The notes under the pieces are model-generated. The model was not told where the DNA came from. It was given only the letters and a program-made list of their open reading frames with translations, and made no database searches. The translations under genes and the position numbers were made by a program. A DNA stretch of 54,024 nucleotides, from NCBI GenBank assembly GCA_017521285.1, contig JAFXDG010000122.1, forward strand, positions 1 to 54,024, written 5' to 3'. This stretch comes from Bacteroidaceae bacterium (lineage in GTDB: Bacteria > Bacteroidota > Bacteroidia > Bacteroidales > Bacteroidaceae). Shown here piece after piece: positions 1-54,024 of this stretch; position 1 is the first letter of the stretch; each line of letters begins with the position of its first letter.

Positions 1-64
1 CCATTTGGGAGCTGCGAGGGTTCTGCAAGGGCTCGTTTTGACACCTCGCAAAACCGTACGAGAC

Positions 65-301
65 CTACGGAATCGACCCGAACAGCCCATAGCCCATTAT
101 CACCTGCATCACTTTCCCTTGCTTGGCGTGTCGGTTCTTGATGGTGTACAACAACCCCTTCAGCGGATAACTGCCGCCCATACCATTTATCAATTCCATC
201 GCACGCCAGAAGATACCGGTGCCAATGTATCCCATCTCACTCTCCATACGCATCATGCGCTCATCCGTTGCCATATTGGCATAATGTTTGAACCAGTTCA
301 T
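65..301 (-). pseudogene. N-terminal fragment of a DUF4373-type protein
   Basis: From the ATG at 299-301 the product begins MNWFKHYANMATDERMMRME and continues through GYIGTGIFWRAMELI to GYGLFGSIP, then stops at 65-67. This matches the N-terminal domain of DUF4373 (Lin1244/Lin1753-like) proteins, found in accessory and mobile loci of Bacteroidota. Family members are several times longer, so 78 residues is only the first domain. Sequence beyond the stop, toward position 1, reads on without obvious family similarity. It is therefore probably a truncated remnant. The family call is from recognition of the motif, not a search. Confidence 0.55.
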
Positions 302-521
302 AATTTCATTTACAATTTCTTTCTTTTTTTGACAAAAGAACAGAAGAACAAAAGAGCTTGTCCTTATGTGCTTATGTCTAATTTCATTACTTTTGCAGCA
401 TTGCATCTGCAAAGTTCGGAATAGTCTGGAGAATGGTGTTCCCAAAATCCCGCAGTTTTGGGAACACTGTTAAAAAGATTAACCTATATAACAGAATATT
501 AACTAAAAAACAGGTAGAAAA

Positions 522-662
522 ATGAAAGAAACGGTTTTTCAAAGTCCCCAATTGGGGAAAATCATTAGTGAAATTATCGAACGTGAACAATTGGTTCGTT
601 ATCTGCATGCAGACGCCCACATGGGACACACCACAATAGCCAAATTAAAAAGGGGGAATTGA
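522..662 (+). CDS. small hypothetical protein, 46 aa
   Basis: An ORF starting MKETVFQSPQLGKIISEIIE and ending IAKLKRGN. It is mostly helical by composition (IISEIIERE) with a basic C-terminus, and the C-terminal part (MGHTTIAKLKRG) resembles the recognition region of a helix-turn-helix. It lies divergent from the DUF4373 fragment with an A/T-rich gap between them, and the next small ORF begins 2 bp after its stop. No family was recognised. It may be a small gene of the same accessory locus. Coding status rests only on length, the tandem arrangement and sensible composition. Confidence 0.4.
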   Translation: MKETVFQSPQLGKIISEIIEREQLVRYLHADAHMGHTTIAKLKRGN

Positions 663-664
663 GT

Positions 665-784
665 ATGCACACAATGGTGCGTTTCCTGACCGCCTTGCGC
701 TTGCGCACCGACCAGGAAACGTTGGAAGAGTTTGTCATCCACGCTCTGCGCTGTCTGTTTGACAAGGAGGAGGTGCAGAATTAA
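665..784 (+). CDS. small hypothetical protein, 39 aa
   Basis: It begins MHTMVRFLTALRLRTDQETL and ends KEEVQN. The composition is charged and amphipathic, and the ORF starts 2 bp after the preceding small ORF, which suggests translational coupling. The segment LRTDQETLEEFVIHALR would form a good amphipathic helix. No family was recognised and no partner domain is visible. The pair could be leftovers of a regulatory gene set accompanying DUF4373 proteins. Confidence 0.35.
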   Translation: MHTMVRFLTALRLRTDQETLEEFVIHALRCLFDKEEVQN

Positions 785-962
785 AAGTTATACTTGGAAC
801 TATGGCTGTTGGCTATGGCGATGGCTGTTGGCGATAGCTGATAGCGATGCCCCCTTCAACGCATCAACGTCTCAACGCATCAACCTTTGACTTTTGACCT
901 TAGAACCCACTCTTCACTCGTAGCTGTTTGAACGCTTCAACGTATCAACGTGTCTACGTCTC
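785..962. repeat. short degenerate direct repeats between genes
   Basis: The gap contains runs such as CAACGCATCAACG repeated with variations (about 857-890 and 931-955), and GGCTGTTGGC/GATGGCTGTTGGCGAT near 800-830. Similar 'TCAACGCTTCAACG' text recurs at about 23487-23502 behind the Maf gene. No gene or clear hairpin was seen. This is low-complexity intergenic repeat material of the kind scattered through Bacteroidales genomes. Confidence 0.5.
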
Positions 963-3416
963 TTATCCCTTGCAAATCTCATCCGCTGGATGGGCTGTTG
1001 CCGTCTTCCATACGCGCCACCCAATGCAGAGGGCCACGAGCAGGGCTATTACGAGGAAGATGCCCACATATATCCACCACGATATTTCGGTCTGCACCAC
1101 GTACTGCTCCAACCATGGCTTCATGCAGGCATAACCGATGGGGAAGGCCACGAGTGCCGCTACTCCTTGAAGAGTCATGTATTCGACAATGAACATATCC
1201 AAGATTTCCTTCGTCGTGGCACCGAACACTTTTCGCACGGCAATCTCTTTCCGACGTTGCTCGCAGGTGAGCATTATCATTGACCATACACCGAAGAGGG
1301 CGATGAGAATGCACGTACCAGCTGTGGTGAAAAGTAACATTTGCAGGTTCTTTTCCGATTCGAGAAGGTTTTCATATTCCTCCTCCACGTTTTGAAAATT
1401 GACTTGTATGCTCGAATTTTGGCTGAAGTGCTCTGTAAGTTCCTTTTTGCAAGTTTTCCATGTGCCTGGACTGTATTTGAATATGAGTCTGCGGTTGCTG
1501 AAACTCGTATCTTTTTCTTTGAGTATTATCGCCGGCTTCGCGGGTGTTGTGGGTCCAAAGTTCAGAAAGTCTTTGACTACACCGATAACATGATGGGGTC
1601 TATTCCTGAAATAGATGTTTTTTCCAACAGGTGAATCCCAATGAAACTGACGGGCAGCTGATTCGTTGAGGATAATGGCCCCTTCATCGTCGCCTTCTTC
1701 CAGAAAGCGTCCTTCTGTCAGTTGAAAGTTGTAGAAGCGAGCCAAACTCCCATCAAAATCCTTGAGAGCCAAAAAAGAGCATTTGTCCTTTATCATATCA
1801 GGGTTTCTCAGTACATTGACGGCCTCTTTCCCCATGTTGGAATCTTTCGCTCTTTGTTGCTGTCTCAAGTCATACTTGCCAATTTCATAGAATGAAGACA
1901 GGGTAGCCGGGAAGATTGGTAAATTTCGTATCACATCTGTTACATCGGGCTGTTGTTTCAGGTAATTGTATGCTTCTTCTACCGTTTCAGAATTTCGATT
2001 AAGCCAATCTGAAAAAGCACCGGGAAGCGCTTCTTCTGTCAAAGTGACTTCCATTATTCCCATATTTTTCCGTTCAAAGCCGATGTCGCTGTGGCGCATG
2101 GTGTCAATCTGCTTCATCATTACTGCGGTACAGAAACAGAACAGGATACTGATGCAGATTTGAAGGGAAATACTCAGTTTCCGAAAATTGCTATAGCTGA
2201 ACAGTCCCACCTTGTTTTGGAGAGAGTTCTGCAATGCCTGACGTCGGAAGAAACCAATGACTGGTGACGAGATGACTACTGACACGACCATCACAAGCAA
2301 CAGGTAAATGAATCCTTCGCGATAGACAAAACCAACCCCTTTGGGCAGTTCGGCAACTTGGCGGAACAAGGGTAAAGCGGCCTCTATCAGAAAAAGCCCA
2401 ATAATGAAAGCAATGGCCAGTACCAAAGTATATTCGACAAGAAACTGTATTGCCAGGTCCCACTTGGTGGCACCCATTACCGTACGCAAAGCTATCTCAC
2501 GCCGACGTATGAACAGGCGATTGATGAACATCGTCAGGTAGTTCAACAATCCGCATAGGATAAGCAATCCACCAGCCAAGGCAAACAGGTAAATATGGTT
2601 GATTTGCACGGCCATTTGGTCTGTGAAAAAACGATGTCTGAATTTCGTAATTGGAATAAATTCAAAGCCGCCTTCTGCTGAAACAGAGAATGGAAGGAAT
2701 TGATTATTCCCGATTTTGGTAGTGCCATGATAGTGGATGTTGAGCGTATCAATACGCTTGTTGACACTCTCCAACTGGGCTTGCGGAGAGAGGCGGACTG
2801 CATATTGAATATTTAAAATCTCGTCTGCATATTTGTTGGCACCAAGCAGGTCGAACGGGATGTTTGTATGCTCACCAATACCTTCTACAACAGCCGCTAT
2901 GGAGAGCCGTTCCGACTGTGCACTGTACAATTCTTTGCCTACAGGGTTTTCATCGCCCCAAATTTCGCGTGCTGTCTCTTGGGTAATGGCATATCCTCCG
3001 TCGTGACGCAGAAAATCATTGCTACCTTGAACAATGCGGATGTCGAAGAAATCCAAGAAAGTACTGTCGATCCCAATTGCTTGAAACAGACTTTGGTCTG
3101 CAAGAGGGATTTTTGAAGTTAGGAACTTCGTTTGTTCAACAATTTCAGGACAGTATTTATAGATGGAATCGCAAAATAAATTCGTGACAGGCCAATATAC
3201 TTCTTCCTTTTCCCCATAGACACTTCCATCCATTGTTAGGAAATGAATCCGCTCCGCATCGCGATGAAATGCGTCATACGTCGTTTCGTATTTTATCCAC
3301 ATGGCCGCCAAGGCAAAGCAGGCGAAGCCGACTCCCAAACTCACGATGCTGACCACTGATTGCAGGCGGTACTTTACTAATTGCTGCCAAGCAAGCTCAA
3401 GGTAATGTCTAATCAT
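963..3416 (-). CDS. orphan FtsX/MacB-type ABC transporter permease, 817 aa
   Basis: Inner-membrane permease with two FtsX modules. An N-terminal membrane segment (about residues 18-40) is followed by a long periplasmic MacB-like domain, three membrane spans around residues 275-395, a second span (about 415-440), another periplasmic domain and three C-terminal spans. The hallmark RRKEIAVRKVFGAT motif follows the first span of the last module. Such proteins work with a MacB/LolD-type ATPase in lipoprotein or peptide export or efflux. No ATPase is adjacent; the nearest is at 46052-46723, and the most similar protein is at 33650-36025. It lies downstream of the O-antigen-ligase-like gene on the same strand, with a 129-bp gap and a hairpin between them. 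Confidence 0.9.
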   Translation of the reverse strand: MIRHYLELAWQQLVKYRLQSVVSIVSLGVGFACFALAAMWIKYETTYDAFHRDAERIHFLTMDGSVYGEKEEVYWPVTNLFCDSIYKYCPEIVEQTKFLTSKIPLADQSLFQAIGIDSTFLDFFDIRIVQGSNDFLRHDGGYAITQETAREIWGDENPVGKELYSAQSERLSIAAVVEGIGEHTNIPFDLLGANKYADEILNIQYAVRLSPQAQLESVNKRIDTLNIHYHGTTKIGNNQFLPFSVSAEGGFEFIPITKFRHRFFTDQMAVQINHIYLFALAGGLLILCGLLNYLTMFINRLFIRRREIALRTVMGATKWDLAIQFLVEYTLVLAIAFIIGLFLIEAALPLFRQVAELPKGVGFVYREGFIYLLLVMVVSVVISSPVIGFFRRQALQNSLQNKVGLFSYSNFRKLSISLQICISILFCFCTAVMMKQIDTMRHSDIGFERKNMGIMEVTLTEEALPGAFSDWLNRNSETVEEAYNYLKQQPDVTDVIRNLPIFPATLSSFYEIGKYDLRQQQRAKDSNMGKEAVNVLRNPDMIKDKCSFLALKDFDGSLARFYNFQLTEGRFLEEGDDEGAIILNESAARQFHWDSPVGKNIYFRNRPHHVIGVVKDFLNFGPTTPAKPAIILKEKDTSFSNRRLIFKYSPGTWKTCKKELTEHFSQNSSIQVNFQNVEEEYENLLESEKNLQMLLFTTAGTCILIALFGVWSMIMLTCEQRRKEIAVRKVFGATTKEILDMFIVEYMTLQGVAALVAFPIGYACMKPWLEQYVVQTEISWWIYVGIFLVIALLVALCIGWRVWKTATAHPADEICKG

Positions 3417-3545
3417 AATTTTATTCCTTTTTATGGTTTGTTTTTAATTTGTCTTTTAATCCATGTATAGCGGGTATTTATCTCGCATTAGGGTGACGAG
3501 ATTATCTATCCCAAAAGAAATGAATAGTTAGTCTTGTAGAGCCAT

Positions 3546-5129
3546 TCACTCTCCCCTCTTGAAAGGGGGAAGTGGGAGAGTCCGCTTCTGCCATTTTCTC
3601 GCTTCAGTCTTTATTCTATTGATATTTTCCGAAGGTATTTTTACTGGTTTATCTATGATTTCCTGTGCCATAGAATCTGCTCTTACTGTATCACCTGCCT
3701 GTTGATAGAGTTTCAACAAACTGTGTAGCGGAACAAAGCGTACCGGGCACATGTTGGCAGCTAATTGGAAATGGTGTTCGGCCTCGTCGTAGCGGTTCAA
3801 TTCGTTGAGCAGTTCACCCTGCAGCAGTTCAAGGTCGTAGTCGGCCCAGTGGGTACGGCAACGTCGAGCAAAGTACAATGCCTCTTCGTGCCGGTCTGCC
3901 ATATACAGCTCGGCGGCATAGTTGTAGAGGAAATAGGGTTCGTTGCCCAATACGGGCATCAGTGCCTTGTAGCGCGGGAATGCCTCTTCGCTTCTTCCCG
4001 TCAGTGCCAGACGTGACACTTTCCCCCATTCCAATTCGGCACGGGTACGCTTCGCCACCCCATAAAGCAGGAGAGATGAAACACCGAACAGGACAATGCC
4101 CATTGTGTAGCGCACGGCCTTATGGGTGGGCAGGGTGATGGGGTAAGCCCCATGAAGCAGGATGTAACTGCCCCATACCAATACGACCCAAGTAAACGGA
4201 TAGGAGAACGGATAAGAGAAACACCCTAATACCCCGATTATAGCCAATGACATCAAGGCAAACCGTCCCTCTTCCGAAGGGGCTTTGCGGTAACTGTGTA
4301 TCATCAGCCATACATACAAGCCCAAGAACAACCATCCTACCATGCCGAAACATATCCCGATGGTCAGATACTCGTTGAAAACCGACTTTACATTGTCTGC
4401 CAACATGGAGAAATCGCTTTCGGGATGTACAGCTAACCATTCGGCTTGGTAGTCCATGTATTGGGCCTGTACTCCGCCCATGCCGTGACCGAACAAGGGT
4501 TTGTCCTTTACCATCTCCCACCCACAGCGGAGCATCAACAGCCGTCCGTCGGCAGAATCCTTCTTGGCCATATACATGATGGACATGAGCACTACACCTA
4601 TCCCTAACACCGCCAATTTTACCCAACGTTTCTTGATGAAGGTGAACATCCACCATGCCGCAGGGAGAAGTATTCCAGCAAGTATTCCTGTGCGGGATTC
4701 AGAAAGGAGCAATGCTGTGGCTATGAAAAGGGCCATCAGTACGCTTGCTCCTTTGAGAATCTTTCTCTCCCAAGTACGGAACAGATAGATGCAACACGGA
4801 ATCCCCACGCTGAGGCAGGCTGCTAATCCGGCAGGGTTGTCAAAACTTCCCACCACTCGATATGAAAAGTGGGAAGGACATAATCCTATTGCCTGTACAA
4901 TGGCATAGACGGCTTGGCAAAGGCAAAGGAATGCCACCGCCGTAAACGATGACAATCCTTTCATTCGCCTTTGCTTCCCTGACAGGATGAATAACCCTTC
5001 AATCATTCCCACCACTGCCACCATCCCCAATGTACAGAGCCATTTGGGCAGGATGTGTGTATCTGTCATCCCTGTGCAATAGGTGAAGATGGCGGCGATG
5101 GAGAGGAGGAAAAATAAGGCACTCATCAA
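3546..5129 (-). CDS. O-antigen ligase/Wzy-like membrane protein with TPR tail, 527 aa
   Basis: About ten hydrophobic spans fill residues 1-370, including the segment FDNPAGLAACLSVGIP and the large periplasmic loop before FNEYLTIGICFG typical of the Wzy_C/O-antigen ligase superfamily. Residues about 375-510 are soluble and repeat-like (TPR), with pairs such as DRHEEALYFARRC and NRYDEAEHHFQLA. Family members polymerise or ligate glycans at the periplasmic face. In Bacteroidota some sit in peptide/lipoprotein clusters with no glycan genes, as here, so the substrate is unknown. Its ATG overlaps the stop of the upstream lipoprotein gene by 4 bp (5126-5129), which indicates translational coupling. 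The C-terminal tail comes from a palindromic repeat. Confidence 0.8.
   Translation of the reverse strand: MMSALFFLLSIAAIFTYCTGMTDTHILPKWLCTLGMVAVVGMIEGLFILSGKQRRMKGLSSFTAVAFLCLCQAVYAIVQAIGLCPSHFSYRVVGSFDNPAGLAACLSVGIPCCIYLFRTWERKILKGASVLMALFIATALLLSESRTGILAGILLPAAWWMFTFIKKRWVKLAVLGIGVVLMSIMYMAKKDSADGRLLMLRCGWEMVKDKPLFGHGMGGVQAQYMDYQAEWLAVHPESDFSMLADNVKSVFNEYLTIGICFGMVGWLFLGLYVWLMIHSYRKAPSEEGRFALMSLAIIGVLGCFSYPFSYPFTWVVLVWGSYILLHGAYPITLPTHKAVRYTMGIVLFGVSSLLLYGVAKRTRAELEWGKVSRLALTGRSEEAFPRYKALMPVLGNEPYFLYNYAAELYMADRHEEALYFARRCRTHWADYDLELLQGELLNELNRYDEAEHHFQLAANMCPVRFVPLHSLLKLYQQAGDTVRADSMAQEIIDKPVKIPSENINRIKTEARKWQKRTLPLPPFKRGE
3549..3580 (-). terminator. palindromic repeat/hairpin at operon end
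   Basis: CTCTCCC (3549-3555) pairs with GGGAGAG (3574-3580), with a CCCC/GGGG inner stem. It starts immediately after the stop codon and extends into the last codons of the upstream gene, so the product ends in the repeat-derived tail PLPPFKRGE. It has no clear U-tract, so it may be a dispersed intergenic palindrome acting as a transcript end rather than a standard terminator. Confidence 0.45.
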
Positions 5130-5560
5130 TTATTCAATCTTTTGAGAAGTAAAGGTCGTTCTATATTCCAATAACGTTCTTTTGCAATCTTTATCAGACT
5201 GTCTTGATTCAACTGGTTAGCTGGATATTTTCCTTCTCCTAACCATTTCTTTACAACCAAGTTTGTCTCTTCCATTTGATACAAAATCACATCGTAATAA
5301 AGAGGGGGAATACCTCTTTTTTCAAACTCATCCTTCCCTACAGATAATTTCTGGCAATTGTCCTCTACGTACATCTTCTCATTGAGTACATCAAATAACT
5401 TTATCTTTAACTCAATTTGCTCCTTTGTCAATGTAGAATCAGGAATAGGCAAAATTGTTTGTTTCAGTAGCTTCTGATATTCATCTGAAGACAAAGATGT
5501 GTCAGATGGTTTTGTGCATCCAACGAAAGAAAGAAGTAAGAATAATAATGTATGTTTCAT
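5126..5560 (-). CDS. small hypothetical lipoprotein, 144 aa
   Basis: I chose the internal ATG at 5558-5560 because it gives a lipoprotein signal peptide, MKHTLLFLLLSFVGCTKPSD, with Cys at residue 15. An upstream start would add 37 residues lying inside the previous gene. The mature part is about 130 charged, helical residues ending KERYWNIERPLLLKRLNN. No family was recognised. It lies between a 236-residue lipoprotein gene (13-bp gap) and the O-antigen-ligase-like gene (4-bp overlap), so it is cotranscribed with them. Confidence 0.75.
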   Translation of the reverse strand: MKHTLLFLLLSFVGCTKPSDTSLSSDEYQKLLKQTILPIPDSTLTKEQIELKIKLFDVLNEKMYVEDNCQKLSVGKDEFEKRGIPPLYYDVILYQMEETNLVVKKWLGEGKYPANQLNQDSLIKIAKERYWNIERPLLLKRLNN

Positions 5561-5573
5561 TGCTTTCAAACAA

Positions 5574-6284
5574 TTAATTTGTACTTCCAACCCAAGCACA
5601 GGTTCCTCCATTACTATCACTTGTGGCATATTGTACTCCTCCGTTAACATTTGTAACAGAAAAACGTGCATTCATTGTTACATGCTGCCCTATTCCCGAT
5701 TTGATATCTTGTATGTCCCATGTTTCAGCAATGACTATTTGCATAGGCGATAGGGCAGCTTTTGAATAACAATCAAAATTAATCGATTTAATATATGATG
5801 GAACAAAAAAACCGTATTTGCCATATTCCTGTCCTGTTGTCGTAATTCTTCCACTGGGTATTTTCATGGCTTCATTACGCGTTTTTATACGAGAAATAGA
5901 ATATTTTGATACAGCTTCATTGTTATCATCATAGATGCATGTACTCACAACTACCTTTTTACCAGTATTTTTACAACTGTCAATGATTGCTGTCAATAAG
6001 CGATTGCCAACTGTTATTGAATTAAAAAGTTCATCGTAAGACTCTTCTGAGATACCACGTTCTACAGCTTCTTCCTTTGTAATGTTAATAACATATTGAT
6101 TGTTTATAAATTCAACGTAATGCCCCTCTATAAGAGGGTGTGTGTTTTCTTCACTATTATTTAAACTTCTAGTGTTATACCCACTATTGAATTCCGACTT
6201 AAATTCAAACGTGTCATCATATTCATTATTACATGATGAACAAATGATACATAAAGTGGCAAATAAAATTTGTTTAATTTTCAT
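5574..6284 (-). CDS. hypothetical lipoprotein, 236 aa
   Basis: The start MKIKQILFATLCIICSSCNN is a lipoprotein signal with the lipidated Cys at residue 18. The mature protein has a polar linker (SEENTHPLIEG), a helical region (TKEEAVERGISEESYDEL) and a C-terminal beta-rich part ending SDSNGGTCAWVGSTN. The region has lower GC than its neighbours. No known domain was recognised. It shares the element 'ERGI...Y' with the 144-aa lipoprotein downstream (KEEAVERGISEESYD here, KDEFEKRGIPPLYYD there), suggesting a shared short motif. It is probably secreted to the outer membrane as part of the transglutaminase operon. Confidence 0.75.
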   Translation of the reverse strand: MKIKQILFATLCIICSSCNNEYDDTFEFKSEFNSGYNTRSLNNSEENTHPLIEGHYVEFINNQYVINITKEEAVERGISEESYDELFNSITVGNRLLTAIIDSCKNTGKKVVVSTCIYDDNNEAVSKYSISRIKTRNEAMKIPSGRITTTGQEYGKYGFFVPSYIKSINFDCYSKAALSPMQIVIAETWDIQDIKSGIGQHVTMNARFSVTNVNGGVQYATSDSNGGTCAWVGSTN

Positions 6285-6340
6285 CGTTTTATAAATTTGT
6301 TGATTATTAATTTCTTACATTTATTTGGTCGTTGATATTC

Positions 6341-6397
6341 TTAATTTGCAGGTACAGCATCTAATGCCATCTTGAATGCCAACCATATTACATTCAT
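6341..6397 (-). CDS. possible 18-residue peptide ORF
   Basis: The ATG at 6395-6397 opens MNVIWLAFKMALDAVPAN, ending with TAA at 6341-6343. It lies in the 187-bp gap between the transglutaminase-like gene and the 236-aa lipoprotein gene, on the same strand, with AGG just before the ATG. The peptide is hydrophobic with one Lys and one Asp. It could be a peptide signal, a small modified product or a translational leader, or it could be chance. Only position and length support it. Confidence 0.25.
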   Translation of the reverse strand: MNVIWLAFKMALDAVPAN

Positions 6398-6471
6398 CCT
6401 GCGGGTGTGTTGTTCTTCTTTTCTCTCTTGATTTTTTTTGTTTTTTAATTATACGATGTATTTACCAATAT

Positions 6472-8451
6472 TTATTTATAGAATTGCTTTCCATCCTTGT
6501 ATTCAAAGATTCTTTCAGCGACTCCTCTTGTATGATTCCTGAGTAATAATAAGGCCTGTTTGGGAATACCCTGATAGACAATGGAGTCGGATGTCGATTT
6601 CTGTATTCCTTTTGAAATCCATTGTCCATTTTGGCATACAAGCAATTCATAAGTGTCCCCTTTGCGCACGAAGTTGTCGCGATTACGTGGTGTGTACATA
6701 ATCTTTCCTATACAAGTTGGTTTGTCAAGCTCAATGCCTGCCCATCCCCCATCGGGTTTGGGATGATTGTAGGACGTATCTGTCTTTTTATCGAAAACAT
6801 TGAAATAAGAATGTGAACCGTTTTTCCCTTCTTCAGGACCAATCACCTTTCCCCTGAGAGGAGTATTAATACTGTCTGTAGAATAGAAACCAACTTCTGA
6901 GACATCGCAATAACTTCCATCCTTTCCTTTATAACGGAGATATTTGTATTTCTTGGGATTGTTTATGTGTACCCTCGTACAAAGTCTTTCAGGGGCAACA
7001 GGAATCTGATGCAAAGTGTCTGCATCCTTAAAATCAGCACGATTGCTTCCTTCAAACACTCCGTCAGTCATTCTCCAGATGAAATACTCTGTCACCATAC
7101 TGAATTTGTTGAAAAGAGTTACGTCTTCAGTCTCTTCGCTTGGGGTGAAGAATGTTATCCGGCAACTGTCCTTCTCGAGCCAAAAGGGGTCGGAAAGCAT
7201 TGTGAAGTCTTCTTGTTCGGGGTGGTACCGGCCAATACAGTAGGTCACTTCACCATGACATTCTTCAAAGGTGATGGTATCTCCCTCAAATCGTGCAAAA
7301 TCAACAGGTTCCCAAAAGAAACGGTTGGACATGCAAAGATAGAGCAGTTCCTCTTCATTGACATCAATCCCGGCATCCAGCAACTGATTGCGTGATATTT
7401 TCAAATCCCAACATTTGTCTTTGGCATACACATGAGTCACATCCTTGAAACATGGATATTGGAAAGTATAATACAATTCTTTCGTAGGGGACGCCAGCTG
7501 TTTCATCATCTCTTTGTTGACACTGAATGTCTGCCGGTACATCTTGCCATAGAGGTCACGGATCAAGTTACAGTGAAAAATGCGCCCCATCCGGTAAAGG
7601 ATGGAGAAATAATAGCTACGCCCGTCAATATCTTCGATGAAGTTAATGTAATGAGCCGCATTGTTGTTGCCACGTACAGGAGTAAAATCAATGCCACATG
7701 GTATGCCCAAAGCCCGGCACACATACACCAACATATCAGACATATCCAAGCAGCTGCCTCCGCGAGTATCTACAATACTGGGCCCAATCCTTACTTCAGA
7801 AGCTATTTCCTCGGTGAAATATACCGGCTTTTTCAGAATGGAATCCATGAGGACTGTCAATACATACGTCGGACGTTGTTTATTGGAATCGTTAGGAAGT
7901 GCATCAATGATGGGTTGGAACTGGTTGTAGATTTTTTCCCGCCATGGTTTCAACTCTTCATTCCCAACTCGGTATGGAAGAACATATTCACAGAATTGTT
8001 CGAAAGTTACATTCTTGCCCCATGGCTGTTCTCGCCACACCTTGAAAGCCCAGTCTATGTTTTCAATCAGGTAATCGGGATTGATGTAGATGTCACTTTG
8101 AAAGTGTGGATTCTTCACACCACAGTATCCATAGCGTCGGACAACAGAGTCCAAAGACTGGAATTGGGTGTATTTCCCTGACCCGAACAATTGGTATGCC
8201 AATTTTTGAGGTTCCAAATCTGTGCAAACCGCTCCTTCGTGATAGGGCAAGTTATCAATCAAGAACTCTGCCGCACGCAGTTTCAGCGTATCATCTTTAC
8301 AATAATCTAAAACCCGCTGAAGTTCCGGGTTCATTTTTAAGATTTCATCGCGTGAAACAAAACTTTCACTATGCTCATGGCATCCTATTGTGAGAATGCA
8401 CAAACATGATACAAAAAGGTGTTTAATCGTCATTATTCTATAGTGCTTCAT
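6472..8451 (-). CDS. transglutaminase-like lipoprotein with C-terminal discoidin-like domain, 659 aa
   Basis: A lipoprotein signal (MTIKHLFVSCLCILTIGC, starting at residue 7) suggests the second ATG at 8431-8433 may be the real start; both are possible. A transglutaminase-core region covers about residues 210-300, with the Cys in TRGGSCLDMSDMLVYVCRAL and the His in NNAAHYINFIEDIDG arranged like the papain-type Cys-His pair. The C-terminal 130 residues (from about 525) are beta-rich, with WAGIELDKPTCIGKI, like F5/8 type C (discoidin) domains. It is the first gene of a leftward operon with two lipoproteins and an O-antigen-ligase-like protein. Its promoter carries two copies of the 16-bp palindrome shared with the LuxI/LuxR pair. 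Role: outer-membrane surface or periplasmic enzyme, substrate unknown. Confidence 0.8.
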   Translation of the reverse strand: MKHYRIMTIKHLFVSCLCILTIGCHEHSESFVSRDEILKMNPELQRVLDYCKDDTLKLRAAEFLIDNLPYHEGAVCTDLEPQKLAYQLFGSGKYTQFQSLDSVVRRYGYCGVKNPHFQSDIYINPDYLIENIDWAFKVWREQPWGKNVTFEQFCEYVLPYRVGNEELKPWREKIYNQFQPIIDALPNDSNKQRPTYVLTVLMDSILKKPVYFTEEIASEVRIGPSIVDTRGGSCLDMSDMLVYVCRALGIPCGIDFTPVRGNNNAAHYINFIEDIDGRSYYFSILYRMGRIFHCNLIRDLYGKMYRQTFSVNKEMMKQLASPTKELYYTFQYPCFKDVTHVYAKDKCWDLKISRNQLLDAGIDVNEEELLYLCMSNRFFWEPVDFARFEGDTITFEECHGEVTYCIGRYHPEQEDFTMLSDPFWLEKDSCRITFFTPSEETEDVTLFNKFSMVTEYFIWRMTDGVFEGSNRADFKDADTLHQIPVAPERLCTRVHINNPKKYKYLRYKGKDGSYCDVSEVGFYSTDSINTPLRGKVIGPEEGKNGSHSYFNVFDKKTDTSYNHPKPDGGWAGIELDKPTCIGKIMYTPRNRDNFVRKGDTYELLVCQNGQWISKGIQKSTSDSIVYQGIPKQALLLLRNHTRGVAERIFEYKDGKQFYK

Positions 8452-8486
8452 ATTTTTTAATTAATTGATTTGTTCGTTTCGCGCTG

Positions 8487-8571
8487 CAAAAGTACAAAGT
8501 ATATAAATACCCCCTTGTCACACAAAAGTGTGATTCTGCATTTCGGAATGAAAAATCACACAAAAGTGGAC
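8487..8571 (-). promoter_or_regulatory. promoter of transglutaminase operon with two 16-bp palindromes
   Basis: On the minus strand a -7 element TACTTTTG (8494 to 8487) fits TAnnTTTG. A perfect palindrome, TCACACAAAAGTGTGA, lies at 8518-8533, 23 bp upstream. A second copy, TCACACAAAAGTGGAC, lies at 8556-8571; centre-to-centre distance is 38 bp. No -33 TTTG is seen at normal distance, so activator dependence is likely. The inferred start site places the proximal palindrome near -42. Confidence 0.75.
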
Positions 8572-8590
8572 TATGTGAAAAAGTGTTTAA

Positions 8591-9217
8591 TTATGAGGCC
8601 GCTCGTAATCCTTTATACCTGTTATAGAATGGAATAAGCCCTTCGCGACTGGAGCAGACGGGGATGGTTTCGGAGGCCAAGTAGTTGAGCGATTCGCCCA
8701 ATTGGGTGGTCTGAATGCCGAGTGCATTCATCACTTTCAACAGTTTGCTGTCGGTTTCGGCAACCATGTAGCTTTGCTCTGTCTGGATGATGGGATGGAT
8801 GGCATAGACCATCAGTTGCTTGAAAAGGGTAAGGGTGGAGATTCCCGCAAAGGAGTCGATAGCAAAACGACCAATGTGCCAATAACTGTACTCTTCACCT
8901 GCATGGATAGAAGTGAGCGGATTGATACCAAAAAGTTTTTGGATAGGTAGAATCTGATGACGGTCCCACTTGAAGATGCGGATACTGCCGATGATGTGCC
9001 CTTGCAAATTTCGCACAAGAAAGGCAACGGAGGTGTCGGCATAAAGCAACTCTTCCTGATAAACAAGGGCAATCTCTCTCTGAATCTCTTCGTCAGTATA
9101 ATGACCGACGTGGTGTTTGTAGTTCTCGCGGACAACGAACTCGGCAAGTTCGAAGAGGTTTTCCGTACTGATTTGCCAAATGGTGTAGCTCTCTGTCTGT
9201 GCAATGAATTTTTCCAT
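8591..9217 (-). CDS. LuxI-like/GNAT-fold N-acyltransferase, 208 aa
   Basis: The length and order of motifs suit the LuxI/FeeM-type acyltransferase superfamily. There is an N-terminal helical region rich in charged residues (DEEIQREIALVYQEE, 42-56), then VAFLVRN and HIIGSIRIF (74-82) like the GNAT strand carrying the LuxI Arg, then YWHIGRFAID (112-121), which aligns with the LuxI signature W-E-x-S-R-F-x-V. Arg117 is kept; the usual Glu is His here. A C-terminal acyl-pocket-like region follows (SYMVAETDSKLLKVMNALGI). Predicted activity: transfer of an acyl group to an amino-acid-like acceptor. Alternatives are a FeeM N-acyl amino acid synthase or an ordinary GNAT. It is divergent from a LuxR-type regulator, and its promoter carries the shared palindrome. 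Confidence 0.65.
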   Translation of the reverse strand: MEKFIAQTESYTIWQISTENLFELAEFVVRENYKHHVGHYTDEEIQREIALVYQEELLYADTSVAFLVRNLQGHIIGSIRIFKWDRHQILPIQKLFGINPLTSIHAGEEYSYWHIGRFAIDSFAGISTLTLFKQLMVYAIHPIIQTEQSYMVAETDSKLLKVMNALGIQTTQLGESLNYLASETIPVCSSREGLIPFYNRYKGLRAAS

Positions 9218-9250
9218 AACTTTACTCTGTTTTGTTTAATGTTCTGAGAG

Positions 9251-9296
9251 CAAAGTTATTTGTTGAAAATGAGGATGGTCAGACACAAAAGTGTGA
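9251..9296 (-). promoter_or_regulatory. promoter of the acyltransferase gene with proximal palindrome
   Basis: On the minus strand TAACTTTG (9258 to 9251) matches TAnnTTTG. The palindrome AGACACAAAAGTGTGA (9281-9296) lies 22 bp upstream of it, the same geometry as at the transglutaminase and ThiF promoters. The -7 element is 33 bp from the start codon. A -33 TTTG at usual spacing is missing. Confidence 0.7.
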
Positions 9297-9319
9297 TAGT
9301 GAAAATGATGGGTGTAAGT

Positions 9320-9335
9320 TCACACTTTTGTGTCT
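9320..9335 (+). promoter_or_regulatory. central 16-bp palindrome in divergent intergenic region
   Basis: TCACACTTTTGTGTCT differs from the perfect palindrome only at its right end. Its centre is 39 bp from the acyltransferase-side copy and 43 bp from the regulator-side copy. Its TTTT spacer has the rightward polarity, so it may act as the distal site of the regulator promoter and also serve the leftward one. Confidence 0.7.
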
Positions 9336-9362
9336 TAAAATTATGTAAAAATCAGGATGCCG

Positions 9363-9415
9363 TCACACTTTTGTGTGACATTATATGTCTATTTGGAATA
9401 AAATTGCTACATTTG
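9363..9415 (+). promoter_or_regulatory. promoter of the LuxR-type gene with perfect palindrome
   Basis: TCACACTTTTGTGTGA at 9363-9378 is a perfect inverted repeat around TTTT. TACATTTG at 9408-9415 fits the -7 consensus and lies 29 bp downstream, 6-7 bp more than at the leftward promoters. This implies transcription starts near 9420, after the first in-frame ATG at 9385, and so favours the ATG at 9463. The regulator probably controls its own gene. Confidence 0.65.
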
Positions 9416-9462
9416 CGGAATCAAAACAAATTGCTATTATTGTACCTATCAACTCTATTATT

Positions 9463-10221
9463 ATGACAGCCAGCAAAGAAGATTTTTTCATTCCCGCCAA
9501 CTCGGTGTACAACATAAGCGACGAAGAGTATGAACGCATGGAGTTGCTGCTGAATGCAACCCGGGCGTTTGCACGCGCCACGCACCAATGCGTGTATGTC
9601 ATCGACTATTTCCGCAAGGGATTCCTGTATGTGTCGGACGACATAGAGGTGCTGTGCGGCGAACCGGTGGAGAAGGTGCAGGAGTTCGGATATGACCTCT
9701 ACATGAAGCATGTGCCCGAAGAGGAGGTGCAGATGTTGCTGGAAATAAACCGCGAGGGATTCAAGATGGCCAATGCCATTGAGCCGGAAGAACGGAAAGA
9801 ATATACCATATCGTATGACTTCCACCTGATAAACGGCAAGAAGAAACAGCTGATAAACCACACGCTGACCCCCATACTGATGACACGCGACGGGCGCATC
9901 TGGCTGGCGCTGTGCACCATCGCCCCATCTACCAAGAGTGAGCCGGGAAACGTGGTGCTGAAGAAACAGGGGGAAAATTGGTATTATGCGTATTCACTGA
10001 CGAAACACCAATGGGAGACAAAGGAGGCTGTGGCACTGACGGAAACTGAAAGGGACATTCTACGCCTCTCCTCGCAAGGCTATACCATGGAGGACATTGC
10101 AGCCCAACTGTGCCGTTCGGTTGACACCATCAAGACGTACAAGAAGCGCCTGTTTGCCAAACTGGAGGTGCGGAGCATTGCCGAAGCACTGTCGTATGCG
10201 ACGAATTACAAGTTGATTTAG
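9463..10221 (+). CDS. PAS-domain LuxR/FixJ-type transcriptional regulator, 252 aa
   Basis: The C-terminal 61 residues are a clear LuxR/GerE helix-turn-helix: LTETERDILRLSSQGYTMED, then IAAQLCRSVDTIKTYKKRLF. The preceding region (about 30-170) has PAS character, with QCVYVIDYFRKGFLYVSDDI and a KKQLINHTLTPILM strand pair, so it probably binds a small molecule or partner. It is not a response regulator because no receiver domain is present. I chose the ATG at 9463 because the likely promoter lies after the longer start at 9385. It is divergent from the LuxI-like gene, and palindromes between them suggest autoregulation. It is convergent with the ThiF-like gene. Confidence 0.85.
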   Translation: MTASKEDFFIPANSVYNISDEEYERMELLLNATRAFARATHQCVYVIDYFRKGFLYVSDDIEVLCGEPVEKVQEFGYDLYMKHVPEEEVQMLLEINREGFKMANAIEPEERKEYTISYDFHLINGKKKQLINHTLTPILMTRDGRIWLALCTIAPSTKSEPGNVVLKKQGENWYYAYSLTKHQWETKEAVALTETERDILRLSSQGYTMEDIAAQLCRSVDTIKTYKKRLFAKLEVRSIAEALSYATNYKLI

Positions 10222-10241
10222 AAGGTTTAAGGCCTAAATTT

Positions 10242-10331
10242 AGAACACGGAGACACGAAGACACAGAGTTTTTTATCTTGTTTGATTGTTAATAACATAT
10301 ATTCCTCTGTGACTCTGTGTCTCTGTGTTCT
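10242..10331. terminator. large imperfect hairpin between convergent genes
   Basis: Left arm 10242-10268 (AGAACACGGAGACACGAAG...) pairs with right arm 10305-10331 (...GACTCTGTGTCTCTGTGTTCT) over about 27 bp with few mismatches, around an A/T-rich loop with a T-run. It sits between the stop codons of the LuxR-type and ThiF-like genes, as expected for a bidirectional terminator. Its repetitive 'ACACAGAG' text also resembles dispersed intergenic palindromes. Confidence 0.65.
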
Positions 10332-10336
10332 ACTTT

Positions 10337-11119
10337 TTATTTCACATATCCATTGTAATTCTCATCCTCGCTCATGATGGAGGAGAAATAGAACTTGGGG
10401 AAATACTTGACATCGCGCCCGGTGACGATGTTGAACATGGCATTGACGCAGAATCCGGCCGCTATCCACGAACCGATGGAGAGTTGGGGAGGAGGTGCGG
10501 AGAGGCCTTCTTTCTTATATGTGACCAATACGTTGTCGAGCCAACGGTTGGGCATGTTCCAAAAATGGCCGAAGCGGGAAACATATTGCGCCATTTCGTA
10601 TTCAAAATTCTTGTAATTGGGATTGAGTTCTGTCAAAGGATAGCCCGTAGGCTTGACAATGGTGAGGAAACCTGCCCATCCGAAATTGTAGGGATGGAGG
10701 ACGGGAATCTTCTGTTCCTGACATATCTGGTCGAACACAAAGGGAATGTCGCTCTTGAAGTCGAGTGCATTGATGGCAATGTTGTGCCCTTCAATCAGTT
10801 CGCGCACATTGTCGTGGGTGATGAAGGTGTTGTGGAAACGGATGTCGGCCTGAGGGTTGATACCCAGCAACCGTTTGGCCAACCGTTCGGCCTTGTACTT
10901 CTTCAGATCGGCCTTGGTGTAGTTCTGACGGTTGAGGTTGCTCAGCTCCACCTTGTCGCCATCGACAATGGTGATGCTCTCAAACCCGAAACGGAGTGCA
11001 CACTCGGCAATGATGCTGCCAATGCCTGCGCCACCCAACAGGATGCGCACTCCTTTGATTTTTTCCTGCTCTTCCTCGGTGAGGTAGATGCGGTTGCGGC
11101 TGTACCTTTCTTCCATCAT
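10337..11119 (-). CDS. ThiF/MoeB/HesA-family adenylyltransferase (E1-like), 260 aa
   Basis: E1-like enzymes adenylate a C-terminal carboxylate, for example of ubiquitin-like sulfur carriers or peptides. The ATP-binding Rossmann motif GGAGIGS is at residues 29-35 and the signature DGDKVELSNLNRQ at 53-65, followed by KAERLAKRLLGINP and INALDFKSD. The CxxC zinc pairs of MoeB/ThiF are not apparent, and no ThiS, MoaD or ubiquitin-like partner lies nearby, so ordinary thiamin or molybdopterin synthesis is unlikely. A C-terminal extension (from about 185) contains PPPQLSIGSWIAAGFCVNAM. Two copies of the 16-bp palindrome lie at its promoter with the same geometry as the acyltransferase gene, placing it in the same regulon. 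Confidence 0.85.
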   Translation of the reverse strand: MMEERYSRNRIYLTEEEQEKIKGVRILLGGAGIGSIIAECALRFGFESITIVDGDKVELSNLNRQNYTKADLKKYKAERLAKRLLGINPQADIRFHNTFITHDNVRELIEGHNIAINALDFKSDIPFVFDQICQEQKIPVLHPYNFGWAGFLTIVKPTGYPLTELNPNYKNFEYEMAQYVSRFGHFWNMPNRWLDNVLVTYKKEGLSAPPPQLSIGSWIAAGFCVNAMFNIVTGRDVKYFPKFYFSSIMSEDENYNGYVK

Positions 11120-11145
11120 AATTGTTATGAATTGATTCGACGGTG

Positions 11146-11230
11146 CAAAGGTACAGTTTTTACCAATACGCGTGTGTCACCCAAAAGTGTGAAAATGACT
11201 TTTGAGATGCAAAATCACCCAAAAGTGTGA
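11146..11230 (-). promoter_or_regulatory. promoter of ThiF-like gene with two palindromes
   Basis: On the minus strand TACCTTTG (11153 to 11146) is the -7 element. TCACCCAAAAGTGTGA occurs twice, at 11177-11192 and 11215-11230, with centres 38 bp apart. The proximal copy is 23 bp from the -7 element. Both copies carry the same C in place of A in the left half-site. The start codon is 26 bp after the -7 element. Confidence 0.75.
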
Positions 11231-11773
11231 AAAGGATGTTGGAGCGAAAATATCCCCCCGCATCTGCGAATGCCGGTAACTACTTTAATCTGATGATTAT
11301 GCTTGTGAGCTATCAACCTATCAAGATATTTCTGACGTGAGAACAACATAAACTTTATTTTTTTGCCCTTAAGGGCGATTATCTAAAGTAAAACAGTGGC
11401 AAAGATAATGCAATTCAACTAAAAGCCCTCAACTGTCTTCATCTTTTTTGCGATAACCTTCAACTTTTGTTTCTTCTTTCGTCTTTTATCAGCATGTCAA
11501 AGGACGCTTTGCACCTGAAAAGAGCGATGCCGAGTGGTCAGGATTATCTACATGCGAAACTTAAAGACATATAAAAATCGCACGATGCAACATTTGGACC
11601 ATAAGATTTTTAGAAAAGGTTGTAAAATGGGGCATTGCGTGAAGCCTGTGAAGGGTGTGAAAGGTACTTTCCTTCACAATAAGCGGATGATGGTCAGTTT
11701 GTTATCCCGCGGTGAAAGGGTGAATGATGGTTTAAGGTGTATGTTTTAGGGTGTAGGGAGACTATTAACTCCG

Positions 11774-11890
11774 TTGGCGAACGGTGTTTGCTTGGTTGGC
11801 GAACGGAGTTAACTCGGTTCGGACGAATACTATATAGTATAAGGTGGTAACGAATATTGTATAAGGACGCAACGAGTATAGTATAAGGTA
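11774..11890. repeat. degenerate tandem array, 22-bp period
   Basis: Five units begin at 11774, 11796, 11818, 11840 and 11862. The first two share TTGGCGAACGG and the last two share TAAGG...AACGA.TAT.GTA; the middle unit is intermediate. The first part also contains an inverted repeat, TTAACTCCGTT (11765-11775) with AACGGAGTTAA (11802-11812). No coding potential was seen. Confidence 0.7.
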
Positions 11891-11900
11891 TAGACTATGG

Positions 11901-12040
11901 CTTTGAACTTGGAACCTTGAACTTTGAACCTTGACTATGGAAGTCAACGTATGGACTATGAAAGTCAGCGGATGGAGTATGAAGATACGGATGTCAAACA
12001 CGAAAGAACCGCATCTTCCGCGCCTGACGTCCGTATCTTC
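11901..12040. repeat. second tandem array, 21-bp period, with terminal inverted repeat
   Basis: Units starting at 11901, 11922, 11943 and 11964 change gradually from CTTTGAAC-type to GTCAACG.ATGGA.TATGAA-type text. An inverted repeat follows: GAAGATACGGATGTCA (11981-11996) pairs with TGACGTCCGTATCTTC (12025-12040) with one mismatch. It is A/T-poor relative to a terminator and has no T-run. Confidence 0.65.
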
Positions 12041-12249
12041 CGTACTTACTGCTCCCTCCTGCTCAGAATGTTTGCAGTTCCATCCTTTTGATTTCGTCGA
12101 TAAAAATGGCTGATTCGTCGATTATCACGGCGTTTTCTGAAATGAGACTTAAACTTTTCATTTGATGTCAAGTCATAGGATTGTGTGTTGAAAATAGAAA
12201 AAATTAGTATAACATATATAATTAAAAGGTATTAAACCGACGATTAAAA

Positions 12250-15195
12250 ATGAAAAGACTACTGTCATTAATTATTGTGTGTGTGTGTGCATCGGCTGTA
12301 GCGATGGCACAGAAGAAAGACATCGTGGTGAGCGGACAGGTGCAGGACAAGAAGAGTGCCGAGCCGGTGATGCAGGCTACCGTGCAGTTGTTAACCGTGA
12401 AGGACAGCTCCTTTGTGGCTGGTAATGTCACCGACTTGGAAGGAAAGTTCGCATTGCCGGGTGTGGCTGAAGGAAACTATCTGTTGAAGGTTTCCTACAC
12501 GGGTTATACTCCCCAATGGAAAAGCTTGAGCTTGAAGAAGTCGGCCGACGTGGGTATTATTCCTCTCGATCAGGATGCCGTGTTGCTGAAGCAGGCTACC
12601 GTTACGGCTGAGTTGGCCGAAGTGCAGGTGGTGGAAGACACTGTGATGTACAATGCCGGAGCCTACCGTGTACCGCCCGGTTCGATGTTGGAGGAACTGG
12701 TGAAGAAATTGCCTGGTGCCCAAGTTGATGAAAACGGAAAAATCACCATCAATGGCAAGGAGGTGAAGAAGTTCAAGATGAATGGTAAGGACTTCTTCAG
12801 TGGTGACACCGAGACGGCCATGAAGAATGTGTCCGTGGAGATGGTGGATCGGTTGAAGGTGTATGACCAGCAGAGCGACTTGGCCCGTGTGACCGGTATT
12901 GACGACGGCAACGAAGAGACCGTGATTGATATGCAGGTAAAACCTGGTATGGCCAAAGGATGGTTCGGTAATACCGACTTGGGCTATGGAACCGAAGAGC
13001 GCTATGCAGGACATGCCATGTTGAACCGCTTTGACGATGCACAGCAGATGTCATTGTTTGGCAATGCCGGCAACGTGGGTGGCCGTGGCTTCCCCGGTGG
13101 TGGAGGTGGCTTCATGGGCGGCATGGGCGGTGGTGGCCTGCGCTCCAATAAGGATGCCGGCTTCAATTTCGCTTTCGAGAAGGGTAACGTCGAGTTTGGT
13201 GGAGACATCCGTTATCGTCACAATGACTCGGACAGCAAGACCAAGAGTGCAAGCGAAACCTTCCTTCAGACAGGAAGCTCATTCTCCAATAGCCGCAACT
13301 CCAGCTTGGGTTGCAACGATGGTTGGGACATCAACTTCCGTTTGGAATGGGATATTGACACACTGACAAACCTTATCTTCCGTCCCCGTTTCTCGGTCAG
13401 CAAGTCCAACAACAGTTCGGATAACATATCGGCTACTTTCAATCAGGACCCCTATGACTTTACTGATGATCCGCTGGCCAACATCGATGCCGATGATATA
13501 TGGAAAGGTGAAGAGGTGCGTGTGAACGCTAACCGCAGCAAGTCAGAAAGCAACAGCGAAAGTCTGAGCGCCAGCGGTACTTTGCAGTTGAACCGCCGCC
13601 TCAATGACGAAGGCCGTAACATCACTTTCGTAGGTAGCTACAGCTATGGTGACAGCGAGAGCGAATCGGTTTCTGCATCTGAAGTCAAGTACTTCTTGGA
13701 TGCCAACCGGAATGAAGACATCCGTAACCGTTACAATGTGACTCCGGGTAAGAACTGGAACTACAGCGCCCAGTTGACCTATAGCGAACCAATCATGTAT
13801 CAGACCTATCTGCAGTTCAGCTACAAGTTCACTGAAAGCTACAACAAGAACGACCGTTCGACTTACGACTTCAGCGATGCCTATCCCGATTATATGACCA
13901 GTTCATTGCTCGGATTCCCCATGTTGCCTGAAGACTATAAGGACTATCTGGACAAGGCACAGAGCCAGTTCTCGGAATACTACAACTATACTCACGAGGC
14001 ACAGGCCATGTTGCGCATCAATCGCGATAATTATCAGTTCAATGTAGGTTTCACCGTATTGCCTCAGAAGACAGAGATGGAGTACAAATACCTGAAGATT
14101 GACACGACAGTGACGCGTAATGTGGTGAACTTCACTCCGAACGTACGCTTCCGCTACCGTTGGGACAGACAGACCCAGTTGGATGTGAACTATCGTGGCC
14201 GTAGCAGCCAGCCCAGCATGACCGACATGTTGGACTTCGAGGACGACACCAATCCGCTGAACATCACTCAGGGTAATCCGGGCTTGAAGCCTTCGTTTAG
14301 CCACAACTTGAGTGCAAACTTCCGTACCTTCAACATGGAGAGCCAGCGAAGCATCTTCGGTATGTTGGGTGGACAATTCACTCAGAACAGTGTGAGCAGC
14401 AAGGTGATTTATAACACCGAGACTGGTGGACGCATCACTCGCCCTGAAAACATCAACGGAAACTGGAGTGCCAATGGTATGTTCGGATTCAACACCGCAC
14501 TGCCCAACAAGAAGTTCACTGTCAGCAGCAATACCGATGCACGATACAACAACAGTGTACAGTTCTTCGCACAAAATGGATTGGAGAGCCAGAAGAGTAC
14601 AACCCGTTCTATCAATGTAGGCGAGAGACTGCGCGGTACTTATCGCAACGATTGGGAAAGCGGATGGGGACTGGAAGTGTCGCTCACAGGAAACCTCAAC
14701 TACCAGCACGCCGAGAACGAGATGCAGCCCGACCGTAATCTGGATACGTACATGTTCTCATACGGTGGCAGCACCAACGTCAACTTCCCCTGGAACATGA
14801 CTCTTTCTACAGACATGAGCATGAACAGCCGTCGTGGATACAGCGACCCGAACATGAATACCAATGAACTCATCTGGAATGCTCAGATTGCACAGACCTT
14901 GTTCAACGGATCGGCTACCCTCTCATTGCAATTCTACGACATCCTGCAGGAGCAGAGCAACATCAGCCGTACCATCAATGCAACAATGCGTAGCGATAGC
15001 GAAAGCAATGCCATCAACAGCTACTGTATGGTACACTTCATCTATCGTCTGAACATCTTCGGTGACGGACAGAATGCTTTCCGTGGTGGCATGCGTGGTG
15101 GCATGGGCGGTGGTATGATGATGGGTGGCCCTGGCATGATGATGGGCGGTGGAATGGGTGGCGGTCGCGGTATGGGCGGAGGCCGTCCCTTCTAA
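12250..15195 (+). CDS. outer-membrane beta-barrel receptor-like protein with Met/Gly-rich tail, 981 aa
   Basis: A signal peptide (MKRLLSLIIVCVCASAVAMA, cleavage near residue 20) is followed by a carboxypeptidase-regulatory-like beta-sandwich (28-110, with GNVTDLEGKFALPGVAEGNY), a plug-like region (about 115-230, with LEELVKKLPGAQVDENGKIT) and a large barrel of the OMP_b-brl_3/TonB-dependent-receptor type. An internal Gly-rich loop lies near residues 277-300 (GGRGFPGGGGG). The C-terminus has a run of Gly, Met and Arg repeats (about 945-981) ending in Phe, an unusual replacement for a plain final strand. No SusD-like partner or TonB box was identified. It is likely an outer-membrane transporter or receptor; the substrate cannot be read from the sequence. 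Confidence 0.85.
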   Translation: MKRLLSLIIVCVCASAVAMAQKKDIVVSGQVQDKKSAEPVMQATVQLLTVKDSSFVAGNVTDLEGKFALPGVAEGNYLLKVSYTGYTPQWKSLSLKKSADVGIIPLDQDAVLLKQATVTAELAEVQVVEDTVMYNAGAYRVPPGSMLEELVKKLPGAQVDENGKITINGKEVKKFKMNGKDFFSGDTETAMKNVSVEMVDRLKVYDQQSDLARVTGIDDGNEETVIDMQVKPGMAKGWFGNTDLGYGTEERYAGHAMLNRFDDAQQMSLFGNAGNVGGRGFPGGGGGFMGGMGGGGLRSNKDAGFNFAFEKGNVEFGGDIRYRHNDSDSKTKSASETFLQTGSSFSNSRNSSLGCNDGWDINFRLEWDIDTLTNLIFRPRFSVSKSNNSSDNISATFNQDPYDFTDDPLANIDADDIWKGEEVRVNANRSKSESNSESLSASGTLQLNRRLNDEGRNITFVGSYSYGDSESESVSASEVKYFLDANRNEDIRNRYNVTPGKNWNYSAQLTYSEPIMYQTYLQFSYKFTESYNKNDRSTYDFSDAYPDYMTSSLLGFPMLPEDYKDYLDKAQSQFSEYYNYTHEAQAMLRINRDNYQFNVGFTVLPQKTEMEYKYLKIDTTVTRNVVNFTPNVRFRYRWDRQTQLDVNYRGRSSQPSMTDMLDFEDDTNPLNITQGNPGLKPSFSHNLSANFRTFNMESQRSIFGMLGGQFTQNSVSSKVIYNTETGGRITRPENINGNWSANGMFGFNTALPNKKFTVSSNTDARYNNSVQFFAQNGLESQKSTTRSINVGERLRGTYRNDWESGWGLEVSLTGNLNYQHAENEMQPDRNLDTYMFSYGGSTNVNFPWNMTLSTDMSMNSRRGYSDPNMNTNELIWNAQIAQTLFNGSATLSLQFYDILQEQSNISRTINATMRSDSESNAINSYCMVHFIYRLNIFGDGQNAFRGGMRGGMGGGMMMGGPGMMMGGGMGGGRGMGGGRPF

Positions 15196-15245
15196 GAAAC
15201 GCCGGAATAATATATGTGTGTGAAAAAGGATTATTGTTAGATGTG

Positions 15246-15285
15246 AAAAGAGACTTGTACCACCTTGAGTACAAGTCTCTTTTTT
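15246..15285. terminator. bidirectional rho-independent terminator
   Basis: AAAAGAGACTTGTAC (15246-15260) and GTACAAGTCTCTTTTT form a 12-bp perfect stem with an 8-nt loop, flanked by A- and T-runs on the two sides. It lies between the convergent barrel gene and the DUF4831 gene. Confidence 0.9.
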
Positions 15286-15309
15286 ATTGTTACCCAGTAG
15301 TAGGGTGAT

Positions 15310-16371
15310 TTATGGCCGAGTGATGTGGCGGATAGCGCCTGTGGCAGGGTCGAACGTGATGCGCGTAGCCTTCTGCTGTTGGAACAGTGAGGTGGAGAGA
15401 ACATCGACGTGGCCGTATTGGGCAACGGGAATCTCGTCGTCGAAAACAGTGGATTGGGCTGTAGAGATGCGCAGTGTGGCTTTACCTGGAACACAATAGA
15501 CGATACCCGAGGGGCGTTTGGCTTTGCTGGCTTTCTTCTCGTCGGGTTGGGGCAAGATGGTATGGTTCTCCATGCGGTAGTAGTAGGGAGTTCCGCTGAG
15601 ATCGTCGGCAGAGACTACGCCGAGTTTTCGTGAGAAACGGAAGAGTACACCTTCGCCAATGCCGGTTTTGCTGGGTTCGAGTTGGACAACGGTCTCGTGT
15701 ACAGTGCGCTTTGTGGTTCCTTTGAACATGGCTACGAGGGCATCTTCCTGTTCTTGCAGGTTGCGGAGAATGATGCGCAAGGCTTCACCGTCTTTGGGCA
15801 CATTGTCTGCCTGACCACGCAAGATGGCGTTGCGACTTTCACGGATAGTGTATATCTCTTTGGCTACCAGTTCGGCCATTTTGGCTGTAGAGGTAGTCGT
15901 CAGAATCTCTTCATTGAGAAAATCCTTTGGGTTGGCAGCAGCTACAGGTGTTTCAACCGGTTCTGCCAGTTGGGGGGCTTCGTCTGTGGGGACTTTGTTG
16001 ATGGATAACAGTACGCCTTCATCATTCAATTCCATGAGAGAAGCCAGGCTCTTGTCGCGCATCTTGACGGTGAATCCCCGCTCAGGGTCGCGTACACCGA
16101 CGGGAGTGACTGTGAGAGCTGTGACCTGCCACGATGTGGAGGGTGTTTGGGATACTCCCGACAGACGCAGATATTTGTTGGCATATTGGCTGAACTCGCC
16201 GGGAGTATAGACTTCCTGCACGGTTTCGACAGTAACTTCGACGATGGTGCGGGGCAGGAAATAGGTGACACCTTCAGCATTGACGCCAGGTGTATAGTCT
16301 GTCACTTCGGATTGGGCGATGGCGCACATGCTGGCTGCCATCAGACTACAGAATAAGATTCCTTTCTTCAT
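15310..16371 (-). CDS. DUF4831 family secreted protein, 353 aa
   Basis: It has a signal peptide (MKKGILFCSLMAASMCAIAQ) and a mature region starting SEVTDYTPGVNAEGVTYFLPRT, characteristic of DUF4831 proteins of Bacteroidales. A proline/alanine-rich linker lies near residues 130-150 (EAPQLAEPVETPVAAA), followed by a helical segment (AKMAELVAKEIYTIRESRNA) and a C-terminal beta-rich domain. Function is unknown and it is probably periplasmic. It starts 50 bp behind the NAD(P)H-hydrate repair gene on the same strand, so the two are probably cotranscribed. Confidence 0.85.
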   Translation of the reverse strand: MKKGILFCSLMAASMCAIAQSEVTDYTPGVNAEGVTYFLPRTIVEVTVETVQEVYTPGEFSQYANKYLRLSGVSQTPSTSWQVTALTVTPVGVRDPERGFTVKMRDKSLASLMELNDEGVLLSINKVPTDEAPQLAEPVETPVAAANPKDFLNEEILTTTSTAKMAELVAKEIYTIRESRNAILRGQADNVPKDGEALRIILRNLQEQEDALVAMFKGTTKRTVHETVVQLEPSKTGIGEGVLFRFSRKLGVVSADDLSGTPYYYRMENHTILPQPDEKKASKAKRPSGIVYCVPGKATLRISTAQSTVFDDEIPVAQYGHVDVLSTSLFQQQKATRITFDPATGAIRHITRP

Positions 16372-16421
16372 GGGATGTTTGTTTTAGGTGGAGGTACTAA
16401 AATTTCGTTTCAGTCCCCACT

Positions 16422-17972
16422 TTAGTAGCATTTCATTTCTTTATTGCTGCAAATATACTCATTCTTTTTTATTTGCATCCATGCAAGCGGCAATTTCTCA
16501 ACAATATCGCCCGCTGTCATGCCATTTTCGCCTTGTTCATCGGCTGCAAGGTCACCTGCAGCACCATGGAGATAGGTGGAAATCATGGCGGCACTCTCGG
16601 GCGAGTAACCTTGTGCGAGATAGGCCAGCAGTACGCCTGTGAGTACATCGCCGCTGCCTGCAGTGGCCATTCCTGGGTTGCCCGTCGGATTGAAGTGGCA
16701 TTCGCCGTTGGGGAAGATGACAGCCGTCCAGGCTCCCTTGAGTATGATGTTAACCTTCATTCGGGTAGCCATGCTGCGAGCGCGTTGCAAGCGTTCGAAA
16801 CTGTTGGTGGTATGACCGGTCAAGCGGTTCATTTCTCCTGGATGGGGTGTCAGTATGCTGTGCGGTGGAACGAGGGGGAGCCAGTCGGGATGTTCGGCCA
16901 GTATGTTGAGTGCGTCAGCATCGAGTATGAGTGGTTCTTGGGCACTGGAAAGCTGCAGGTGCAGGGCACGCGCGGTCTCTTCACTCTGTCCCAAACCGGG
17001 GCCGATGGCGACAGCTGTGAAACGTTCGGTATCGACGGGCAGGGCAAAGCAGTGTTCGTTCTCATCAATATGAGCCATTGCTTCTGGTACTGCAGCCTGG
17101 ATAATCGGGCGGTTGGCTTCGGGGACGTGTACGGTGAGCAGTCCGACACCACTGCGCAGACAGGCGCGTGCCGCGAGAACAGATGCTCCTGCCATACCGA
17201 TGCTTCCGGCTATGAGGAGTGCATGTCCGTAAGTGCCTTTGTGGGAGAACTCATTTCGGGCTTTCAAGAGGGGACGGATGTTTTCAAGGGTGGTGACGTA
17301 GTATGGACTGTTGGCTTCCTCAATGCCTTGCTGGCTCAGACCGATGTCGAGACTGAACCATTCGCCCAAATAGCGTTGGTTCTCAGCGAAGAAAAAGGCC
17401 AGTTTGGGAAATTGCAGGGTGAGGGTTGTGTCAGCGCGTATGATATTGTCGGTGACATTGTAACTGTTGTCCTCGCACATCAGACCGGACGGCAGGTCGA
17501 TGGAAACAACTGTTGCAGGTGATGAATTGATGTATCGGGCTACGGCGGCAAAGCCTCCGTCGAGTGCTTTGTTGAGACCTGAACCGAAGAGTCCGTCAAT
17601 GACGATGTCGCTTTTCAGTAAAGGGACAGGAGCAAAATGAGAAGTCACTTCTGTAAAATGGATTTCAGGATAGTCCAATAGCCGTTCGGCATTTGTCTGA
17701 CAATCGTCTGAAAGCTTCTTTTGGGGATTGAACAGATAGACTTCGATGGAGTGGCCGCAGCCAGTTAACATGCGTGCCATGGCCAGTGCGTCTCCACCAT
17801 TGTTGCCCGGCCCTGCAAATATCTTGATTGTGCGTGGGGATTTGAACATGTGCTTGATGGCGTTGGCCAACGTGGTAGCTGCACGCTCCATCAGTTCGAC
17901 GGACGATATGTTTTCCTCTTCAATTGTACGCTTATCCAGCTCTTTTATCTGTGCTTTTGTCAATAATTTCAT
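16422..17972 (-). CDS. nnr: bifunctional NAD(P)H-hydrate epimerase/ADP-dependent dehydratase, 516 aa
   Basis: It repairs damaged NADHX/NADPHX. The N-terminal epimerase (YjeF_N) domain, residues 1-210, contains FAGPGNNGGDALAMARML and IDLPSGL. The C-terminal dehydratase (carbohydrate kinase-like) domain, about 220-500, contains AVAIGPGLGQ, LDADALNIL, LTPHPGEMNRL and GSGDVLTG. I chose MKLLTKAQIKEL (ATG at 17970-17972) over a start 21 codons upstream, whose extra residues look like intergenic DNA (MFFFHILPEKHYFY). It is divergent from adk across about 155 bp. Full length for the fused family. Confidence 0.95.
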   Translation of the reverse strand: MKLLTKAQIKELDKRTIEEENISSVELMERAATTLANAIKHMFKSPRTIKIFAGPGNNGGDALAMARMLTGCGHSIEVYLFNPQKKLSDDCQTNAERLLDYPEIHFTEVTSHFAPVPLLKSDIVIDGLFGSGLNKALDGGFAAVARYINSSPATVVSIDLPSGLMCEDNSYNVTDNIIRADTTLTLQFPKLAFFFAENQRYLGEWFSLDIGLSQQGIEEANSPYYVTTLENIRPLLKARNEFSHKGTYGHALLIAGSIGMAGASVLAARACLRSGVGLLTVHVPEANRPIIQAAVPEAMAHIDENEHCFALPVDTERFTAVAIGPGLGQSEETARALHLQLSSAQEPLILDADALNILAEHPDWLPLVPPHSILTPHPGEMNRLTGHTTNSFERLQRARSMATRMKVNIILKGAWTAVIFPNGECHFNPTGNPGMATAGSGDVLTGVLLAYLAQGYSPESAAMISTYLHGAAGDLAADEQGENGMTAGDIVEKLPLAWMQIKKNEYICSNKEMKCY

Positions 17973-18035
17973 AAAATATCTATCAATGATGATGTAAAAG
18001 TAGTGCTTTTCTGGTAAAATATGAAAGAAAAACAC

Positions 18036-18043
18036 TAAATTTG
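18036..18043 (+). promoter_or_regulatory. possible -7 element for adk
   Basis: TAAATTTG fits TAnnTTTG and lies 84 bp before the adk ATG. A matching TTTG at -33 is not evident, so the assignment is tentative. Confidence 0.35.
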
Positions 18044-18127
18044 TGCCAATTTTCTGAAAAAGGGTTTTACTGTTGAGGAAAAAGACGCGAGAATATACGC
18101 ATAAATATAAATTAATAACAAAACGAA

Positions 18128-18700
18128 ATGCTTAACATTGTAATTTTTGGAGCACCGGGTTCAGGTAAAGGAACACAGAGTGCCCGCATCGTAGAAAAGT
18201 ACGGCTTGAATCATATCTCCACGGGTGACGTGCTGCGTGCAGAGATTAAGAACGGAACAGAGCTGGGTAAGACAGCCAAAGGATACATTGATCAGGGGCA
18301 GCTTATTCCCGACGCGCTGATGATTGACATTTTGGCCAGTGTGTTCGACTCGTTCACAGACAGTAAGGGTGTCATTTTTGATGGTTTCCCTCGCACCATT
18401 GCTCAGGCCGAAGCGTTGAAAGCCATGTTGGCTGAGCGTGGTCAGCAGGTGTCTGTCATGCTCGATTTGGAAGTGCCCGAAGAAGAATTGATGACCCGAC
18501 TGATCAAACGCGGACAGGAGAGCGGTCGCGCTGACGATAACGAAGAGACTATCAAGAAGCGCTTGGTGGTTTATCATTCACAGACAGCTCCCCTTATTGA
18601 CTGGTACAAGGCCGATGGCAAGTATTGCCACATTCAGGGGTTGGGTACAATGGAAGGCATCTTTGCAGAGATTGCCGGAGCTATTGATGCATTGAAGTAA
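18128..18700 (+). CDS. adk: adenylate kinase, 190 aa
   Basis: It catalyses ATP + AMP = 2 ADP in the cytoplasm. The P-loop GAPGSGKGT is at residues 8-16, the AMP-binding region HISTGDVLRAEI follows, then FDGFPRT near 84-90 and the LID-region arginines in RLIKRGQESGRADDNEETIKKRL. At 190 residues it is the short form with a reduced LID lacking zinc cysteines, as usual in Bacteroidota. It begins a rightward housekeeping run; the obgE start follows after 73 bp. Confident call. Confidence 0.97.
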   Translation: MLNIVIFGAPGSGKGTQSARIVEKYGLNHISTGDVLRAEIKNGTELGKTAKGYIDQGQLIPDALMIDILASVFDSFTDSKGVIFDGFPRTIAQAEALKAMLAERGQQVSVMLDLEVPEEELMTRLIKRGQESGRADDNEETIKKRLVVYHSQTAPLIDWYKADGKYCHIQGLGTMEGIFAEIAGAIDALK

Positions 18701-18773
18701 CAGATGTTTATAGGCACGGGTTCTTCGCTTTGTCCAAAGGGAAGAATCCGTGCCTGAAAGTTTATAAAAAAGT

Positions 18774-19949
18774 ATGGCAGAAAGCAACTTTGTTGACTAT
18801 GTGAAGATTTATTGCCGCTCGGGTAAAGGTGGGCGTGGTTCCATGCACATGCACCGTGCCAAGTATGTGCCCAATGGTGGCCCTGACGGAGGCGATGGCG
18901 GACGTGGTGGTGACGTTATCCTGCGCGGAAACCGCAACTATTGGACGTTGCTTCACTTGAAGTATGATCGTCACGTCTTCGCCGGACACGGAGGCAATGG
19001 TTCCAAAAACAAAAGTTTCGGTAAGGACGGCGAAGACAAGATTATCGACGTTCCTTGTGGTACGGTGGTTTACAATGCCGAGACGGGCGAATACATCTGC
19101 GATGTCACCGAGCATGACCAGCAAGTGGTGTTGCTCAAGGGAGGACGAGGCGGATTGGGTAACTGGCATTTTCGTACAGCTACCCGTCAGGCACCGCGGT
19201 TTGCCCAACCGGGTGAGCCGATGCAGGAATTGACTGTTATCATGGAGTTGAAACTGTTGGCTGATGTCGGACTGGTGGGATTTCCCAATGCCGGAAAATC
19301 TACTCTGTTGTCGGCTGTTTCGTCGGCAAGGCCCAAAATTGCCAATTATCCTTTCACTACATTGGAGCCTAATCTGGGTATTGTGCCCTATCGCGAAGGT
19401 AAATCGTTCGTGATGGCTGATATACCTGGTATTATTGAGGGTGCCAGCGAAGGGAAAGGATTGGGACTACGCTTTCTGCGCCATATTGAACGAAATTCGT
19501 TGCTCCTCTTCATGGTGCCAGGCGATACGGACGACATCCGGAAGGAGTACGAAGTGTTACTGAATGAATTGGCAACGTTCAATCCCGACATGTTGGATAA
19601 GCAGCGTATATTGGCAATCACTAAGAGTGACATGCTGGACGAGGAACTTATCCAAATGCTGGAAGAACATCTGCCAGAAGATGTACCTCATGTCTTCATT
19701 TCTTCACTCACGGGTATGGGTATTTCACAGTTGAAGGATCTTCTGTGGGTAGCACTCAACAGTGAAAGTAACAAATTGGCCGGTATCGTGCGTGATGACA
19801 AATTGGTACACCGTTCCAAAGATATGAGCAAACTGGCTCAGGAACTGCGCGAAATGGGCGAAGACGAAGAACTCGAATTTGTCGAAGATTGGGACGATGA
19901 AGAAGAGGATTGGGATGAGTTGGAAGATTTTGAGTACGAAGAAGAGTAA
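18774..19949 (+). CDS. obgE: Obg-family GTPase, 391 aa
   Basis: Ribosome-associated GTPase for late 50S assembly and stress control. The Gly-rich Obg fold spans residues 1-160 ([38 protein letters not shown]). The G domain starts at about 161, with G1 GFPNAGKST at 169-177, switch text [14 protein letters not shown]3 DIPGIIEGA and G4 TKSD. The C-terminus is very acidic (about 30 residues of D/E, ending FEYEEE) in place of the OCT domain, as seen in Bacteroidota. Downstream pgeF starts 12 bp later. Confidence 0.97.
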
Positions 19950-19961
19950 ATTTGTCTGCCC

Positions 19962-20738
19962 TTGAGTTACCTGCATTATCATTTTCCCCATGGGGTGAAA
20001 GCCTTCAGTACGTGCCGTGATGGAGGTTGTAGTCGAGGTGCCTATGCGTCTTTCAACTGTACGCACTATTGTGGTGACGAAGCTGGACACGTGGCTGCTA
20101 ATCGGCGTATCCTTTGTGATGATTGGCAGATTGCACCTGATTGTCTTATCATTCCCCGACAGGTACATGGCACGAAGGTGGCTGTGGTTGATGCGGAATT
20201 TATGGCACTGTTGCCAACCGTACGGACAGAGCGGTTGGATGGAGTAGATGCGCTTGTTTCTCCGTTGTCCGGCATTTGTTTGGCTGTATCTACTGCTGAT
20301 TGTATTCCTATATTAATATATGATTCGCGTACGCGCGTGGTGGCTGCGGTTCATGCCGGTTGGCGGGGAACGGCGGCGGGTATCGTTTCACTTACACTCC
20401 GTCAGATGAAGACTCTGTATGGCACCGAGGGGAAGGATGTGCATGCTGCTATCGGACCAGGTATATCATTGGATGCATTTGAGGTGGGAGATGAGGTGTA
20501 TGAAACGTTTTATAGTGCGGGTTTCCCTATGGACCAGATTGCTGTCCGGCGTGAAAAATGGCATATCGACCTTTGGGCTGCAAATCGTCTGCAATTATTG
20601 GACGAAGGGGTACGTCTCGATGCTATCGAAATGTCGGGGATATGTACGTGGCTACAGGTTGACCGATTCTTCTCGGCTCGTCGGTTGGGAGTGAACTCTG
20701 GCCGTATCCTTACAGGAATCATGCAAGTGAATAAATAA
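19962..20738 (+). CDS. pgeF: PgeF/YfiH-type multicopper-like purine nucleoside phosphorylase, 258 aa
   Basis: The polyphenol oxidase/laccase-domain family, now known mainly as purine nucleoside phosphorylase and peptidoglycan-editing factor. The metal/catalytic residues are His69 (PRQVHGTKVAVVD), Cys114 (STADCIPILIYD) and His131 (VAAVHAGWRGTAAGI). The start is TTG at 19962: no ATG occurs upstream before the obgE stop and the next ATG falls after the conserved N-terminal strand. An ATT at 19950 is the only other early candidate. It is 12 bp after obgE and translationally close. Confidence 0.9.
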   Translation: MSYLHYHFPHGVKAFSTCRDGGCSRGAYASFNCTHYCGDEAGHVAANRRILCDDWQIAPDCLIIPRQVHGTKVAVVDAEFMALLPTVRTERLDGVDALVSPLSGICLAVSTADCIPILIYDSRTRVVAAVHAGWRGTAAGIVSLTLRQMKTLYGTEGKDVHAAIGPGISLDAFEVGDEVYETFYSAGFPMDQIAVRREKWHIDLWAANRLQLLDEGVRLDAIEMSGICTWLQVDRFFSARRLGVNSGRILTGIMQVNK

Positions 20739-20752
20739 AAAATGTAATCTAT

Positions 20753-20938
20753 ATGGATGATATTACCAAAACCATTATGCAAGGCATCACCTTCAAGGGG
20801 GCTTCTTCGCGCCCGAAGGAAGAGAAGGTGAAGACCAAAGCTAAAAAGAAATCCTATATCACTGGTGCCCATGGCTCTGGAGCGGCTAAGATGAAGGCCG
20901 ACTTCCGTAAAAAGCGGGCAAATAGACATGCCAAGTGA
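20753..20938 (+). CDS. small basic protein, 61 aa
   Basis: It begins MDDITKTIMQGITFKGASSR and is strongly basic (RPKEEKVKTKAKKKSYITG, KADFRKKRANRHAK). It is mostly disordered by composition, like small ribosome- or RNA-associated proteins. It starts 14 bp after pgeF on the same strand and is followed 101 bp later by a nitroreductase gene. No family was recognised. Codon use and the ATG-in-tandem context support its being real. Confidence 0.6.
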   Translation: MDDITKTIMQGITFKGASSRPKEEKVKTKAKKKSYITGAHGSGAAKMKADFRKKRANRHAK

Positions 20939-21039
20939 AAAACAGTGAAAATATTGTTTGTATGGCAGATTATTCCTATTTTTGCGTTTCCATTTGTGTC
21001 GGATACACGGGAAATGGATAATTATAAAGACTATAGAAT

Positions 21040-21567
21040 ATGGAAAATTTCAGTGAATTGATACGATTGCGTCGCAGTACGCGCAAGTTTACCGAAGAAG
21101 AATTGACTAAGGAACAAGTCGAATTGTTGTTGCGGGCTGCTTTGATGTCACCATCTTCAAAAAGAACGAATGGATGGCAGTTTGTAGTGGTTGATGACAA
21201 AGAAATGCTTCAGAAACTTTCGCAATGCAAAGAGGCAGGTGCCGGTTTAATTGCTGGTGCACCGTTGGCTATTGTCGTGATGGCTGACCCGATGGTGAGT
21301 GATGTGTGGATTGAAGATGCCTCTGTTGCTTCGCTCATGATTCAATTGCAGGCAGAAGATTTGGGATTAGGGAGTTGTTGGGTACAGGTGCGCGAGCGCT
21401 TTACAGCTGACGGCATTTCAGCCAACGAAGTGGTACATGAACTATTGGAAATCCCCTTGCAGTTACAAGTGCTTTCTATCATTGCTGTAGGAAACAAAGG
21501 ACAAGAACGCAAACCCTTCGATGAAGCGAATTTGCAATGGGAAAAGGTGCATATAAATAAGTATTGA
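21040..21567 (+). CDS. nitroreductase family protein, 175 aa
   Basis: FMN-dependent NAD(P)H oxidoreductase. The FMN-phosphate motif LRRSTRKFTEEELT lies at residues 10-23, followed by MSPSSKRTNGWQFVVVDD (38-55) and, further on, IEDASVASLMIQLQAEDLGLGSCWVQV, typical of the fold. The length is on the short side but complete. Its stop codon overlaps the ATG of the next gene (TGATG). Substrate unknown. Confidence 0.9.
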   Translation: MENFSELIRLRRSTRKFTEEELTKEQVELLLRAALMSPSSKRTNGWQFVVVDDKEMLQKLSQCKEAGAGLIAGAPLAIVVMADPMVSDVWIEDASVASLMIQLQAEDLGLGSCWVQVRERFTADGISANEVVHELLEIPLQLQVLSIIAVGNKGQERKPFDEANLQWEKVHINKY

Positions 21568-22343
21568 TGAAAATCGCTTTGATTGGAGCCGGCAATTTGG
21601 CAACGAATTTGGGACGTGCTCTTGTAGAAGCTGGTCACACCGTTTGTCAAGTCTATAGCCGCACATTAGCTTCGGCTGAAACTCTTGCTTCGAAATTGGG
21701 AAGTAGGGGAGTGAACAGTCTTGCGGAGGTGGTGTCTGATGCCCAACTCTATATTGTGGCATTGAAGGATTCGGCATTGGACGAAGTACTTCCTGTATTG
21801 CTCAAAGGACGCAGCCAAGCCTTGTGGGTACATACGGCGGGAAGTGTCCCCATGTCCGTTTGGCCCGCACTCGGATTGAAACACTATGGTGTGATGTATC
21901 CCATGCAGACCTTCAGTAAGGCTCGTGAAGTGGATTTTGCTGAGATTCCTATTTTCCTTGAAGCTTCAGGAAAGATGGAGATGGACATCTTGAAGAGTGT
22001 GGCTACTTCTATGAGTCACAGGGTATATGAAGCGGACTCCGAACAGCGCCGTTACTTGCATTTGTCGGCTGTCTTTGCTTGTAATTTTGCCAATGCCATG
22101 TACACTGCTTCGGCACGTCTGCTGGAAGAACATGGACTCTCTTTCGAAGCGATGCTTCCATTGATTGACGAGACGGCTCGCAAAGTGCATGCATTGCATC
22201 CTGTTGAGGCACAGACAGGACCTGCTGTCCGCTACGACCGGAATGTGATAGACAAACATCTGGCGATGCTCGATGGGCATCCGCTATATAAAGAACTATA
22301 CGAACTGACAAGTAGAATGATTTACGAGTCAAGAGAGAAATAA
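21567..22343 (+). CDS. DUF2520/Rossmann-like NADP-binding protein, 258 aa
   Basis: The nucleotide-binding motif ALIGAGNLATNLG lies at residues 4-16. It is followed by HTVCQVYSRTLASAETLASK and a C-terminal helical DUF2520 domain (about 130-255) with RRYLHLSAVFACNFANAMYT. Proteins of this type resemble pyrroline-5-carboxylate or ketopantoate reductases and are oxidoreductases of unknown substrate. The start overlaps the nitroreductase stop at 21565-21567, so I prefer the ATG at 21567 to the TTG three bases earlier. KdsC follows after 15 bp. Confidence 0.88.
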   Translation: MKIALIGAGNLATNLGRALVEAGHTVCQVYSRTLASAETLASKLGSRGVNSLAEVVSDAQLYIVALKDSALDEVLPVLLKGRSQALWVHTAGSVPMSVWPALGLKHYGVMYPMQTFSKAREVDFAEIPIFLEASGKMEMDILKSVATSMSHRVYEADSEQRRYLHLSAVFACNFANAMYTASARLLEEHGLSFEAMLPLIDETARKVHALHPVEAQTGPAVRYDRNVIDKHLAMLDGHPLYKELYELTSRMIYESREK

Positions 22344-22358
22344 AGAGAACTTGGACCT

Positions 22359-22877
22359 ATGATAAATTATGATTTGACAAAAATACGTGCTGTCATCTTT
22401 GATGTGGATGGGGTGCTCAGCTCTGAAACAATCACCCTTGCGGCCAACGGAGATCCTATGCGGACGGCTAATATCAAGGATGGATACGCCCTTCAATTAG
22501 CTGTGAAGAAAGGGTTGATAGTGGCTATCATCACGGGAGGAAAGACGGAGGCCATTCGTGTGCGCTACGAGGGGCTGGGATTGAAAGATGTTTTTCTTGG
22601 ATGTTCCATCAAAGTGAAGGAGTACAACCAATTGATGAAAAAGTATGACCTTCGTCCTGAGGAGGTCATGTATATGGGTGATGATATTCCTGATTACGAA
22701 GTGATGCGCCTTTGTGGCTGTCCTGTATGTCCGGCTGATGCAGCTCCTGAAATCAAAGGGATTTCTACCTATATCTCTCATCGCAAGGGAGGCTATGGAT
22801 GTGGTCGCGACGTTATTGAGCAAATTCTTAAGGCACAGGGTAAATGGATGGACGGGCACGAAGCTTTCGGGTGGTGA
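22359..22877 (+). CDS. kdsC: 3-deoxy-D-manno-octulosonate 8-phosphate phosphatase (KdsC-type HAD), 172 aa
   Basis: HAD phosphatase of LPS core biosynthesis releasing Kdo from Kdo-8-phosphate. The nucleophile and acid/base Asp15 and Asp17 lie in [12 protein letters not shown], the Thr motif in [10 protein letters not shown], and the Mg-binding [11 protein letters not shown] near residue 106. The length and lack of a cap domain suit the tetrameric KdsC family. It is followed 20 bp later by maf. Confidence 0.93.
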
Positions 22878-22897
22878 ATGGTTAAAAATATATTTTT

Positions 22898-23479
22898 ATG
22901 TTAAAGCTGAATTATCACATTATTCTTGCCAGTAATTCGCCGCGCAGGAAGGAACTGTTAGGTGGTTTGGGACTTGATTATGAAGTGCGCACCTTGCCTG
23001 GGATAGATGAATCATATCCTGATACGTTGCAAGGTGAGGATATTCCCGTGTATATATCTTCCAAAAAGGCTTCTGCTTATTTGGATTCATTGAAAAACAA
23101 TGAATTACTGATAACTGCCGATACTATCGTATGGCTCGATGGACGTGTATTGGGAAAACCTTCAGATGAAGAGGAAGCCTGTCAGATGTTGCGTGACTTG
23201 TCTGGCAAAACTCATCAGGTGATTACGGGGGTAACTTTAGCAACCACTGCTTTTCAGAAAAGTTTTGCTTCTGTGTCGCAAGTGACTTTTGCTTCGCTCA
23301 CTGAAGAGGAGATAAGGTACTATGTGAACCACTATCATCCTATGGATAAGGCTGGTTCATACGGTGTGCAAGAGTGGATAGGATTTATAGGTGTGGAGCG
23401 TATCGAAGGCTCGTATTTTAATGTCATGGGACTTCCCGTACAGCGGCTGTATCGGGAGTTGGTTTCGTTGAATGGTTGA
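22898..23479 (+). CDS. maf: Maf-family nucleoside triphosphate pyrophosphatase, 193 aa
   Basis: It hydrolyses non-canonical or dTTP/UTP-type nucleotides and has been linked to septum control. The motif ASNSPRRKELL is at residues 11-21, with SKKASAYL, ITADTIVWLDGRVLGKPSD and the later HYHPMDKAGSYGVQEWIG. The length is typical. It is the last gene of the rightward housekeeping run and meets the phosphatase gene head-on after an 11-bp gap, without an evident hairpin. Confidence 0.93.
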   Translation: MLKLNYHIILASNSPRRKELLGGLGLDYEVRTLPGIDESYPDTLQGEDIPVYISSKKASAYLDSLKNNELLITADTIVWLDGRVLGKPSDEEEACQMLRDLSGKTHQVITGVTLATTAFQKSFASVSQVTFASLTEEEIRYYVNHYHPMDKAGSYGVQEWIGFIGVERIEGSYFNVMGLPVQRLYRELVSLNG

Positions 23480-23490
23480 TGATAAACGTC

Positions 23491-23961
23491 TCAACGCTTC
23501 AACGAAACAAGCAAACCTTTGCAGGCATCTTCCAAAATATCAAGAACGTTCTCGAATCCAGATGCTCCTCCGTAGTAAGGGTCGGGCACATGGTCGGCTA
23601 CCCGGTTTTGTAGGTAATCCGTCATGCGCACGATCTTTTTTTCTTCTTCCAAACCGGGGGCACGTTCGCGCAAGTCGTCCACATTACGCTCGTCCATTGC
23701 TACAATCAGGTCGAAGTTGTAGAAATCTTCTGTTCGGACAGGTCGCGAACGATGTGTCAGAGTATAACCTCTTCGGGCAGCGTGCATTCTCATACGATTG
23801 TCGGGCAGTTCACCTTGATGATAGCTGAGTATGCCGGCTGAATCGAGTAGGAACTCCTTTTCTAGTCCTTCGCGAATCACCAATTGTCGCATAATTTCTT
23901 CTGCCGTGCACGAACGACAAATGTTTCCGAGGCAAATAAAAAGTATCTTTTTCTTTTCCAT
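23491..23961 (-). CDS. low-molecular-weight protein tyrosine phosphatase, 156 aa
   Basis: The catalytic P-loop CLGNICRS at residues 10-17 holds Cys10 and Arg16; the general-acid Asp is in VPDPYYGG near residue 131. The residue after CRS is Cys instead of the usual Pro. It is cytosolic, with possible roles in polysaccharide or stress control. The ATG at 23959-23961 lies only one base after the 3' end of tRNA-Ser on the same strand, leaving no room for its own leader. Its mRNA is probably freed by tRNA processing or starts inside the tRNA gene. Confidence 0.93.
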   Translation of the reverse strand: MEKKKILFICLGNICRSCTAEEIMRQLVIREGLEKEFLLDSAGILSYHQGELPDNRMRMHAARRGYTLTHRSRPVRTEDFYNFDLIVAMDERNVDDLRERAPGLEEEKKIVRMTDYLQNRVADHVPDPYYGGASGFENVLDILEDACKGLLVSLKR

Positions 23962-23962
23962 G

Positions 23963-24049
23963 CGGAAAGACAGGGATTCGAACCCTGGGAACAGTTACCC
24001 GTTCACCGCATTTCGAGTGCGGCCCGATCGACCACTCCGGCATCTTTCC
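23963..24049 (-). tRNA. tRNA-Ser (anticodon CGA)
   Basis: Reading the minus strand from 24049, the acceptor arms GGAAAGA and TCTTTCC pair, and the T-loop GGGTTCGAATCCC is present. The anticodon arm CCGCACTCGAAATGCGG carries CGA, reading the Ser codon UCG. A long variable arm is present, as expected for Ser. CCA is not encoded; the discriminator is G. The 87-nt length is normal. Confidence 0.95.
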
Positions 24050-24191
24050 TTTTCCGTTTGGTATTGCAAAAGTACAATAGTTTTTTTTCCTAAACAAACT
24101 TAGAGGGACTGTTTTGAATTAATTCTCTTAAAAATATCAAAAGTTAATAAGGAATCACGCGCGAAAGTTCGCTTGGGCGGAGAAAAGAATG

Positions 24192-24199
24192 TATCTTTG
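24192..24199 (+). promoter_or_regulatory. -7 element for rsfS run
   Basis: TATCTTTG fits TAnnTTTG and lies 69 bp before the rsfS start; CTTG at 24172-24175 could be the -33 element. The leader between is A/G-rich. Confidence 0.5.
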
Positions 24200-24268
24200 C
24201 AACCTTTTAAAGAGATTGTTTGTAATTACATAATAAAAACAGAAAAAGAAAAATTCAAAAAGAAAGAT

Positions 24269-24628
24269 ATGAGTGAAACAGAAAATTTGGTTCAAAAAAT
24301 TGTAGAAGGTATTCAGGAAAAGAAAGGAAAGAATATTGTGGTGGCTGATTTGACTTCCATTCACGATACTATATGTAAGTATTTTGTTATTTGTCAGGGT
24401 AATTCTCCTTCACAAGTAAGTTCTATTGTGGATGAAGTGTGGGATTATGTTCGCAAGCATGAAGGCTCCAAGCCGACAGCAATCGATGGACAGGCCAATG
24501 CACAGTGGGTAGCGATGGACTATTCAGACGTTATCGTGCATGTATTTTTGCCGGATGTGCGTGAGTTTTACAATTTGGAACATTTGTGGGCAGATGCTAA
24601 ATTGGAACGGATTCCGGATTTGGATTAA
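24269..24628 (+). CDS. rsfS: ribosome silencing factor RsfS, 119 aa
   Basis: It binds uL14 and blocks 50S-30S joining. Conserved text includes KNIVVADLTSIHDTICKYFVICQGNSPSQV and the C-terminal DVIVHVFLPDVREFYNLEHLWADA. I chose MSETENLVQK (ATG at 24269) over an earlier in-frame start, because the extra 32 residues cross the likely promoter. ftsH begins 29 bp downstream, so the two are probably cotranscribed. Confidence 0.95.
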   Translation: MSETENLVQKIVEGIQEKKGKNIVVADLTSIHDTICKYFVICQGNSPSQVSSIVDEVWDYVRKHEGSKPTAIDGQANAQWVAMDYSDVIVHVFLPDVREFYNLEHLWADAKLERIPDLD

Positions 24629-24657
24629 TTCTGTAGCAATTCTCAACGAAAGAAACT

Positions 24658-26682
24658 ATGAGCGAAAATAAACAGAATAATACTCCCCAACAACCTAATA
24701 GGGGAAATGGTAATGGCGACCCGAAAATGCCGCCTATGCCAAAATTCAAATTGAATTGGTTGTACATGATTATCGGTGTCGCCCTGATTGTGTTGTGGTG
24801 GCAAAATGGTGAAGGAGGCTCAATCGTGAAGGAAGTGGCCTATGATCCTCAGTTCAAACAATATGTCAGTGAAGGGTATGCCAGTCGTGTAGTGGTGTAC
24901 GATGACCGCACACTGAATATGTATATCAAACCTTCGTTTGTGAAAGAAGTCTATGGTCCTGATGCAAGCAAAATTGGCCCTCATCCATACGTGAAAGTGC
25001 AGTATGGTTCGGAGGAAAGTTTGGAGCAATTCCTGGAAAAAGAAAAAACAGAAGGTCATTTTGACGGTTCCATTGAGTACGATAAGCACGAGGACTATTG
25101 GGGAGCTTTGATTGGTAGTCTGCTTCCGATTATACTGTTGGTTGTCATTTGGGTGTTTATCATGCGCCGCATGAGTGGCGGAGGCGGTATGATGGGACCG
25201 GGCAGTGTTTTCAGTGTGGGCAAGTCGAAGGCCAAATTAGTAGATAAAGACCAACCCGACCGTATTACTTTCAAGGATGTTGCCGGTCAGAAGGAGGCCA
25301 AGCAAGAGGTGGCCGAAATTGTAGAATTCTTGAAGAATCCTGCCAAATTTACTGAATTGGGTGGAAAGATTCCTAAAGGTGCATTGCTCGTTGGTCCTCC
25401 GGGAACAGGTAAGACATTGTTAGCCAAGGCTGTTGCAGGAGAGGCTGACGTTCCTTTCTTCTCTCTTTCGGGTTCAGATTTTGTGGAAATGTTTGTGGGT
25501 GTAGGTGCCAGTCGTGTGCGTGACCTTTTCCGTCAGGCTAAAGAGAAAGCACCCTGTATTATTTTCATTGATGAAATTGATGCTGTGGGACGTGCCCGCA
25601 GTCATGGTGCTACTATGGGAGGTGGCAATGATGAACGTGAGAGTACCTTGAACCAGTTACTTACTGAAATGGACGGTTTTGGTACCAATAGTGGCGTAAT
25701 CATTCTGGCTGCTACCAATCGGGCAGACATTCTTGATAAAGCATTGCTTCGCGCCGGTCGTTTTGACCGGCAGATACATGTGGATTTGCCTGATTTGAAC
25801 GAACGTAAGGAAGTTTTTGCTGTGCACTTGCGTCCTGTGAAAGTCGATGATACGGTGGATGTGGATCTTTTGGCTCGCCAGACACCGGGATTTAGTGGTG
25901 CTGACATTGCCAATGTTTGTAACGAAGCGGCCCTTATCGCGGCTCGCCATGATAAGAAGTCTGTAGGCAAACAGGATTTTCATGATGCTATTGACCGTAT
26001 CATAGGCGGATTGGAGAAGAAAACCAAGGTAATGACCAACGATGAGAAGCGTACTATTGCTTTGCATGAAGCCGGACATGCTACTCTTTCGTGGTTCCTT
26101 GAATATGCTAATCCTCTGATTAAGGTTACGATTGTGCCTCGTGGACGAGCTTTAGGTGCTGCATGGTATCTGCCTGAAGAGAGACAGATTACGACCAAGG
26201 AACAGATGTTGGATGAAATGTGTGCAACCTTGGGTGGACGTGCAGCAGAGGAACTTTTCGTAGGACGTATCTCTACTGGAGCAATGAACGACCTTGAACG
26301 TGTCACCAAACAGGCTTATGGTATGATTGCATACGCTGGTATGAGCGATCGTCTGCCCAACCTCTGTTATTACAATAATAATGAATATTCATTCCAACGT
26401 CCCTATAGCGAAAGTACTGCCCAACTCATTGATGAAGAAGTGAAGCTGATGGTGAACGAGCAGTATGCCCGTGCCAAGCAACTCCTTGATGAGCATCGGG
26501 AAGGACATGCTGCATTGGCAGAACTTTTGATGACCCGTGAAGTCATTTTTGCGGAAGATGTGGAACAGATTTTCGGAAAACGTCCTTGGACGTCTCGTTC
26601 TGAAGAAATCATGGCAGCCGAAGAGGCTCCGGATGAAAAGGCGGAGCGTGTGGAAGAGACAACCTTAAATAATGACTTGTAA
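24658..26682 (+). CDS. ftsH: ATP-dependent zinc metalloprotease FtsH, 674 aa
   Basis: Membrane-anchored AAA+ protease degrading misfolded and regulatory proteins. The first span is near residues 37-52 ([15 protein letters not shown]), a periplasmic region follows, and the second span is near 145-168. Walker A GPPGTGKT is at 246-253, Walker B FIDEIDA follows, and the second region of homology is in [19 protein letters not shown]. The zinc motif HEAGH is at 470-474. The C-terminal tail is acidic. Preceded by rsfS and followed directly by cdsA, as in many Bacteroidota. Confidence 0.98.
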
Positions 26683-26684
26683 TT

Positions 26685-27539
26685 ATGAAAAATTTTATCA
26701 AACGCACATTGACCGGTATTTTGTTCGTTGCCGTGTTGGTAGGATGTATTCTCTATACTCCCACTACATTTGGCTTGTTGTTTGCTCTCATTACGGGACT
26801 GGCCGTATGGGAGTTTGGTACACTTATCAACCAGAGTGGACAAGCCGTTATCAATCGCCCTATCTGTGGACTGGCCGGAGTTTATCTTTTCCTGGCCGTT
26901 ATGGGGTTTAGTGAAAATCTTTTCGGTGGCGAAGTTTTTGTTCCATATCTGATAATGCTTATCTATCTGTTGGTAGCCGAGTTGTATCTGCGCCGTCCCA
27001 ATCCGATGAACAATTGGGCCTATACGATGATGAGCCAGCTTTATGTGGCATTGCCTTTTGCTTTACTGAGCGTGCTTTATTTCTACCCGGTGCAAATGAT
27101 GCAGGGCGAGGCACTCACTGTGGCCGTCACTCCCATGTTGCCTTTGTCGGTTTTCATTTTCCTATGGGCAAGCGACTCGGGGGCCTATCTGGTAGGGTCG
27201 CTTATCGGTAAGCACCGATTGTTCGAACGTATTTCTCCCAAGAAGTCATGGGAAGGTTCCATTGGCGGTGGTGTATTGGCTTTGGTCGCAGCTTGGGTGT
27301 TGTGGTATTTCTTTCCTATAATGTCCTTGTGGCAATGGATTGGTATGGCCTTGGTTGTGGTTGTATTCGGTACATGGGGAGATTTGGTGGAATCATTGCT
27401 GAAGCGCCAACTTGGTATCAAGGATTCAGGCCATATCCTTCCTGGTCATGGAGGTATTCTTGACCGCTTCGACAGTTCTATGTTGGCAGTGCCTGCCGTG
27501 GTGATTTATCTTTATACCCTGTCTTTGTTTGTCGCATAA
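26685..27539 (+). CDS. cdsA: phosphatidate cytidylyltransferase, 284 aa
   Basis: It makes CDP-diacylglycerol from CTP and phosphatidate in the inner membrane. About eight spans are visible. The family signature near the C-terminus is clear: SDSGAYLVGSLIGKH, ISPKKSWEGSIGG and GDLVESLLKRQLGIKDSGHI followed by PGHGGILDRFDS. It begins 2 bp after the ftsH stop, indicating tight coupling, and dut follows. Confidence 0.96.
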   Translation: MKNFIKRTLTGILFVAVLVGCILYTPTTFGLLFALITGLAVWEFGTLINQSGQAVINRPICGLAGVYLFLAVMGFSENLFGGEVFVPYLIMLIYLLVAELYLRRPNPMNNWAYTMMSQLYVALPFALLSVLYFYPVQMMQGEALTVAVTPMLPLSVFIFLWASDSGAYLVGSLIGKHRLFERISPKKSWEGSIGGGVLALVAAWVLWYFFPIMSLWQWIGMALVVVVFGTWGDLVESLLKRQLGIKDSGHILPGHGGILDRFDSSMLAVPAVVIYLYTLSLFVA

Positions 27540-27563
27540 TTCTTGAATGTAATATATAACGAA

Positions 27564-27998
27564 ATGAACGTACAAGTTATCAATAAATCGAAGCATCCGC
27601 TTCCTGCCTACGCAACTGTGGCTTCGGCTGGTATGGACTTACGTGCCAATTTGAATGAGCCTATCGTGTTGAAACCGCTTCAGCGTTGTCTGGTTCCTAC
27701 GGGGCTTTTTATGGCTCTGCCTGTGGGATATGAAGCGCAGGTGCGTCCCCGAAGCGGCTTGGCTATCAAGAAAGGAATCACGGTGTTGAATACTCCTGGC
27801 ACCATTGATGCTGATTATCGTGGTGAGGTTTGTGTCATTCTGGTCAACCTTTCTACAGAGGATTTTGTCATTGAAGATGGCGAACGTATAGCCCAAATGG
27901 TGATTGCCCGTCACGAACAAGTGGAGTGGCAACCTGTAGAAGTTTTGGAAGATACAGAACGTGGCTCTGGTGGGTTTGGCCATAGCGGAACGAACTGA
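27564..27998 (+). CDS. dut: dUTP diphosphatase, 144 aa
   Basis: It hydrolyses dUTP to dUMP. The trimeric dUTPase motifs are in order: [44 protein letters not shown] and the C-terminal [10 protein letters not shown] that closes the active site. The ATG at 27564 starts [10 protein letters not shown]; an earlier TTG seven codons upstream is less likely. It lies 24 bp after cdsA and 14 bp before a TPR lipoprotein gene. Confidence 0.97.
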
Positions 27999-28012
27999 AG
28001 AAAGAAAAGGAC

Positions 28013-29764
28013 ATGAAACAACAACTCATAATCTCATACATCTTTGTCGTACTGGGCATTGGCCTGTCCACCACTTCATGTGGGACGCACAAAGCGGCGC
28101 AAGTGCAACCTGTAAGTCAATTGACTGAGGCTGACTATCGTCGCCATGACTACTATTTTTTGGAGGCAACCCGCCAGCGCGAGGCGGGCAACCATGCCGA
28201 TGCTTTGGCGTTGTATGAGCATTGTTTGAGTATCAATCCCCAGTCGGCAGCAGTCATGTATGAACTGGCGCAGTACTATGCTTTTTTGCAACAACCCGAA
28301 CGTTCGCGTGTCTTATTGGAAAAGGCTGTGGAGCTGCAACCCGATAACTTTTGGTATCGCCAGACGTTGGGTGCCTATTATCGGAGTATCAAAGAAATGG
28401 ACAAGGCAATCGCTGTCTATGAGGAAATGAGTACACAATTCCCTGCCCGTGGAGAGTTGTTGATGATGCTGATGGATTTGTACAGCCAGCAGAAGGATTA
28501 TCCTAATCTTATCAAAACTCTCGACCGTCTGGAGGTAAAGGAGGGAAAGAGTGAACAGCTCAGCATGGAGAAGTATCGTATTTACTTGCAGATGGGGGAT
28601 AAGGAGAATGCCTTTCGCGAAATGGAAAATCTTTCAAAAGAGTATCCTAACGATGTGCGTTACAGGGTGATGTTGGGCGACAGCTATTTGGACAATGAAC
28701 GTCCTGATGAAGCGTATGCTATCTTTCAGGCGGCTTTAGCTGAAGATCCGGAAAATGCTCAGGCGCAGCTTTCAATGGCTTCTTATTACGAACGTATGGG
28801 AATGGATTCCCTTTTCTATCTCCAGCAGGAAGCCGTATTGATGAATAGTAAGTTAGGAAGCAGTGTGAAGGCTGAAGTGATGCGACGCATTATTCTGCAA
28901 AATGAACAAACAGGAAAGGACAGTACCCGTGTACTCCAACTCTTTGACCGCATGTTGTCTGTTCCGCAGGAAGATGCCACTATTGCAACCCTTTGCTACA
29001 GCTATATGCAGCATAAGCAGATGGACGATAGTGTGGGTGTTCCTGTGTTGGAAAAGATTCTGGAGGTGGAGCCTGACAACATTGCTGCACGATACAGCCT
29101 GCTGATGGTGGCCGTCCGAAAGAACGATTATGCCGAAGCCGTGCGTATTTGCGAACCTGCCATTCAGTACAATCCCGAAGAGTTGGCGTTTTATTATTAT
29201 TTAGGTATCAGCTATTTCCAAGTGGAGCGGAATCTTGATGCTTTGGCTGTCTTGCAGAAAGGTGTGACACAGGTGACCCCCGAAAGCGACAAGAAACTGG
29301 TGTCCGACTTTTACACTTTTATCGGTGATTTGCATCATTCGATGGAAAAACAGGAAGCATGTTACGAAGCGTATGATTCGGCTCTTGTCTATAATCCGGA
29401 TAATATTGGTGTTCTTAACAATTATGCTTATTTTCTCTCCCTCGAGCGACGCAATTTGGACAAGGCCGAGGAGATGAGCTTCCGCACGGTGAAGGCTGAA
29501 CCCAAGAATGATACCTATCTCGATACCTATGCTTGGATTCTTTTTGAAAAGGAGCGCTACACCGAAGCGCGAATCTACATAGATGAGGCTATGAAGAACG
29601 GTGGCGGAGAAAGTGCGACCATTGTTGAGCATAGTGGCGACATCTATTATATGTTAGGTGAAGTTGATAAGGCTTTGGAGTTTTGGAAACAGGCTGCGGG
29701 GATGGAGCATGAATCGGCAACATTGGAACGAAAAATAAAACTGAAGAAATATATTAAGGAATAA
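28013..29764 (+). CDS. TPR-repeat lipoprotein, 583 aa
   Basis: The signal peptide ends in STTSCGTHK, giving a lipidated Cys near residue 23. The rest is built of TPR repeats, with units such as GNHADALALYEHCLSINPQS, KEMDKAIAVYEEMSTQFP and ERNLDALAVLQKGVTQVTPE, ending with ILFEKERYTEARIYIDEAM. It is likely an outer-membrane periplasmic-facing scaffold, similar in arrangement to PelB/BamD-like or LPS/cell-wall scaffolds, but no specific partner is visible. It sits in a tandem run with a DUF4292 lipoprotein (6 bp) and an EnvC-like protein (10 bp), suggesting a shared envelope role. Confidence 0.9.
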   Translation: MKQQLIISYIFVVLGIGLSTTSCGTHKAAQVQPVSQLTEADYRRHDYYFLEATRQREAGNHADALALYEHCLSINPQSAAVMYELAQYYAFLQQPERSRVLLEKAVELQPDNFWYRQTLGAYYRSIKEMDKAIAVYEEMSTQFPARGELLMMLMDLYSQQKDYPNLIKTLDRLEVKEGKSEQLSMEKYRIYLQMGDKENAFREMENLSKEYPNDVRYRVMLGDSYLDNERPDEAYAIFQAALAEDPENAQAQLSMASYYERMGMDSLFYLQQEAVLMNSKLGSSVKAEVMRRIILQNEQTGKDSTRVLQLFDRMLSVPQEDATIATLCYSYMQHKQMDDSVGVPVLEKILEVEPDNIAARYSLLMVAVRKNDYAEAVRICEPAIQYNPEELAFYYYLGISYFQVERNLDALAVLQKGVTQVTPESDKKLVSDFYTFIGDLHHSMEKQEACYEAYDSALVYNPDNIGVLNNYAYFLSLERRNLDKAEEMSFRTVKAEPKNDTYLDTYAWILFEKERYTEARIYIDEAMKNGGGESATIVEHSGDIYYMLGEVDKALEFWKQAAGMEHESATLERKIKLKKYIKE

Positions 29765-29770
29765 GAAAGA

Positions 29771-30622
29771 ATGATGAAGAAAACAACAAAACTATTGTGG
29801 CTCTCCCTGATGTTGGTGATGGGAGTAATGGCTGTTTCGTGTGGTTCAAAGAAAGCAGCTACGTCGGGACGTGTGGATATGAGTGGATTCTCAGAGACAG
29901 CTTATCTGAAGGCTGTTGTGGAGAATGCGCCTGAGTTTGATGCCTTTTCGGCTAAAATGCGTCTGGCTCTTTCCTATGGTGGCGAAAACATTTCGGTGGG
30001 TGGCTCCATCAAGATGAAGCGCGACGAAGCCATCCAACTCTCTTTGGTGGCTGTGGGTATTGTTGAGGCTGCCCGTATTGAATTTACTCCCAAGCGCCTG
30101 TTGGTGCTCGATCGTATTGGCCGCCGCTATGTGGAGGTGAAGTACGACGACCTGCCTTTTTTCAAGGATAGTAAGATTGATTTCTATACTCTGCAGGCTC
30201 TTTTCTGGAACGAGCTTTTCCTGCCTGGAGTGAAGCATGTGGAAAAGTGCGACATTTACAGTTTCCAACTGACTCGTAACGAGACTCAGGCCACGCTGAC
30301 GGCCGAAAAGGGTAAGCGCTTGAGCTATTCTTTTCTGACCGCCTTGACGACTGGATTGCTCGAAGAGTCGCGTATTCATGTAAGTGCCAAGAAGGAAAAC
30401 GATTATCAGTTGAATTGGGCTTATCGGGACTTCCTCACACTGGCCGGCAAGCAATTCCCTTCCAGTATGAGCCTTGCTTTACAGGGAATAGAGAAGCCCA
30501 TGAAGGCCTCGTTTAATTTTTCCCGTTGGGACACACAGCTGGATTACGAACCCCTGTCTGTGCCCAATCGCTACAAGCAAGTGGATGCGGCAGAGATTTT
30601 GAAGAACCTGTTGACGCTCTGA
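29771..30622 (+). CDS. DUF4292 family lipoprotein, 283 aa
   Basis: A lipoprotein signal runs MMKKTTKLLWLSLMLVMGVM and then AVSCGSKKAA, with the lipidated Cys near residue 24. The mature part has the beta-rich DUF4292 features: FDAFSAKMRLALSYGGENIS, IGRRYVEVKYDDLP and NRYKQVDAAEILKNLL at the end. The fold is LolB-like, and the protein may bind lipid. It sits between a TPR lipoprotein and an EnvC-like gene, so the three probably form an outer-membrane and peptidoglycan maintenance unit. Confidence 0.88.
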   Translation: MMKKTTKLLWLSLMLVMGVMAVSCGSKKAATSGRVDMSGFSETAYLKAVVENAPEFDAFSAKMRLALSYGGENISVGGSIKMKRDEAIQLSLVAVGIVEAARIEFTPKRLLVLDRIGRRYVEVKYDDLPFFKDSKIDFYTLQALFWNELFLPGVKHVEKCDIYSFQLTRNETQATLTAEKGKRLSYSFLTALTTGLLEESRIHVSAKKENDYQLNWAYRDFLTLAGKQFPSSMSLALQGIEKPMKASFNFSRWDTQLDYEPLSVPNRYKQVDAAEILKNLLTL

Positions 30623-30632
30623 TGGAAATCCA

Positions 30633-31940
30633 ATGAAACATCCGAAACTCCTTCTGTTATTACTGTTGGCTGTTTGTTGCTGCCAACCCTCTTTGGCTCA
30701 AACCAATCGGAAGATTGAGGAGCTGAAGAGTCAGCGCGGACAGTTGCAGGAACAGATCAAGCAGTCCGAGTCCCTCTTGCTCTCCACCAACAAGGATGTG
30801 AAGAGCCAGTTGGGCGACTTGGCGCTTATCAACAGCCAGTTGGAGGAGCGGCGGAAGTTTATCAAAGCCATCGAGAGTGAAATGGCGGCACTGGATGCTG
30901 ATATTCTCCGGCAAGAGAAACAGCTGAAGCAGTTGCAGGCCGACCTCAAGCAGAAGCAGGACAAGTATGCCCAGTCGGTGCGTTATCTGCGTAAAAGCCG
31001 CTCCATTGAAGATAAATTGATGTTTGTCTTTTCGGCCGAGAACTTTAACCAGATGTATCGTCGTTTGCGGTATGTTACCGAATATGCCGACTATCAGCGC
31101 TTGCAAGGCAACCAGTTGAAAGAAAAGCAGGCTCAGGTGGAGGCCAAGCGCAAAGAATTGTTGGCTGCGCGGGAAGAGAAAACCCAATTGCTGGCTCAGC
31201 GCGAAGAGGAACGCTCACGGATAGAGACGAAAGAGAAGCAGCAACGTGCCTTGGTCAACCAGTTGCAGAAGCGCCAGCGAAACCTGCAGGCAGAACTGAA
31301 GAAACAGCGCCAGCAATCACAACGCCTGAATGCGCAGATTGACAAGTTGATTGAGCAGGAGATTGCCGCTGCCAAACGTCGTGCTGCTGAAGAGGAACGC
31401 AAGCGTAAGGCCGTTGCACAAAAGGCTGCCGATAGCAAGAACAAAGGAGAAACCCAGTCGGAAGCGTCGGCCAAGAATCAAGGGAAGGATGTTCCCATGA
31501 TGGCCGAGTACACGGGTAATCGTCAGTTGTCGGGCGTATTTGAAAAGAACAAAGGCCGCCTGCCTATGCCCATTACCGGTTCTTACGCCATTGTCAGCCG
31601 TTTCGGACAATATGCCGTTGCCGGATTGAAGAATGTGAAACTGGACAATAAGGGTATTGACATCAAGGGGCAGAAGGGGGCACAAGCCCGCTCCATTTTC
31701 GATGGTGAAGTGTCTGCCGTCTTCCAGTTTGGTGGCTATACCAATGTGTTGGTGCGCCACGGCAGTTACATTTCCGTTTATTGCAATCTATCTTCAGCTT
31801 CCGTCAAGCTGGGACAGAAGCTGAAGACTCACGACTCCATCGGTACAGTAGCTACTGACGCTTCGGGAAATACCATCCTGCATTTCCAGCTTCGTAAGGA
31901 AACCACCAAACTCAACCCTGAACAGTGGTTGGGAAGGTAA
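30633..31940 (+). CDS. EnvC-like murein hydrolase activator with degenerate LytM domain, 435 aa
   Basis: A signal peptide (MKHPKLLLLLLLAVCCCQPS) is followed by a long coiled coil (about 25-265, very rich in K/E/Q/R) and a C-terminal LytM/M23 domain (about 330-435). The zinc site is altered: the usual H-x-G-x-D reads NKGID and the usual H-x-H reads ILHFQ, leaving Asp and one His. That pattern suits EnvC-type activators, which stimulate amidases but do not cut peptidoglycan. It is the last gene of the dut-TPR-DUF4292 run. Confidence 0.88.
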   Translation: MKHPKLLLLLLLAVCCCQPSLAQTNRKIEELKSQRGQLQEQIKQSESLLLSTNKDVKSQLGDLALINSQLEERRKFIKAIESEMAALDADILRQEKQLKQLQADLKQKQDKYAQSVRYLRKSRSIEDKLMFVFSAENFNQMYRRLRYVTEYADYQRLQGNQLKEKQAQVEAKRKELLAAREEKTQLLAQREEERSRIETKEKQQRALVNQLQKRQRNLQAELKKQRQQSQRLNAQIDKLIEQEIAAAKRRAAEEERKRKAVAQKAADSKNKGETQSEASAKNQGKDVPMMAEYTGNRQLSGVFEKNKGRLPMPITGSYAIVSRFGQYAVAGLKNVKLDNKGIDIKGQKGAQARSIFDGEVSAVFQFGGYTNVLVRHGSYISVYCNLSSASVKLGQKLKTHDSIGTVATDASGNTILHFQLRKETTKLNPEQWLGR

Positions 31941-31944
31941 GGGA

Positions 31945-32081
31945 GTGAAGAACGAAGAGTGAAGAATGAAGAGTGAAGAATCCAATAGTATTGCTGTGGT
32001 TCTTTACTCTTCTATTATATACCATCGCTGTCCTGCAGCGCATTGTATAGGATTACTCTTCGTTTTTCACTCTTCGTTCAC
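31945..32081. terminator. inverted repeat between convergent genes
   Basis: The left arm (31945-31980, GTGAAGAACGAAGAGTGAAG...) pairs imperfectly with the right arm (32052-32081, ...CACTCTTCGTTCAC). It lies after the EnvC stop and reaches the stop codon of the M20 gene. The loop is A/T-rich. It is likely a bidirectional transcript end or dispersed palindrome. Confidence 0.5.
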
Positions 32082-33136
32082 AGTTCGGCCCCATCAAGCA
32101 ACTCCAAGTAAATCTTTATGGCATCCTCAATCTCGTCGATAAGGATGTACTCGTCCGCAGTGTGTGAACGGCTGCTCTTTCCCGGCCCCATTTTCAGTGA
32201 GGGGAATTTCATCAGTGCCTGATCGGAAAGCGTGGGCGAACCGAAGGGTTTCAATCCCATCTCCACCGCACGGGTTACCAATGGGTGGTCGAGGTGGATG
32301 CTCGACGAATTCAGGCGGAACGAACGTGCTTTTGCTTCACATCGGATGTGCTTGGTTATCTCCTTGAAGAGTTCTTCGTTGCTGTACAATTCGTTGCTGC
32401 GTATATCCACCACGAAACTGCACCGGTCAGGCACCACATTGTGCTGTGTGCCGGCGTTCACCTGAGTGACACTCATCTTTACAGGCCCCAACAGGGGTGA
32501 AACTTTCTCGAACCGATAGTCGCGGAACCAGACAATGTCATCCAACACCTTATATATGGCATTGTCTCCCTCCTCGCGTGCGGCGTGTCCGGCGCGTCCG
32601 TAGGCCGTCACGTCCAATACCATCAGGCCTTTTTCGGCCACCGCAGGTTGCATCTCAGTGGGTTCGCCTACAATGGCTACCGTGATGGGGGGCAACATGG
32701 GCAATACACTCTCTATGCCTCCCTTGCCCGATACCTCTTCTTCGCACGATGCCAGATAGATGATGTTGTACGTCTGTGGGCGCAGGCACAATTGGCGGAA
32801 CACTTGCAACAGGCTCACCACACTGGCACCTGCATCGTTGCTGCCCAATCCGTAGATGCGTCCCTCTTCCACTACGGGCGTATGCGGATGGTGTTTCCAT
32901 CCTGCCACGGGCTTCACCGTATCGATGTGTGAGTTCAGCAGCAGGGTAGGGCGCTTCGGGTCGAAACCAGGGCTGAGGCACCACACGTTGTTGCCTGAGC
33001 GGTAGGTCAGGATGCCTACGCCTTCGATGAAATTCTGTAACGCATCGGCTACAGCCTCTTCTTCGCGACTGACTGAAGGAATGATGATGAGCTGTTTCAG
33101 CAGGCCCACGGCCTCTGACAAGATATGTTCGTCCAT
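32078..33136 (-). CDS. M20-family metallo-hydrolase (ArgE/DapE type), 352 aa
   Basis: Zinc-dependent amidohydrolase or deacylase. Metal ligands: His70 and Asp72 in LLNSHIDTVKP, Asp101 in LGSNDAGAS, Glu133-Glu134 in ASCEEEVSGKGG; the dimerisation domain lies in the middle and the last His is in SRSHTADEY. I chose MDEHILSEAV (ATG at 33134-33136) because the longer reading adds 28 intergenic-looking residues. Candidates include N-acyl-ornithine or N-acyl-citrulline deacylase of arginine synthesis, but no arginine genes lie nearby, so the substrate stays open. Confidence 0.88.
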   Translation of the reverse strand: MDEHILSEAVGLLKQLIIIPSVSREEEAVADALQNFIEGVGILTYRSGNNVWCLSPGFDPKRPTLLLNSHIDTVKPVAGWKHHPHTPVVEEGRIYGLGSNDAGASVVSLLQVFRQLCLRPQTYNIIYLASCEEEVSGKGGIESVLPMLPPITVAIVGEPTEMQPAVAEKGLMVLDVTAYGRAGHAAREEGDNAIYKVLDDIVWFRDYRFEKVSPLLGPVKMSVTQVNAGTQHNVVPDRCSFVVDIRSNELYSNEELFKEITKHIRCEAKARSFRLNSSSIHLDHPLVTRAVEMGLKPFGSPTLSDQALMKFPSLKMGPGKSSRSHTADEYILIDEIEDAIKIYLELLDGAEL

Positions 33137-33649
33137 AGTTCTTTTTATCCTTTTTCGTTTTGCGACGCGAAGATACTGCCATCTTTGCGAAGAACAAAGT
33201 TTTTCGGCCAAAAACACCAAAAATCATTTTCCCTTCCGAAAAAAGTGTCCAGAAATCATACAATTTGCACCTCTAAAAGTACGATTTAAACAATTTTAAG
33301 AAAATATATTTGGAAGATTTCGATACCTTTGTAAGACAAAACGGGTTACGAGTGAAGAGCTACGGGCCACAACTGAAAAGAAAAAATGAATATGCTACGG
33401 AGAGAAATCGGTTTGACACCTGCAAAAACTTGTCTGACTAAGGCGAAAACTTTAATCAACACTGCTGATTATATAATCACCACTGCTGATTACATGATTA
33501 GCACTGCTGATTATGTGATTAGTACTGCTGATTAAAGTTCTGACTAAAGGCAAAACGGAAAAAGAGCAAGGCAAACCAACTTTTCTCTTAGGCAAAACCA
33601 AAAGAGAGTGAAGCAATAGAAAAAAAGGACTTTAAAACATACCAAATTT
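33137..33649. other. 512-bp region without a gene
   Basis: Contains the tandem array at 33461-33534 and A/T-rich DNA. No ORF with protein character is present. The left part should hold the promoter of the M20 gene and the right part that of the FtsX-type gene, but no confident TAnnTTTG/-33 pair was found. Confidence 0.6.
33461..33534. repeat. four-copy tandem array, 21-bp period
   Basis: The core ACTGCTGATTA occurs at 33461, 33482, 33503 and 33524, exactly 21 bp apart, with variable fillers (TATAATCACC, CATGATTAGC, TGTGATTAGT). The array is bracketed by CTTTAATCA (33450-33458) and TGATTAAAG (about 33529-33537), which are complementary. The FtsX-type gene starts 115 bp downstream. No spacer-repeat structure of CRISPR type. 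Confidence 0.85.
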
Positions 33650-36025
33650 ATGAAAGATTATTTGAAAAACCTCTTCGCCGCACGCGGTGCGGCCTTTTGG
33701 CTCAATCTGTTGGGCCTCAGTCTGGCATTCGTCATCTTCTACGTGTTGATGGCAGAAGTGATGTGGCACGTCACCTACGACCGCTTCCATAAGGATGCGG
33801 ACAGGGTATGTCAGGTGTTTTACGAGGATCCCTCCCTTGACGAGTGGGAAAAACAATTTCCTGAGTTGATGAAGGATGGAAAGAAACATTTCTCCGCTGA
33901 ATTTGCCGAGGAGATACGCCGTTCAACACAGGACTTTGAAGCCTCGGTTGTTGTAGCCAACGGGTATTATTACGGATTGAGACCTACAGACGCAGGGGAA
34001 GTGGTTGATTCCATCGAGACACCGTTTGTTGAGGCCACGGAAGGCTTGTTCAAGGTCTTTACTTTTGACCTGATAGAAGGGGATACGGCCGCTATTCACG
34101 ACCCAGGCAAAGTTTTCATCTCATTGAGCCTTGCCAAGAAACTCTTTGGAGAGGCTGGTCCTTACGTGGGTCGCCGTTGTGGTGAAATGGGTAAGTGGGA
34201 TGCCTACGTGGGAGGTATCTATCGCGACTTCCCGACAAACTCCCAACTGGACAATGTGATATATCGTAGCTTCAGCCGTGAGCGATGGGACAGGTTCATG
34301 GGAAACCGTACCAACTGGGATGTCAACCTTTTCGTGAAGTTGCGCGAAGGGGTGGATGGTGAAACCCTCTCCGAGAACTTGCGGACTAACAGCATCATGC
34401 TTCGCAACGAGGCCTCCCGTTTCACCTTCCTTCCCATTCACGAAATCTATTTTGCCGACATTGATGAGAAAACGCATTTGGGTGAGACCTTCCGCAGGCA
34501 TGGTGGTGACTATGGGATTGTGACACTACTGGCGTTGGTGGCCCTGCTTGTTGTCGTGGTGGGAGGCATCAATTACGTTAATTTCTCTATGGCCATGGTG
34601 CCCTATCAGATAAAGAACATCAATGTGCGGCGCGTGTTTGGCGAAAAGGCCTCGAGCATCCGCTGGCGTCTGATGAGTCAGGCTTTGCTGAATGTGGCAC
34701 TGGCCTTGTTGATGGCTTATGCCCTGCTGGTCATCATCATTCAAAACGGTTTGGTGGACGAGTGGCTGAAGTGTGACCTCTCCTTCGGGCACAATGGCGC
34801 GGTGATAGGTATGACCGCAGTGCTGGCCCTGCTGGTGCCCATCGTGGCAGGCGGTTATCCTGCCTGGTACGTCACATCGCGCAAGCCAGCGCTGGTTATC
34901 AATGGCAGTTTTGCCCTTTCGCCTACAGGGCGCTCTCTCCGACGGGGATTGATAGGCTTCCAGTTTGCCGTGTCGATGGTGGCGGTACTGATGGTACTGC
35001 TCGTCCTGAGCCAGAACCACTATGTGCGCACAGCTCCCGTTGGGTATGCACGCGACTCGGTGATGTATGTGTTGGTGAAAGAATTCTGGAAGATGGATAT
35101 GGAGGCTTACTACAATCCCTTGACCGACCTGATGAGGGGCCATCCGGCCGTGAAAGAGGTGTCGTGGGCAAATTATCGCTTGGGCGAGGATAACAATAGC
35201 AATTGGGGAGCCATTTACAATGGAAATCCGGTGAGAGTCAAAGGCTTCCCAGTAAATCACAATTTCCTTACGGCTATGGGTATCAAGGTGACCGAAGGAC
35301 GCAACTTCCGCCCTGAAGACGTAGGGAAGACCTACATGATTTGCAACGAGACGGCACGCAAAATGTATGGTTTGAAACTGAATACCAATCTTTGGGGTGA
35401 TATTATTGGTTTTTGCGAGGACATCAAGTATGGTTCGTTCAAGAAAACCGTTGAACCTATGGCCTTTGTTGTCGGACAAGGGAGGGGTGGCCACTGTGTG
35501 CTCCGTCTGACATCGCCCGACAAGGTGGCCGACGTGAGCCGCTATGTGGACGAAGCATTTGCCAAAGTGAGCAACGGAGCCTTTGAATGGGAAATCTCCA
35601 CCTGTAGCGACATTGCCGATGTGGCTTATGCTGACGAGATGAAGCAACTCAAACTCCTGGTGCTCGTCTCCATCATCTCCCTCCTTATCCCCCTTATCGG
35701 AGTCTTCGGCCTCGTCCTCTTCGAGACACGGGCCAAGCGCAAGGAGATTGGCATCCGCAAAGTGTTCGGTGCAACCACACGCGGTATCCTCGTGATGTTC
35801 AACGTTCAGTACCTGCGCACACTTGTGGTGTGCTTCATCGTGGCTGCACCTCTTGCTTATGAACTCTACATGCGTTGGGTTGAGTCGTTCGCCTATCGCA
35901 CACCGATGCACTGGTGGCTCTTCGGCGTGGCCTTCCTTATTGTGGCGCTCGTCGTCTGTCTCACCGTCACCATCCAAAGCTGGCGTGCGGCAAAGGAGCG
36001 CCCGGTGGAGACGATAATGAAGTGA
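33650..36025 (+). CDS. orphan FtsX/MacB-type ABC transporter permease, 791 aa
   Basis: The architecture matches the 817-aa permease at 963-3416: first span about residues 15-40 (FWLNLLGLSLAFVIFYVLMA), periplasmic MacB-like domain, three spans near 285-405, a second module beginning FQFAVSMVAVLMVLLVLS and a C-terminal three-span block with RKEIGIRKVFGATTRGI. It should act with a MacB/LolD-type ATPase, absent here. It may use the ATPase at 46052-46723 or one outside the window. A 21-bp tandem array precedes it. Confidence 0.9.
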   Translation: MKDYLKNLFAARGAAFWLNLLGLSLAFVIFYVLMAEVMWHVTYDRFHKDADRVCQVFYEDPSLDEWEKQFPELMKDGKKHFSAEFAEEIRRSTQDFEASVVVANGYYYGLRPTDAGEVVDSIETPFVEATEGLFKVFTFDLIEGDTAAIHDPGKVFISLSLAKKLFGEAGPYVGRRCGEMGKWDAYVGGIYRDFPTNSQLDNVIYRSFSRERWDRFMGNRTNWDVNLFVKLREGVDGETLSENLRTNSIMLRNEASRFTFLPIHEIYFADIDEKTHLGETFRRHGGDYGIVTLLALVALLVVVVGGINYVNFSMAMVPYQIKNINVRRVFGEKASSIRWRLMSQALLNVALALLMAYALLVIIIQNGLVDEWLKCDLSFGHNGAVIGMTAVLALLVPIVAGGYPAWYVTSRKPALVINGSFALSPTGRSLRRGLIGFQFAVSMVAVLMVLLVLSQNHYVRTAPVGYARDSVMYVLVKEFWKMDMEAYYNPLTDLMRGHPAVKEVSWANYRLGEDNNSNWGAIYNGNPVRVKGFPVNHNFLTAMGIKVTEGRNFRPEDVGKTYMICNETARKMYGLKLNTNLWGDIIGFCEDIKYGSFKKTVEPMAFVVGQGRGGHCVLRLTSPDKVADVSRYVDEAFAKVSNGAFEWEISTCSDIADVAYADEMKQLKLLVLVSIISLLIPLIGVFGLVLFETRAKRKEIGIRKVFGATTRGILVMFNVQYLRTLVVCFIVAAPLAYELYMRWVESFAYRTPMHWWLFGVAFLIVALVVCLTVTIQSWRAAKERPVETIMK

Positions 36026-36126
36026 GGAATCCCTCCCCGGCTCTCCCTGTTGCGTGCTTTTTTAGTGAATCGGATAGATTTCTGCGTGAAAAGTGCGGTT
36101 TATAGACGGCAAATTCGTACCTTCGC

Positions 36127-36155
36127 ACCAATTATATATAATAAGGTATATTGGT
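36127..36155 (+). promoter_or_regulatory. probable operator of toxin-antitoxin operon
   Basis: ACCAATTATATA and TATATTGGT form an imperfect inverted repeat directly before the antitoxin ATG, 2 bp after a TACCTTCG (36118-36125) that resembles the -7 element TAnnTTTG. The position fits autorepression by the antitoxin or the complex. Confidence 0.5.
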
Positions 36156-36404
36156 ATGAATTCATTTGAGTTTGAAGCCCTCAAAGCAGAGTTGGCACGA
36201 AACATTCTGAACAGTAAGAATCCTGAGGTGATAGAGCGTGTGCGCCGCAGCTATGAAGAGGCGTTGGAGTGCACGTCAGAACCTCCGTGTCGCTATACGT
36301 TGGAAGAAGTGAAGAACCGCTTGCGTGCCACGGAAGCCGATGCTATAGCTGGAAGAGGGTTGAGTGAAGAAGAAGCAGACAGGTTAATTGATGCAATGAT
36401 ATGA
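36156..36404 (+). CDS. antitoxin of a RelE/ParE-type pair, 82 aa
   Basis: Begins MNSFEFEALKAELARNILN; I chose this ATG because the earlier in-frame start crosses the likely promoter. Helical and charged, with RRSYEEALECTSEPPCRYTL. The terminal segment RGLSEEEADRLIDAMI could wrap the toxin. Its stop overlaps the toxin start by 4 bp (ATGA), the usual arrangement. It is not a classic RelB sequence. Confidence 0.8.
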   Translation: MNSFEFEALKAELARNILNSKNPEVIERVRRSYEEALECTSEPPCRYTLEEVKNRLRATEADAIAGRGLSEEEADRLIDAMI

Positions 36405-36799
36405 AACTGAAATGGAATCCTGGTGCTATCGATGATCAACGTGCGATAGTCGATTATTGCAAGAAGCAGTTTGGGGTTATTGTGTCAATTGAAGTGAGAG
36501 AAAAGATTAGACGTTCTGCAAAATTGTTAAAATCCCATCCTCAATTGGGACGGGTCGAACCTTTGCTCGTAGGATGTACGTCCTTGGAATACCGTTCGTT
36601 GGTGGTGGACAAAGTGACGAAGATTATCTATACGGTTCATCGGGAGTATGTGTATATCCATCTGTTGTGGGATGTCAGACGTGACGAAGACTTCCTGCCT
36701 CAGGCAACCATGCGTCGCTATCAGGACTTTGAATCGGAACCGATATGGGCCAGCGAACCTCCAATTGAATATGGAAAACCTGAAGATTTGGGTGAATAA
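36401..36799 (+). CDS. RelE/ParE-family toxin, 132 aa
   Basis: Begins MKLKWNPGAIDDQRAIVDYC and carries the ParE/RelE fold pattern: helix-helix, then SHPQLGRVEP, YRSLVVDKVTKIIYTVHRE and YIHLLWDVRRD, the usual final beta strands. The C-terminal tail (about 30 residues) is longer than in most members. Action is gyrase poisoning (ParE) or ribosome-dependent mRNA cutting (RelE); the sequence does not decide. Paired with the gene just upstream. Confidence 0.85.
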   Translation: MKLKWNPGAIDDQRAIVDYCKKQFGVIVSIEVREKIRRSAKLLKSHPQLGRVEPLLVGCTSLEYRSLVVDKVTKIIYTVHREYVYIHLLWDVRRDEDFLPQATMRRYQDFESEPIWASEPPIEYGKPEDLGE

Positions 36800-36814
36800 T
36801 TGCAAATAAAACTG

Positions 36815-36822
36815 TATCTTTG
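36815..36822 (+). promoter_or_regulatory. -7 element before acyl-CoA ligase gene
   Basis: TATCTTTG fits TAnnTTTG and lies 36 bp before the ATG. TTTG at 36787-36790 is the nearest -33 candidate but a few bases too far. Confidence 0.55.
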
Positions 36823-36858
36823 CAAACGATTTAAGAAAACAAGCAAAACTATATACGT

Positions 36859-38670
36859 ATGGGAAATCATCATTTTGCCGTCTTGGTACACAAGCAGGCT
36901 GACAAGTACGAGAACCGTGAAGCCCTGAGATACAGGGATTATGATGTCAATCAGTGGAAGTCTGTGACGTGGCGCGAGGTGAGCAACACCGTGCACTTGG
37001 CCGCCAATGCCTTGGTGACGTTGGGTGTGAAGGAAGAGGAGAACATCGGTATCTTTTCACAAAACAAGCCCGAATGTCTGTATGCCGACTTTGCCGGACA
37101 TGCCAATCGGGCAGTCTCTATTCCTCTTTATGCCACCAGTTCGGCAGCTCAGGCACAATACATCATCGACGATGCACAAATCCGCTTCCTCTTTGTGGGC
37201 GAACAGTATCAGTACGATACGGCCTTCAGTGTGTTGGGCATCTGTCCGTCGTTGGAGAAACTGATTCTCTTTGACCGCAAGATTCAGAAACACGAGCGCG
37301 ACACGACCAGTATCTATTTCGACGAGTTCCTGCAGATGGGCGAGGGATTGCCCCATGCAGCCGTGGTGGCAGAGCGCACCGGACGTGCTTCGATGGACGA
37401 TTTGGCCAATATCCTCTATACCAGTGGTACTACGGGTGAGCCGAAGGGCGTGTTGCTTCACCATTCGACCTATGAAGAGATTATCCGCATCCACGACATC
37501 CGCCTGACGGAGATGACGGACAAGGATGTGTCGATGAGTTTCCTGCCGTTGACCCACGTGTTCGAGCGTGCATGGACCTACTACTGCCTGCACAAGGGAG
37601 TGGTGGTGTGTCTCAACCTGAAACCTGCAGAGATTGCTTCGACCATCAAGGAGGTGCGCCCCACGCTGATGTGTAGTGTGCCCCGTTTTTGGGAAAAGGT
37701 GTATGCAGGGGTGAACGAGAAGATTGCCTCCGAAAAGGGTATCAAGAAGAGCCTGATGCTGGATGCTATTCGTGTGGGAAAGACTCACAACCTCGACTAC
37801 GTGCGTTTGGGCAAACGTCCGCCGCTGATGCTCCACTTGAAGTACAAATTCTATGAGAAGACCATCTATGCCCTGTTGAAGAAGACCATCGGTATTGAGA
37901 ACGGCAACTTCTTCCCTGTGGCCGGTGCTGCTGTGCCCGACGAAATCTGTGAGTTCGTACATGCCGTGGGTATCAACATGATTGTGGGCTACGGACTTAC
38001 CGAATCGTGCGCCACGGTGTCATGCTTTGTCAATCCAGGGTTTGAGATAGGCTCTGTGGGAACAATCATGCCCGATGTGCAGGTCAAGATTGGCGAGAAC
38101 GACGAAATCCTGCTCCGTGGAAAGACCATCACCAAAGGCTATTACAAGAAAGCCGAAGCTACGGCCGAAGCCATTGACAAGGAGGGGTGGTTCCACACGG
38201 GCGATGCCGGATACATCAAGGACAACCAGCTCTTCTTGACCGAGCGTATTAAAGACCTCTTCAAGACATCGAACGGAAAATATGTCTCACCGCAGGCATT
38301 GGAAACGAAACTTTCTGTAGATAGATACATCGATCAGATTGCCATCATTGCCGACCAGCGCAAGTTCGTTTCGGCCCTTATCATTCCGCAATACGACTTG
38401 TTGAAGGCTTTTGCCGATGAGAACGGCATCAGCTACGCATCGTTGGAAGAGCTGCTCCAGCACCCTCGTATCATCAGCATGATGAAGGAGCGCATCGACA
38501 CGTTGCAACAGCAGTTTGCCCATTACGAGCAGGTGAAACGCTTCACCCTTCTGCCTGAACCTTTCAGCATGGCACGTGGCGAACTCACCAACACATTGAA
38601 GATAAAGCGTTCGGCATTGAACAAAAACTATGCTGAAGTGATTGATAAGATGTACGAAGAAAAAAAATAA
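36859..38670 (+). CDS. long-chain fatty acid--CoA ligase (AMP-forming), 603 aa
   Basis: It activates fatty acids as acyl-CoA via acyl-AMP. The P-loop LYTSGTTGEPKG is at residues 186-197, followed by FLPLTHVFERAWTYY, the A5 motif GYGLTESCATVS and the adenylate/ribose-binding WFHTGDAGYIKDNQ and KTSNGKYVSPQALE. It is full-length for the FadD/ACSL-like family. Its own promoter element lies 36 bp upstream. The SLC13 permease follows after 60 bp with a hairpin between. Confidence 0.95.
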   Translation: MGNHHFAVLVHKQADKYENREALRYRDYDVNQWKSVTWREVSNTVHLAANALVTLGVKEEENIGIFSQNKPECLYADFAGHANRAVSIPLYATSSAAQAQYIIDDAQIRFLFVGEQYQYDTAFSVLGICPSLEKLILFDRKIQKHERDTTSIYFDEFLQMGEGLPHAAVVAERTGRASMDDLANILYTSGTTGEPKGVLLHHSTYEEIIRIHDIRLTEMTDKDVSMSFLPLTHVFERAWTYYCLHKGVVVCLNLKPAEIASTIKEVRPTLMCSVPRFWEKVYAGVNEKIASEKGIKKSLMLDAIRVGKTHNLDYVRLGKRPPLMLHLKYKFYEKTIYALLKKTIGIENGNFFPVAGAAVPDEICEFVHAVGINMIVGYGLTESCATVSCFVNPGFEIGSVGTIMPDVQVKIGENDEILLRGKTITKGYYKKAEATAEAIDKEGWFHTGDAGYIKDNQLFLTERIKDLFKTSNGKYVSPQALETKLSVDRYIDQIAIIADQRKFVSALIIPQYDLLKAFADENGISYASLEELLQHPRIISMMKERIDTLQQQFAHYEQVKRFTLLPEPFSMARGELTNTLKIKRSALNKNYAEVIDKMYEEKK

Positions 38671-38678
38671 GGAGTTAG

Positions 38679-38712
38679 AGGAGTTAAAGGGAGTTATCGG
38701 CCTTTAACTCCT
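38679..38712 (+). terminator. hairpin behind acyl-CoA ligase gene
   Basis: AGGAGTTAAAGG (38679-38690) pairs perfectly with CCTTTAACTCCT (38701-38712) with a 10-nt loop. It is followed by TCTAAAAAAC, not a T-run, so it may be an attenuating structure or dispersed palindrome rather than a full terminator. Confidence 0.55.
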
Positions 38713-38730
38713 TCTAAAAAACAAGTAACT

Positions 38731-40590
38731 GTGTTAACGACCCTAATTATCCTTGCCCTATCCGTGATAGGTTTTGTGAGCGGAAAGCTCCGCTCAGACA
38801 TTGTAGCACTGATTGCCTTGGTGCTACTTTTAGTATTCAACATCCTTACTCCTGCCGAGGCGCTGTCGGGCTTCTCCAACTCCACGGTCATTATGATGGT
38901 GGGGCTGTTTGTCGTAGGTGGTGCCATCTTTCAGACCGGGTTGGCCAAGATTATAGGAGGAAGTCTGCTGAAGTTAGCAGGAAAGAGTGAACTCCGCTTG
39001 TTTATCCTGGTAGTGTTGGGGACATCTGCCATAGGCGGTTTTGTGAGCAATACGGGTACGGTGGCCCTGATGCTTCCCATTGTGGTGAGTATGGCTGCCG
39101 GAGCAGGTGCCAATGTGCGTCGTCTGTTGATGCCCTTGGCCTTTGCCAGTAGTATGGGTGGTATGATGACCCTTATCGGTACGCCGCCGAACCTGGTGAT
39201 ACAGGATGCACTGACTTCGGCCGGATACGAGCCGTTGAAGTTCTTCTCCTTCACACCCGTGGGATTGGTTTGCATTGCTGTGGGCATGTTGGTGCTGTTG
39301 CCGCTCACCAAATGGTTCCTTTCAGAGAAGAAGGACAAGGAGAAACGGGGGCGCAAGAGCAAGTCGTTGGGCGAATTGGTGGACGAATACCAGTTGGCCT
39401 CGAATTTGAGCCGTTTGCAGGTGAAGGCCGCTTCTCCCTTGGTGGGGAAGACGGCTGCCGAACTGGATGTACATCGCCGCTACGGAGTGACCATCTTTGA
39501 AATACGTCGCGAAAGTCAGAGCAGACACCGCAAACTGATGAAGAGCGTGACACAAAGTCTGGCCGACCCATCCACCCCCTTGGAGGCCGATGACATCCTT
39601 TACCTGATGGGGGCACGCGAAAAGGCGGCTCACTTTGCCTCCGACTACCAGTTGGAACTGATGGACGACAGTCAATTGACGGCTGAAGGCGGGCGTAGTG
39701 TGCTCGACTTCTACGACATCGGTATGGCCGAAATCGTGCTCATGCCTTCCAGCAAACTCATAGGAGCCACGCTGATAGACTATAACTTCAGGCAGAAGTA
39801 CAATATGAACGTGGTGGGTATCCGCCGCAAGGGAGAATATATGATACATGGATTGAAGGATGTGCGTATGCATTCGGGTGACGTATTGTTGGTACAGGGG
39901 ACATGGACCAATATTGCCACTTTGACCAATGAGGACGAAGACTGGGTGGTGTTGGGACAACCTTTGGCTGAAGCCGCCAAGGTGACGCTCGACTACAAGG
40001 CTCCTTTAGCCGCGCTTATCATGGTAGGTATGATTGCCATGATGATGTTTGACTTCATCCCCGTTGCCCCCGTCACGGCCGTGATGATTGCCGGCCTGCT
40101 GATGGTGCTCACCGGTTGTTTCCGCAATGTGGAGGCCGCCTACAAGACCATCAATTGGGAGAGCATCGTGCTCATTGCCGCCATGATGCCCATGTCCTTG
40201 GCTTTGGAGAAGACGGGTGTCAGCGAATACATCTCCAACAGCCTGGTAAGCGGTCTTGGAGGATTTGGCCCTACAGCTCTGTTGGCCGGAATCTATTTCA
40301 CCACATCGTTGATGACCATGTTCATCAGCAACACCGCCACCGCTGTCCTTATGGCTCCCATTGCCATGGCTTCGGCCGTGCAGGTGGGTGTCAGTCCCTA
40401 TCCGTTCCTGTTTGCTGTTACTGTAGCCGCCAGCATGTGTTTCGCCTCGCCTTTCAGCACACCGCCTAACGCTCTGGTGATGCCTGCCGGACAATATACC
40501 TTCATGGACTATGTCAAAGTGGGTCTGCCCTTACAACTCATTATGGCAGTGGTGATGATATTGGTACTCCCGTTGCTGTTCCCCTATTGA
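38731..40590 (+). CDS. SLC13-family permease with TrkA-C domains, 619 aa
   Basis: About eleven membrane spans are split by a soluble middle part (about 215-425) with two TrkA-C (RCK C-terminal) modules: ASPLVGKTAAELDVHRRYGVT and SSKLIGATLIDYNFRQKYNM. Transport motifs include SNTGTVALMLPIV and, near the end, ISNTATAVLMAPIAMASA and FASPFSTPPNALVMPAGQY. The family moves anions such as di-/tricarboxylates or sulfate with Na+. The start is GTG at 38731, directly behind the hairpin; no upstream ATG gives a better signal. Confidence 0.9.
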   Translation: MLTTLIILALSVIGFVSGKLRSDIVALIALVLLLVFNILTPAEALSGFSNSTVIMMVGLFVVGGAIFQTGLAKIIGGSLLKLAGKSELRLFILVVLGTSAIGGFVSNTGTVALMLPIVVSMAAGAGANVRRLLMPLAFASSMGGMMTLIGTPPNLVIQDALTSAGYEPLKFFSFTPVGLVCIAVGMLVLLPLTKWFLSEKKDKEKRGRKSKSLGELVDEYQLASNLSRLQVKAASPLVGKTAAELDVHRRYGVTIFEIRRESQSRHRKLMKSVTQSLADPSTPLEADDILYLMGAREKAAHFASDYQLELMDDSQLTAEGGRSVLDFYDIGMAEIVLMPSSKLIGATLIDYNFRQKYNMNVVGIRRKGEYMIHGLKDVRMHSGDVLLVQGTWTNIATLTNEDEDWVVLGQPLAEAAKVTLDYKAPLAALIMVGMIAMMMFDFIPVAPVTAVMIAGLLMVLTGCFRNVEAAYKTINWESIVLIAAMMPMSLALEKTGVSEYISNSLVSGLGGFGPTALLAGIYFTTSLMTMFISNTATAVLMAPIAMASAVQVGVSPYPFLFAVTVAASMCFASPFSTPPNALVMPAGQYTFMDYVKVGLPLQLIMAVVMILVLPLLFPY

Positions 40591-40617
40591 TTGGGTGACG
40601 AGCTGCGAGCTATAAGC

Positions 40618-40851
40618 GATGAGCTACAAGTTGAAGGTGTGTCGAAATGTAGCCATTCCAGATTTTAGGCGCGGATTACGCGGATTTCGCGGATAAATTA
40701 TACTCTTTATTCGCTTTTCAGCTCATCGACAACCTCTTTTGATGATTTATCTAAGGTATGGTCGGGTATATATTTTAAATATAAATCCGTGTAATCCGTG
40801 TAATCCGCGCCTAATTTTATTTTTGACACACCTTCTTGCTTGTAGCTCATC
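40618..40851. repeat. large foldback (MITE-like) element, about 230 bp
   Basis: Outer arms GATGAGCTACAAG (40618-40630) and CTTGTAGCTCATC (40839-40851) are perfect inverts. Next come AAGGTGTGTC... and GACACACCTT, then TAGGCGCGGATTACGCGG (from 40666) against CCGTGTAATCCGCGCCTA (to 40813). The inner part is A/T-rich. It lies between convergent genes and resembles dispersed Bacteroidota palindromic elements; it may terminate both transcripts. Confidence 0.7.
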
Positions 40852-40866
40852 TTTTTTCTTTTTTAT

Positions 40867-42174
40867 TCATTTCCACTCAATGCGGAAGCGTGTCAGGCCG
40901 TCGGGCCAGGTGCGGAGGGAGAAGGTGCAGCCGTGTTTCAGCAACACCTCGCGGGTGAAGATGAGGCCGATGCCCTGCCCATCGGGTTTGGTGGAGAAGA
41001 AGGGAGTGAAGAGCTTCTGCTCCGTTTCTCGGCTGATGCCCCGTCCGTTATCGGCTATCTCAATGGCGATGTAGGGCGACGACGCGGTGGTGAGGACGAT
41101 TTCTCCTTCATCGTGTCCGATACTTTCGACCGCATTCTTTATGATGTTCTGCAGCACTTGTGCAAAGAGCGGTGTGTCAATCTTCACCGGCAGCGGGTCA
41201 GGACAGAGCTGCAGGCTGAGGCGGATGCCTTGTGGCAGGCAAAGTCCCTCTAAGATGCAGAGATTGTTCCTTACCAATGTGTTCAAGTCAACCTCCTGCA
41301 GTTGTGGCTCGGGAATCTTCACCACGTCAGCAAAGCGGGTGATGAAGTTGCTCATGCTGTAGCAGCGCTCCACGCAGACGGCCATCACTTCGTTCAGCTC
41401 TGCCGTGTCATCCATTTCGGCCAAAGCCTGATTTACGGAGTCGAGGGTGGAGGCGATGCCGGCCACGCTGTTGTTCACCTCGTGGGCTATCATGCGGATG
41501 ACTTTCTCGTAGGCTTTCTTCTCGGCCTTCATCACTTCATCGGTCAGACTCTCAATCAGGATGAACGGGTGGGGGAATCCCCGATCGACGAATGACAGGT
41601 GCGACAGGCGATAGACCATCGAATCGTTCAGCCGTACTGTGCGTGTCTCGCCCCGTGGGATAGCTGCAATCTCGACAGACAGTGGTGTCTCTATTTCCTT
41701 GAATTGTTTTCCCTTTATTTCCCCTACCGATGTCAGCCCCATGAAGCGCAGGGCGGCCGGATTCATGTCGGTGATGTGACTGTCGAAGTCCTGCAATACC
41801 ACTCCCATGGGCGACACACTGATGAGCAAGTCCAGAAAATGGTTCTGCTCCCTCACGCGCAACCGTTCGTTCTTCAGTTGTTCCAACATGCGGTTAAAGG
41901 TGTCGATTATTTGGTCCGTTTCCCGTTGTCCCACGGGTTTCAGCCGGCTGCCGAAATCCTGTTCGCGCAGCAAGTCCAATCCGCCTGTCAGTATATAGAT
42001 AGGTTTCACCACCTTTTGGTAGAAGTAGTACAGGCCCACTAATGTGACGGCCACCGTGGCTTCGGCCACATAGAACAGTATGCCCCGCTCATCTACTGAC
42101 AGCAGACCCAGCAGGAGGGCAATGACAATCAGCAGCGTTGCCAACAGGATGAACATTCGTTTGAAGGAAAACAT
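40867..42174 (-). CDS. membrane sensor histidine kinase, 435 aa
   Basis: Two spans (residues 8-25 and 33-53), HAMP-like linker to about 105, PAS region 110-170 (SPMGVVLQDFDSHITDMNPA), phosphoacceptor His231 in MIAHEVNNSVAGI, and HATPase (330-435) with NIIKNAVESIG, IADNGRGIS and GQGIGLIFTREVL. It is the partner of the sigma-54 activator immediately upstream (130-bp gap filled by a palindrome). The short periplasmic loop suggests sensing of membrane state rather than a soluble ligand. Confidence 0.93.
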   Translation of the reverse strand: MFSFKRMFILLATLLIVIALLLGLLSVDERGILFYVAEATVAVTLVGLYYFYQKVVKPIYILTGGLDLLREQDFGSRLKPVGQRETDQIIDTFNRMLEQLKNERLRVREQNHFLDLLISVSPMGVVLQDFDSHITDMNPAALRFMGLTSVGEIKGKQFKEIETPLSVEIAAIPRGETRTVRLNDSMVYRLSHLSFVDRGFPHPFILIESLTDEVMKAEKKAYEKVIRMIAHEVNNSVAGIASTLDSVNQALAEMDDTAELNEVMAVCVERCYSMSNFITRFADVVKIPEPQLQEVDLNTLVRNNLCILEGLCLPQGIRLSLQLCPDPLPVKIDTPLFAQVLQNIIKNAVESIGHDEGEIVLTTASSPYIAIEIADNGRGISRETEQKLFTPFFSTKPDGQGIGLIFTREVLLKHGCTFSLRTWPDGLTRFRIEWK

Positions 42175-42190
42175 ATTTTTTGTTTTTATT

Positions 42191-42308
42191 TTAGGAGTGA
42201 TAGTCGTGTAGGAGTGACGCTTCGCTTAGGAGTATAGACGATAGTCTTGCTTTCATTATAGCAGAAGTATTGTCTACACTCCTCTACTTCTGCCTCCTAC
42301 ACTCCTAA
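42191..42308. repeat. palindromic repeat element, copy 1
   Basis: Opens TTAGGAGTGATAGTCG and closes CTACACTCCTAA. It contains GTGTAGGAGTGACGCTTCGC, which recurs at 46766-46785, and its right half TCCTCTAC.TCTGC.TCCTACACTCCT also matches copy 2. Its right end overlaps the stop codon of the response-regulator gene. Confidence 0.75.
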
Positions 42309-43669
42309 AACTCAATTCCATATTTCTCTAATCTCCGATAGAGTGCTCCACGGCTGATGCCCAGTTCCACGGCTACGAGCGAGAGGTTGCCTCGGTAGCG
42401 GCTGATAGCTTGCAGGATGGCCTGTTTCTCTATTTCGTCCAGTGTCAGTCCTTCGGTGACAGGTGGAGTGGTTGTTTGGGGCGCTTCCGATTGGCCTGAT
42501 AGAGAGTGCATGGCCTTGAAATCATCGGCCGTCAGTTCCTCGTTGCCACTCACCAACAGGGTACGTTCCACCAAGTTTTTCAGTTCGCGTATGTTCCCGG
42601 GGTAGGGCAGTGTCCGCAGGTACTGCATCGCTTCGGGGGTGACGCTTACCGGTGGCAGTCCGTTCAGCTGGCATTGTTGGTCGATGAAGTGGCGCACCAA
42701 CAAGGGAATGTCATCGCGTCGTTCGCGCAAGGCTGGCAGGTGTACCGTGATGAGGTTGATGCGGTAGAAGAGGTCTTCGCGGAAAGTTCCCTCGCGCACC
42801 ATCTGTGGCAGGTCGGCATTGGTGGCGCTCACCACGCGGATGTCCGTCTTGCGCGGTGTGCTCTCGCCTAACCGTTCGAAGGTCTGTTCCTGTAGCACGC
42901 GCAGCATCTTCACTTGGCAACTCAGGTCCAGTTCGCCTATTTCGTCCAGAAAGATGGTGCCTTTGTCCGCCATTTCGAAGCGTCCTGCCCGGTCGTTCAC
43001 AGCACCGGTGAAGGCTCCTTTCTTGTGTCCGAACATTTCACTCTCGAATAGCGATTGCGAGATACCGCCCAAGTTCACCTTTACGAATGGCTTTCCCCGT
43101 CGCGGACTGTTGCGGTGTATAGCTTCTGCTATCAGTTCCTTGCCTGTTCCGCTCTCGCCCGTGATGAGCACCGAAGCATTGGTGTGGGCAATGCGCTTTG
43201 CCACCTCCAGCACCCTCAGCAGTCCCTCGCTGCGGCCGATGATGTGGCTACGGTCAAACTCTCCGTCATCCGCATTCGTTGTATTGTCAGAGGTCTTTCC
43301 GGCGGTCAGTTCGAGCGCTGTTTCGATGCGTTGCATCAGTGCCACGTTGTTCCACGGTTTGGTGACGAAGTCGAATGCGCCCGCCTGCATCCCCTTTACA
43401 GCCAGCTGGATGCTTCCCCACGCTGTCATCAGGATGACTGGCACTTGCGGGCAGAAGAGTTTTACCTGACGGAGCAGTGTTAACCCCTCCTCCCCGTCGG
43501 TAGCGAGCGAGAAGTTCATGTCCATCAGCATCAGTCGGGGCGCAGTCTTCCTTATCACCTCCAGTGCTTCCTTGGGAGTGCCCACGGCCGTCACCTCGTG
43601 TCCCGCCCGCTTCAGCATGAAGCCCAGCGACGAGCGTATGCTCTGATCATCGTCTATTATCAGTATCAT
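42305..43669 (-). CDS. NtrC-family sigma-54-dependent response regulator, 454 aa
   Basis: Receiver domain 1-120 with phosphoacceptor Asp50 (LMLMDMNF) and Lys104 (FVTKPW). Central AAA+ domain with Walker A GESGTGKE (171-178) and the sigma-54-contacting loop GAFTGA (218-223), Walker B TIFLDEIG. Fis-type HTH at the end (GNLSLVAVELGISRGALYRR). It should activate the -24/-12 promoter at 51102-51117 before the efflux operon. A toxin-antitoxin pair and TolC separate it from the rest of the operon. Confidence 0.96.
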   Translation of the reverse strand: MILIIDDDQSIRSSLGFMLKRAGHEVTAVGTPKEALEVIRKTAPRLMLMDMNFSLATDGEEGLTLLRQVKLFCPQVPVILMTAWGSIQLAVKGMQAGAFDFVTKPWNNVALMQRIETALELTAGKTSDNTTNADDGEFDRSHIIGRSEGLLRVLEVAKRIAHTNASVLITGESGTGKELIAEAIHRNSPRRGKPFVKVNLGGISQSLFESEMFGHKKGAFTGAVNDRAGRFEMADKGTIFLDEIGELDLSCQVKMLRVLQEQTFERLGESTPRKTDIRVVSATNADLPQMVREGTFREDLFYRINLITVHLPALRERRDDIPLLVRHFIDQQCQLNGLPPVSVTPEAMQYLRTLPYPGNIRELKNLVERTLLVSGNEELTADDFKAMHSLSGQSEAPQTTTPPVTEGLTLDEIEKQAILQAISRYRGNLSLVAVELGISRGALYRRLEKYGIEF

Positions 43670-43681
43670 GGAACTTTTTTG

Positions 43682-43960
43682 TCACCCGAACAAATCGGCA
43701 TGTGTGCCTGTGTCGGTTAAAATTAAAATCAGTTCTGTTTCCCGTTGTTCCCAAATCAGTAACCAGTCCGGTTGGATATGGCATTCCCAAAGTCCTTTCC
43801 ACTCGCCGCTAAGTTTATGTGGCCTGTACTGTTCCGGTAAACTCCCGGTCTCTGCCAAAATCGAAACCACTTGCTCAAACAACAGTTTGTTATAGCCTCT
43901 TTTCAAGCACTTCTTATAAGAACGCTTGAACTGATTAGAGAAAAGAATATCGTATTTCAT
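43682..43960 (-). CDS. YafQ-type mRNA interferase toxin, 92 aa
   Basis: Its catalytic set matches YafQ: His48 (YRPHKLSGEW), His61 (ECHIQPDW), Asp65-Trp66 and His87 (TGTHADLF). It cuts mRNA on the ribosome. It starts 4 bp inside the antitoxin stop (overlap 43957-43960). It sits 12 bp upstream of the response-regulator start, between TolC and the two-component genes. Confidence 0.93.
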   Translation of the reverse strand: MKYDILFSNQFKRSYKKCLKRGYNKLLFEQVVSILAETGSLPEQYRPHKLSGEWKGLWECHIQPDWLLIWEQRETELILILTDTGTHADLFG

Positions 43961-44175
43961 GCCTCTAATTCAGACATTAGTTCAGCTATGCTGCCGACCC
44001 GTGTTACTTGTCCGTTTTTCACCTCTTCGATGGCTCGTGAAAGAGTTCCTTTGCGTGTCGCCGCTTTACGTGTCGTCGTAGTTCGGACTATAGACACACC
44101 TTTCAGATTATTTAATATTTTGCGTAATCCGGGTAGCAGACTTCTGTCTTCAATATTCAATACTATCTGTGTCAT
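43957..44175 (-). CDS. antitoxin of the YafQ-type pair, 72 aa
   Basis: Starts MTQIVLNIEDRSLLPGLRKI; this ATG (44173-44175) is preferred because the longer reading adds 13 residues with no signal. It has a beta-strand start, then basic ATRKGTLSRAIEEVKNGQV and an acidic end, AELMSELEA. It is not a typical DinJ/RelB sequence but occupies its position and overlaps the toxin by 4 bp. Confidence 0.8.
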   Translation of the reverse strand: MTQIVLNIEDRSLLPGLRKILNNLKGVSIVRTTTTRKAATRKGTLSRAIEEVKNGQVTRVGSIAELMSELEA

Positions 44176-44265
44176 CTCTTTTTGGATTATAATGAAACTG
44201 ATTTTCTCCTGCAAAAGTATCTTATCTTCTTCATATTTCCAAACAAATGGCAGGAAAAGATGCTT

Positions 44266-45819
44266 TTACCTCCCCTTCACTATCGCTTCAAAGTCGGCAT
44301 CGATGCCCGTCTGCTTGTCGAAGTCCCAAAGGGTGAGGCTGCGGAGCTGGTAGTAGTAGTACCAGTAGTAGAACAGTTCGGTGATGTGCTTCTGTCGCGC
44401 CTCGTCCTTGCTCACTTGCGCGTCGTTGAGGTCGAGGGTGCTGATGCGGCCGATGAGAAATGTCTCCACGTTGGTGTGGTAGCGGCGTTGGGCGATGCGG
44501 TCGGCCTCGCGGGCAATGTCGAGTTGGGCGCGCTGGTTGTTGTACTGCTCCACGAGGATGAAGAGGTTCTGGTTGAAGTTCATGCTCTCCTGCCGGAGGC
44601 GGCTGGCTGTCACCTCGCGGTTGCTTTCGGCCACCTTCACCTGTCCGCGGCGCTTGCCCCAATCGACGAGCGGGATGTGGAAGCCCACCTCCACTACCTG
44701 GTTGTCCAACAAGTGGTCGTAGGCTCCATCCATCGTGCGGTCGGTGCCCGTGTAGCCCACCTGTGCAAAGAGGGTTATCTGCCGGCGGTTGCCCCGTGCC
44801 TTGGCCACCTGATAGTCGGCTTCAAGTTGTCGGCGGCGGATGTTGTGGACGAAGGAGTTGTTCTCCAACGCCTTCTGCAACACCTGGCTATACTCCAGCA
44901 GTGTGCCGGGAATGGTGTCGGGCAGCACCGGCTCCAGTTCCTCCTGCTCGTTCCATCCGAGGAAGGAGCGGAGTTTGAACATGTGGCTCTTCATGCTGCT
45001 TTCGTTCTCGGTGAGGGCCGATTGGGCGTTCAGCACATTCAGTTCCAGTTGCAGCAGGTCGTTCTCGCTTATCTGCCCCATGCGGCGTTTGGCCTTGGCC
45101 ACCTCGTGCAGCTTGCGGGCATTGTCAAGGTTTTGGCGGGCGATGCTCACATTCTCGCGTGCAAGGAGGAGGTTGAAGAAGTAGTTGATGGTGCTCATCG
45201 TCACCTCCTCGGTGGCACTGAGGAAGGCCGCCTTGGCCTCAGCGTAGCGCACGGGTTCGATGCGGCGGTCCCACTTCACGCTGTTCACGCCGAAGATGGG
45301 TTGGCTCAGTTGCAGTGCCACGGGCACCGACATGTAGCGCTCCGTGCGGTCGCCTGTCAGCTGTTTCATGTAGTCGAGCGATGTTTGTAGGGAGAGCGTT
45401 CCGCCCGTAGGCCAGATCTTCTGGTTGATGGCCAGTGCGCCGTTCATGCCCAAGTAGTTGTTGCGCACGAAGGTGTAGGAGCCGTCCTCCTGCTGATACG
45501 AGTTGTAGCGCTTGTTGTAGTTGGGCAGCGAGGCCGACAGGCTCATCTCCGGCAACAGGTCGGCGCGGTGGGTGCGGTATTCCCAGTAGGCCGTCTTCAG
45601 TTCGTTCAGTGCCACGGCTGCATCCACGCTCTGTGTGCGTGCCGTCAGGATGGCCTCTTCAAGAGTGATGGGGCGTGGTTGGGACGCGTCTCCTTGTGCC
45701 CGTCCTGTCAATGCCGTGCAGGCGAGCAGGAAGCAGAGGAAGAAGAAGACCCTCCCCCTTACCCCTCCCTCTATGGAGGGGAGTAGAATGTTTCGACTGT
45801 GATGATGCTTTTTGTTCAT
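44266..45819 (-). CDS. TolC-family outer-membrane efflux protein, 517 aa
   Basis: Outer-membrane channel of the tripartite exporter. The mature part starts near AQGDASQPRPITLEEAILTA and has long helical repeats (VAVALNELKTAYWEYR; VAKAKRRMGQISENDLLQLE; EADRIAQRRYHTNVETFLIG) and RISTLDLNDAQVSKD near the end, as in OEP proteins. The leader is odd: between the first Met and the hydrophobic FFFLCFLLACTALTG there is LLPSIEGGVRGR, encoded by a dispersed CCTCCC palindrome. It is last in the HlyD-permease-permease-ATPase-TolC order. Confidence 0.92.
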   Translation of the reverse strand: MNKKHHHSRNILLPSIEGGVRGRVFFFLCFLLACTALTGRAQGDASQPRPITLEEAILTARTQSVDAAVALNELKTAYWEYRTHRADLLPEMSLSASLPNYNKRYNSYQQEDGSYTFVRNNYLGMNGALAINQKIWPTGGTLSLQTSLDYMKQLTGDRTERYMSVPVALQLSQPIFGVNSVKWDRRIEPVRYAEAKAAFLSATEEVTMSTINYFFNLLLARENVSIARQNLDNARKLHEVAKAKRRMGQISENDLLQLELNVLNAQSALTENESSMKSHMFKLRSFLGWNEQEELEPVLPDTIPGTLLEYSQVLQKALENNSFVHNIRRRQLEADYQVAKARGNRRQITLFAQVGYTGTDRTMDGAYDHLLDNQVVEVGFHIPLVDWGKRRGQVKVAESNREVTASRLRQESMNFNQNLFILVEQYNNQRAQLDIAREADRIAQRRYHTNVETFLIGRISTLDLNDAQVSKDEARQKHITELFYYWYYYYQLRSLTLWDFDKQTGIDADFEAIVKGR

Positions 45820-46038
45820 AATATAATAAGTGTGGGAATAATATACTTCTTGACGGCCTCTGTCCTCATCCGAACGAGCGAAGAAATAAAAGTATTTAGT
45901 AAGATGATTGTGTTTACAGATTCTTCACTGCGTTCAGACGAGTTTTTGAGGAAATGACAGAGACCGTCGGCATTTTGATACAACCTCGTTGGATGGTGTT
46001 CACTCCCCTCCATAGAGGGAGGGGTAGGGGGAGGGTCC
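45748..46038. repeat. paired inverted repeats around start of TolC gene
   Basis: The left arm (45748-45786, GACCCTCCCCCTTACCCCTC...) and right arm (46001-46038, CACTCCCCTCCATAGAGGGA...) are almost perfect inverse copies about 37 bp long, 215 bp apart. Each arm also contains a small hairpin (CCCTCC.CTCTATGGAGGG). The left arm lies within the TolC signal sequence. Confidence 0.8.
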
Positions 46039-46051
46039 GCAAGGTCCGCCT

Positions 46052-46723
46052 TTATTCCACCTGTCTTCCGTCAAAGAAGCGGATGGTGCGCGAGGTGGTG
46101 CGTGCCTGCTCCTCGTTGTGGGTCACCATCACGATGGTGCGGCCGTCTTCGCGGTTCAGTTGGCGTAGCAGGTCCATCACTTCGGCACCCATCTTTGAAT
46201 CGAGGTTACCCGTCGGCTCGTCGGCCAGAATGATGTCCGGATTGCCGATGAGGGCACGGGCGATGGCCACGCGCTGGCACTGTCCGCCGGACAGTTGCAT
46301 GGGCATGTGGCGCATGCGGTGGCTCAGTCCCACGCGCTCAAGCACCTCCTTGGCCAGCCGTGTGCGTTCGCCCGCCGACACGTTGCGGTAGAGCAAGGGC
46401 AGCTCCACATTGTCGATGACATTCAGCGAGTTTACCAGGTGGAACGATTGGAAGATGAATCCCAACCGCTGGTTGCGGAACTCGGCCAGCTCCTTGTCCT
46501 TCAGTGTCATGGCCTCGGTGCCACACAGTTCGATGGTGCCGCTTGTAGCTTTGTCCAGCAAGCCGATGATGTTGAGCAGCGTGGATTTGCCACATCCCGA
46601 AGGCCCCATGATGCTGAGGAATTCGCCTTTCTCTACTTCCAGATTCACGTTTTCCAGTGCCTGGGTTTCTATCTCGTTGGTGCGGTATATCTTGTTGATA
46701 CCGGTAAGTTTGATGATTGACAT
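46052..46723 (-). CDS. ABC transporter ATP-binding protein (MacB/LolD type), 223 aa
   Basis: Walker A GPSGCGKST at 40-48, signature LSGGQCQRVAIARAL from 144, Walker B IILADEPTGNLD near 164-175, and a His in MVTHNEEQA. This is the MacB/LolD subfamily that powers FtsX-type permeases. It lies between the second permease and TolC. It may also serve the orphan permeases at 963-3416 and 33650-36025, which have no ATPase of their own here. Confidence 0.95.
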   Translation of the reverse strand: MSIIKLTGINKIYRTNEIETQALENVNLEVEKGEFLSIMGPSGCGKSTLLNIIGLLDKATSGTIELCGTEAMTLKDKELAEFRNQRLGFIFQSFHLVNSLNVIDNVELPLLYRNVSAGERTRLAKEVLERVGLSHRMRHMPMQLSGGQCQRVAIARALIGNPDIILADEPTGNLDSKMGAEVMDLLRQLNREDGRTIVMVTHNEEQARTTSRTIRFFDGRQVE

Positions 46724-46751
46724 ATTATTTTAGGTTTTGAAAATTATTATT

Positions 46752-46858
46752 TAGTAGTGATAGGAGTGTAGGAGTGACGCTTCGCTTAGAAGTGTAGACG
46801 AATGTTTTGCAATACTATTGTCTTCACTCCTCTACTCCTGCTTCCTACACTCCTTTTA
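46752..46858. repeat. palindromic repeat element, copy 2
   Basis: Carries GTGTAGGAGTGACGCTTCGC and a right half with TCTTCACTCCTCTACTCCTG and CTACACTCCTTTTA, matching copy 1 at 42191-42308 in order and orientation. It fills the gap between the second permease and the ATPase gene. Confidence 0.75.
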
Positions 46859-46862
46859 TTTC

Positions 46863-48164
46863 TTACTCATCCCTCAGCGCCTCCGCCGGCAAGTCTTTGG
46901 ATGCCTGTTTCACGGGGAACCACGTGCCGAGCAGGGCAATCAGCACCATCAGGATGTAGATGAGTGCATCGGTGGCGAGGGTGAGCCACGTTTTGCTGTC
47001 CTGCCAATAGTGGGCGGTGAGGTCGATGACGCTCCACTCCAATCCGTGGATGTAGTGGATGATGAGCGGTTGGGCAATGAGGAAGCCGATGATGACCAGC
47101 ATCCATGCCTCCGTCATAAACTGGCGGGTGATGGTGGCCTGCGAGGCTCCGATGCTGCGCATCAGCCCAATATCCTGACGGCGTGCCCGACAGCGCACCC
47201 AGAACGTTCCCGTCATGCCGAGGAAGACACAGAGCAGCACGAAGAAGAGCATCACGGCGGTGTAGCGCAAGTGGTTATAGATACCGATGATGTCGTTATA
47301 CCAGTTGAGGCTTTCTTCGAAGCTCTCGATGCCTTGAATCACCGTGGGGGTGTTGGCAAAGCGGGGAGCAATCTCGTTCATTACCTTCTCTTCGAAGGCA
47401 TTGCCATCCACTCCCTCCTTCAGGCGGTAGATGATGAAGTGGTCAAACGGGTTTTGTCCTTTCATCTTTGTGTCGATGGTGAATATTGAAGGGTAGCCAA
47501 CCTGAAAGTCGGTACGCTTGAAGTTTTGATAGACACCCACAATCTCCTGCAGGTCTTTTCCACTTGGATTATGGACTTTTCCGATACCCTTTCCCACCAC
47601 ATCGATAGTGCCGAACATATATCTGGCAAATGAGGCGGAGACAATCACCTTCCTGCCTTCGTGGATGCGTTCGGGTAGTTGCATCAGTTCGCCGGTGTGG
47701 GCGTCGGTCAGGCCGTATGCCTTGATGAAGTCCGTGCCATCAGCAAGGTAGGTGCGGTATCGCACTGTTCTTAAAGGAGTGAACGTACTGTCTTCCGGAT
47801 ACATAGCTAATGCCGTCTGTGAGGCCGAACCGGGGAAAGAGTTTTGGTTGATTACGGCCACGGCCTCTACCTCGGGGCATCCTTTGATGACCAGCAGCAG
47901 TTGGTTGAAGTTGGCGTGGAAGATAGAGTCTTTGGCCTTGTCTTCCTTCACATCGTATCTGAACATGTGTGCTTCGTACTCTTTCAGTTGCAAAACGTAA
48001 GCATTTTCTTTCTCATATCCATCGGGCAGGGCGTAGTCGGCCAAGCCTCTTACCACCTCCACCGAAGTGGTGAAGATGAAGAAGGTGATGACGGTCAGTT
48101 CCAGCAGAATCCAGCCGTTTTGTCGCCGCTGGTTCCACAGTTGTTTGAAAATCATTTTTATCAT
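46863..48164 (-). CDS. FtsX-type ABC permease of efflux operon (second), 433 aa
   Basis: Single-module MacB-like permease. An N-terminal span (about 18-38), a periplasmic domain to about 275, then three spans (around 300-325, 352-372, 405-425) with the FtsX-type motif RRQDIGLMRSIGASQATI. It pairs with the permease gene upstream as a heterodimer in the adaptor-permease-ATPase complex. The start codon could be the fourth codon (MIFKQLW), which looks similar to other N-termini. Confidence 0.92.
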   Translation of the reverse strand: MIKMIFKQLWNQRRQNGWILLELTVITFFIFTTSVEVVRGLADYALPDGYEKENAYVLQLKEYEAHMFRYDVKEDKAKDSIFHANFNQLLLVIKGCPEVEAVAVINQNSFPGSASQTALAMYPEDSTFTPLRTVRYRTYLADGTDFIKAYGLTDAHTGELMQLPERIHEGRKVIVSASFARYMFGTIDVVGKGIGKVHNPSGKDLQEIVGVYQNFKRTDFQVGYPSIFTIDTKMKGQNPFDHFIIYRLKEGVDGNAFEEKVMNEIAPRFANTPTVIQGIESFEESLNWYNDIIGIYNHLRYTAVMLFFVLLCVFLGMTGTFWVRCRARRQDIGLMRSIGASQATITRQFMTEAWMLVIIGFLIAQPLIIHYIHGLEWSVIDLTAHYWQDSKTWLTLATDALIYILMVLIALLGTWFPVKQASKDLPAEALRDE

Positions 48165-48236
48165 ATTGGGAAATGTTTTTATTGTTTCTTTATTGTTTCT
48201 TATTACTCTTACGCTCTCTTGCTTTTACGGTCTCTT

Positions 48237-48336
48237 GTCATCCTGAACATAGTGAAGGATCTGGTAGCGTGTGCTGACGGTCTCCTTTCATTTCTTTTGC
48301 TGACGTTTTCAGATCCTTCACTGCGTTCAGGATGAC
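48237..48336. repeat. palindromic repeat between the two permease genes
   Basis: GTCATCCTGAACATAGTGAA... (48237-48263) pairs with ...TTCACTGCGTTCAGGATGAC (48310-48336), 27 bp with two mismatches. A related TTCACTGCGTTCAG also occurs near 45925. This is a dispersed intergenic element, not a terminator, as the genes on both sides belong to one operon. Confidence 0.8.
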
Positions 48337-48366
48337 AGAGACGGCATATAGGATGACAGAAAGGTT

Positions 48367-49665
48367 TCATAATTTGCTATGTAATGATTCTATGATTGAA
48401 TGCCGAAGCGCCCACACGGTGGGGATGAGTGCTGAGATGACATTCAGCAGCAGGCAAACTCCGAATGCCGATCCGATGACCCACGGATTCAATAGCATTT
48501 CGGCTGTGATGCGTGGATTGCTTCCAGCGAAGGAGTAGAGACCGATGTCATCGAACAGACCGAGAATCCATTGGCTGCATGTGGCGATAATCAGGTAAGC
48601 AATGAGCAGTCCCACGATGCCACCGGCCACGGTGAGTGCCAGGTTTTCGCCCAACACCTGTTTGATGATGGCAAGATTGGAGGCTCCGTATGCCTTGCGT
48701 ACGCCAATCTCCACTTGTCGTTGCTCCATGCGCGAGGAAATCATGCCGCTCAAGTTCAAGGCCGGGATAAAGATAATGGCAAGCAACAAGTAGAGCAAGT
48801 CCAAGACGATTTCTTTGGTGTTCGTCTCTGCCTGGCCTTGATAAAGGCTAATCCAATGTTCCTTAGGTTGGTTCCATAGATTGTGCTTCCATTCGGTGTT
48901 GTCTGCATCAAATTTGCGGATGGCCTCTTTCACCTCCTGTTTCAGCAAATCATTGTCGGCTCTTGAAGTAGATAGCAGATGAATAGCAAACATTCCGACC
49001 AAATGTTTCCTGTTATCCATTTCGTCCTCATAGAGTGGACTCAGTGTGGCGGGAATCCAGATGCCTGCATAGGAGTCGGGGGCGGCTACTGAACTGTTTT
49101 CAACCACACCAGCAACCTTGAATTCCTGATTATTGTAGGTCAGACGTTCGCCCACGGCTTCCGTCGTACCGAAGAGTTGCAGGGCAATCTCCTCTTGAAT
49201 CACGGCTACCGGTTGTTTGGCATCCACATCTGCCTTGGTGAACGGTTTGCCTGCCAAGAAGCGGAAGGTGAATACCCGCCAAAAACCTTCGTTGACATTT
49301 TGCACAATGGTCTTTAATGAATTGCTTTCACCGGATTTACTGATTTCTTTGGGTGAAAGCCCCCATTGGTGTGCTGATACCGAAATGGCCTCCAGATGAG
49401 GTAATCCCTCCAATACTTTTGAGAGATAAGGCGAGCAACATCCTTGGCTGCTGTTTCCCTTTTCGGAGTTTGCTTCCATTACTTTTATCACCAGCGTCCT
49501 CCCCCGGTTCTCCTCGGGATAGATGGGTGCGAACTTGATGTAGTGGACGATGAAGAGTATCATCGTCAGCGCGATGGCCAGTCCTGTGCCAATCACGTAG
49601 ATGGAGGTGAAGAGCTTGTTCTGCTTCACCAAGTTCCATGCTTGTCTGAAATAGATTTTGAACAT
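48367..49665 (-). CDS. FtsX-type ABC permease of efflux operon (first), 432 aa
   Basis: Single-module permease; I chose MFKIYFRQAWNL (ATG at 49663-49665) because the longer start adds eight residues from the gap. First span about 20-45, periplasmic domain with LPHLEAISVSAHQWGLSPKE, then spans near 282-302, 340-365 and 395-425 with MEQRQVEIGVRKAYGASNLA. It should form a heterodimer with the next permease. Confidence 0.92.
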   Translation of the reverse strand: MFKIYFRQAWNLVKQNKLFTSIYVIGTGLAIALTMILFIVHYIKFAPIYPEENRGRTLVIKVMEANSEKGNSSQGCCSPYLSKVLEGLPHLEAISVSAHQWGLSPKEISKSGESNSLKTIVQNVNEGFWRVFTFRFLAGKPFTKADVDAKQPVAVIQEEIALQLFGTTEAVGERLTYNNQEFKVAGVVENSSVAAPDSYAGIWIPATLSPLYEDEMDNRKHLVGMFAIHLLSTSRADNDLLKQEVKEAIRKFDADNTEWKHNLWNQPKEHWISLYQGQAETNTKEIVLDLLYLLLAIIFIPALNLSGMISSRMEQRQVEIGVRKAYGASNLAIIKQVLGENLALTVAGGIVGLLIAYLIIATCSQWILGLFDDIGLYSFAGSNPRITAEMLLNPWVIGSAFGVCLLLNVISALIPTVWALRHSIIESLHSKL

Positions 49666-49681
49666 AAAAGTATTATTTGTC

Positions 49682-49796
49682 GGACCCACCCTAACCCTCC
49701 CTGTGAGGGAGGGAACTCAGATAGAATCCGTTGTTTATTTATAGTGTTTTCTATTTAATCCCCTCCCTCACAGGGAGGGTCAGGGAGGGTCTTCAG
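49682..49796. repeat. palindromic CCCTCC repeat between adaptor and permease genes
   Basis: The left arm (49682-49717) GACCCACCCTAACCCTCCCT... pairs with the right arm (49762-49796) CCCCTCCCTCACAGGGAGGG.... Both contain the inner hairpin CCCTCCCTGTGAGGGAGGG. A/T-rich centre. It resembles the elements at 45748 and 46001 and the small one at 3549. Confidence 0.8.
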
Positions 49797-49807
49797 GGGG
49801 GGCGTTA

Positions 49808-51061
49808 TTACCTTTCCACTTTCAGTTTCTCATACTCCTTCCAGCGTGCCATGTCGCTGATGACGACCTGTTCGCCGGGGTTAAGCCCTTCGACGACCTC
49901 CACATACCGGTAGCTGCTTTCGCCCAGTCGGACGGTGCGGCGGTTGAGCGTCTGTCCGTCGGACGAAAGGACGAAGAGCTGCGTCTGTCCGCTGCCGAGG
50001 TAGTACGAGCCGTTGGCAATGCGCAGGGCGTTGTCCTTCACGCTGCCCACCACATGCACGTCGGCATTCAGTCCCGAGCGCAGGCGGCGGTGGCGTGGGT
50101 CGAGCGGATGCACCACAAAACTGATGATGCCATCCTTCGACAGGGGCGTGATGCTCGTCACCCGTCCCTCCAGTTCGTCCGTGCCGATGCGGATGACGGC
50201 TTTGGCTCCCACCCGCACACGGTCGGCGTAGGCATCGGCCATCTCTACTTCCAGCTTGAAGTTCGAGAGGTCGGAGAGCGTGGCCACCTGACTGCCCTGC
50301 GACACCCGTGTGCCTATCTGGCTATTTATGTAGGTGAGGATGCCCGCCCGTGGTGCGCGTATCTGTGCGTCCTCCAGTGTGCGGCGTGTCTCGGCCAGGT
50401 TTTTCCGGAAGATTTCCAGTTCCAAATTCTTCACCTTCAGGTCGGCCTCGCGCACCTGTTGCTCGTTGGTGTACTGCTGGCGCAGTTGCTCCAGCTCCAG
50501 ACAGCCTGTGTTGTAGGCCAGTTCAGCCTGACGCACCTTGTCGGTGGTGCCCGAACCAAGGCTGTCGAGGTAACGCTCGTTGCGCAGCTCCACCTCCAGG
50601 CGGTTCAGCTTCATTTCGCTCACACGGATGTTCATCTGCAGGTCGCTCAGCCGCGTCAGGTTGTTCAGCCGCAGCTGCTCCAGCTGGTAGCATTTCATCT
50701 GCTCCTCGTCCAACAGTTTGCGGTAGCTGGTCTCGGTGCTCTGCAGGTCGAGCCGCAGGATGGGGGTACCGGCCGCCACGCTGTCGCCCTCTTTGCAATA
50801 GACCTCCACGATGCGCGATGTGATGGGCGAGGTCATCAGCTCCTCGGCGGCAGGCACTACGCGTCCCACGGCGGCCACACTCACTTCGATGGCTCCGCGC
50901 TCCACGGTGCTCGTCTTCAGGTCGGCCAGCTGCACACCACTTTGTGCCCAACGGGTCAGCCCCATCACAGCGGCAAAGCCCACGGCCACAATGCCTGTGC
51001 CTACAAGCACCTGACGGCGCAGGCGCTTTCTTCTCTCTTCTTTGGGTATTTCTCTGTCCAT
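49808..51061 (-). CDS. HlyD-family efflux adaptor, 417 aa
   Basis: Periplasmic membrane-fusion protein. N-terminal span (about 18-36), lipoyl-like halves (AAVGRVVPAAEELMTSPITSR; GDSVAAGTPILRLDLQS), a long coiled-coil hairpin (about 110-225), then the second half APRAGILTYINSQIGTRVSQ and beta-barrel with ADAYADRVRVGAKAVIRIG. First gene of the five-gene efflux operon. It lies 41 bp behind a sigma-54 promoter and is presumably activated by the NtrC-type regulator at 42305-43669. Confidence 0.93.
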   Translation of the reverse strand: MDREIPKEERRKRLRRQVLVGTGIVAVGFAAVMGLTRWAQSGVQLADLKTSTVERGAIEVSVAAVGRVVPAAEELMTSPITSRIVEVYCKEGDSVAAGTPILRLDLQSTETSYRKLLDEEQMKCYQLEQLRLNNLTRLSDLQMNIRVSEMKLNRLEVELRNERYLDSLGSGTTDKVRQAELAYNTGCLELEQLRQQYTNEQQVREADLKVKNLELEIFRKNLAETRRTLEDAQIRAPRAGILTYINSQIGTRVSQGSQVATLSDLSNFKLEVEMADAYADRVRVGAKAVIRIGTDELEGRVTSITPLSKDGIISFVVHPLDPRHRRLRSGLNADVHVVGSVKDNALRIANGSYYLGSGQTQLFVLSSDGQTLNRRTVRLGESSYRYVEVVEGLNPGEQVVISDMARWKEYEKLKVER

Positions 51062-51101
51062 ATTCGTCTATTAGTTTTTTTCATTTCCTGCCATAGTAAA
51101 G

Positions 51102-51117
51102 TGCAAATCCTGTGCCA
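51102..51117 (-). promoter_or_regulatory. sigma-54 (-24/-12) promoter of efflux operon
   Basis: On the minus strand the sequence is TGGCACAGGATTTGCA, an exact fit to TGGCACRNNNNTTGCW with GG and GC ten bases apart. The inferred start site is near 51091-51092, about 30 bp before the adaptor ATG. No other match of this quality was seen in the intergenic regions I examined. Confidence 0.9.
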
Positions 51118-51162
51118 AACATGCAAGTGGTTGATTTATAGCGGAAACCCGAAAATACCCAC

Positions 51163-51210
51163 TGTCCGAAAACGGACACTCTGTCCACTTTTGGCGGGCA
51201 CAGGCGGACA
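51163..51210 (-). promoter_or_regulatory. probable enhancer sites for NtrC-type activator
   Basis: TGTCCGAAAACGGACA (51163-51178) is a perfect palindrome. Further half-sites TGTCC (51182-51186) and CGGACA (51205-51210) follow. The palindrome centre is about 80 bp upstream of the inferred start, a normal position for an enhancer-binding protein dimer. Confidence 0.75.
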
Positions 51211-51320
51211 GCAGATAAAATGAAGACTTGCCGGGTTGAGTGTGGCGAATCCCATTTTGGCTAAAATTTTCACAAAAACAGCCACAATAATCATAAAGAG
51301 TGGCCTTCAATACAAATAAA

Positions 51321-51436
51321 AGTACCGAAAAATAACTTATCCCAAGCTTTGATTTACTTAAACCAATCTTTTGGACATCTAAACCAAGCCTTGAATTACC
51401 TATCCCAAGGTTGGGGATAAAGAATGTTTCGGTACT
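51321..51436. repeat. 21-bp tandem array with outer inverted repeat
   Basis: Four units begin at 51336, 51357, 51378 and 51399, each 21 bp, with the shared core TA..CCAA.C.TTG. Outer arms AGTACCGAAAAATAACTTAT (from 51321) and ATGTTTCGGTACT (to 51436) match 19 of 23 as inverts. The layout is the same as at 33461-33534 although the sequences differ. Confidence 0.8.
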
Positions 51437-51484
51437 TCTATGGAATTTGATTGCAGTTTGAATAGAAACGTTACTCTATTATAC

Positions 51485-51528
51485 AAAAAGCCAATCGCGT
51501 TTCTTGATTTTTGCGATTGGCTTTTTTT
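51485..51528 (-). terminator. rho-independent terminator
   Basis: AAAAAGCCAATCGC and GCGATTGGCTTTTTTT form a perfect 14-bp stem with a 14-nt loop. It lies just downstream of the M16 remnant on the minus strand, as its terminator would; no gene on the plus strand points at it. Confidence 0.9.
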
Positions 51529-51548
51529 GTATTGTCTGTTTTTTCTTC

Positions 51549-51785
51549 CTACGGATTCATCACCACCTCAACTGTGTGCTTCGAGCGGATGAGCTTGCGG
51601 GCCAGCCGCTGCACATCCTTGGGAGTGACCTGTTGCAGGGTTTCACCGTTCGTCAGCATGTCATCCGACTGGTAGCGCACGCGTTCGGTGAGGGCGGCCA
51701 TCCAGAAAGCATCGGTGGCGCGGTAGGCGGTGTGTTGCTTTTGCAGGTATTCCTTTGCTTTGTTGAACAGGTAGGTAGAAGGACC
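51549..51785 (-). pseudogene. C-terminal remnant of M16-family zinc peptidase
   Basis: Reads GPSTYLFNKAKEYLQKQ, then DAFWMAALTERVRYQSDDML and TPKDVQRLARKLIRSKHTVE to VVMNP and a stop. These are the last 78 residues typical of M16 (insulysin/PqqL-like) peptidases of Bacteroidota. No catalytic HxxEH part is present. It has no start codon of its own and is out of frame with the TauE fragment that precedes it. Confidence 0.85.
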
Positions 51786-51924
51786 CGAAAGTCATTGCCA
51801 GCAGCGGAACGGTAAGGATAGCCAGTCCCTGAACACCCGTCTTTGACATACCCACAAAGACGGCCATCACCGCCATCACCACCCACGACCACTCACTCTG
51901 TATATATGCCGAGAAATCCATCAT
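51784..51924 (-). pseudogene. N-terminal remnant of TauE/SafE-type sulfite exporter
   Basis: It starts MMDFSAYIQSEWSWVVMAVM and continues FVGMSKTGVQGLAILTVPLL AMTFG, the N-terminus of TauE/SafE membrane proteins. After about 47 residues the sequence switches to the end of an M16 peptidase gene. The chimeric reading continues about 40 codons out of frame. An internal deletion explains this best. Confidence 0.8.
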
Positions 51925-52051
51925 TCAAGTGCGTTCTGTATCCTTACTTTTTATTTTGCGGGCAAAATTACTAATTTCGACCAATAACGGTTATCTTCAC
52001 GCAAGGATTTAAGAGAAATTGTGACTTGACGACTGGCGGCGAGAACAGCCA

Positions 52052-52687
52052 TTAGTCGCCGCCATCAGGCAGGATATGCTCTTTGAGCACTAAAGACACC
52101 AGCGCCACCGTGTTTTTCACCCCAAACTTGGCCAACAGCCGCTTCCGATACCATTTCACGGTCTCCGTGCTGAGGTGCAGTCGGACGGCAATCTCAGGAT
52201 TAGAACAACCTTTGCAGACATAGCGGAGAATATGCTGTTCAGGAATGGTGAGTCGGACGGCCTGGCAGCCTGACTGTCGGATGATGTTTTCTACCTGAGG
52301 GCTGATGTAGCTCAGTCCTTTCCAAACTTGTTCTATGGCGGTGATAAGCTCGTCGATGGGGGCACTTTTCAGCACATAGCCATGAACGCCGCTATCCAGC
52401 ATCCGGCATATAACGCTATACTCGTCGTGGATGGTGACGGCCACCATCCTGACTTTCGGATACTCACTCGCCACCCATTGGCAAAAAGCCGCCGCGTCAC
52501 CGTCGGGCATCGAGATGTCAAGCAACAACACGTCCGGACAGCGTTGCACCATGAGAGCGCGACAATCGCTGAGCGTGGTGAGACAGCGGCTGACGTGAAC
52601 GGTTTCGCTACGGTTGACAGCTTCCGTCAGCCCTTCATTGAACATCGTGTGGTCGTCCACGATATATACATCTATCTTATATTTCAT
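52052..52687 (-). CDS. NarL/FixJ-type response regulator, 211 aa
   Basis: Receiver domain with Asp10-Asp11 (IVDDHTMFNE), phosphoacceptor Asp57 (LLLDISMPDGD) and VLKSAP; LuxR-type HTH near the C-terminus (LTIPEQHILRYVCKGCSNPE, then IAVRLHLSTETVKWYRKRL). Its ATG overlaps the kinase stop by 4 bp, so the two form one system. Target genes are not visible in the window. Confidence 0.95.
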   Translation of the reverse strand: MKYKIDVYIVDDHTMFNEGLTEAVNRSETVHVSRCLTTLSDCRALMVQRCPDVLLLDISMPDGDAAAFCQWVASEYPKVRMVAVTIHDEYSVICRMLDSGVHGYVLKSAPIDELITAIEQVWKGLSYISPQVENIIRQSGCQAVRLTIPEQHILRYVCKGCSNPEIAVRLHLSTETVKWYRKRLLAKFGVKNTVALVSLVLKEHILPDGGD

Positions 52688-54024
52688 AGCGGCAATGTTA
52701 TGTTGATTTCAGTTCCTCCGTTTTCGCTGGTGACTATTCGCAGCGTACCGTAGTAAGCCTGTATACGCTCGCGAATGTTCTGCAATCCCATGCCTTCGCC
52801 CTCGGCCATTCCTTTGCCATTGTCGCTGATGGTGAGAGTCACCTCGTGACTGTCCTGCAACAGTTGAAGGTCAATATGTGTGGCCTCGGCATACTTCAGA
52901 GCATTGTTCACCAGTTCGTAAGCACAGCGATAGAGCGTCAGTTCCCGCTCTTTGTTGAGTCGAATTTCACCGAATGTCTGAAATTCTGCTCCGGGGACGG
53001 AGCGCGCAAAGTCGCGAAGGGCTGACACCAGTCCCCCTCGCAACAACTCCTCAGGCATCAGATGGTGCGAGACGCGCCGCAGTTCGGTATGCGTCGTGTC
53101 AAGCAGCCGCAAAGTCTCGTCCTTGCTCGCGTTTCCCCCTATTTTCAGTCGGAGCAACGACAGCATACCGCCCAGCGAGTCGTGCAGCTCGCGAGCCAGG
53201 ATATGTCGCTCTTTCGCCTCCGTCTCTAACGCTACCTTGGCGGCCAGCAGTGCTTTCTGCCGACGGTGTGCCAGATGACGGTAGATGAACAGCACCGCTA
53301 ACAGCACTATCAGTCCGATGGCGGCAGCCAAGAGCCAGAGGTATAGTCCGCGCTCCTTGTCGAGAGCCGCAATCTGAGCCTCTTTCTTTTCAGTCTCATA
53401 GAGCACTTCCATCTGCGAGAGGCCGCTTTGGTAGTGGTCGGTGGCGTAGCGCGTCATCACCTCATATACCTTATTAATATATAGAGAGGCCTTGTCCTTC
53501 TGTCCCAACTGCGTATAGATTTCCGCCAGCATTTTGTAGCAGCTGGCGTCGGCAGTCGTCGCTAAGGAGTCAGGACGGATGGTCTGCAACGCATAGTCGA
53601 GTGCCTGCTGCCACTGTTTCTCTGCCATCGCCACCTCGCAGGCGGCGGCATAGACGTCGCTCTTGTCCTCGAAGCGCAGGCTGTCGGCCAGTGTGAGGGC
53701 TTCCTGGATGTACGTCTTGGCTGCCGTCAGGTTCTCGTGACCATTCATCATGTTCAGGCGCGTCATTGCGGCCAGCACCACGGGATAGTCCTCCGGCTCC
53801 TCCGTCCGATGGGGGTGATAGTAGGCGTAGCATTTCTCAGCCGTTGCTTTGGCCTGCTTGTAGTCGTCTTGTCGCGTGTAGACCTTGAAGAGCCCCTTGC
53901 GTGCTATCGCCATCATCAGCGAGTCGCCCGATGCCTCGCTCTTCTTGACGGCCATCAGGTAGTTGCGCTCGGCTTCCTGCAGGTTGCCCATCGTCAGGTA
54001 AAGTTCGCCAATGTTATGGTAGAG
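52684..54024 (-). CDS. TPR-containing sensor histidine kinase (partial, 5' end outside window)
   Basis: The reading frame is open to the end of the window (LYHNIGELYLTMGNLQEAERN), so the N-terminus is missing. Visible parts: TPR repeats, one span (LYLWLLAAAIGLIVLLAVLF), a HisKA_3 dimerisation domain with the phosphoacceptor His in ILARELHDSLGGMLSLLRLK, and an HATPase with NNALKYAEATHIDLQLLQ and ISDNGKGMAEGEGMGLQNIR. This matches the NarX/DesK-like kinases common in Bacteroidota. It is cotranscribed with the response regulator. Confidence 0.93.
   Translation of the reverse strand, partial: LYHNIGELYLTMGNLQEAERNYLMAVKKSEASGDSLMMAIARKGLFKVYTRQDDYKQAKATAEKCYAYYHPHRTEEPEDYPVVLAAMTRLNMMNGHENLTAAKTYIQEALTLADSLRFEDKSDVYAAACEVAMAEKQWQQALDYALQTIRPDSLATTADASCYKMLAEIYTQLGQKDKASLYINKVYEVMTRYATDHYQSGLSQMEVLYETEKKEAQIAALDKERGLYLWLLAAAIGLIVLLAVLFIYRHLAHRRQKALLAAKVALETEAKERHILARELHDSLGGMLSLLRLKIGGNASKDETLRLLDTTHTELRRVSHHLMPEELLRGGLVSALRDFARSVPGAEFQTFGEIRLNKERELTLYRCAYELVNNALKYAEATHIDLQLLQDSHEVTLTISDNGKGMAEGEGMGLQNIRERIQAYYGTLRIVTSENGGTEINITLPL

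Follow-up and report, generated by a model that had tools for sequence, protein, structure and literature searches.

A conserved Bacteroidota module of an acyltransferase, a ThiF-like enzyme and a PAS-LuxR regulator that looks like a new chemical-signalling circuit

The 54,024-nucleotide stretch of Bacteroidaceae DNA analysed here (the window) contains a conserved gene set consisting of a 208-aa acyltransferase, a divergent PAS-LuxR regulator and a ThiF/E1-like enzyme. This three-gene Bacteroidota module looks like a new chemical-signalling circuit, and we lean slightly towards reading the locus as an acyl-signal circuit that regulates itself and operates as LuxI/LuxR does, but with other components. 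A preliminary description had suggested a LuxI/LuxR-like system; the FeeM/LasI-like fold, the linkage to a LuxR gene and the boxes stand, but by both profile and motif the acyltransferase is not a member of the LuxI family. The genes and palindromes described there were observed, but the ThiF-like gene, with its own boxes, lies in the same interval and had been missed.

3546..6284, minus strand: co-oriented genes 3' of the 659-aa target, encoding 236-aa, 181-aa and 527-aa (Wzy_C) proteins
6472..8451, minus strand: 659-aa protein encoded by a predicted target gene that has a box pair of its own; lipoprotein-like N-terminus by eye
8591..9217, minus strand: N-acyltransferase with a FeeM/LuxI-like fold, 208 aa (P0001); conserved N..HH, [W/F]H[I/V]GR and AE.D
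9463..10221, plus strand: PAS-GerE (LuxR-type) regulator, 252 aa from its likely true start; reading frame open from 9385
10337..11119, minus strand: P0003, a 260-aa ThiF/E1-like adenylating enzyme and predicted ATP-dependent cyclase

Conservation and predicted products of the three genes

Relatives of the acyltransferase were collected by a profile search of genome contigs, which gave 106 after a single-protein query of the same contigs had found none; the best 80 of these 106 are the named loci below. The pairing of acyltransferase and regulator first described in the window was upheld among them, with a LuxR gene beside the acyltransferase in 77 of the best 80 (76 divergent); two of the three named loci lacking one are cut by a contig end. 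A ThiF gene accompanies it in 68 of the same 80. Eleven of the 80 had been read before (L174, L177, L183, L197, L201, L213, L219, L221, L222, L238 and L241), and without them the figures are 66 of 69 for LuxR and 57 of 69 for ThiF. Among 201 genomes of the family, the seven with the acyltransferase all fall within the eight that have this ThiF subfamily (3e-12 if the two were independent), and distance matrices gave r values of 0.93 for acyltransferase and ThiF and 0.83 for acyltransferase and LuxR. The module occurs in genomes named Bacteroides fragilis, Prevotella, Parabacteroides, Flavobacterium, Tenacibaculum and Chryseobacterium. One locus, L053, has the enzyme pair without LuxR, which counts against a signal circuit. 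Mobile carriage of the module was rejected, as no relative was confirmed in the viral contigs or plasmids searched. No paper on the three-gene module was found in the literature searched, a collection that omits most subscription journals.

The acyltransferase was predicted with high confidence (pLDDT 92.8). The nearest folds to the model are FeeM and then LasI, with LasI at Foldseek rank 1, so that the structural comparison first proposed placed it with both the AHL-synthase and the FeeM folds. The profile comparison proposed alongside gave a mixed outcome: P0001 has no match to PF00765 (LuxI) at E<=1, and its match to PF21926 (FeeM), at 18.3 bits, is below the cut-off of 27, which weighs against the signal-circuit reading. 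Across 17 members, PF00765 matched one (E=0.01) and PF21926 matched 13 at E<=0.1 (best 5.2e-6). PF00765 also found nothing in the genome of origin, but this does not demonstrate absence because 14 control genomes gave no match either. In LuxI proteins a signature Glu precedes the conserved [IL]xR. The reported His at this position is a property of the family, since 79 of the best 80 of 106 homologues carry [WFY]H[ILV]GR; the eightieth is a split copy reading WHIRRF.

The preliminary description had left room for an ordinary acetyltransferase. A housekeeping enzyme with unrelated neighbours is hardly credible, because a LuxR gene is linked in 77 of the best 80 of 106 loci; the FeeM/LasI-like structure, the shared operators and the co-occurrence with ThiF also contradict it, and the sporadic spread (7 of 201 family genomes) is unlike that of a housekeeping gene.

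The true start of the regulator is likely to be ATG 9463, since homologues begin about there and a -7 element (9408-9415) lies downstream of ATG 9385; the frame described first (9385-10221, plus strand) does encode a GerE domain and is divergent from the 208-aa frame, in which IGSIR is followed by YWHIGRFAID as stated. The GerE match scores 48 bits against a cut-off of 23.5, and the domain is present in all 21 members. No Pfam autoinducer-binding domain was matched at E<=0.1 in these 21; the N-terminal half of the model (pLDDT 92.3) aligns with PAS proteins. The predicted order, PAS and then GerE, is that of VqmA of the Vibrio VqmA/DPO system, a PAS-GerE quorum-sensing receptor with which around 175 residues align in a similar fold. 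However, the whole-chain rmsd to VqmA is large, at 12-14 A, and this counts against the signal-circuit reading. An acyltransferase-ThiF pair is not known to serve VqmA.

P0003 matches PF00899 (the ThiF/E1 superfamily) at 119.7 bits against a cut-off of 28.1, whereas it scores 57 bits with the Rv1355c family model, for which the cut-off is 476. Its Asp120 is conserved. ThiF/MoeB activators of sulfur carriers have CxxC (zinc) motifs. Such a role was ruled out here: none of 19 ThiF members has CxxC, and the window has no frame of 50-129 aa with a terminal GG whose start lies between 3000 and 16500. Three PDB entries, 9egb, 9egc and 9egd, belong to the same subfamily (profile E ~1e-125, full length). 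They carry a generic ThiF-type deposit name only and the literature searched yielded no paper that names them, but they show that there is earlier work by someone on this subfamily.

An acyltransferase and a ThiF enzyme together make up the enzyme pair of the acyl-oxazolone pathways OxzAB, from Pseudoalteromonas rubra, and TyzACB and TrzAS, from actinobacteria, according to the available text of PMC10404671 and PMC12856293. In those systems an N-acyl amino acid synthase of FeeM/AHL-synthase fold is accompanied by a ThiF-like ATP-dependent cyclase, the module having a predicted counterpart of each, and FeeM and BjaI are among the closest folds given for TyzA in the accessible part of PMC10404671. 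The linkage of acyltransferase to ThiF-like gene extends to 68 of the best 80 of 106 loci and to all seven family genomes with the enzyme. Because of this shared pair the likeliest product would be an AHL-like signal: an oxazolone formed from an N-acyl amino acid, with ring closure probably by the ThiF-like enzyme. There are also differences. The known oxazolone systems have a flavin oxidase linked or fused, whereas none is linked in ten module genomes checked (in nine of the ten, PF00881 matches are on other contigs or at least 26 kb from the module); in the window, other genes separate the ThiF gene from a nitroreductase-like 176-aa frame (21061-21492) ~9.9 kb away. An unlinked oxidase may serve, as module genomes hold nitroreductase-family genes elsewhere. 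Further, a PAS-LuxR regulator with candidate operators is linked in the module, unlike in the oxazolone pathways, and the score of P0003 with the Rv1355c model, far below the cut-off, is another difference.

The likeness to LuxI/LuxR lies in the fold of an acyl-signal synthase, the adjacent GerE regulator, a palindromic box near -35/-33, a boxed synthase promoter and receptor solos. It might be supposed that the enzyme is a genuine AHL synthase of LuxI type, so diverged that the profile no longer recognises it, as LasI at rank 1, the LuxI-like order of motifs and the linkage to a LuxR-type regulator would allow. This is very improbable given the lack of a PF00765 match, the His in place of Glu, the ThiF partner in 7 of 7 family genomes with the enzyme, and a receptor that appears to have a PAS-like domain in place of an autoinducer-binding one; membership of LuxI was ruled out by profile and motif. 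P0001 likewise differs from FeeM, an N-acyl amino acid synthase, in falling below the curated cut-off and in having other genomic partners.

Candidate operators and receptor solos

The lux-box-like palindromes noted between the genes are real. They have the form ACACTTTTGTGT and occur in pairs ~38 bp apart, and each of four promoters has a -7 element at a short distance from a box:

8487..8494, minus strand: -7 element TACTTTTG, target-gene promoter
8520..8531: target-gene promoter, proximal box at offset 37
8558..8569: target-gene promoter, distal box lying 38 bp upstream
9251..9258, minus strand: -7 element TAACTTTG, acyltransferase promoter
9283..9294: acyltransferase promoter, proximal box at offset 36
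9322..9333: divergent promoter region, middle box
9365..9376: promoter of the regulator itself, proximal box at offset 43
9408..9415, plus strand: -7 element TACATTTG, regulator promoter
11146..11153, minus strand: -7 element TACCTTTG, ThiF promoter
11179..11190: ThiF promoter, proximal box at offset 37
11217..11228: ThiF promoter, distal box lying 38 bp upstream

With up to two mismatches, TCACACTTTTGTGT has six sites in the window against 0.58 expected, a number reached by none of 100 shuffles. With up to one mismatch the genome has nine sites, six of them in this locus, against none for the reversed control. Judged by their positions, the palindromes appear to behave as operators. Three other sites (G000:C71, G069:C32:38866 and G524:C36) were taken as chance; they overlap coding frames and have no -7 element at offset 36.

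The spacing is constant among relatives. In the best 80 of 106, TAnnTTTG lies exactly 36 bp from the start of a box 123 times against 0.57 expected, in 61 of the 80 loci, and these elements stand before acyltransferase, ThiF and target genes. The 69 named loci not previously read account for 101 cases against 0.49 expected (51 of 69 loci), and a separate count gave 28 against 0.15. The offsets within the window are 36 for the acyltransferase, 37 for both ThiF and the target gene, and 43 for the regulator. By the strict box (up to two mismatches), 19 of the best 80 of 106 loci have no -7 element at offset 36, which counts against the proposal. In the 77 loci with the regulator, the acyltransferase promoter passes the strict box test in 42 and has a GTGT half-site at offset 36 in 60, compared with at most two at any of 17 other offsets.

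This regulator family is present in 30 of the 201 family genomes, compared with seven for the synthase. The same box is found at eight of nine high-scoring LuxR solo loci and is absent at one, L165; among the nine, the one in G038 is an additional regulator in the genome of a producer. L167-L169 belong to a more distant regulator clade, two having another box and L167 no exact box, and in most cases seen a similar geometry is kept by clades with other box letters. The solos could answer to an unrelated ligand.

PAS domains sense many cues, and some of the predicted targets are outer-membrane proteins. It could therefore be argued that the product, an acyl amino acid or an oxazolone lipid, serves the membrane or acts as a surfactant or antimicrobial, with a regulator that senses the envelope or redox state and no signalling between cells. 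Oxazolones are without a settled role and may be linked to stress in the available text of PMC12856293. We regard this as improbable, since a shared signal would better explain why the autoregulated synthase promoter has its operator at a fixed position and why genomes lacking the synthase have receptor solos with that same operator.

Predicted target genes and peptide export

The predicted target, the 659-aa protein, has transglutaminase-core and F5/8C matches, both below cut-off. Its relatives adjoin the module in two loci, L170 and (with 25% identity) L056. Beyond it lie the 236-aa and 181-aa proteins, which by eye look secreted, and the 527-aa O-antigen ligase-like Wzy_C protein. By eye, a similar gene set follows the target in L170 (Mediterranea).

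Selidamide GNATs lipidate NHLP-type peptides. The two enzymes of the module could similarly tailor peptides, because 51 of the best 80 of 106 loci have a RiPP leader, a maturase or a C39-like exporter within the examined DNA. Of these markers, an ABC-exporter count of 49 of the 80 includes ordinary ABC exporters and was replaced by a recount of 36 of the 80 based on a C39-like motif; the others are single-sequence phmmer matches that may catch relatives of other function. In the main rival to a signal circuit, the acyltransferase would lipidate and the ThiF-like enzyme adenylate or cyclise a secreted peptide, while the PAS-LuxR protein would only control the cluster in response to another cue. 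Consistent with this, L045 and L047 have NHLP leaders, class I lanthipeptide leaders and a LanB-type protein that exceed NCBIfam cut-offs, LuxR and ThiF are separated by RiPP genes in L046 and L047 (and, by eye, in L052/L096), and ThiF-like RiPP enzymes are known (from the accessible part of PMC12250964). Nevertheless we consider it unlikely. The peptide classes vary whereas the three module genes are constant, 29 of the best 80 of 106 loci, L170 among them, have none of these markers, and in L053 the two enzymes are present with no regulator. In the window itself, positions 1-16000 contain four small GG-containing frames, none of which looks like a precursor.

Proposed circuit and its significance

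In the favoured acyl-signal circuit, the FeeM/LuxI-fold enzyme would join an acyl group to an amino acid, and the ThiF-like enzyme would adenylate the carboxylate and close the ring to give the AHL-like oxazolone. The ring may stay saturated, because the module lacks a linked flavin oxidase. The VqmA-like PAS-GerE regulator would bind the oxazolone or its acyl-amino-acid precursor and, once ligand-bound, would be expected to activate rather than repress the promoters of the acyltransferase, ThiF, the regulator itself and target genes, from a box whose centre is ~30 bp upstream of the -7 element, at the expected place of a -33 element. Predicted targets have envelope or secreted functions, and in many relatives would include RiPP peptide genes and their export. 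More tentatively, though as a distinct possibility, this may be a Bacteroidota-wide new class of quorum sensing, with an acyl-amino-acid oxazolone signal passing between cells, a PAS-GerE receptor, control of peptide-bacteriocin clusters and outer-membrane proteins through a lux-box-like operator at an exact position, and solo eavesdroppers in non-producers.

The 12-bp box and promoter rule predict targets across genomes, and two enzymes, one receptor and one reporter suffice for a direct test. The module joins two questions by offering a synthase pair, a receptor and a candidate operator. The human gut is reported to contain acyl signals, and there, in the available text of PMC9738069, a metagenome search gave Bacteroides LuxR genes and no AHL synthase; the role of acyl-oxazolones is described as a major unresolved question in that of PMC12856293. 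If true, the proposed circuit would be the first clear role for acyl-oxazolones, and one explanation of how acyl signals and LuxR genes come to be present in guts without LuxI.

The linked genes and their distribution

The preliminary description had placed a 208-aa acyltransferase divergent from a LuxR-type regulator. That gene pair is confirmed, with a GerE domain found in the regulator, and it is joined by a third gene, not mentioned there, which encodes a ThiF/E1-like protein. The genome (3.38 Mb in 141 contigs, 86% completeness; the window is one entire contig) carries these features in the window:

6472-8451: 659-aa protein, transglutaminase and F5/8C matches both sub-threshold
8591-9217, minus strand: acyltransferase, 208 aa
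9408-9415: the regulator's own -7 element, downstream of the ATG at 9385
9463 (likely start ATG; frame open from 9385): GerE-domain regulator, divergent from the acyltransferase
10337-11119, minus strand: ThiF/E1-like protein, 260 aa (PF00899, 119.7 bits)

The regulator probably starts at ATG 9463 rather than ATG 9385, since its homologues begin near there and its own -7 element lies 3' of the latter; the frame reads open upstream of its likely promoter (9385-9462). By eye, two secreted-looking proteins in the window (5126-6284) and two at a Mediterranea locus (L170:14405-15585) have a common motif like GIxxxxYDxL, and a 236-aa secreted-looking protein ends in NGG[TV]CAW.GS.N in both.

The acyltransferase is sporadic: with the own genome counted each time, it was found in 7 of 201 family genomes, in 5 of 393 from the order and in 12 of 394 from a phylum sample. 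A profile scan of named genomes gave 106 relatives, of which the best 80 were kept as named loci; carriers include Bacteroides fragilis, Mediterranea, Prevotella, Segatella, Parabacteroides, Flavobacterium, Tenacibaculum, Chryseobacterium, Kordia, Hymenobacter and others. Matches in MAGs named Eubacteriales and Zambryskibacteria (L196, L218; contigs of 4.7 and 6.5 kb) are probably mis-binned Bacteroidota. The homologues mostly stay beside the regulator: LuxR is present at 77 of these best 80 loci, divergent in 76, and of the three remaining loci two are truncated at the contig start, the third being L248. ThiF is present at 68 of the 80, and at 59 loci it and LuxR are arranged tail to tail; several of the 12 without it have short flanks. 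Of the 201 family genomes, 8 hold the ThiF subfamily (E<=1e-40), all 7 acyltransferase genomes among them, an overlap with a probability of 3e-12 if the two were independent. The eighth (G071) has LuxR and a ThiF that is read in two pieces, with no acyltransferase within the stretch read. Distance matrices correlate at 0.93 for acyltransferase and ThiF (15 loci), 0.83 for acyltransferase and LuxR (15) and 0.84 for LuxR and ThiF (17), values that shared descent alone could also explain.

Several loci depart from this arrangement. In G002, one of the 7 acyltransferase genomes of the family, the gene is broken (L025, around 8845-9042), the LuxR and ThiF frames are intact and the box is different. 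A distant acyltransferase-ThiF pair (27% and 41% identical; L053:9450-10926) is found without LuxR, so the pair can stand alone; a Crp/Fnr-like ORF (named by eye) lies upstream in the same stretch. Prevotella jejuni (L021, L222) has an intact copy and, on another contig, a second in which ThiF, LuxR and outer-membrane protein genes lie between the parts of a split acyltransferase, the larger part reading WHIRRF at the motif. At a Parabacteroides distasonis locus (L192) conjugative-transfer-like and ParA-like genes, recognised by eye, flank the module, which suggests carriage on an integrative element.

Position of the boxes relative to promoters

The lux-box-like palindromes reported in the preliminary description are indeed enriched: the window has 6 matches to TCACACTTTTGTGT at <=2 mismatches where 0.58 would be expected. 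At <=1 mismatch the own genome holds 9, 6 of them at the module locus, against 0 for the reversed control, and across 11 genomes the 14-mer YACACTTTTGTGTR gave 31 matches against 1 control match.

The strong result among the box findings is position relative to the promoter. TAnnTTTG is the Bacteroidota -7 element consensus. Counting boxes with <=2 mismatches, this element lies exactly 36 bp gene-ward of the box start in 28 cases, with 0.15 expected at any one offset (window and first set of loci; 132 boxes), in 123 against 0.57 in the named loci, the best 80 of 106 relatives (419 boxes; 61 of 80 loci), and in 101 against 0.49 in the 69 named loci outside the first set (51 of 69), the other 11 being contigs also in that set; because the loci are kin and not independent, these comparisons are not probabilities. 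Ahead of the acyltransferase, 60 of 77 loci have a GTGT half-site at offset 36, and none of the 17 other offsets tried has one in more than 2 loci; with the strict box the offset-36 count is 42 of 77. For the regulator's own promoter, most loci having a -7 element place the box at 43 or 44; two place it at 53 or 55, about one helical turn further. Window offsets are 36 for the acyltransferase, 37 for both ThiF and the 659-aa gene, and 43 for the regulator. A composite pattern (half-degenerate box, 24 or 25 bases, -7 element) gave 25 matches in 16 genomes, with zero in 4 of them, against 2 control matches.

Box pairs spaced 38 or 39 bp are frequent (85 pairs in the best 80 of 106). By eye, the letters flanking three pairs (window 8520-8569 and 11179-11228; L093:3563-3612) are alike, which would fit copying of the paired operator from promoter to promoter as one unit.

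Solo regulators and the predicted regulon

Of the 201 family genomes, 30 contain the regulator family (E<=1e-25) and 7 the synthase. Twelve further regulator loci were examined along with L087. Eight of the nine high-scoring solos (>=356 bits; L087, L158-L165) are in genomes without the acyltransferase; the exception, L087, belongs to a producer (G038), which has it as a second regulator. A box with <=1 mismatch is present at eight, and none was found at L165. Five of the nine (L158-L161, L163) have an outer-membrane-like gene (773-970 aa) preceded by a box whose -7 element stands at 34-36; PF14905 was confirmed in both of these genes that were scanned. A more distant clade has GTATACTTAAGTATAC in place of the usual box, at offset 37 in L168 and 36 in L169, measured from the 16-mer start, so that the centre is displaced by about 2 bp from the usual one; in L024 it has no -7 element at such an offset. 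G002 has a ACCCAATTGGGT pair spaced 38 bp, at offsets 36 and 74. The box letters therefore change with the regulator and the geometry tends to be conserved; this supports, without proving, binding of the predicted operator by this regulator.

Outside the module, boxes with -7 elements in the own genome precede an M56/BlaR1-like gene (contig C61, offset 37) and a GLPGLI-like/outer-membrane gene pair (C44, offset 39), all named by eye; the 857-aa C44 protein gave no Pfam match. In genome G069 two boxed promoters (L123:4281, L124:11633) precede genes with closely similar starts (949 aa in L123), likely an extended regulon.

The enzyme pair and its probable product

ThiF residues N63, R64, Q65, K76 and D120 are conserved, and we take them to fit a MoeB-like adenylating site. 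CxxC occurs in 0 of 19 members, which argues against a role as sulfur-carrier activator.

The module shares its pairing of an acyltransferase with a ThiF-like cyclase with OxzAB, TyzACB and TrzAS, in which an N-acyl amino acid undergoes ATP-dependent cyclisation to an oxazolone (PMC12856293, PMC10404671). FeeM and BjaI are listed there among the closest folds to TyzA (PMC10404671), and its FeeM likeness parallels the closest folds of the module acyltransferase. Acyl oxazolones are described as resembling AHLs, their role being called unsettled (PMC12856293). These pathways also use a flavin oxidase. A PF00881 search of 10 module genomes gave no module-linked match. In nine, every match sits on a different contig or >=26 kb from the module; in the window, a 176-aa nitroreductase-family ORF (21061-21492) is separated from the ThiF gene by several genes and about 9.9 kb. 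Since all 10 genomes hold PF00881 genes somewhere, desaturation may be carried out by an unlinked enzyme. No paper on the module was listed in searches of an open-access library, and on that basis it appears novel; the work behind PDB entries 9egb-9egd, of the same ThiF subfamily, may be elsewhere.

The main alternative is that the two enzymes tailor RiPP peptides. RiPP or export markers, sought with a limited set of single-sequence queries, are present at 51 of the 80 named loci (best 80 of 106) and absent from 29: a C39-like exporter at 36, an NHLP or class I lanthipeptide leader at 30, and a LanB-, radical-SAM- or TIGR04157-like maturase at 18. Matches over the NCBIfam cut-off were lant_leader_L1a and thiopep_ocin (L045) and leader_NHLP and NHLM_micro_ABC1 (L047); a PapB-like radical SAM (L020) and a TIGR04157-like glycosyltransferase (L022) fell under it. 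In B. fragilis Q1F2 (L172) the genes that follow the acyltransferase encode a radical SAM protein, an outer-membrane-like protein and, judged by eye, two small GG-leader-like ORFs and a C39-like exporter. No genes of this type were found in the window neighbourhood, where, as in the Mediterranea locus, the 659-aa gene and its neighbours take their place. However, the peptide classes vary and the triad is constant, which favours production of a signal by the enzyme pair over tailoring.

For a signal, the acyltransferase and ThiF-like cyclase would form an N-acyl amino acid and close it, driven by ATP, to an oxazolone, by the OxzAB/TyzACB/TrzAS precedent. The PAS-GerE regulator would act on the enzyme-pair promoters through the predicted operator at about -42, a position that follows from the offset on the assumption that the -7 element begins at about -12. 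LuxR-type activators work from about such a position. The signal, which we infer to be an acyl-oxazolone or acyl amino acid, would thus feed back positively on its own synthesis.
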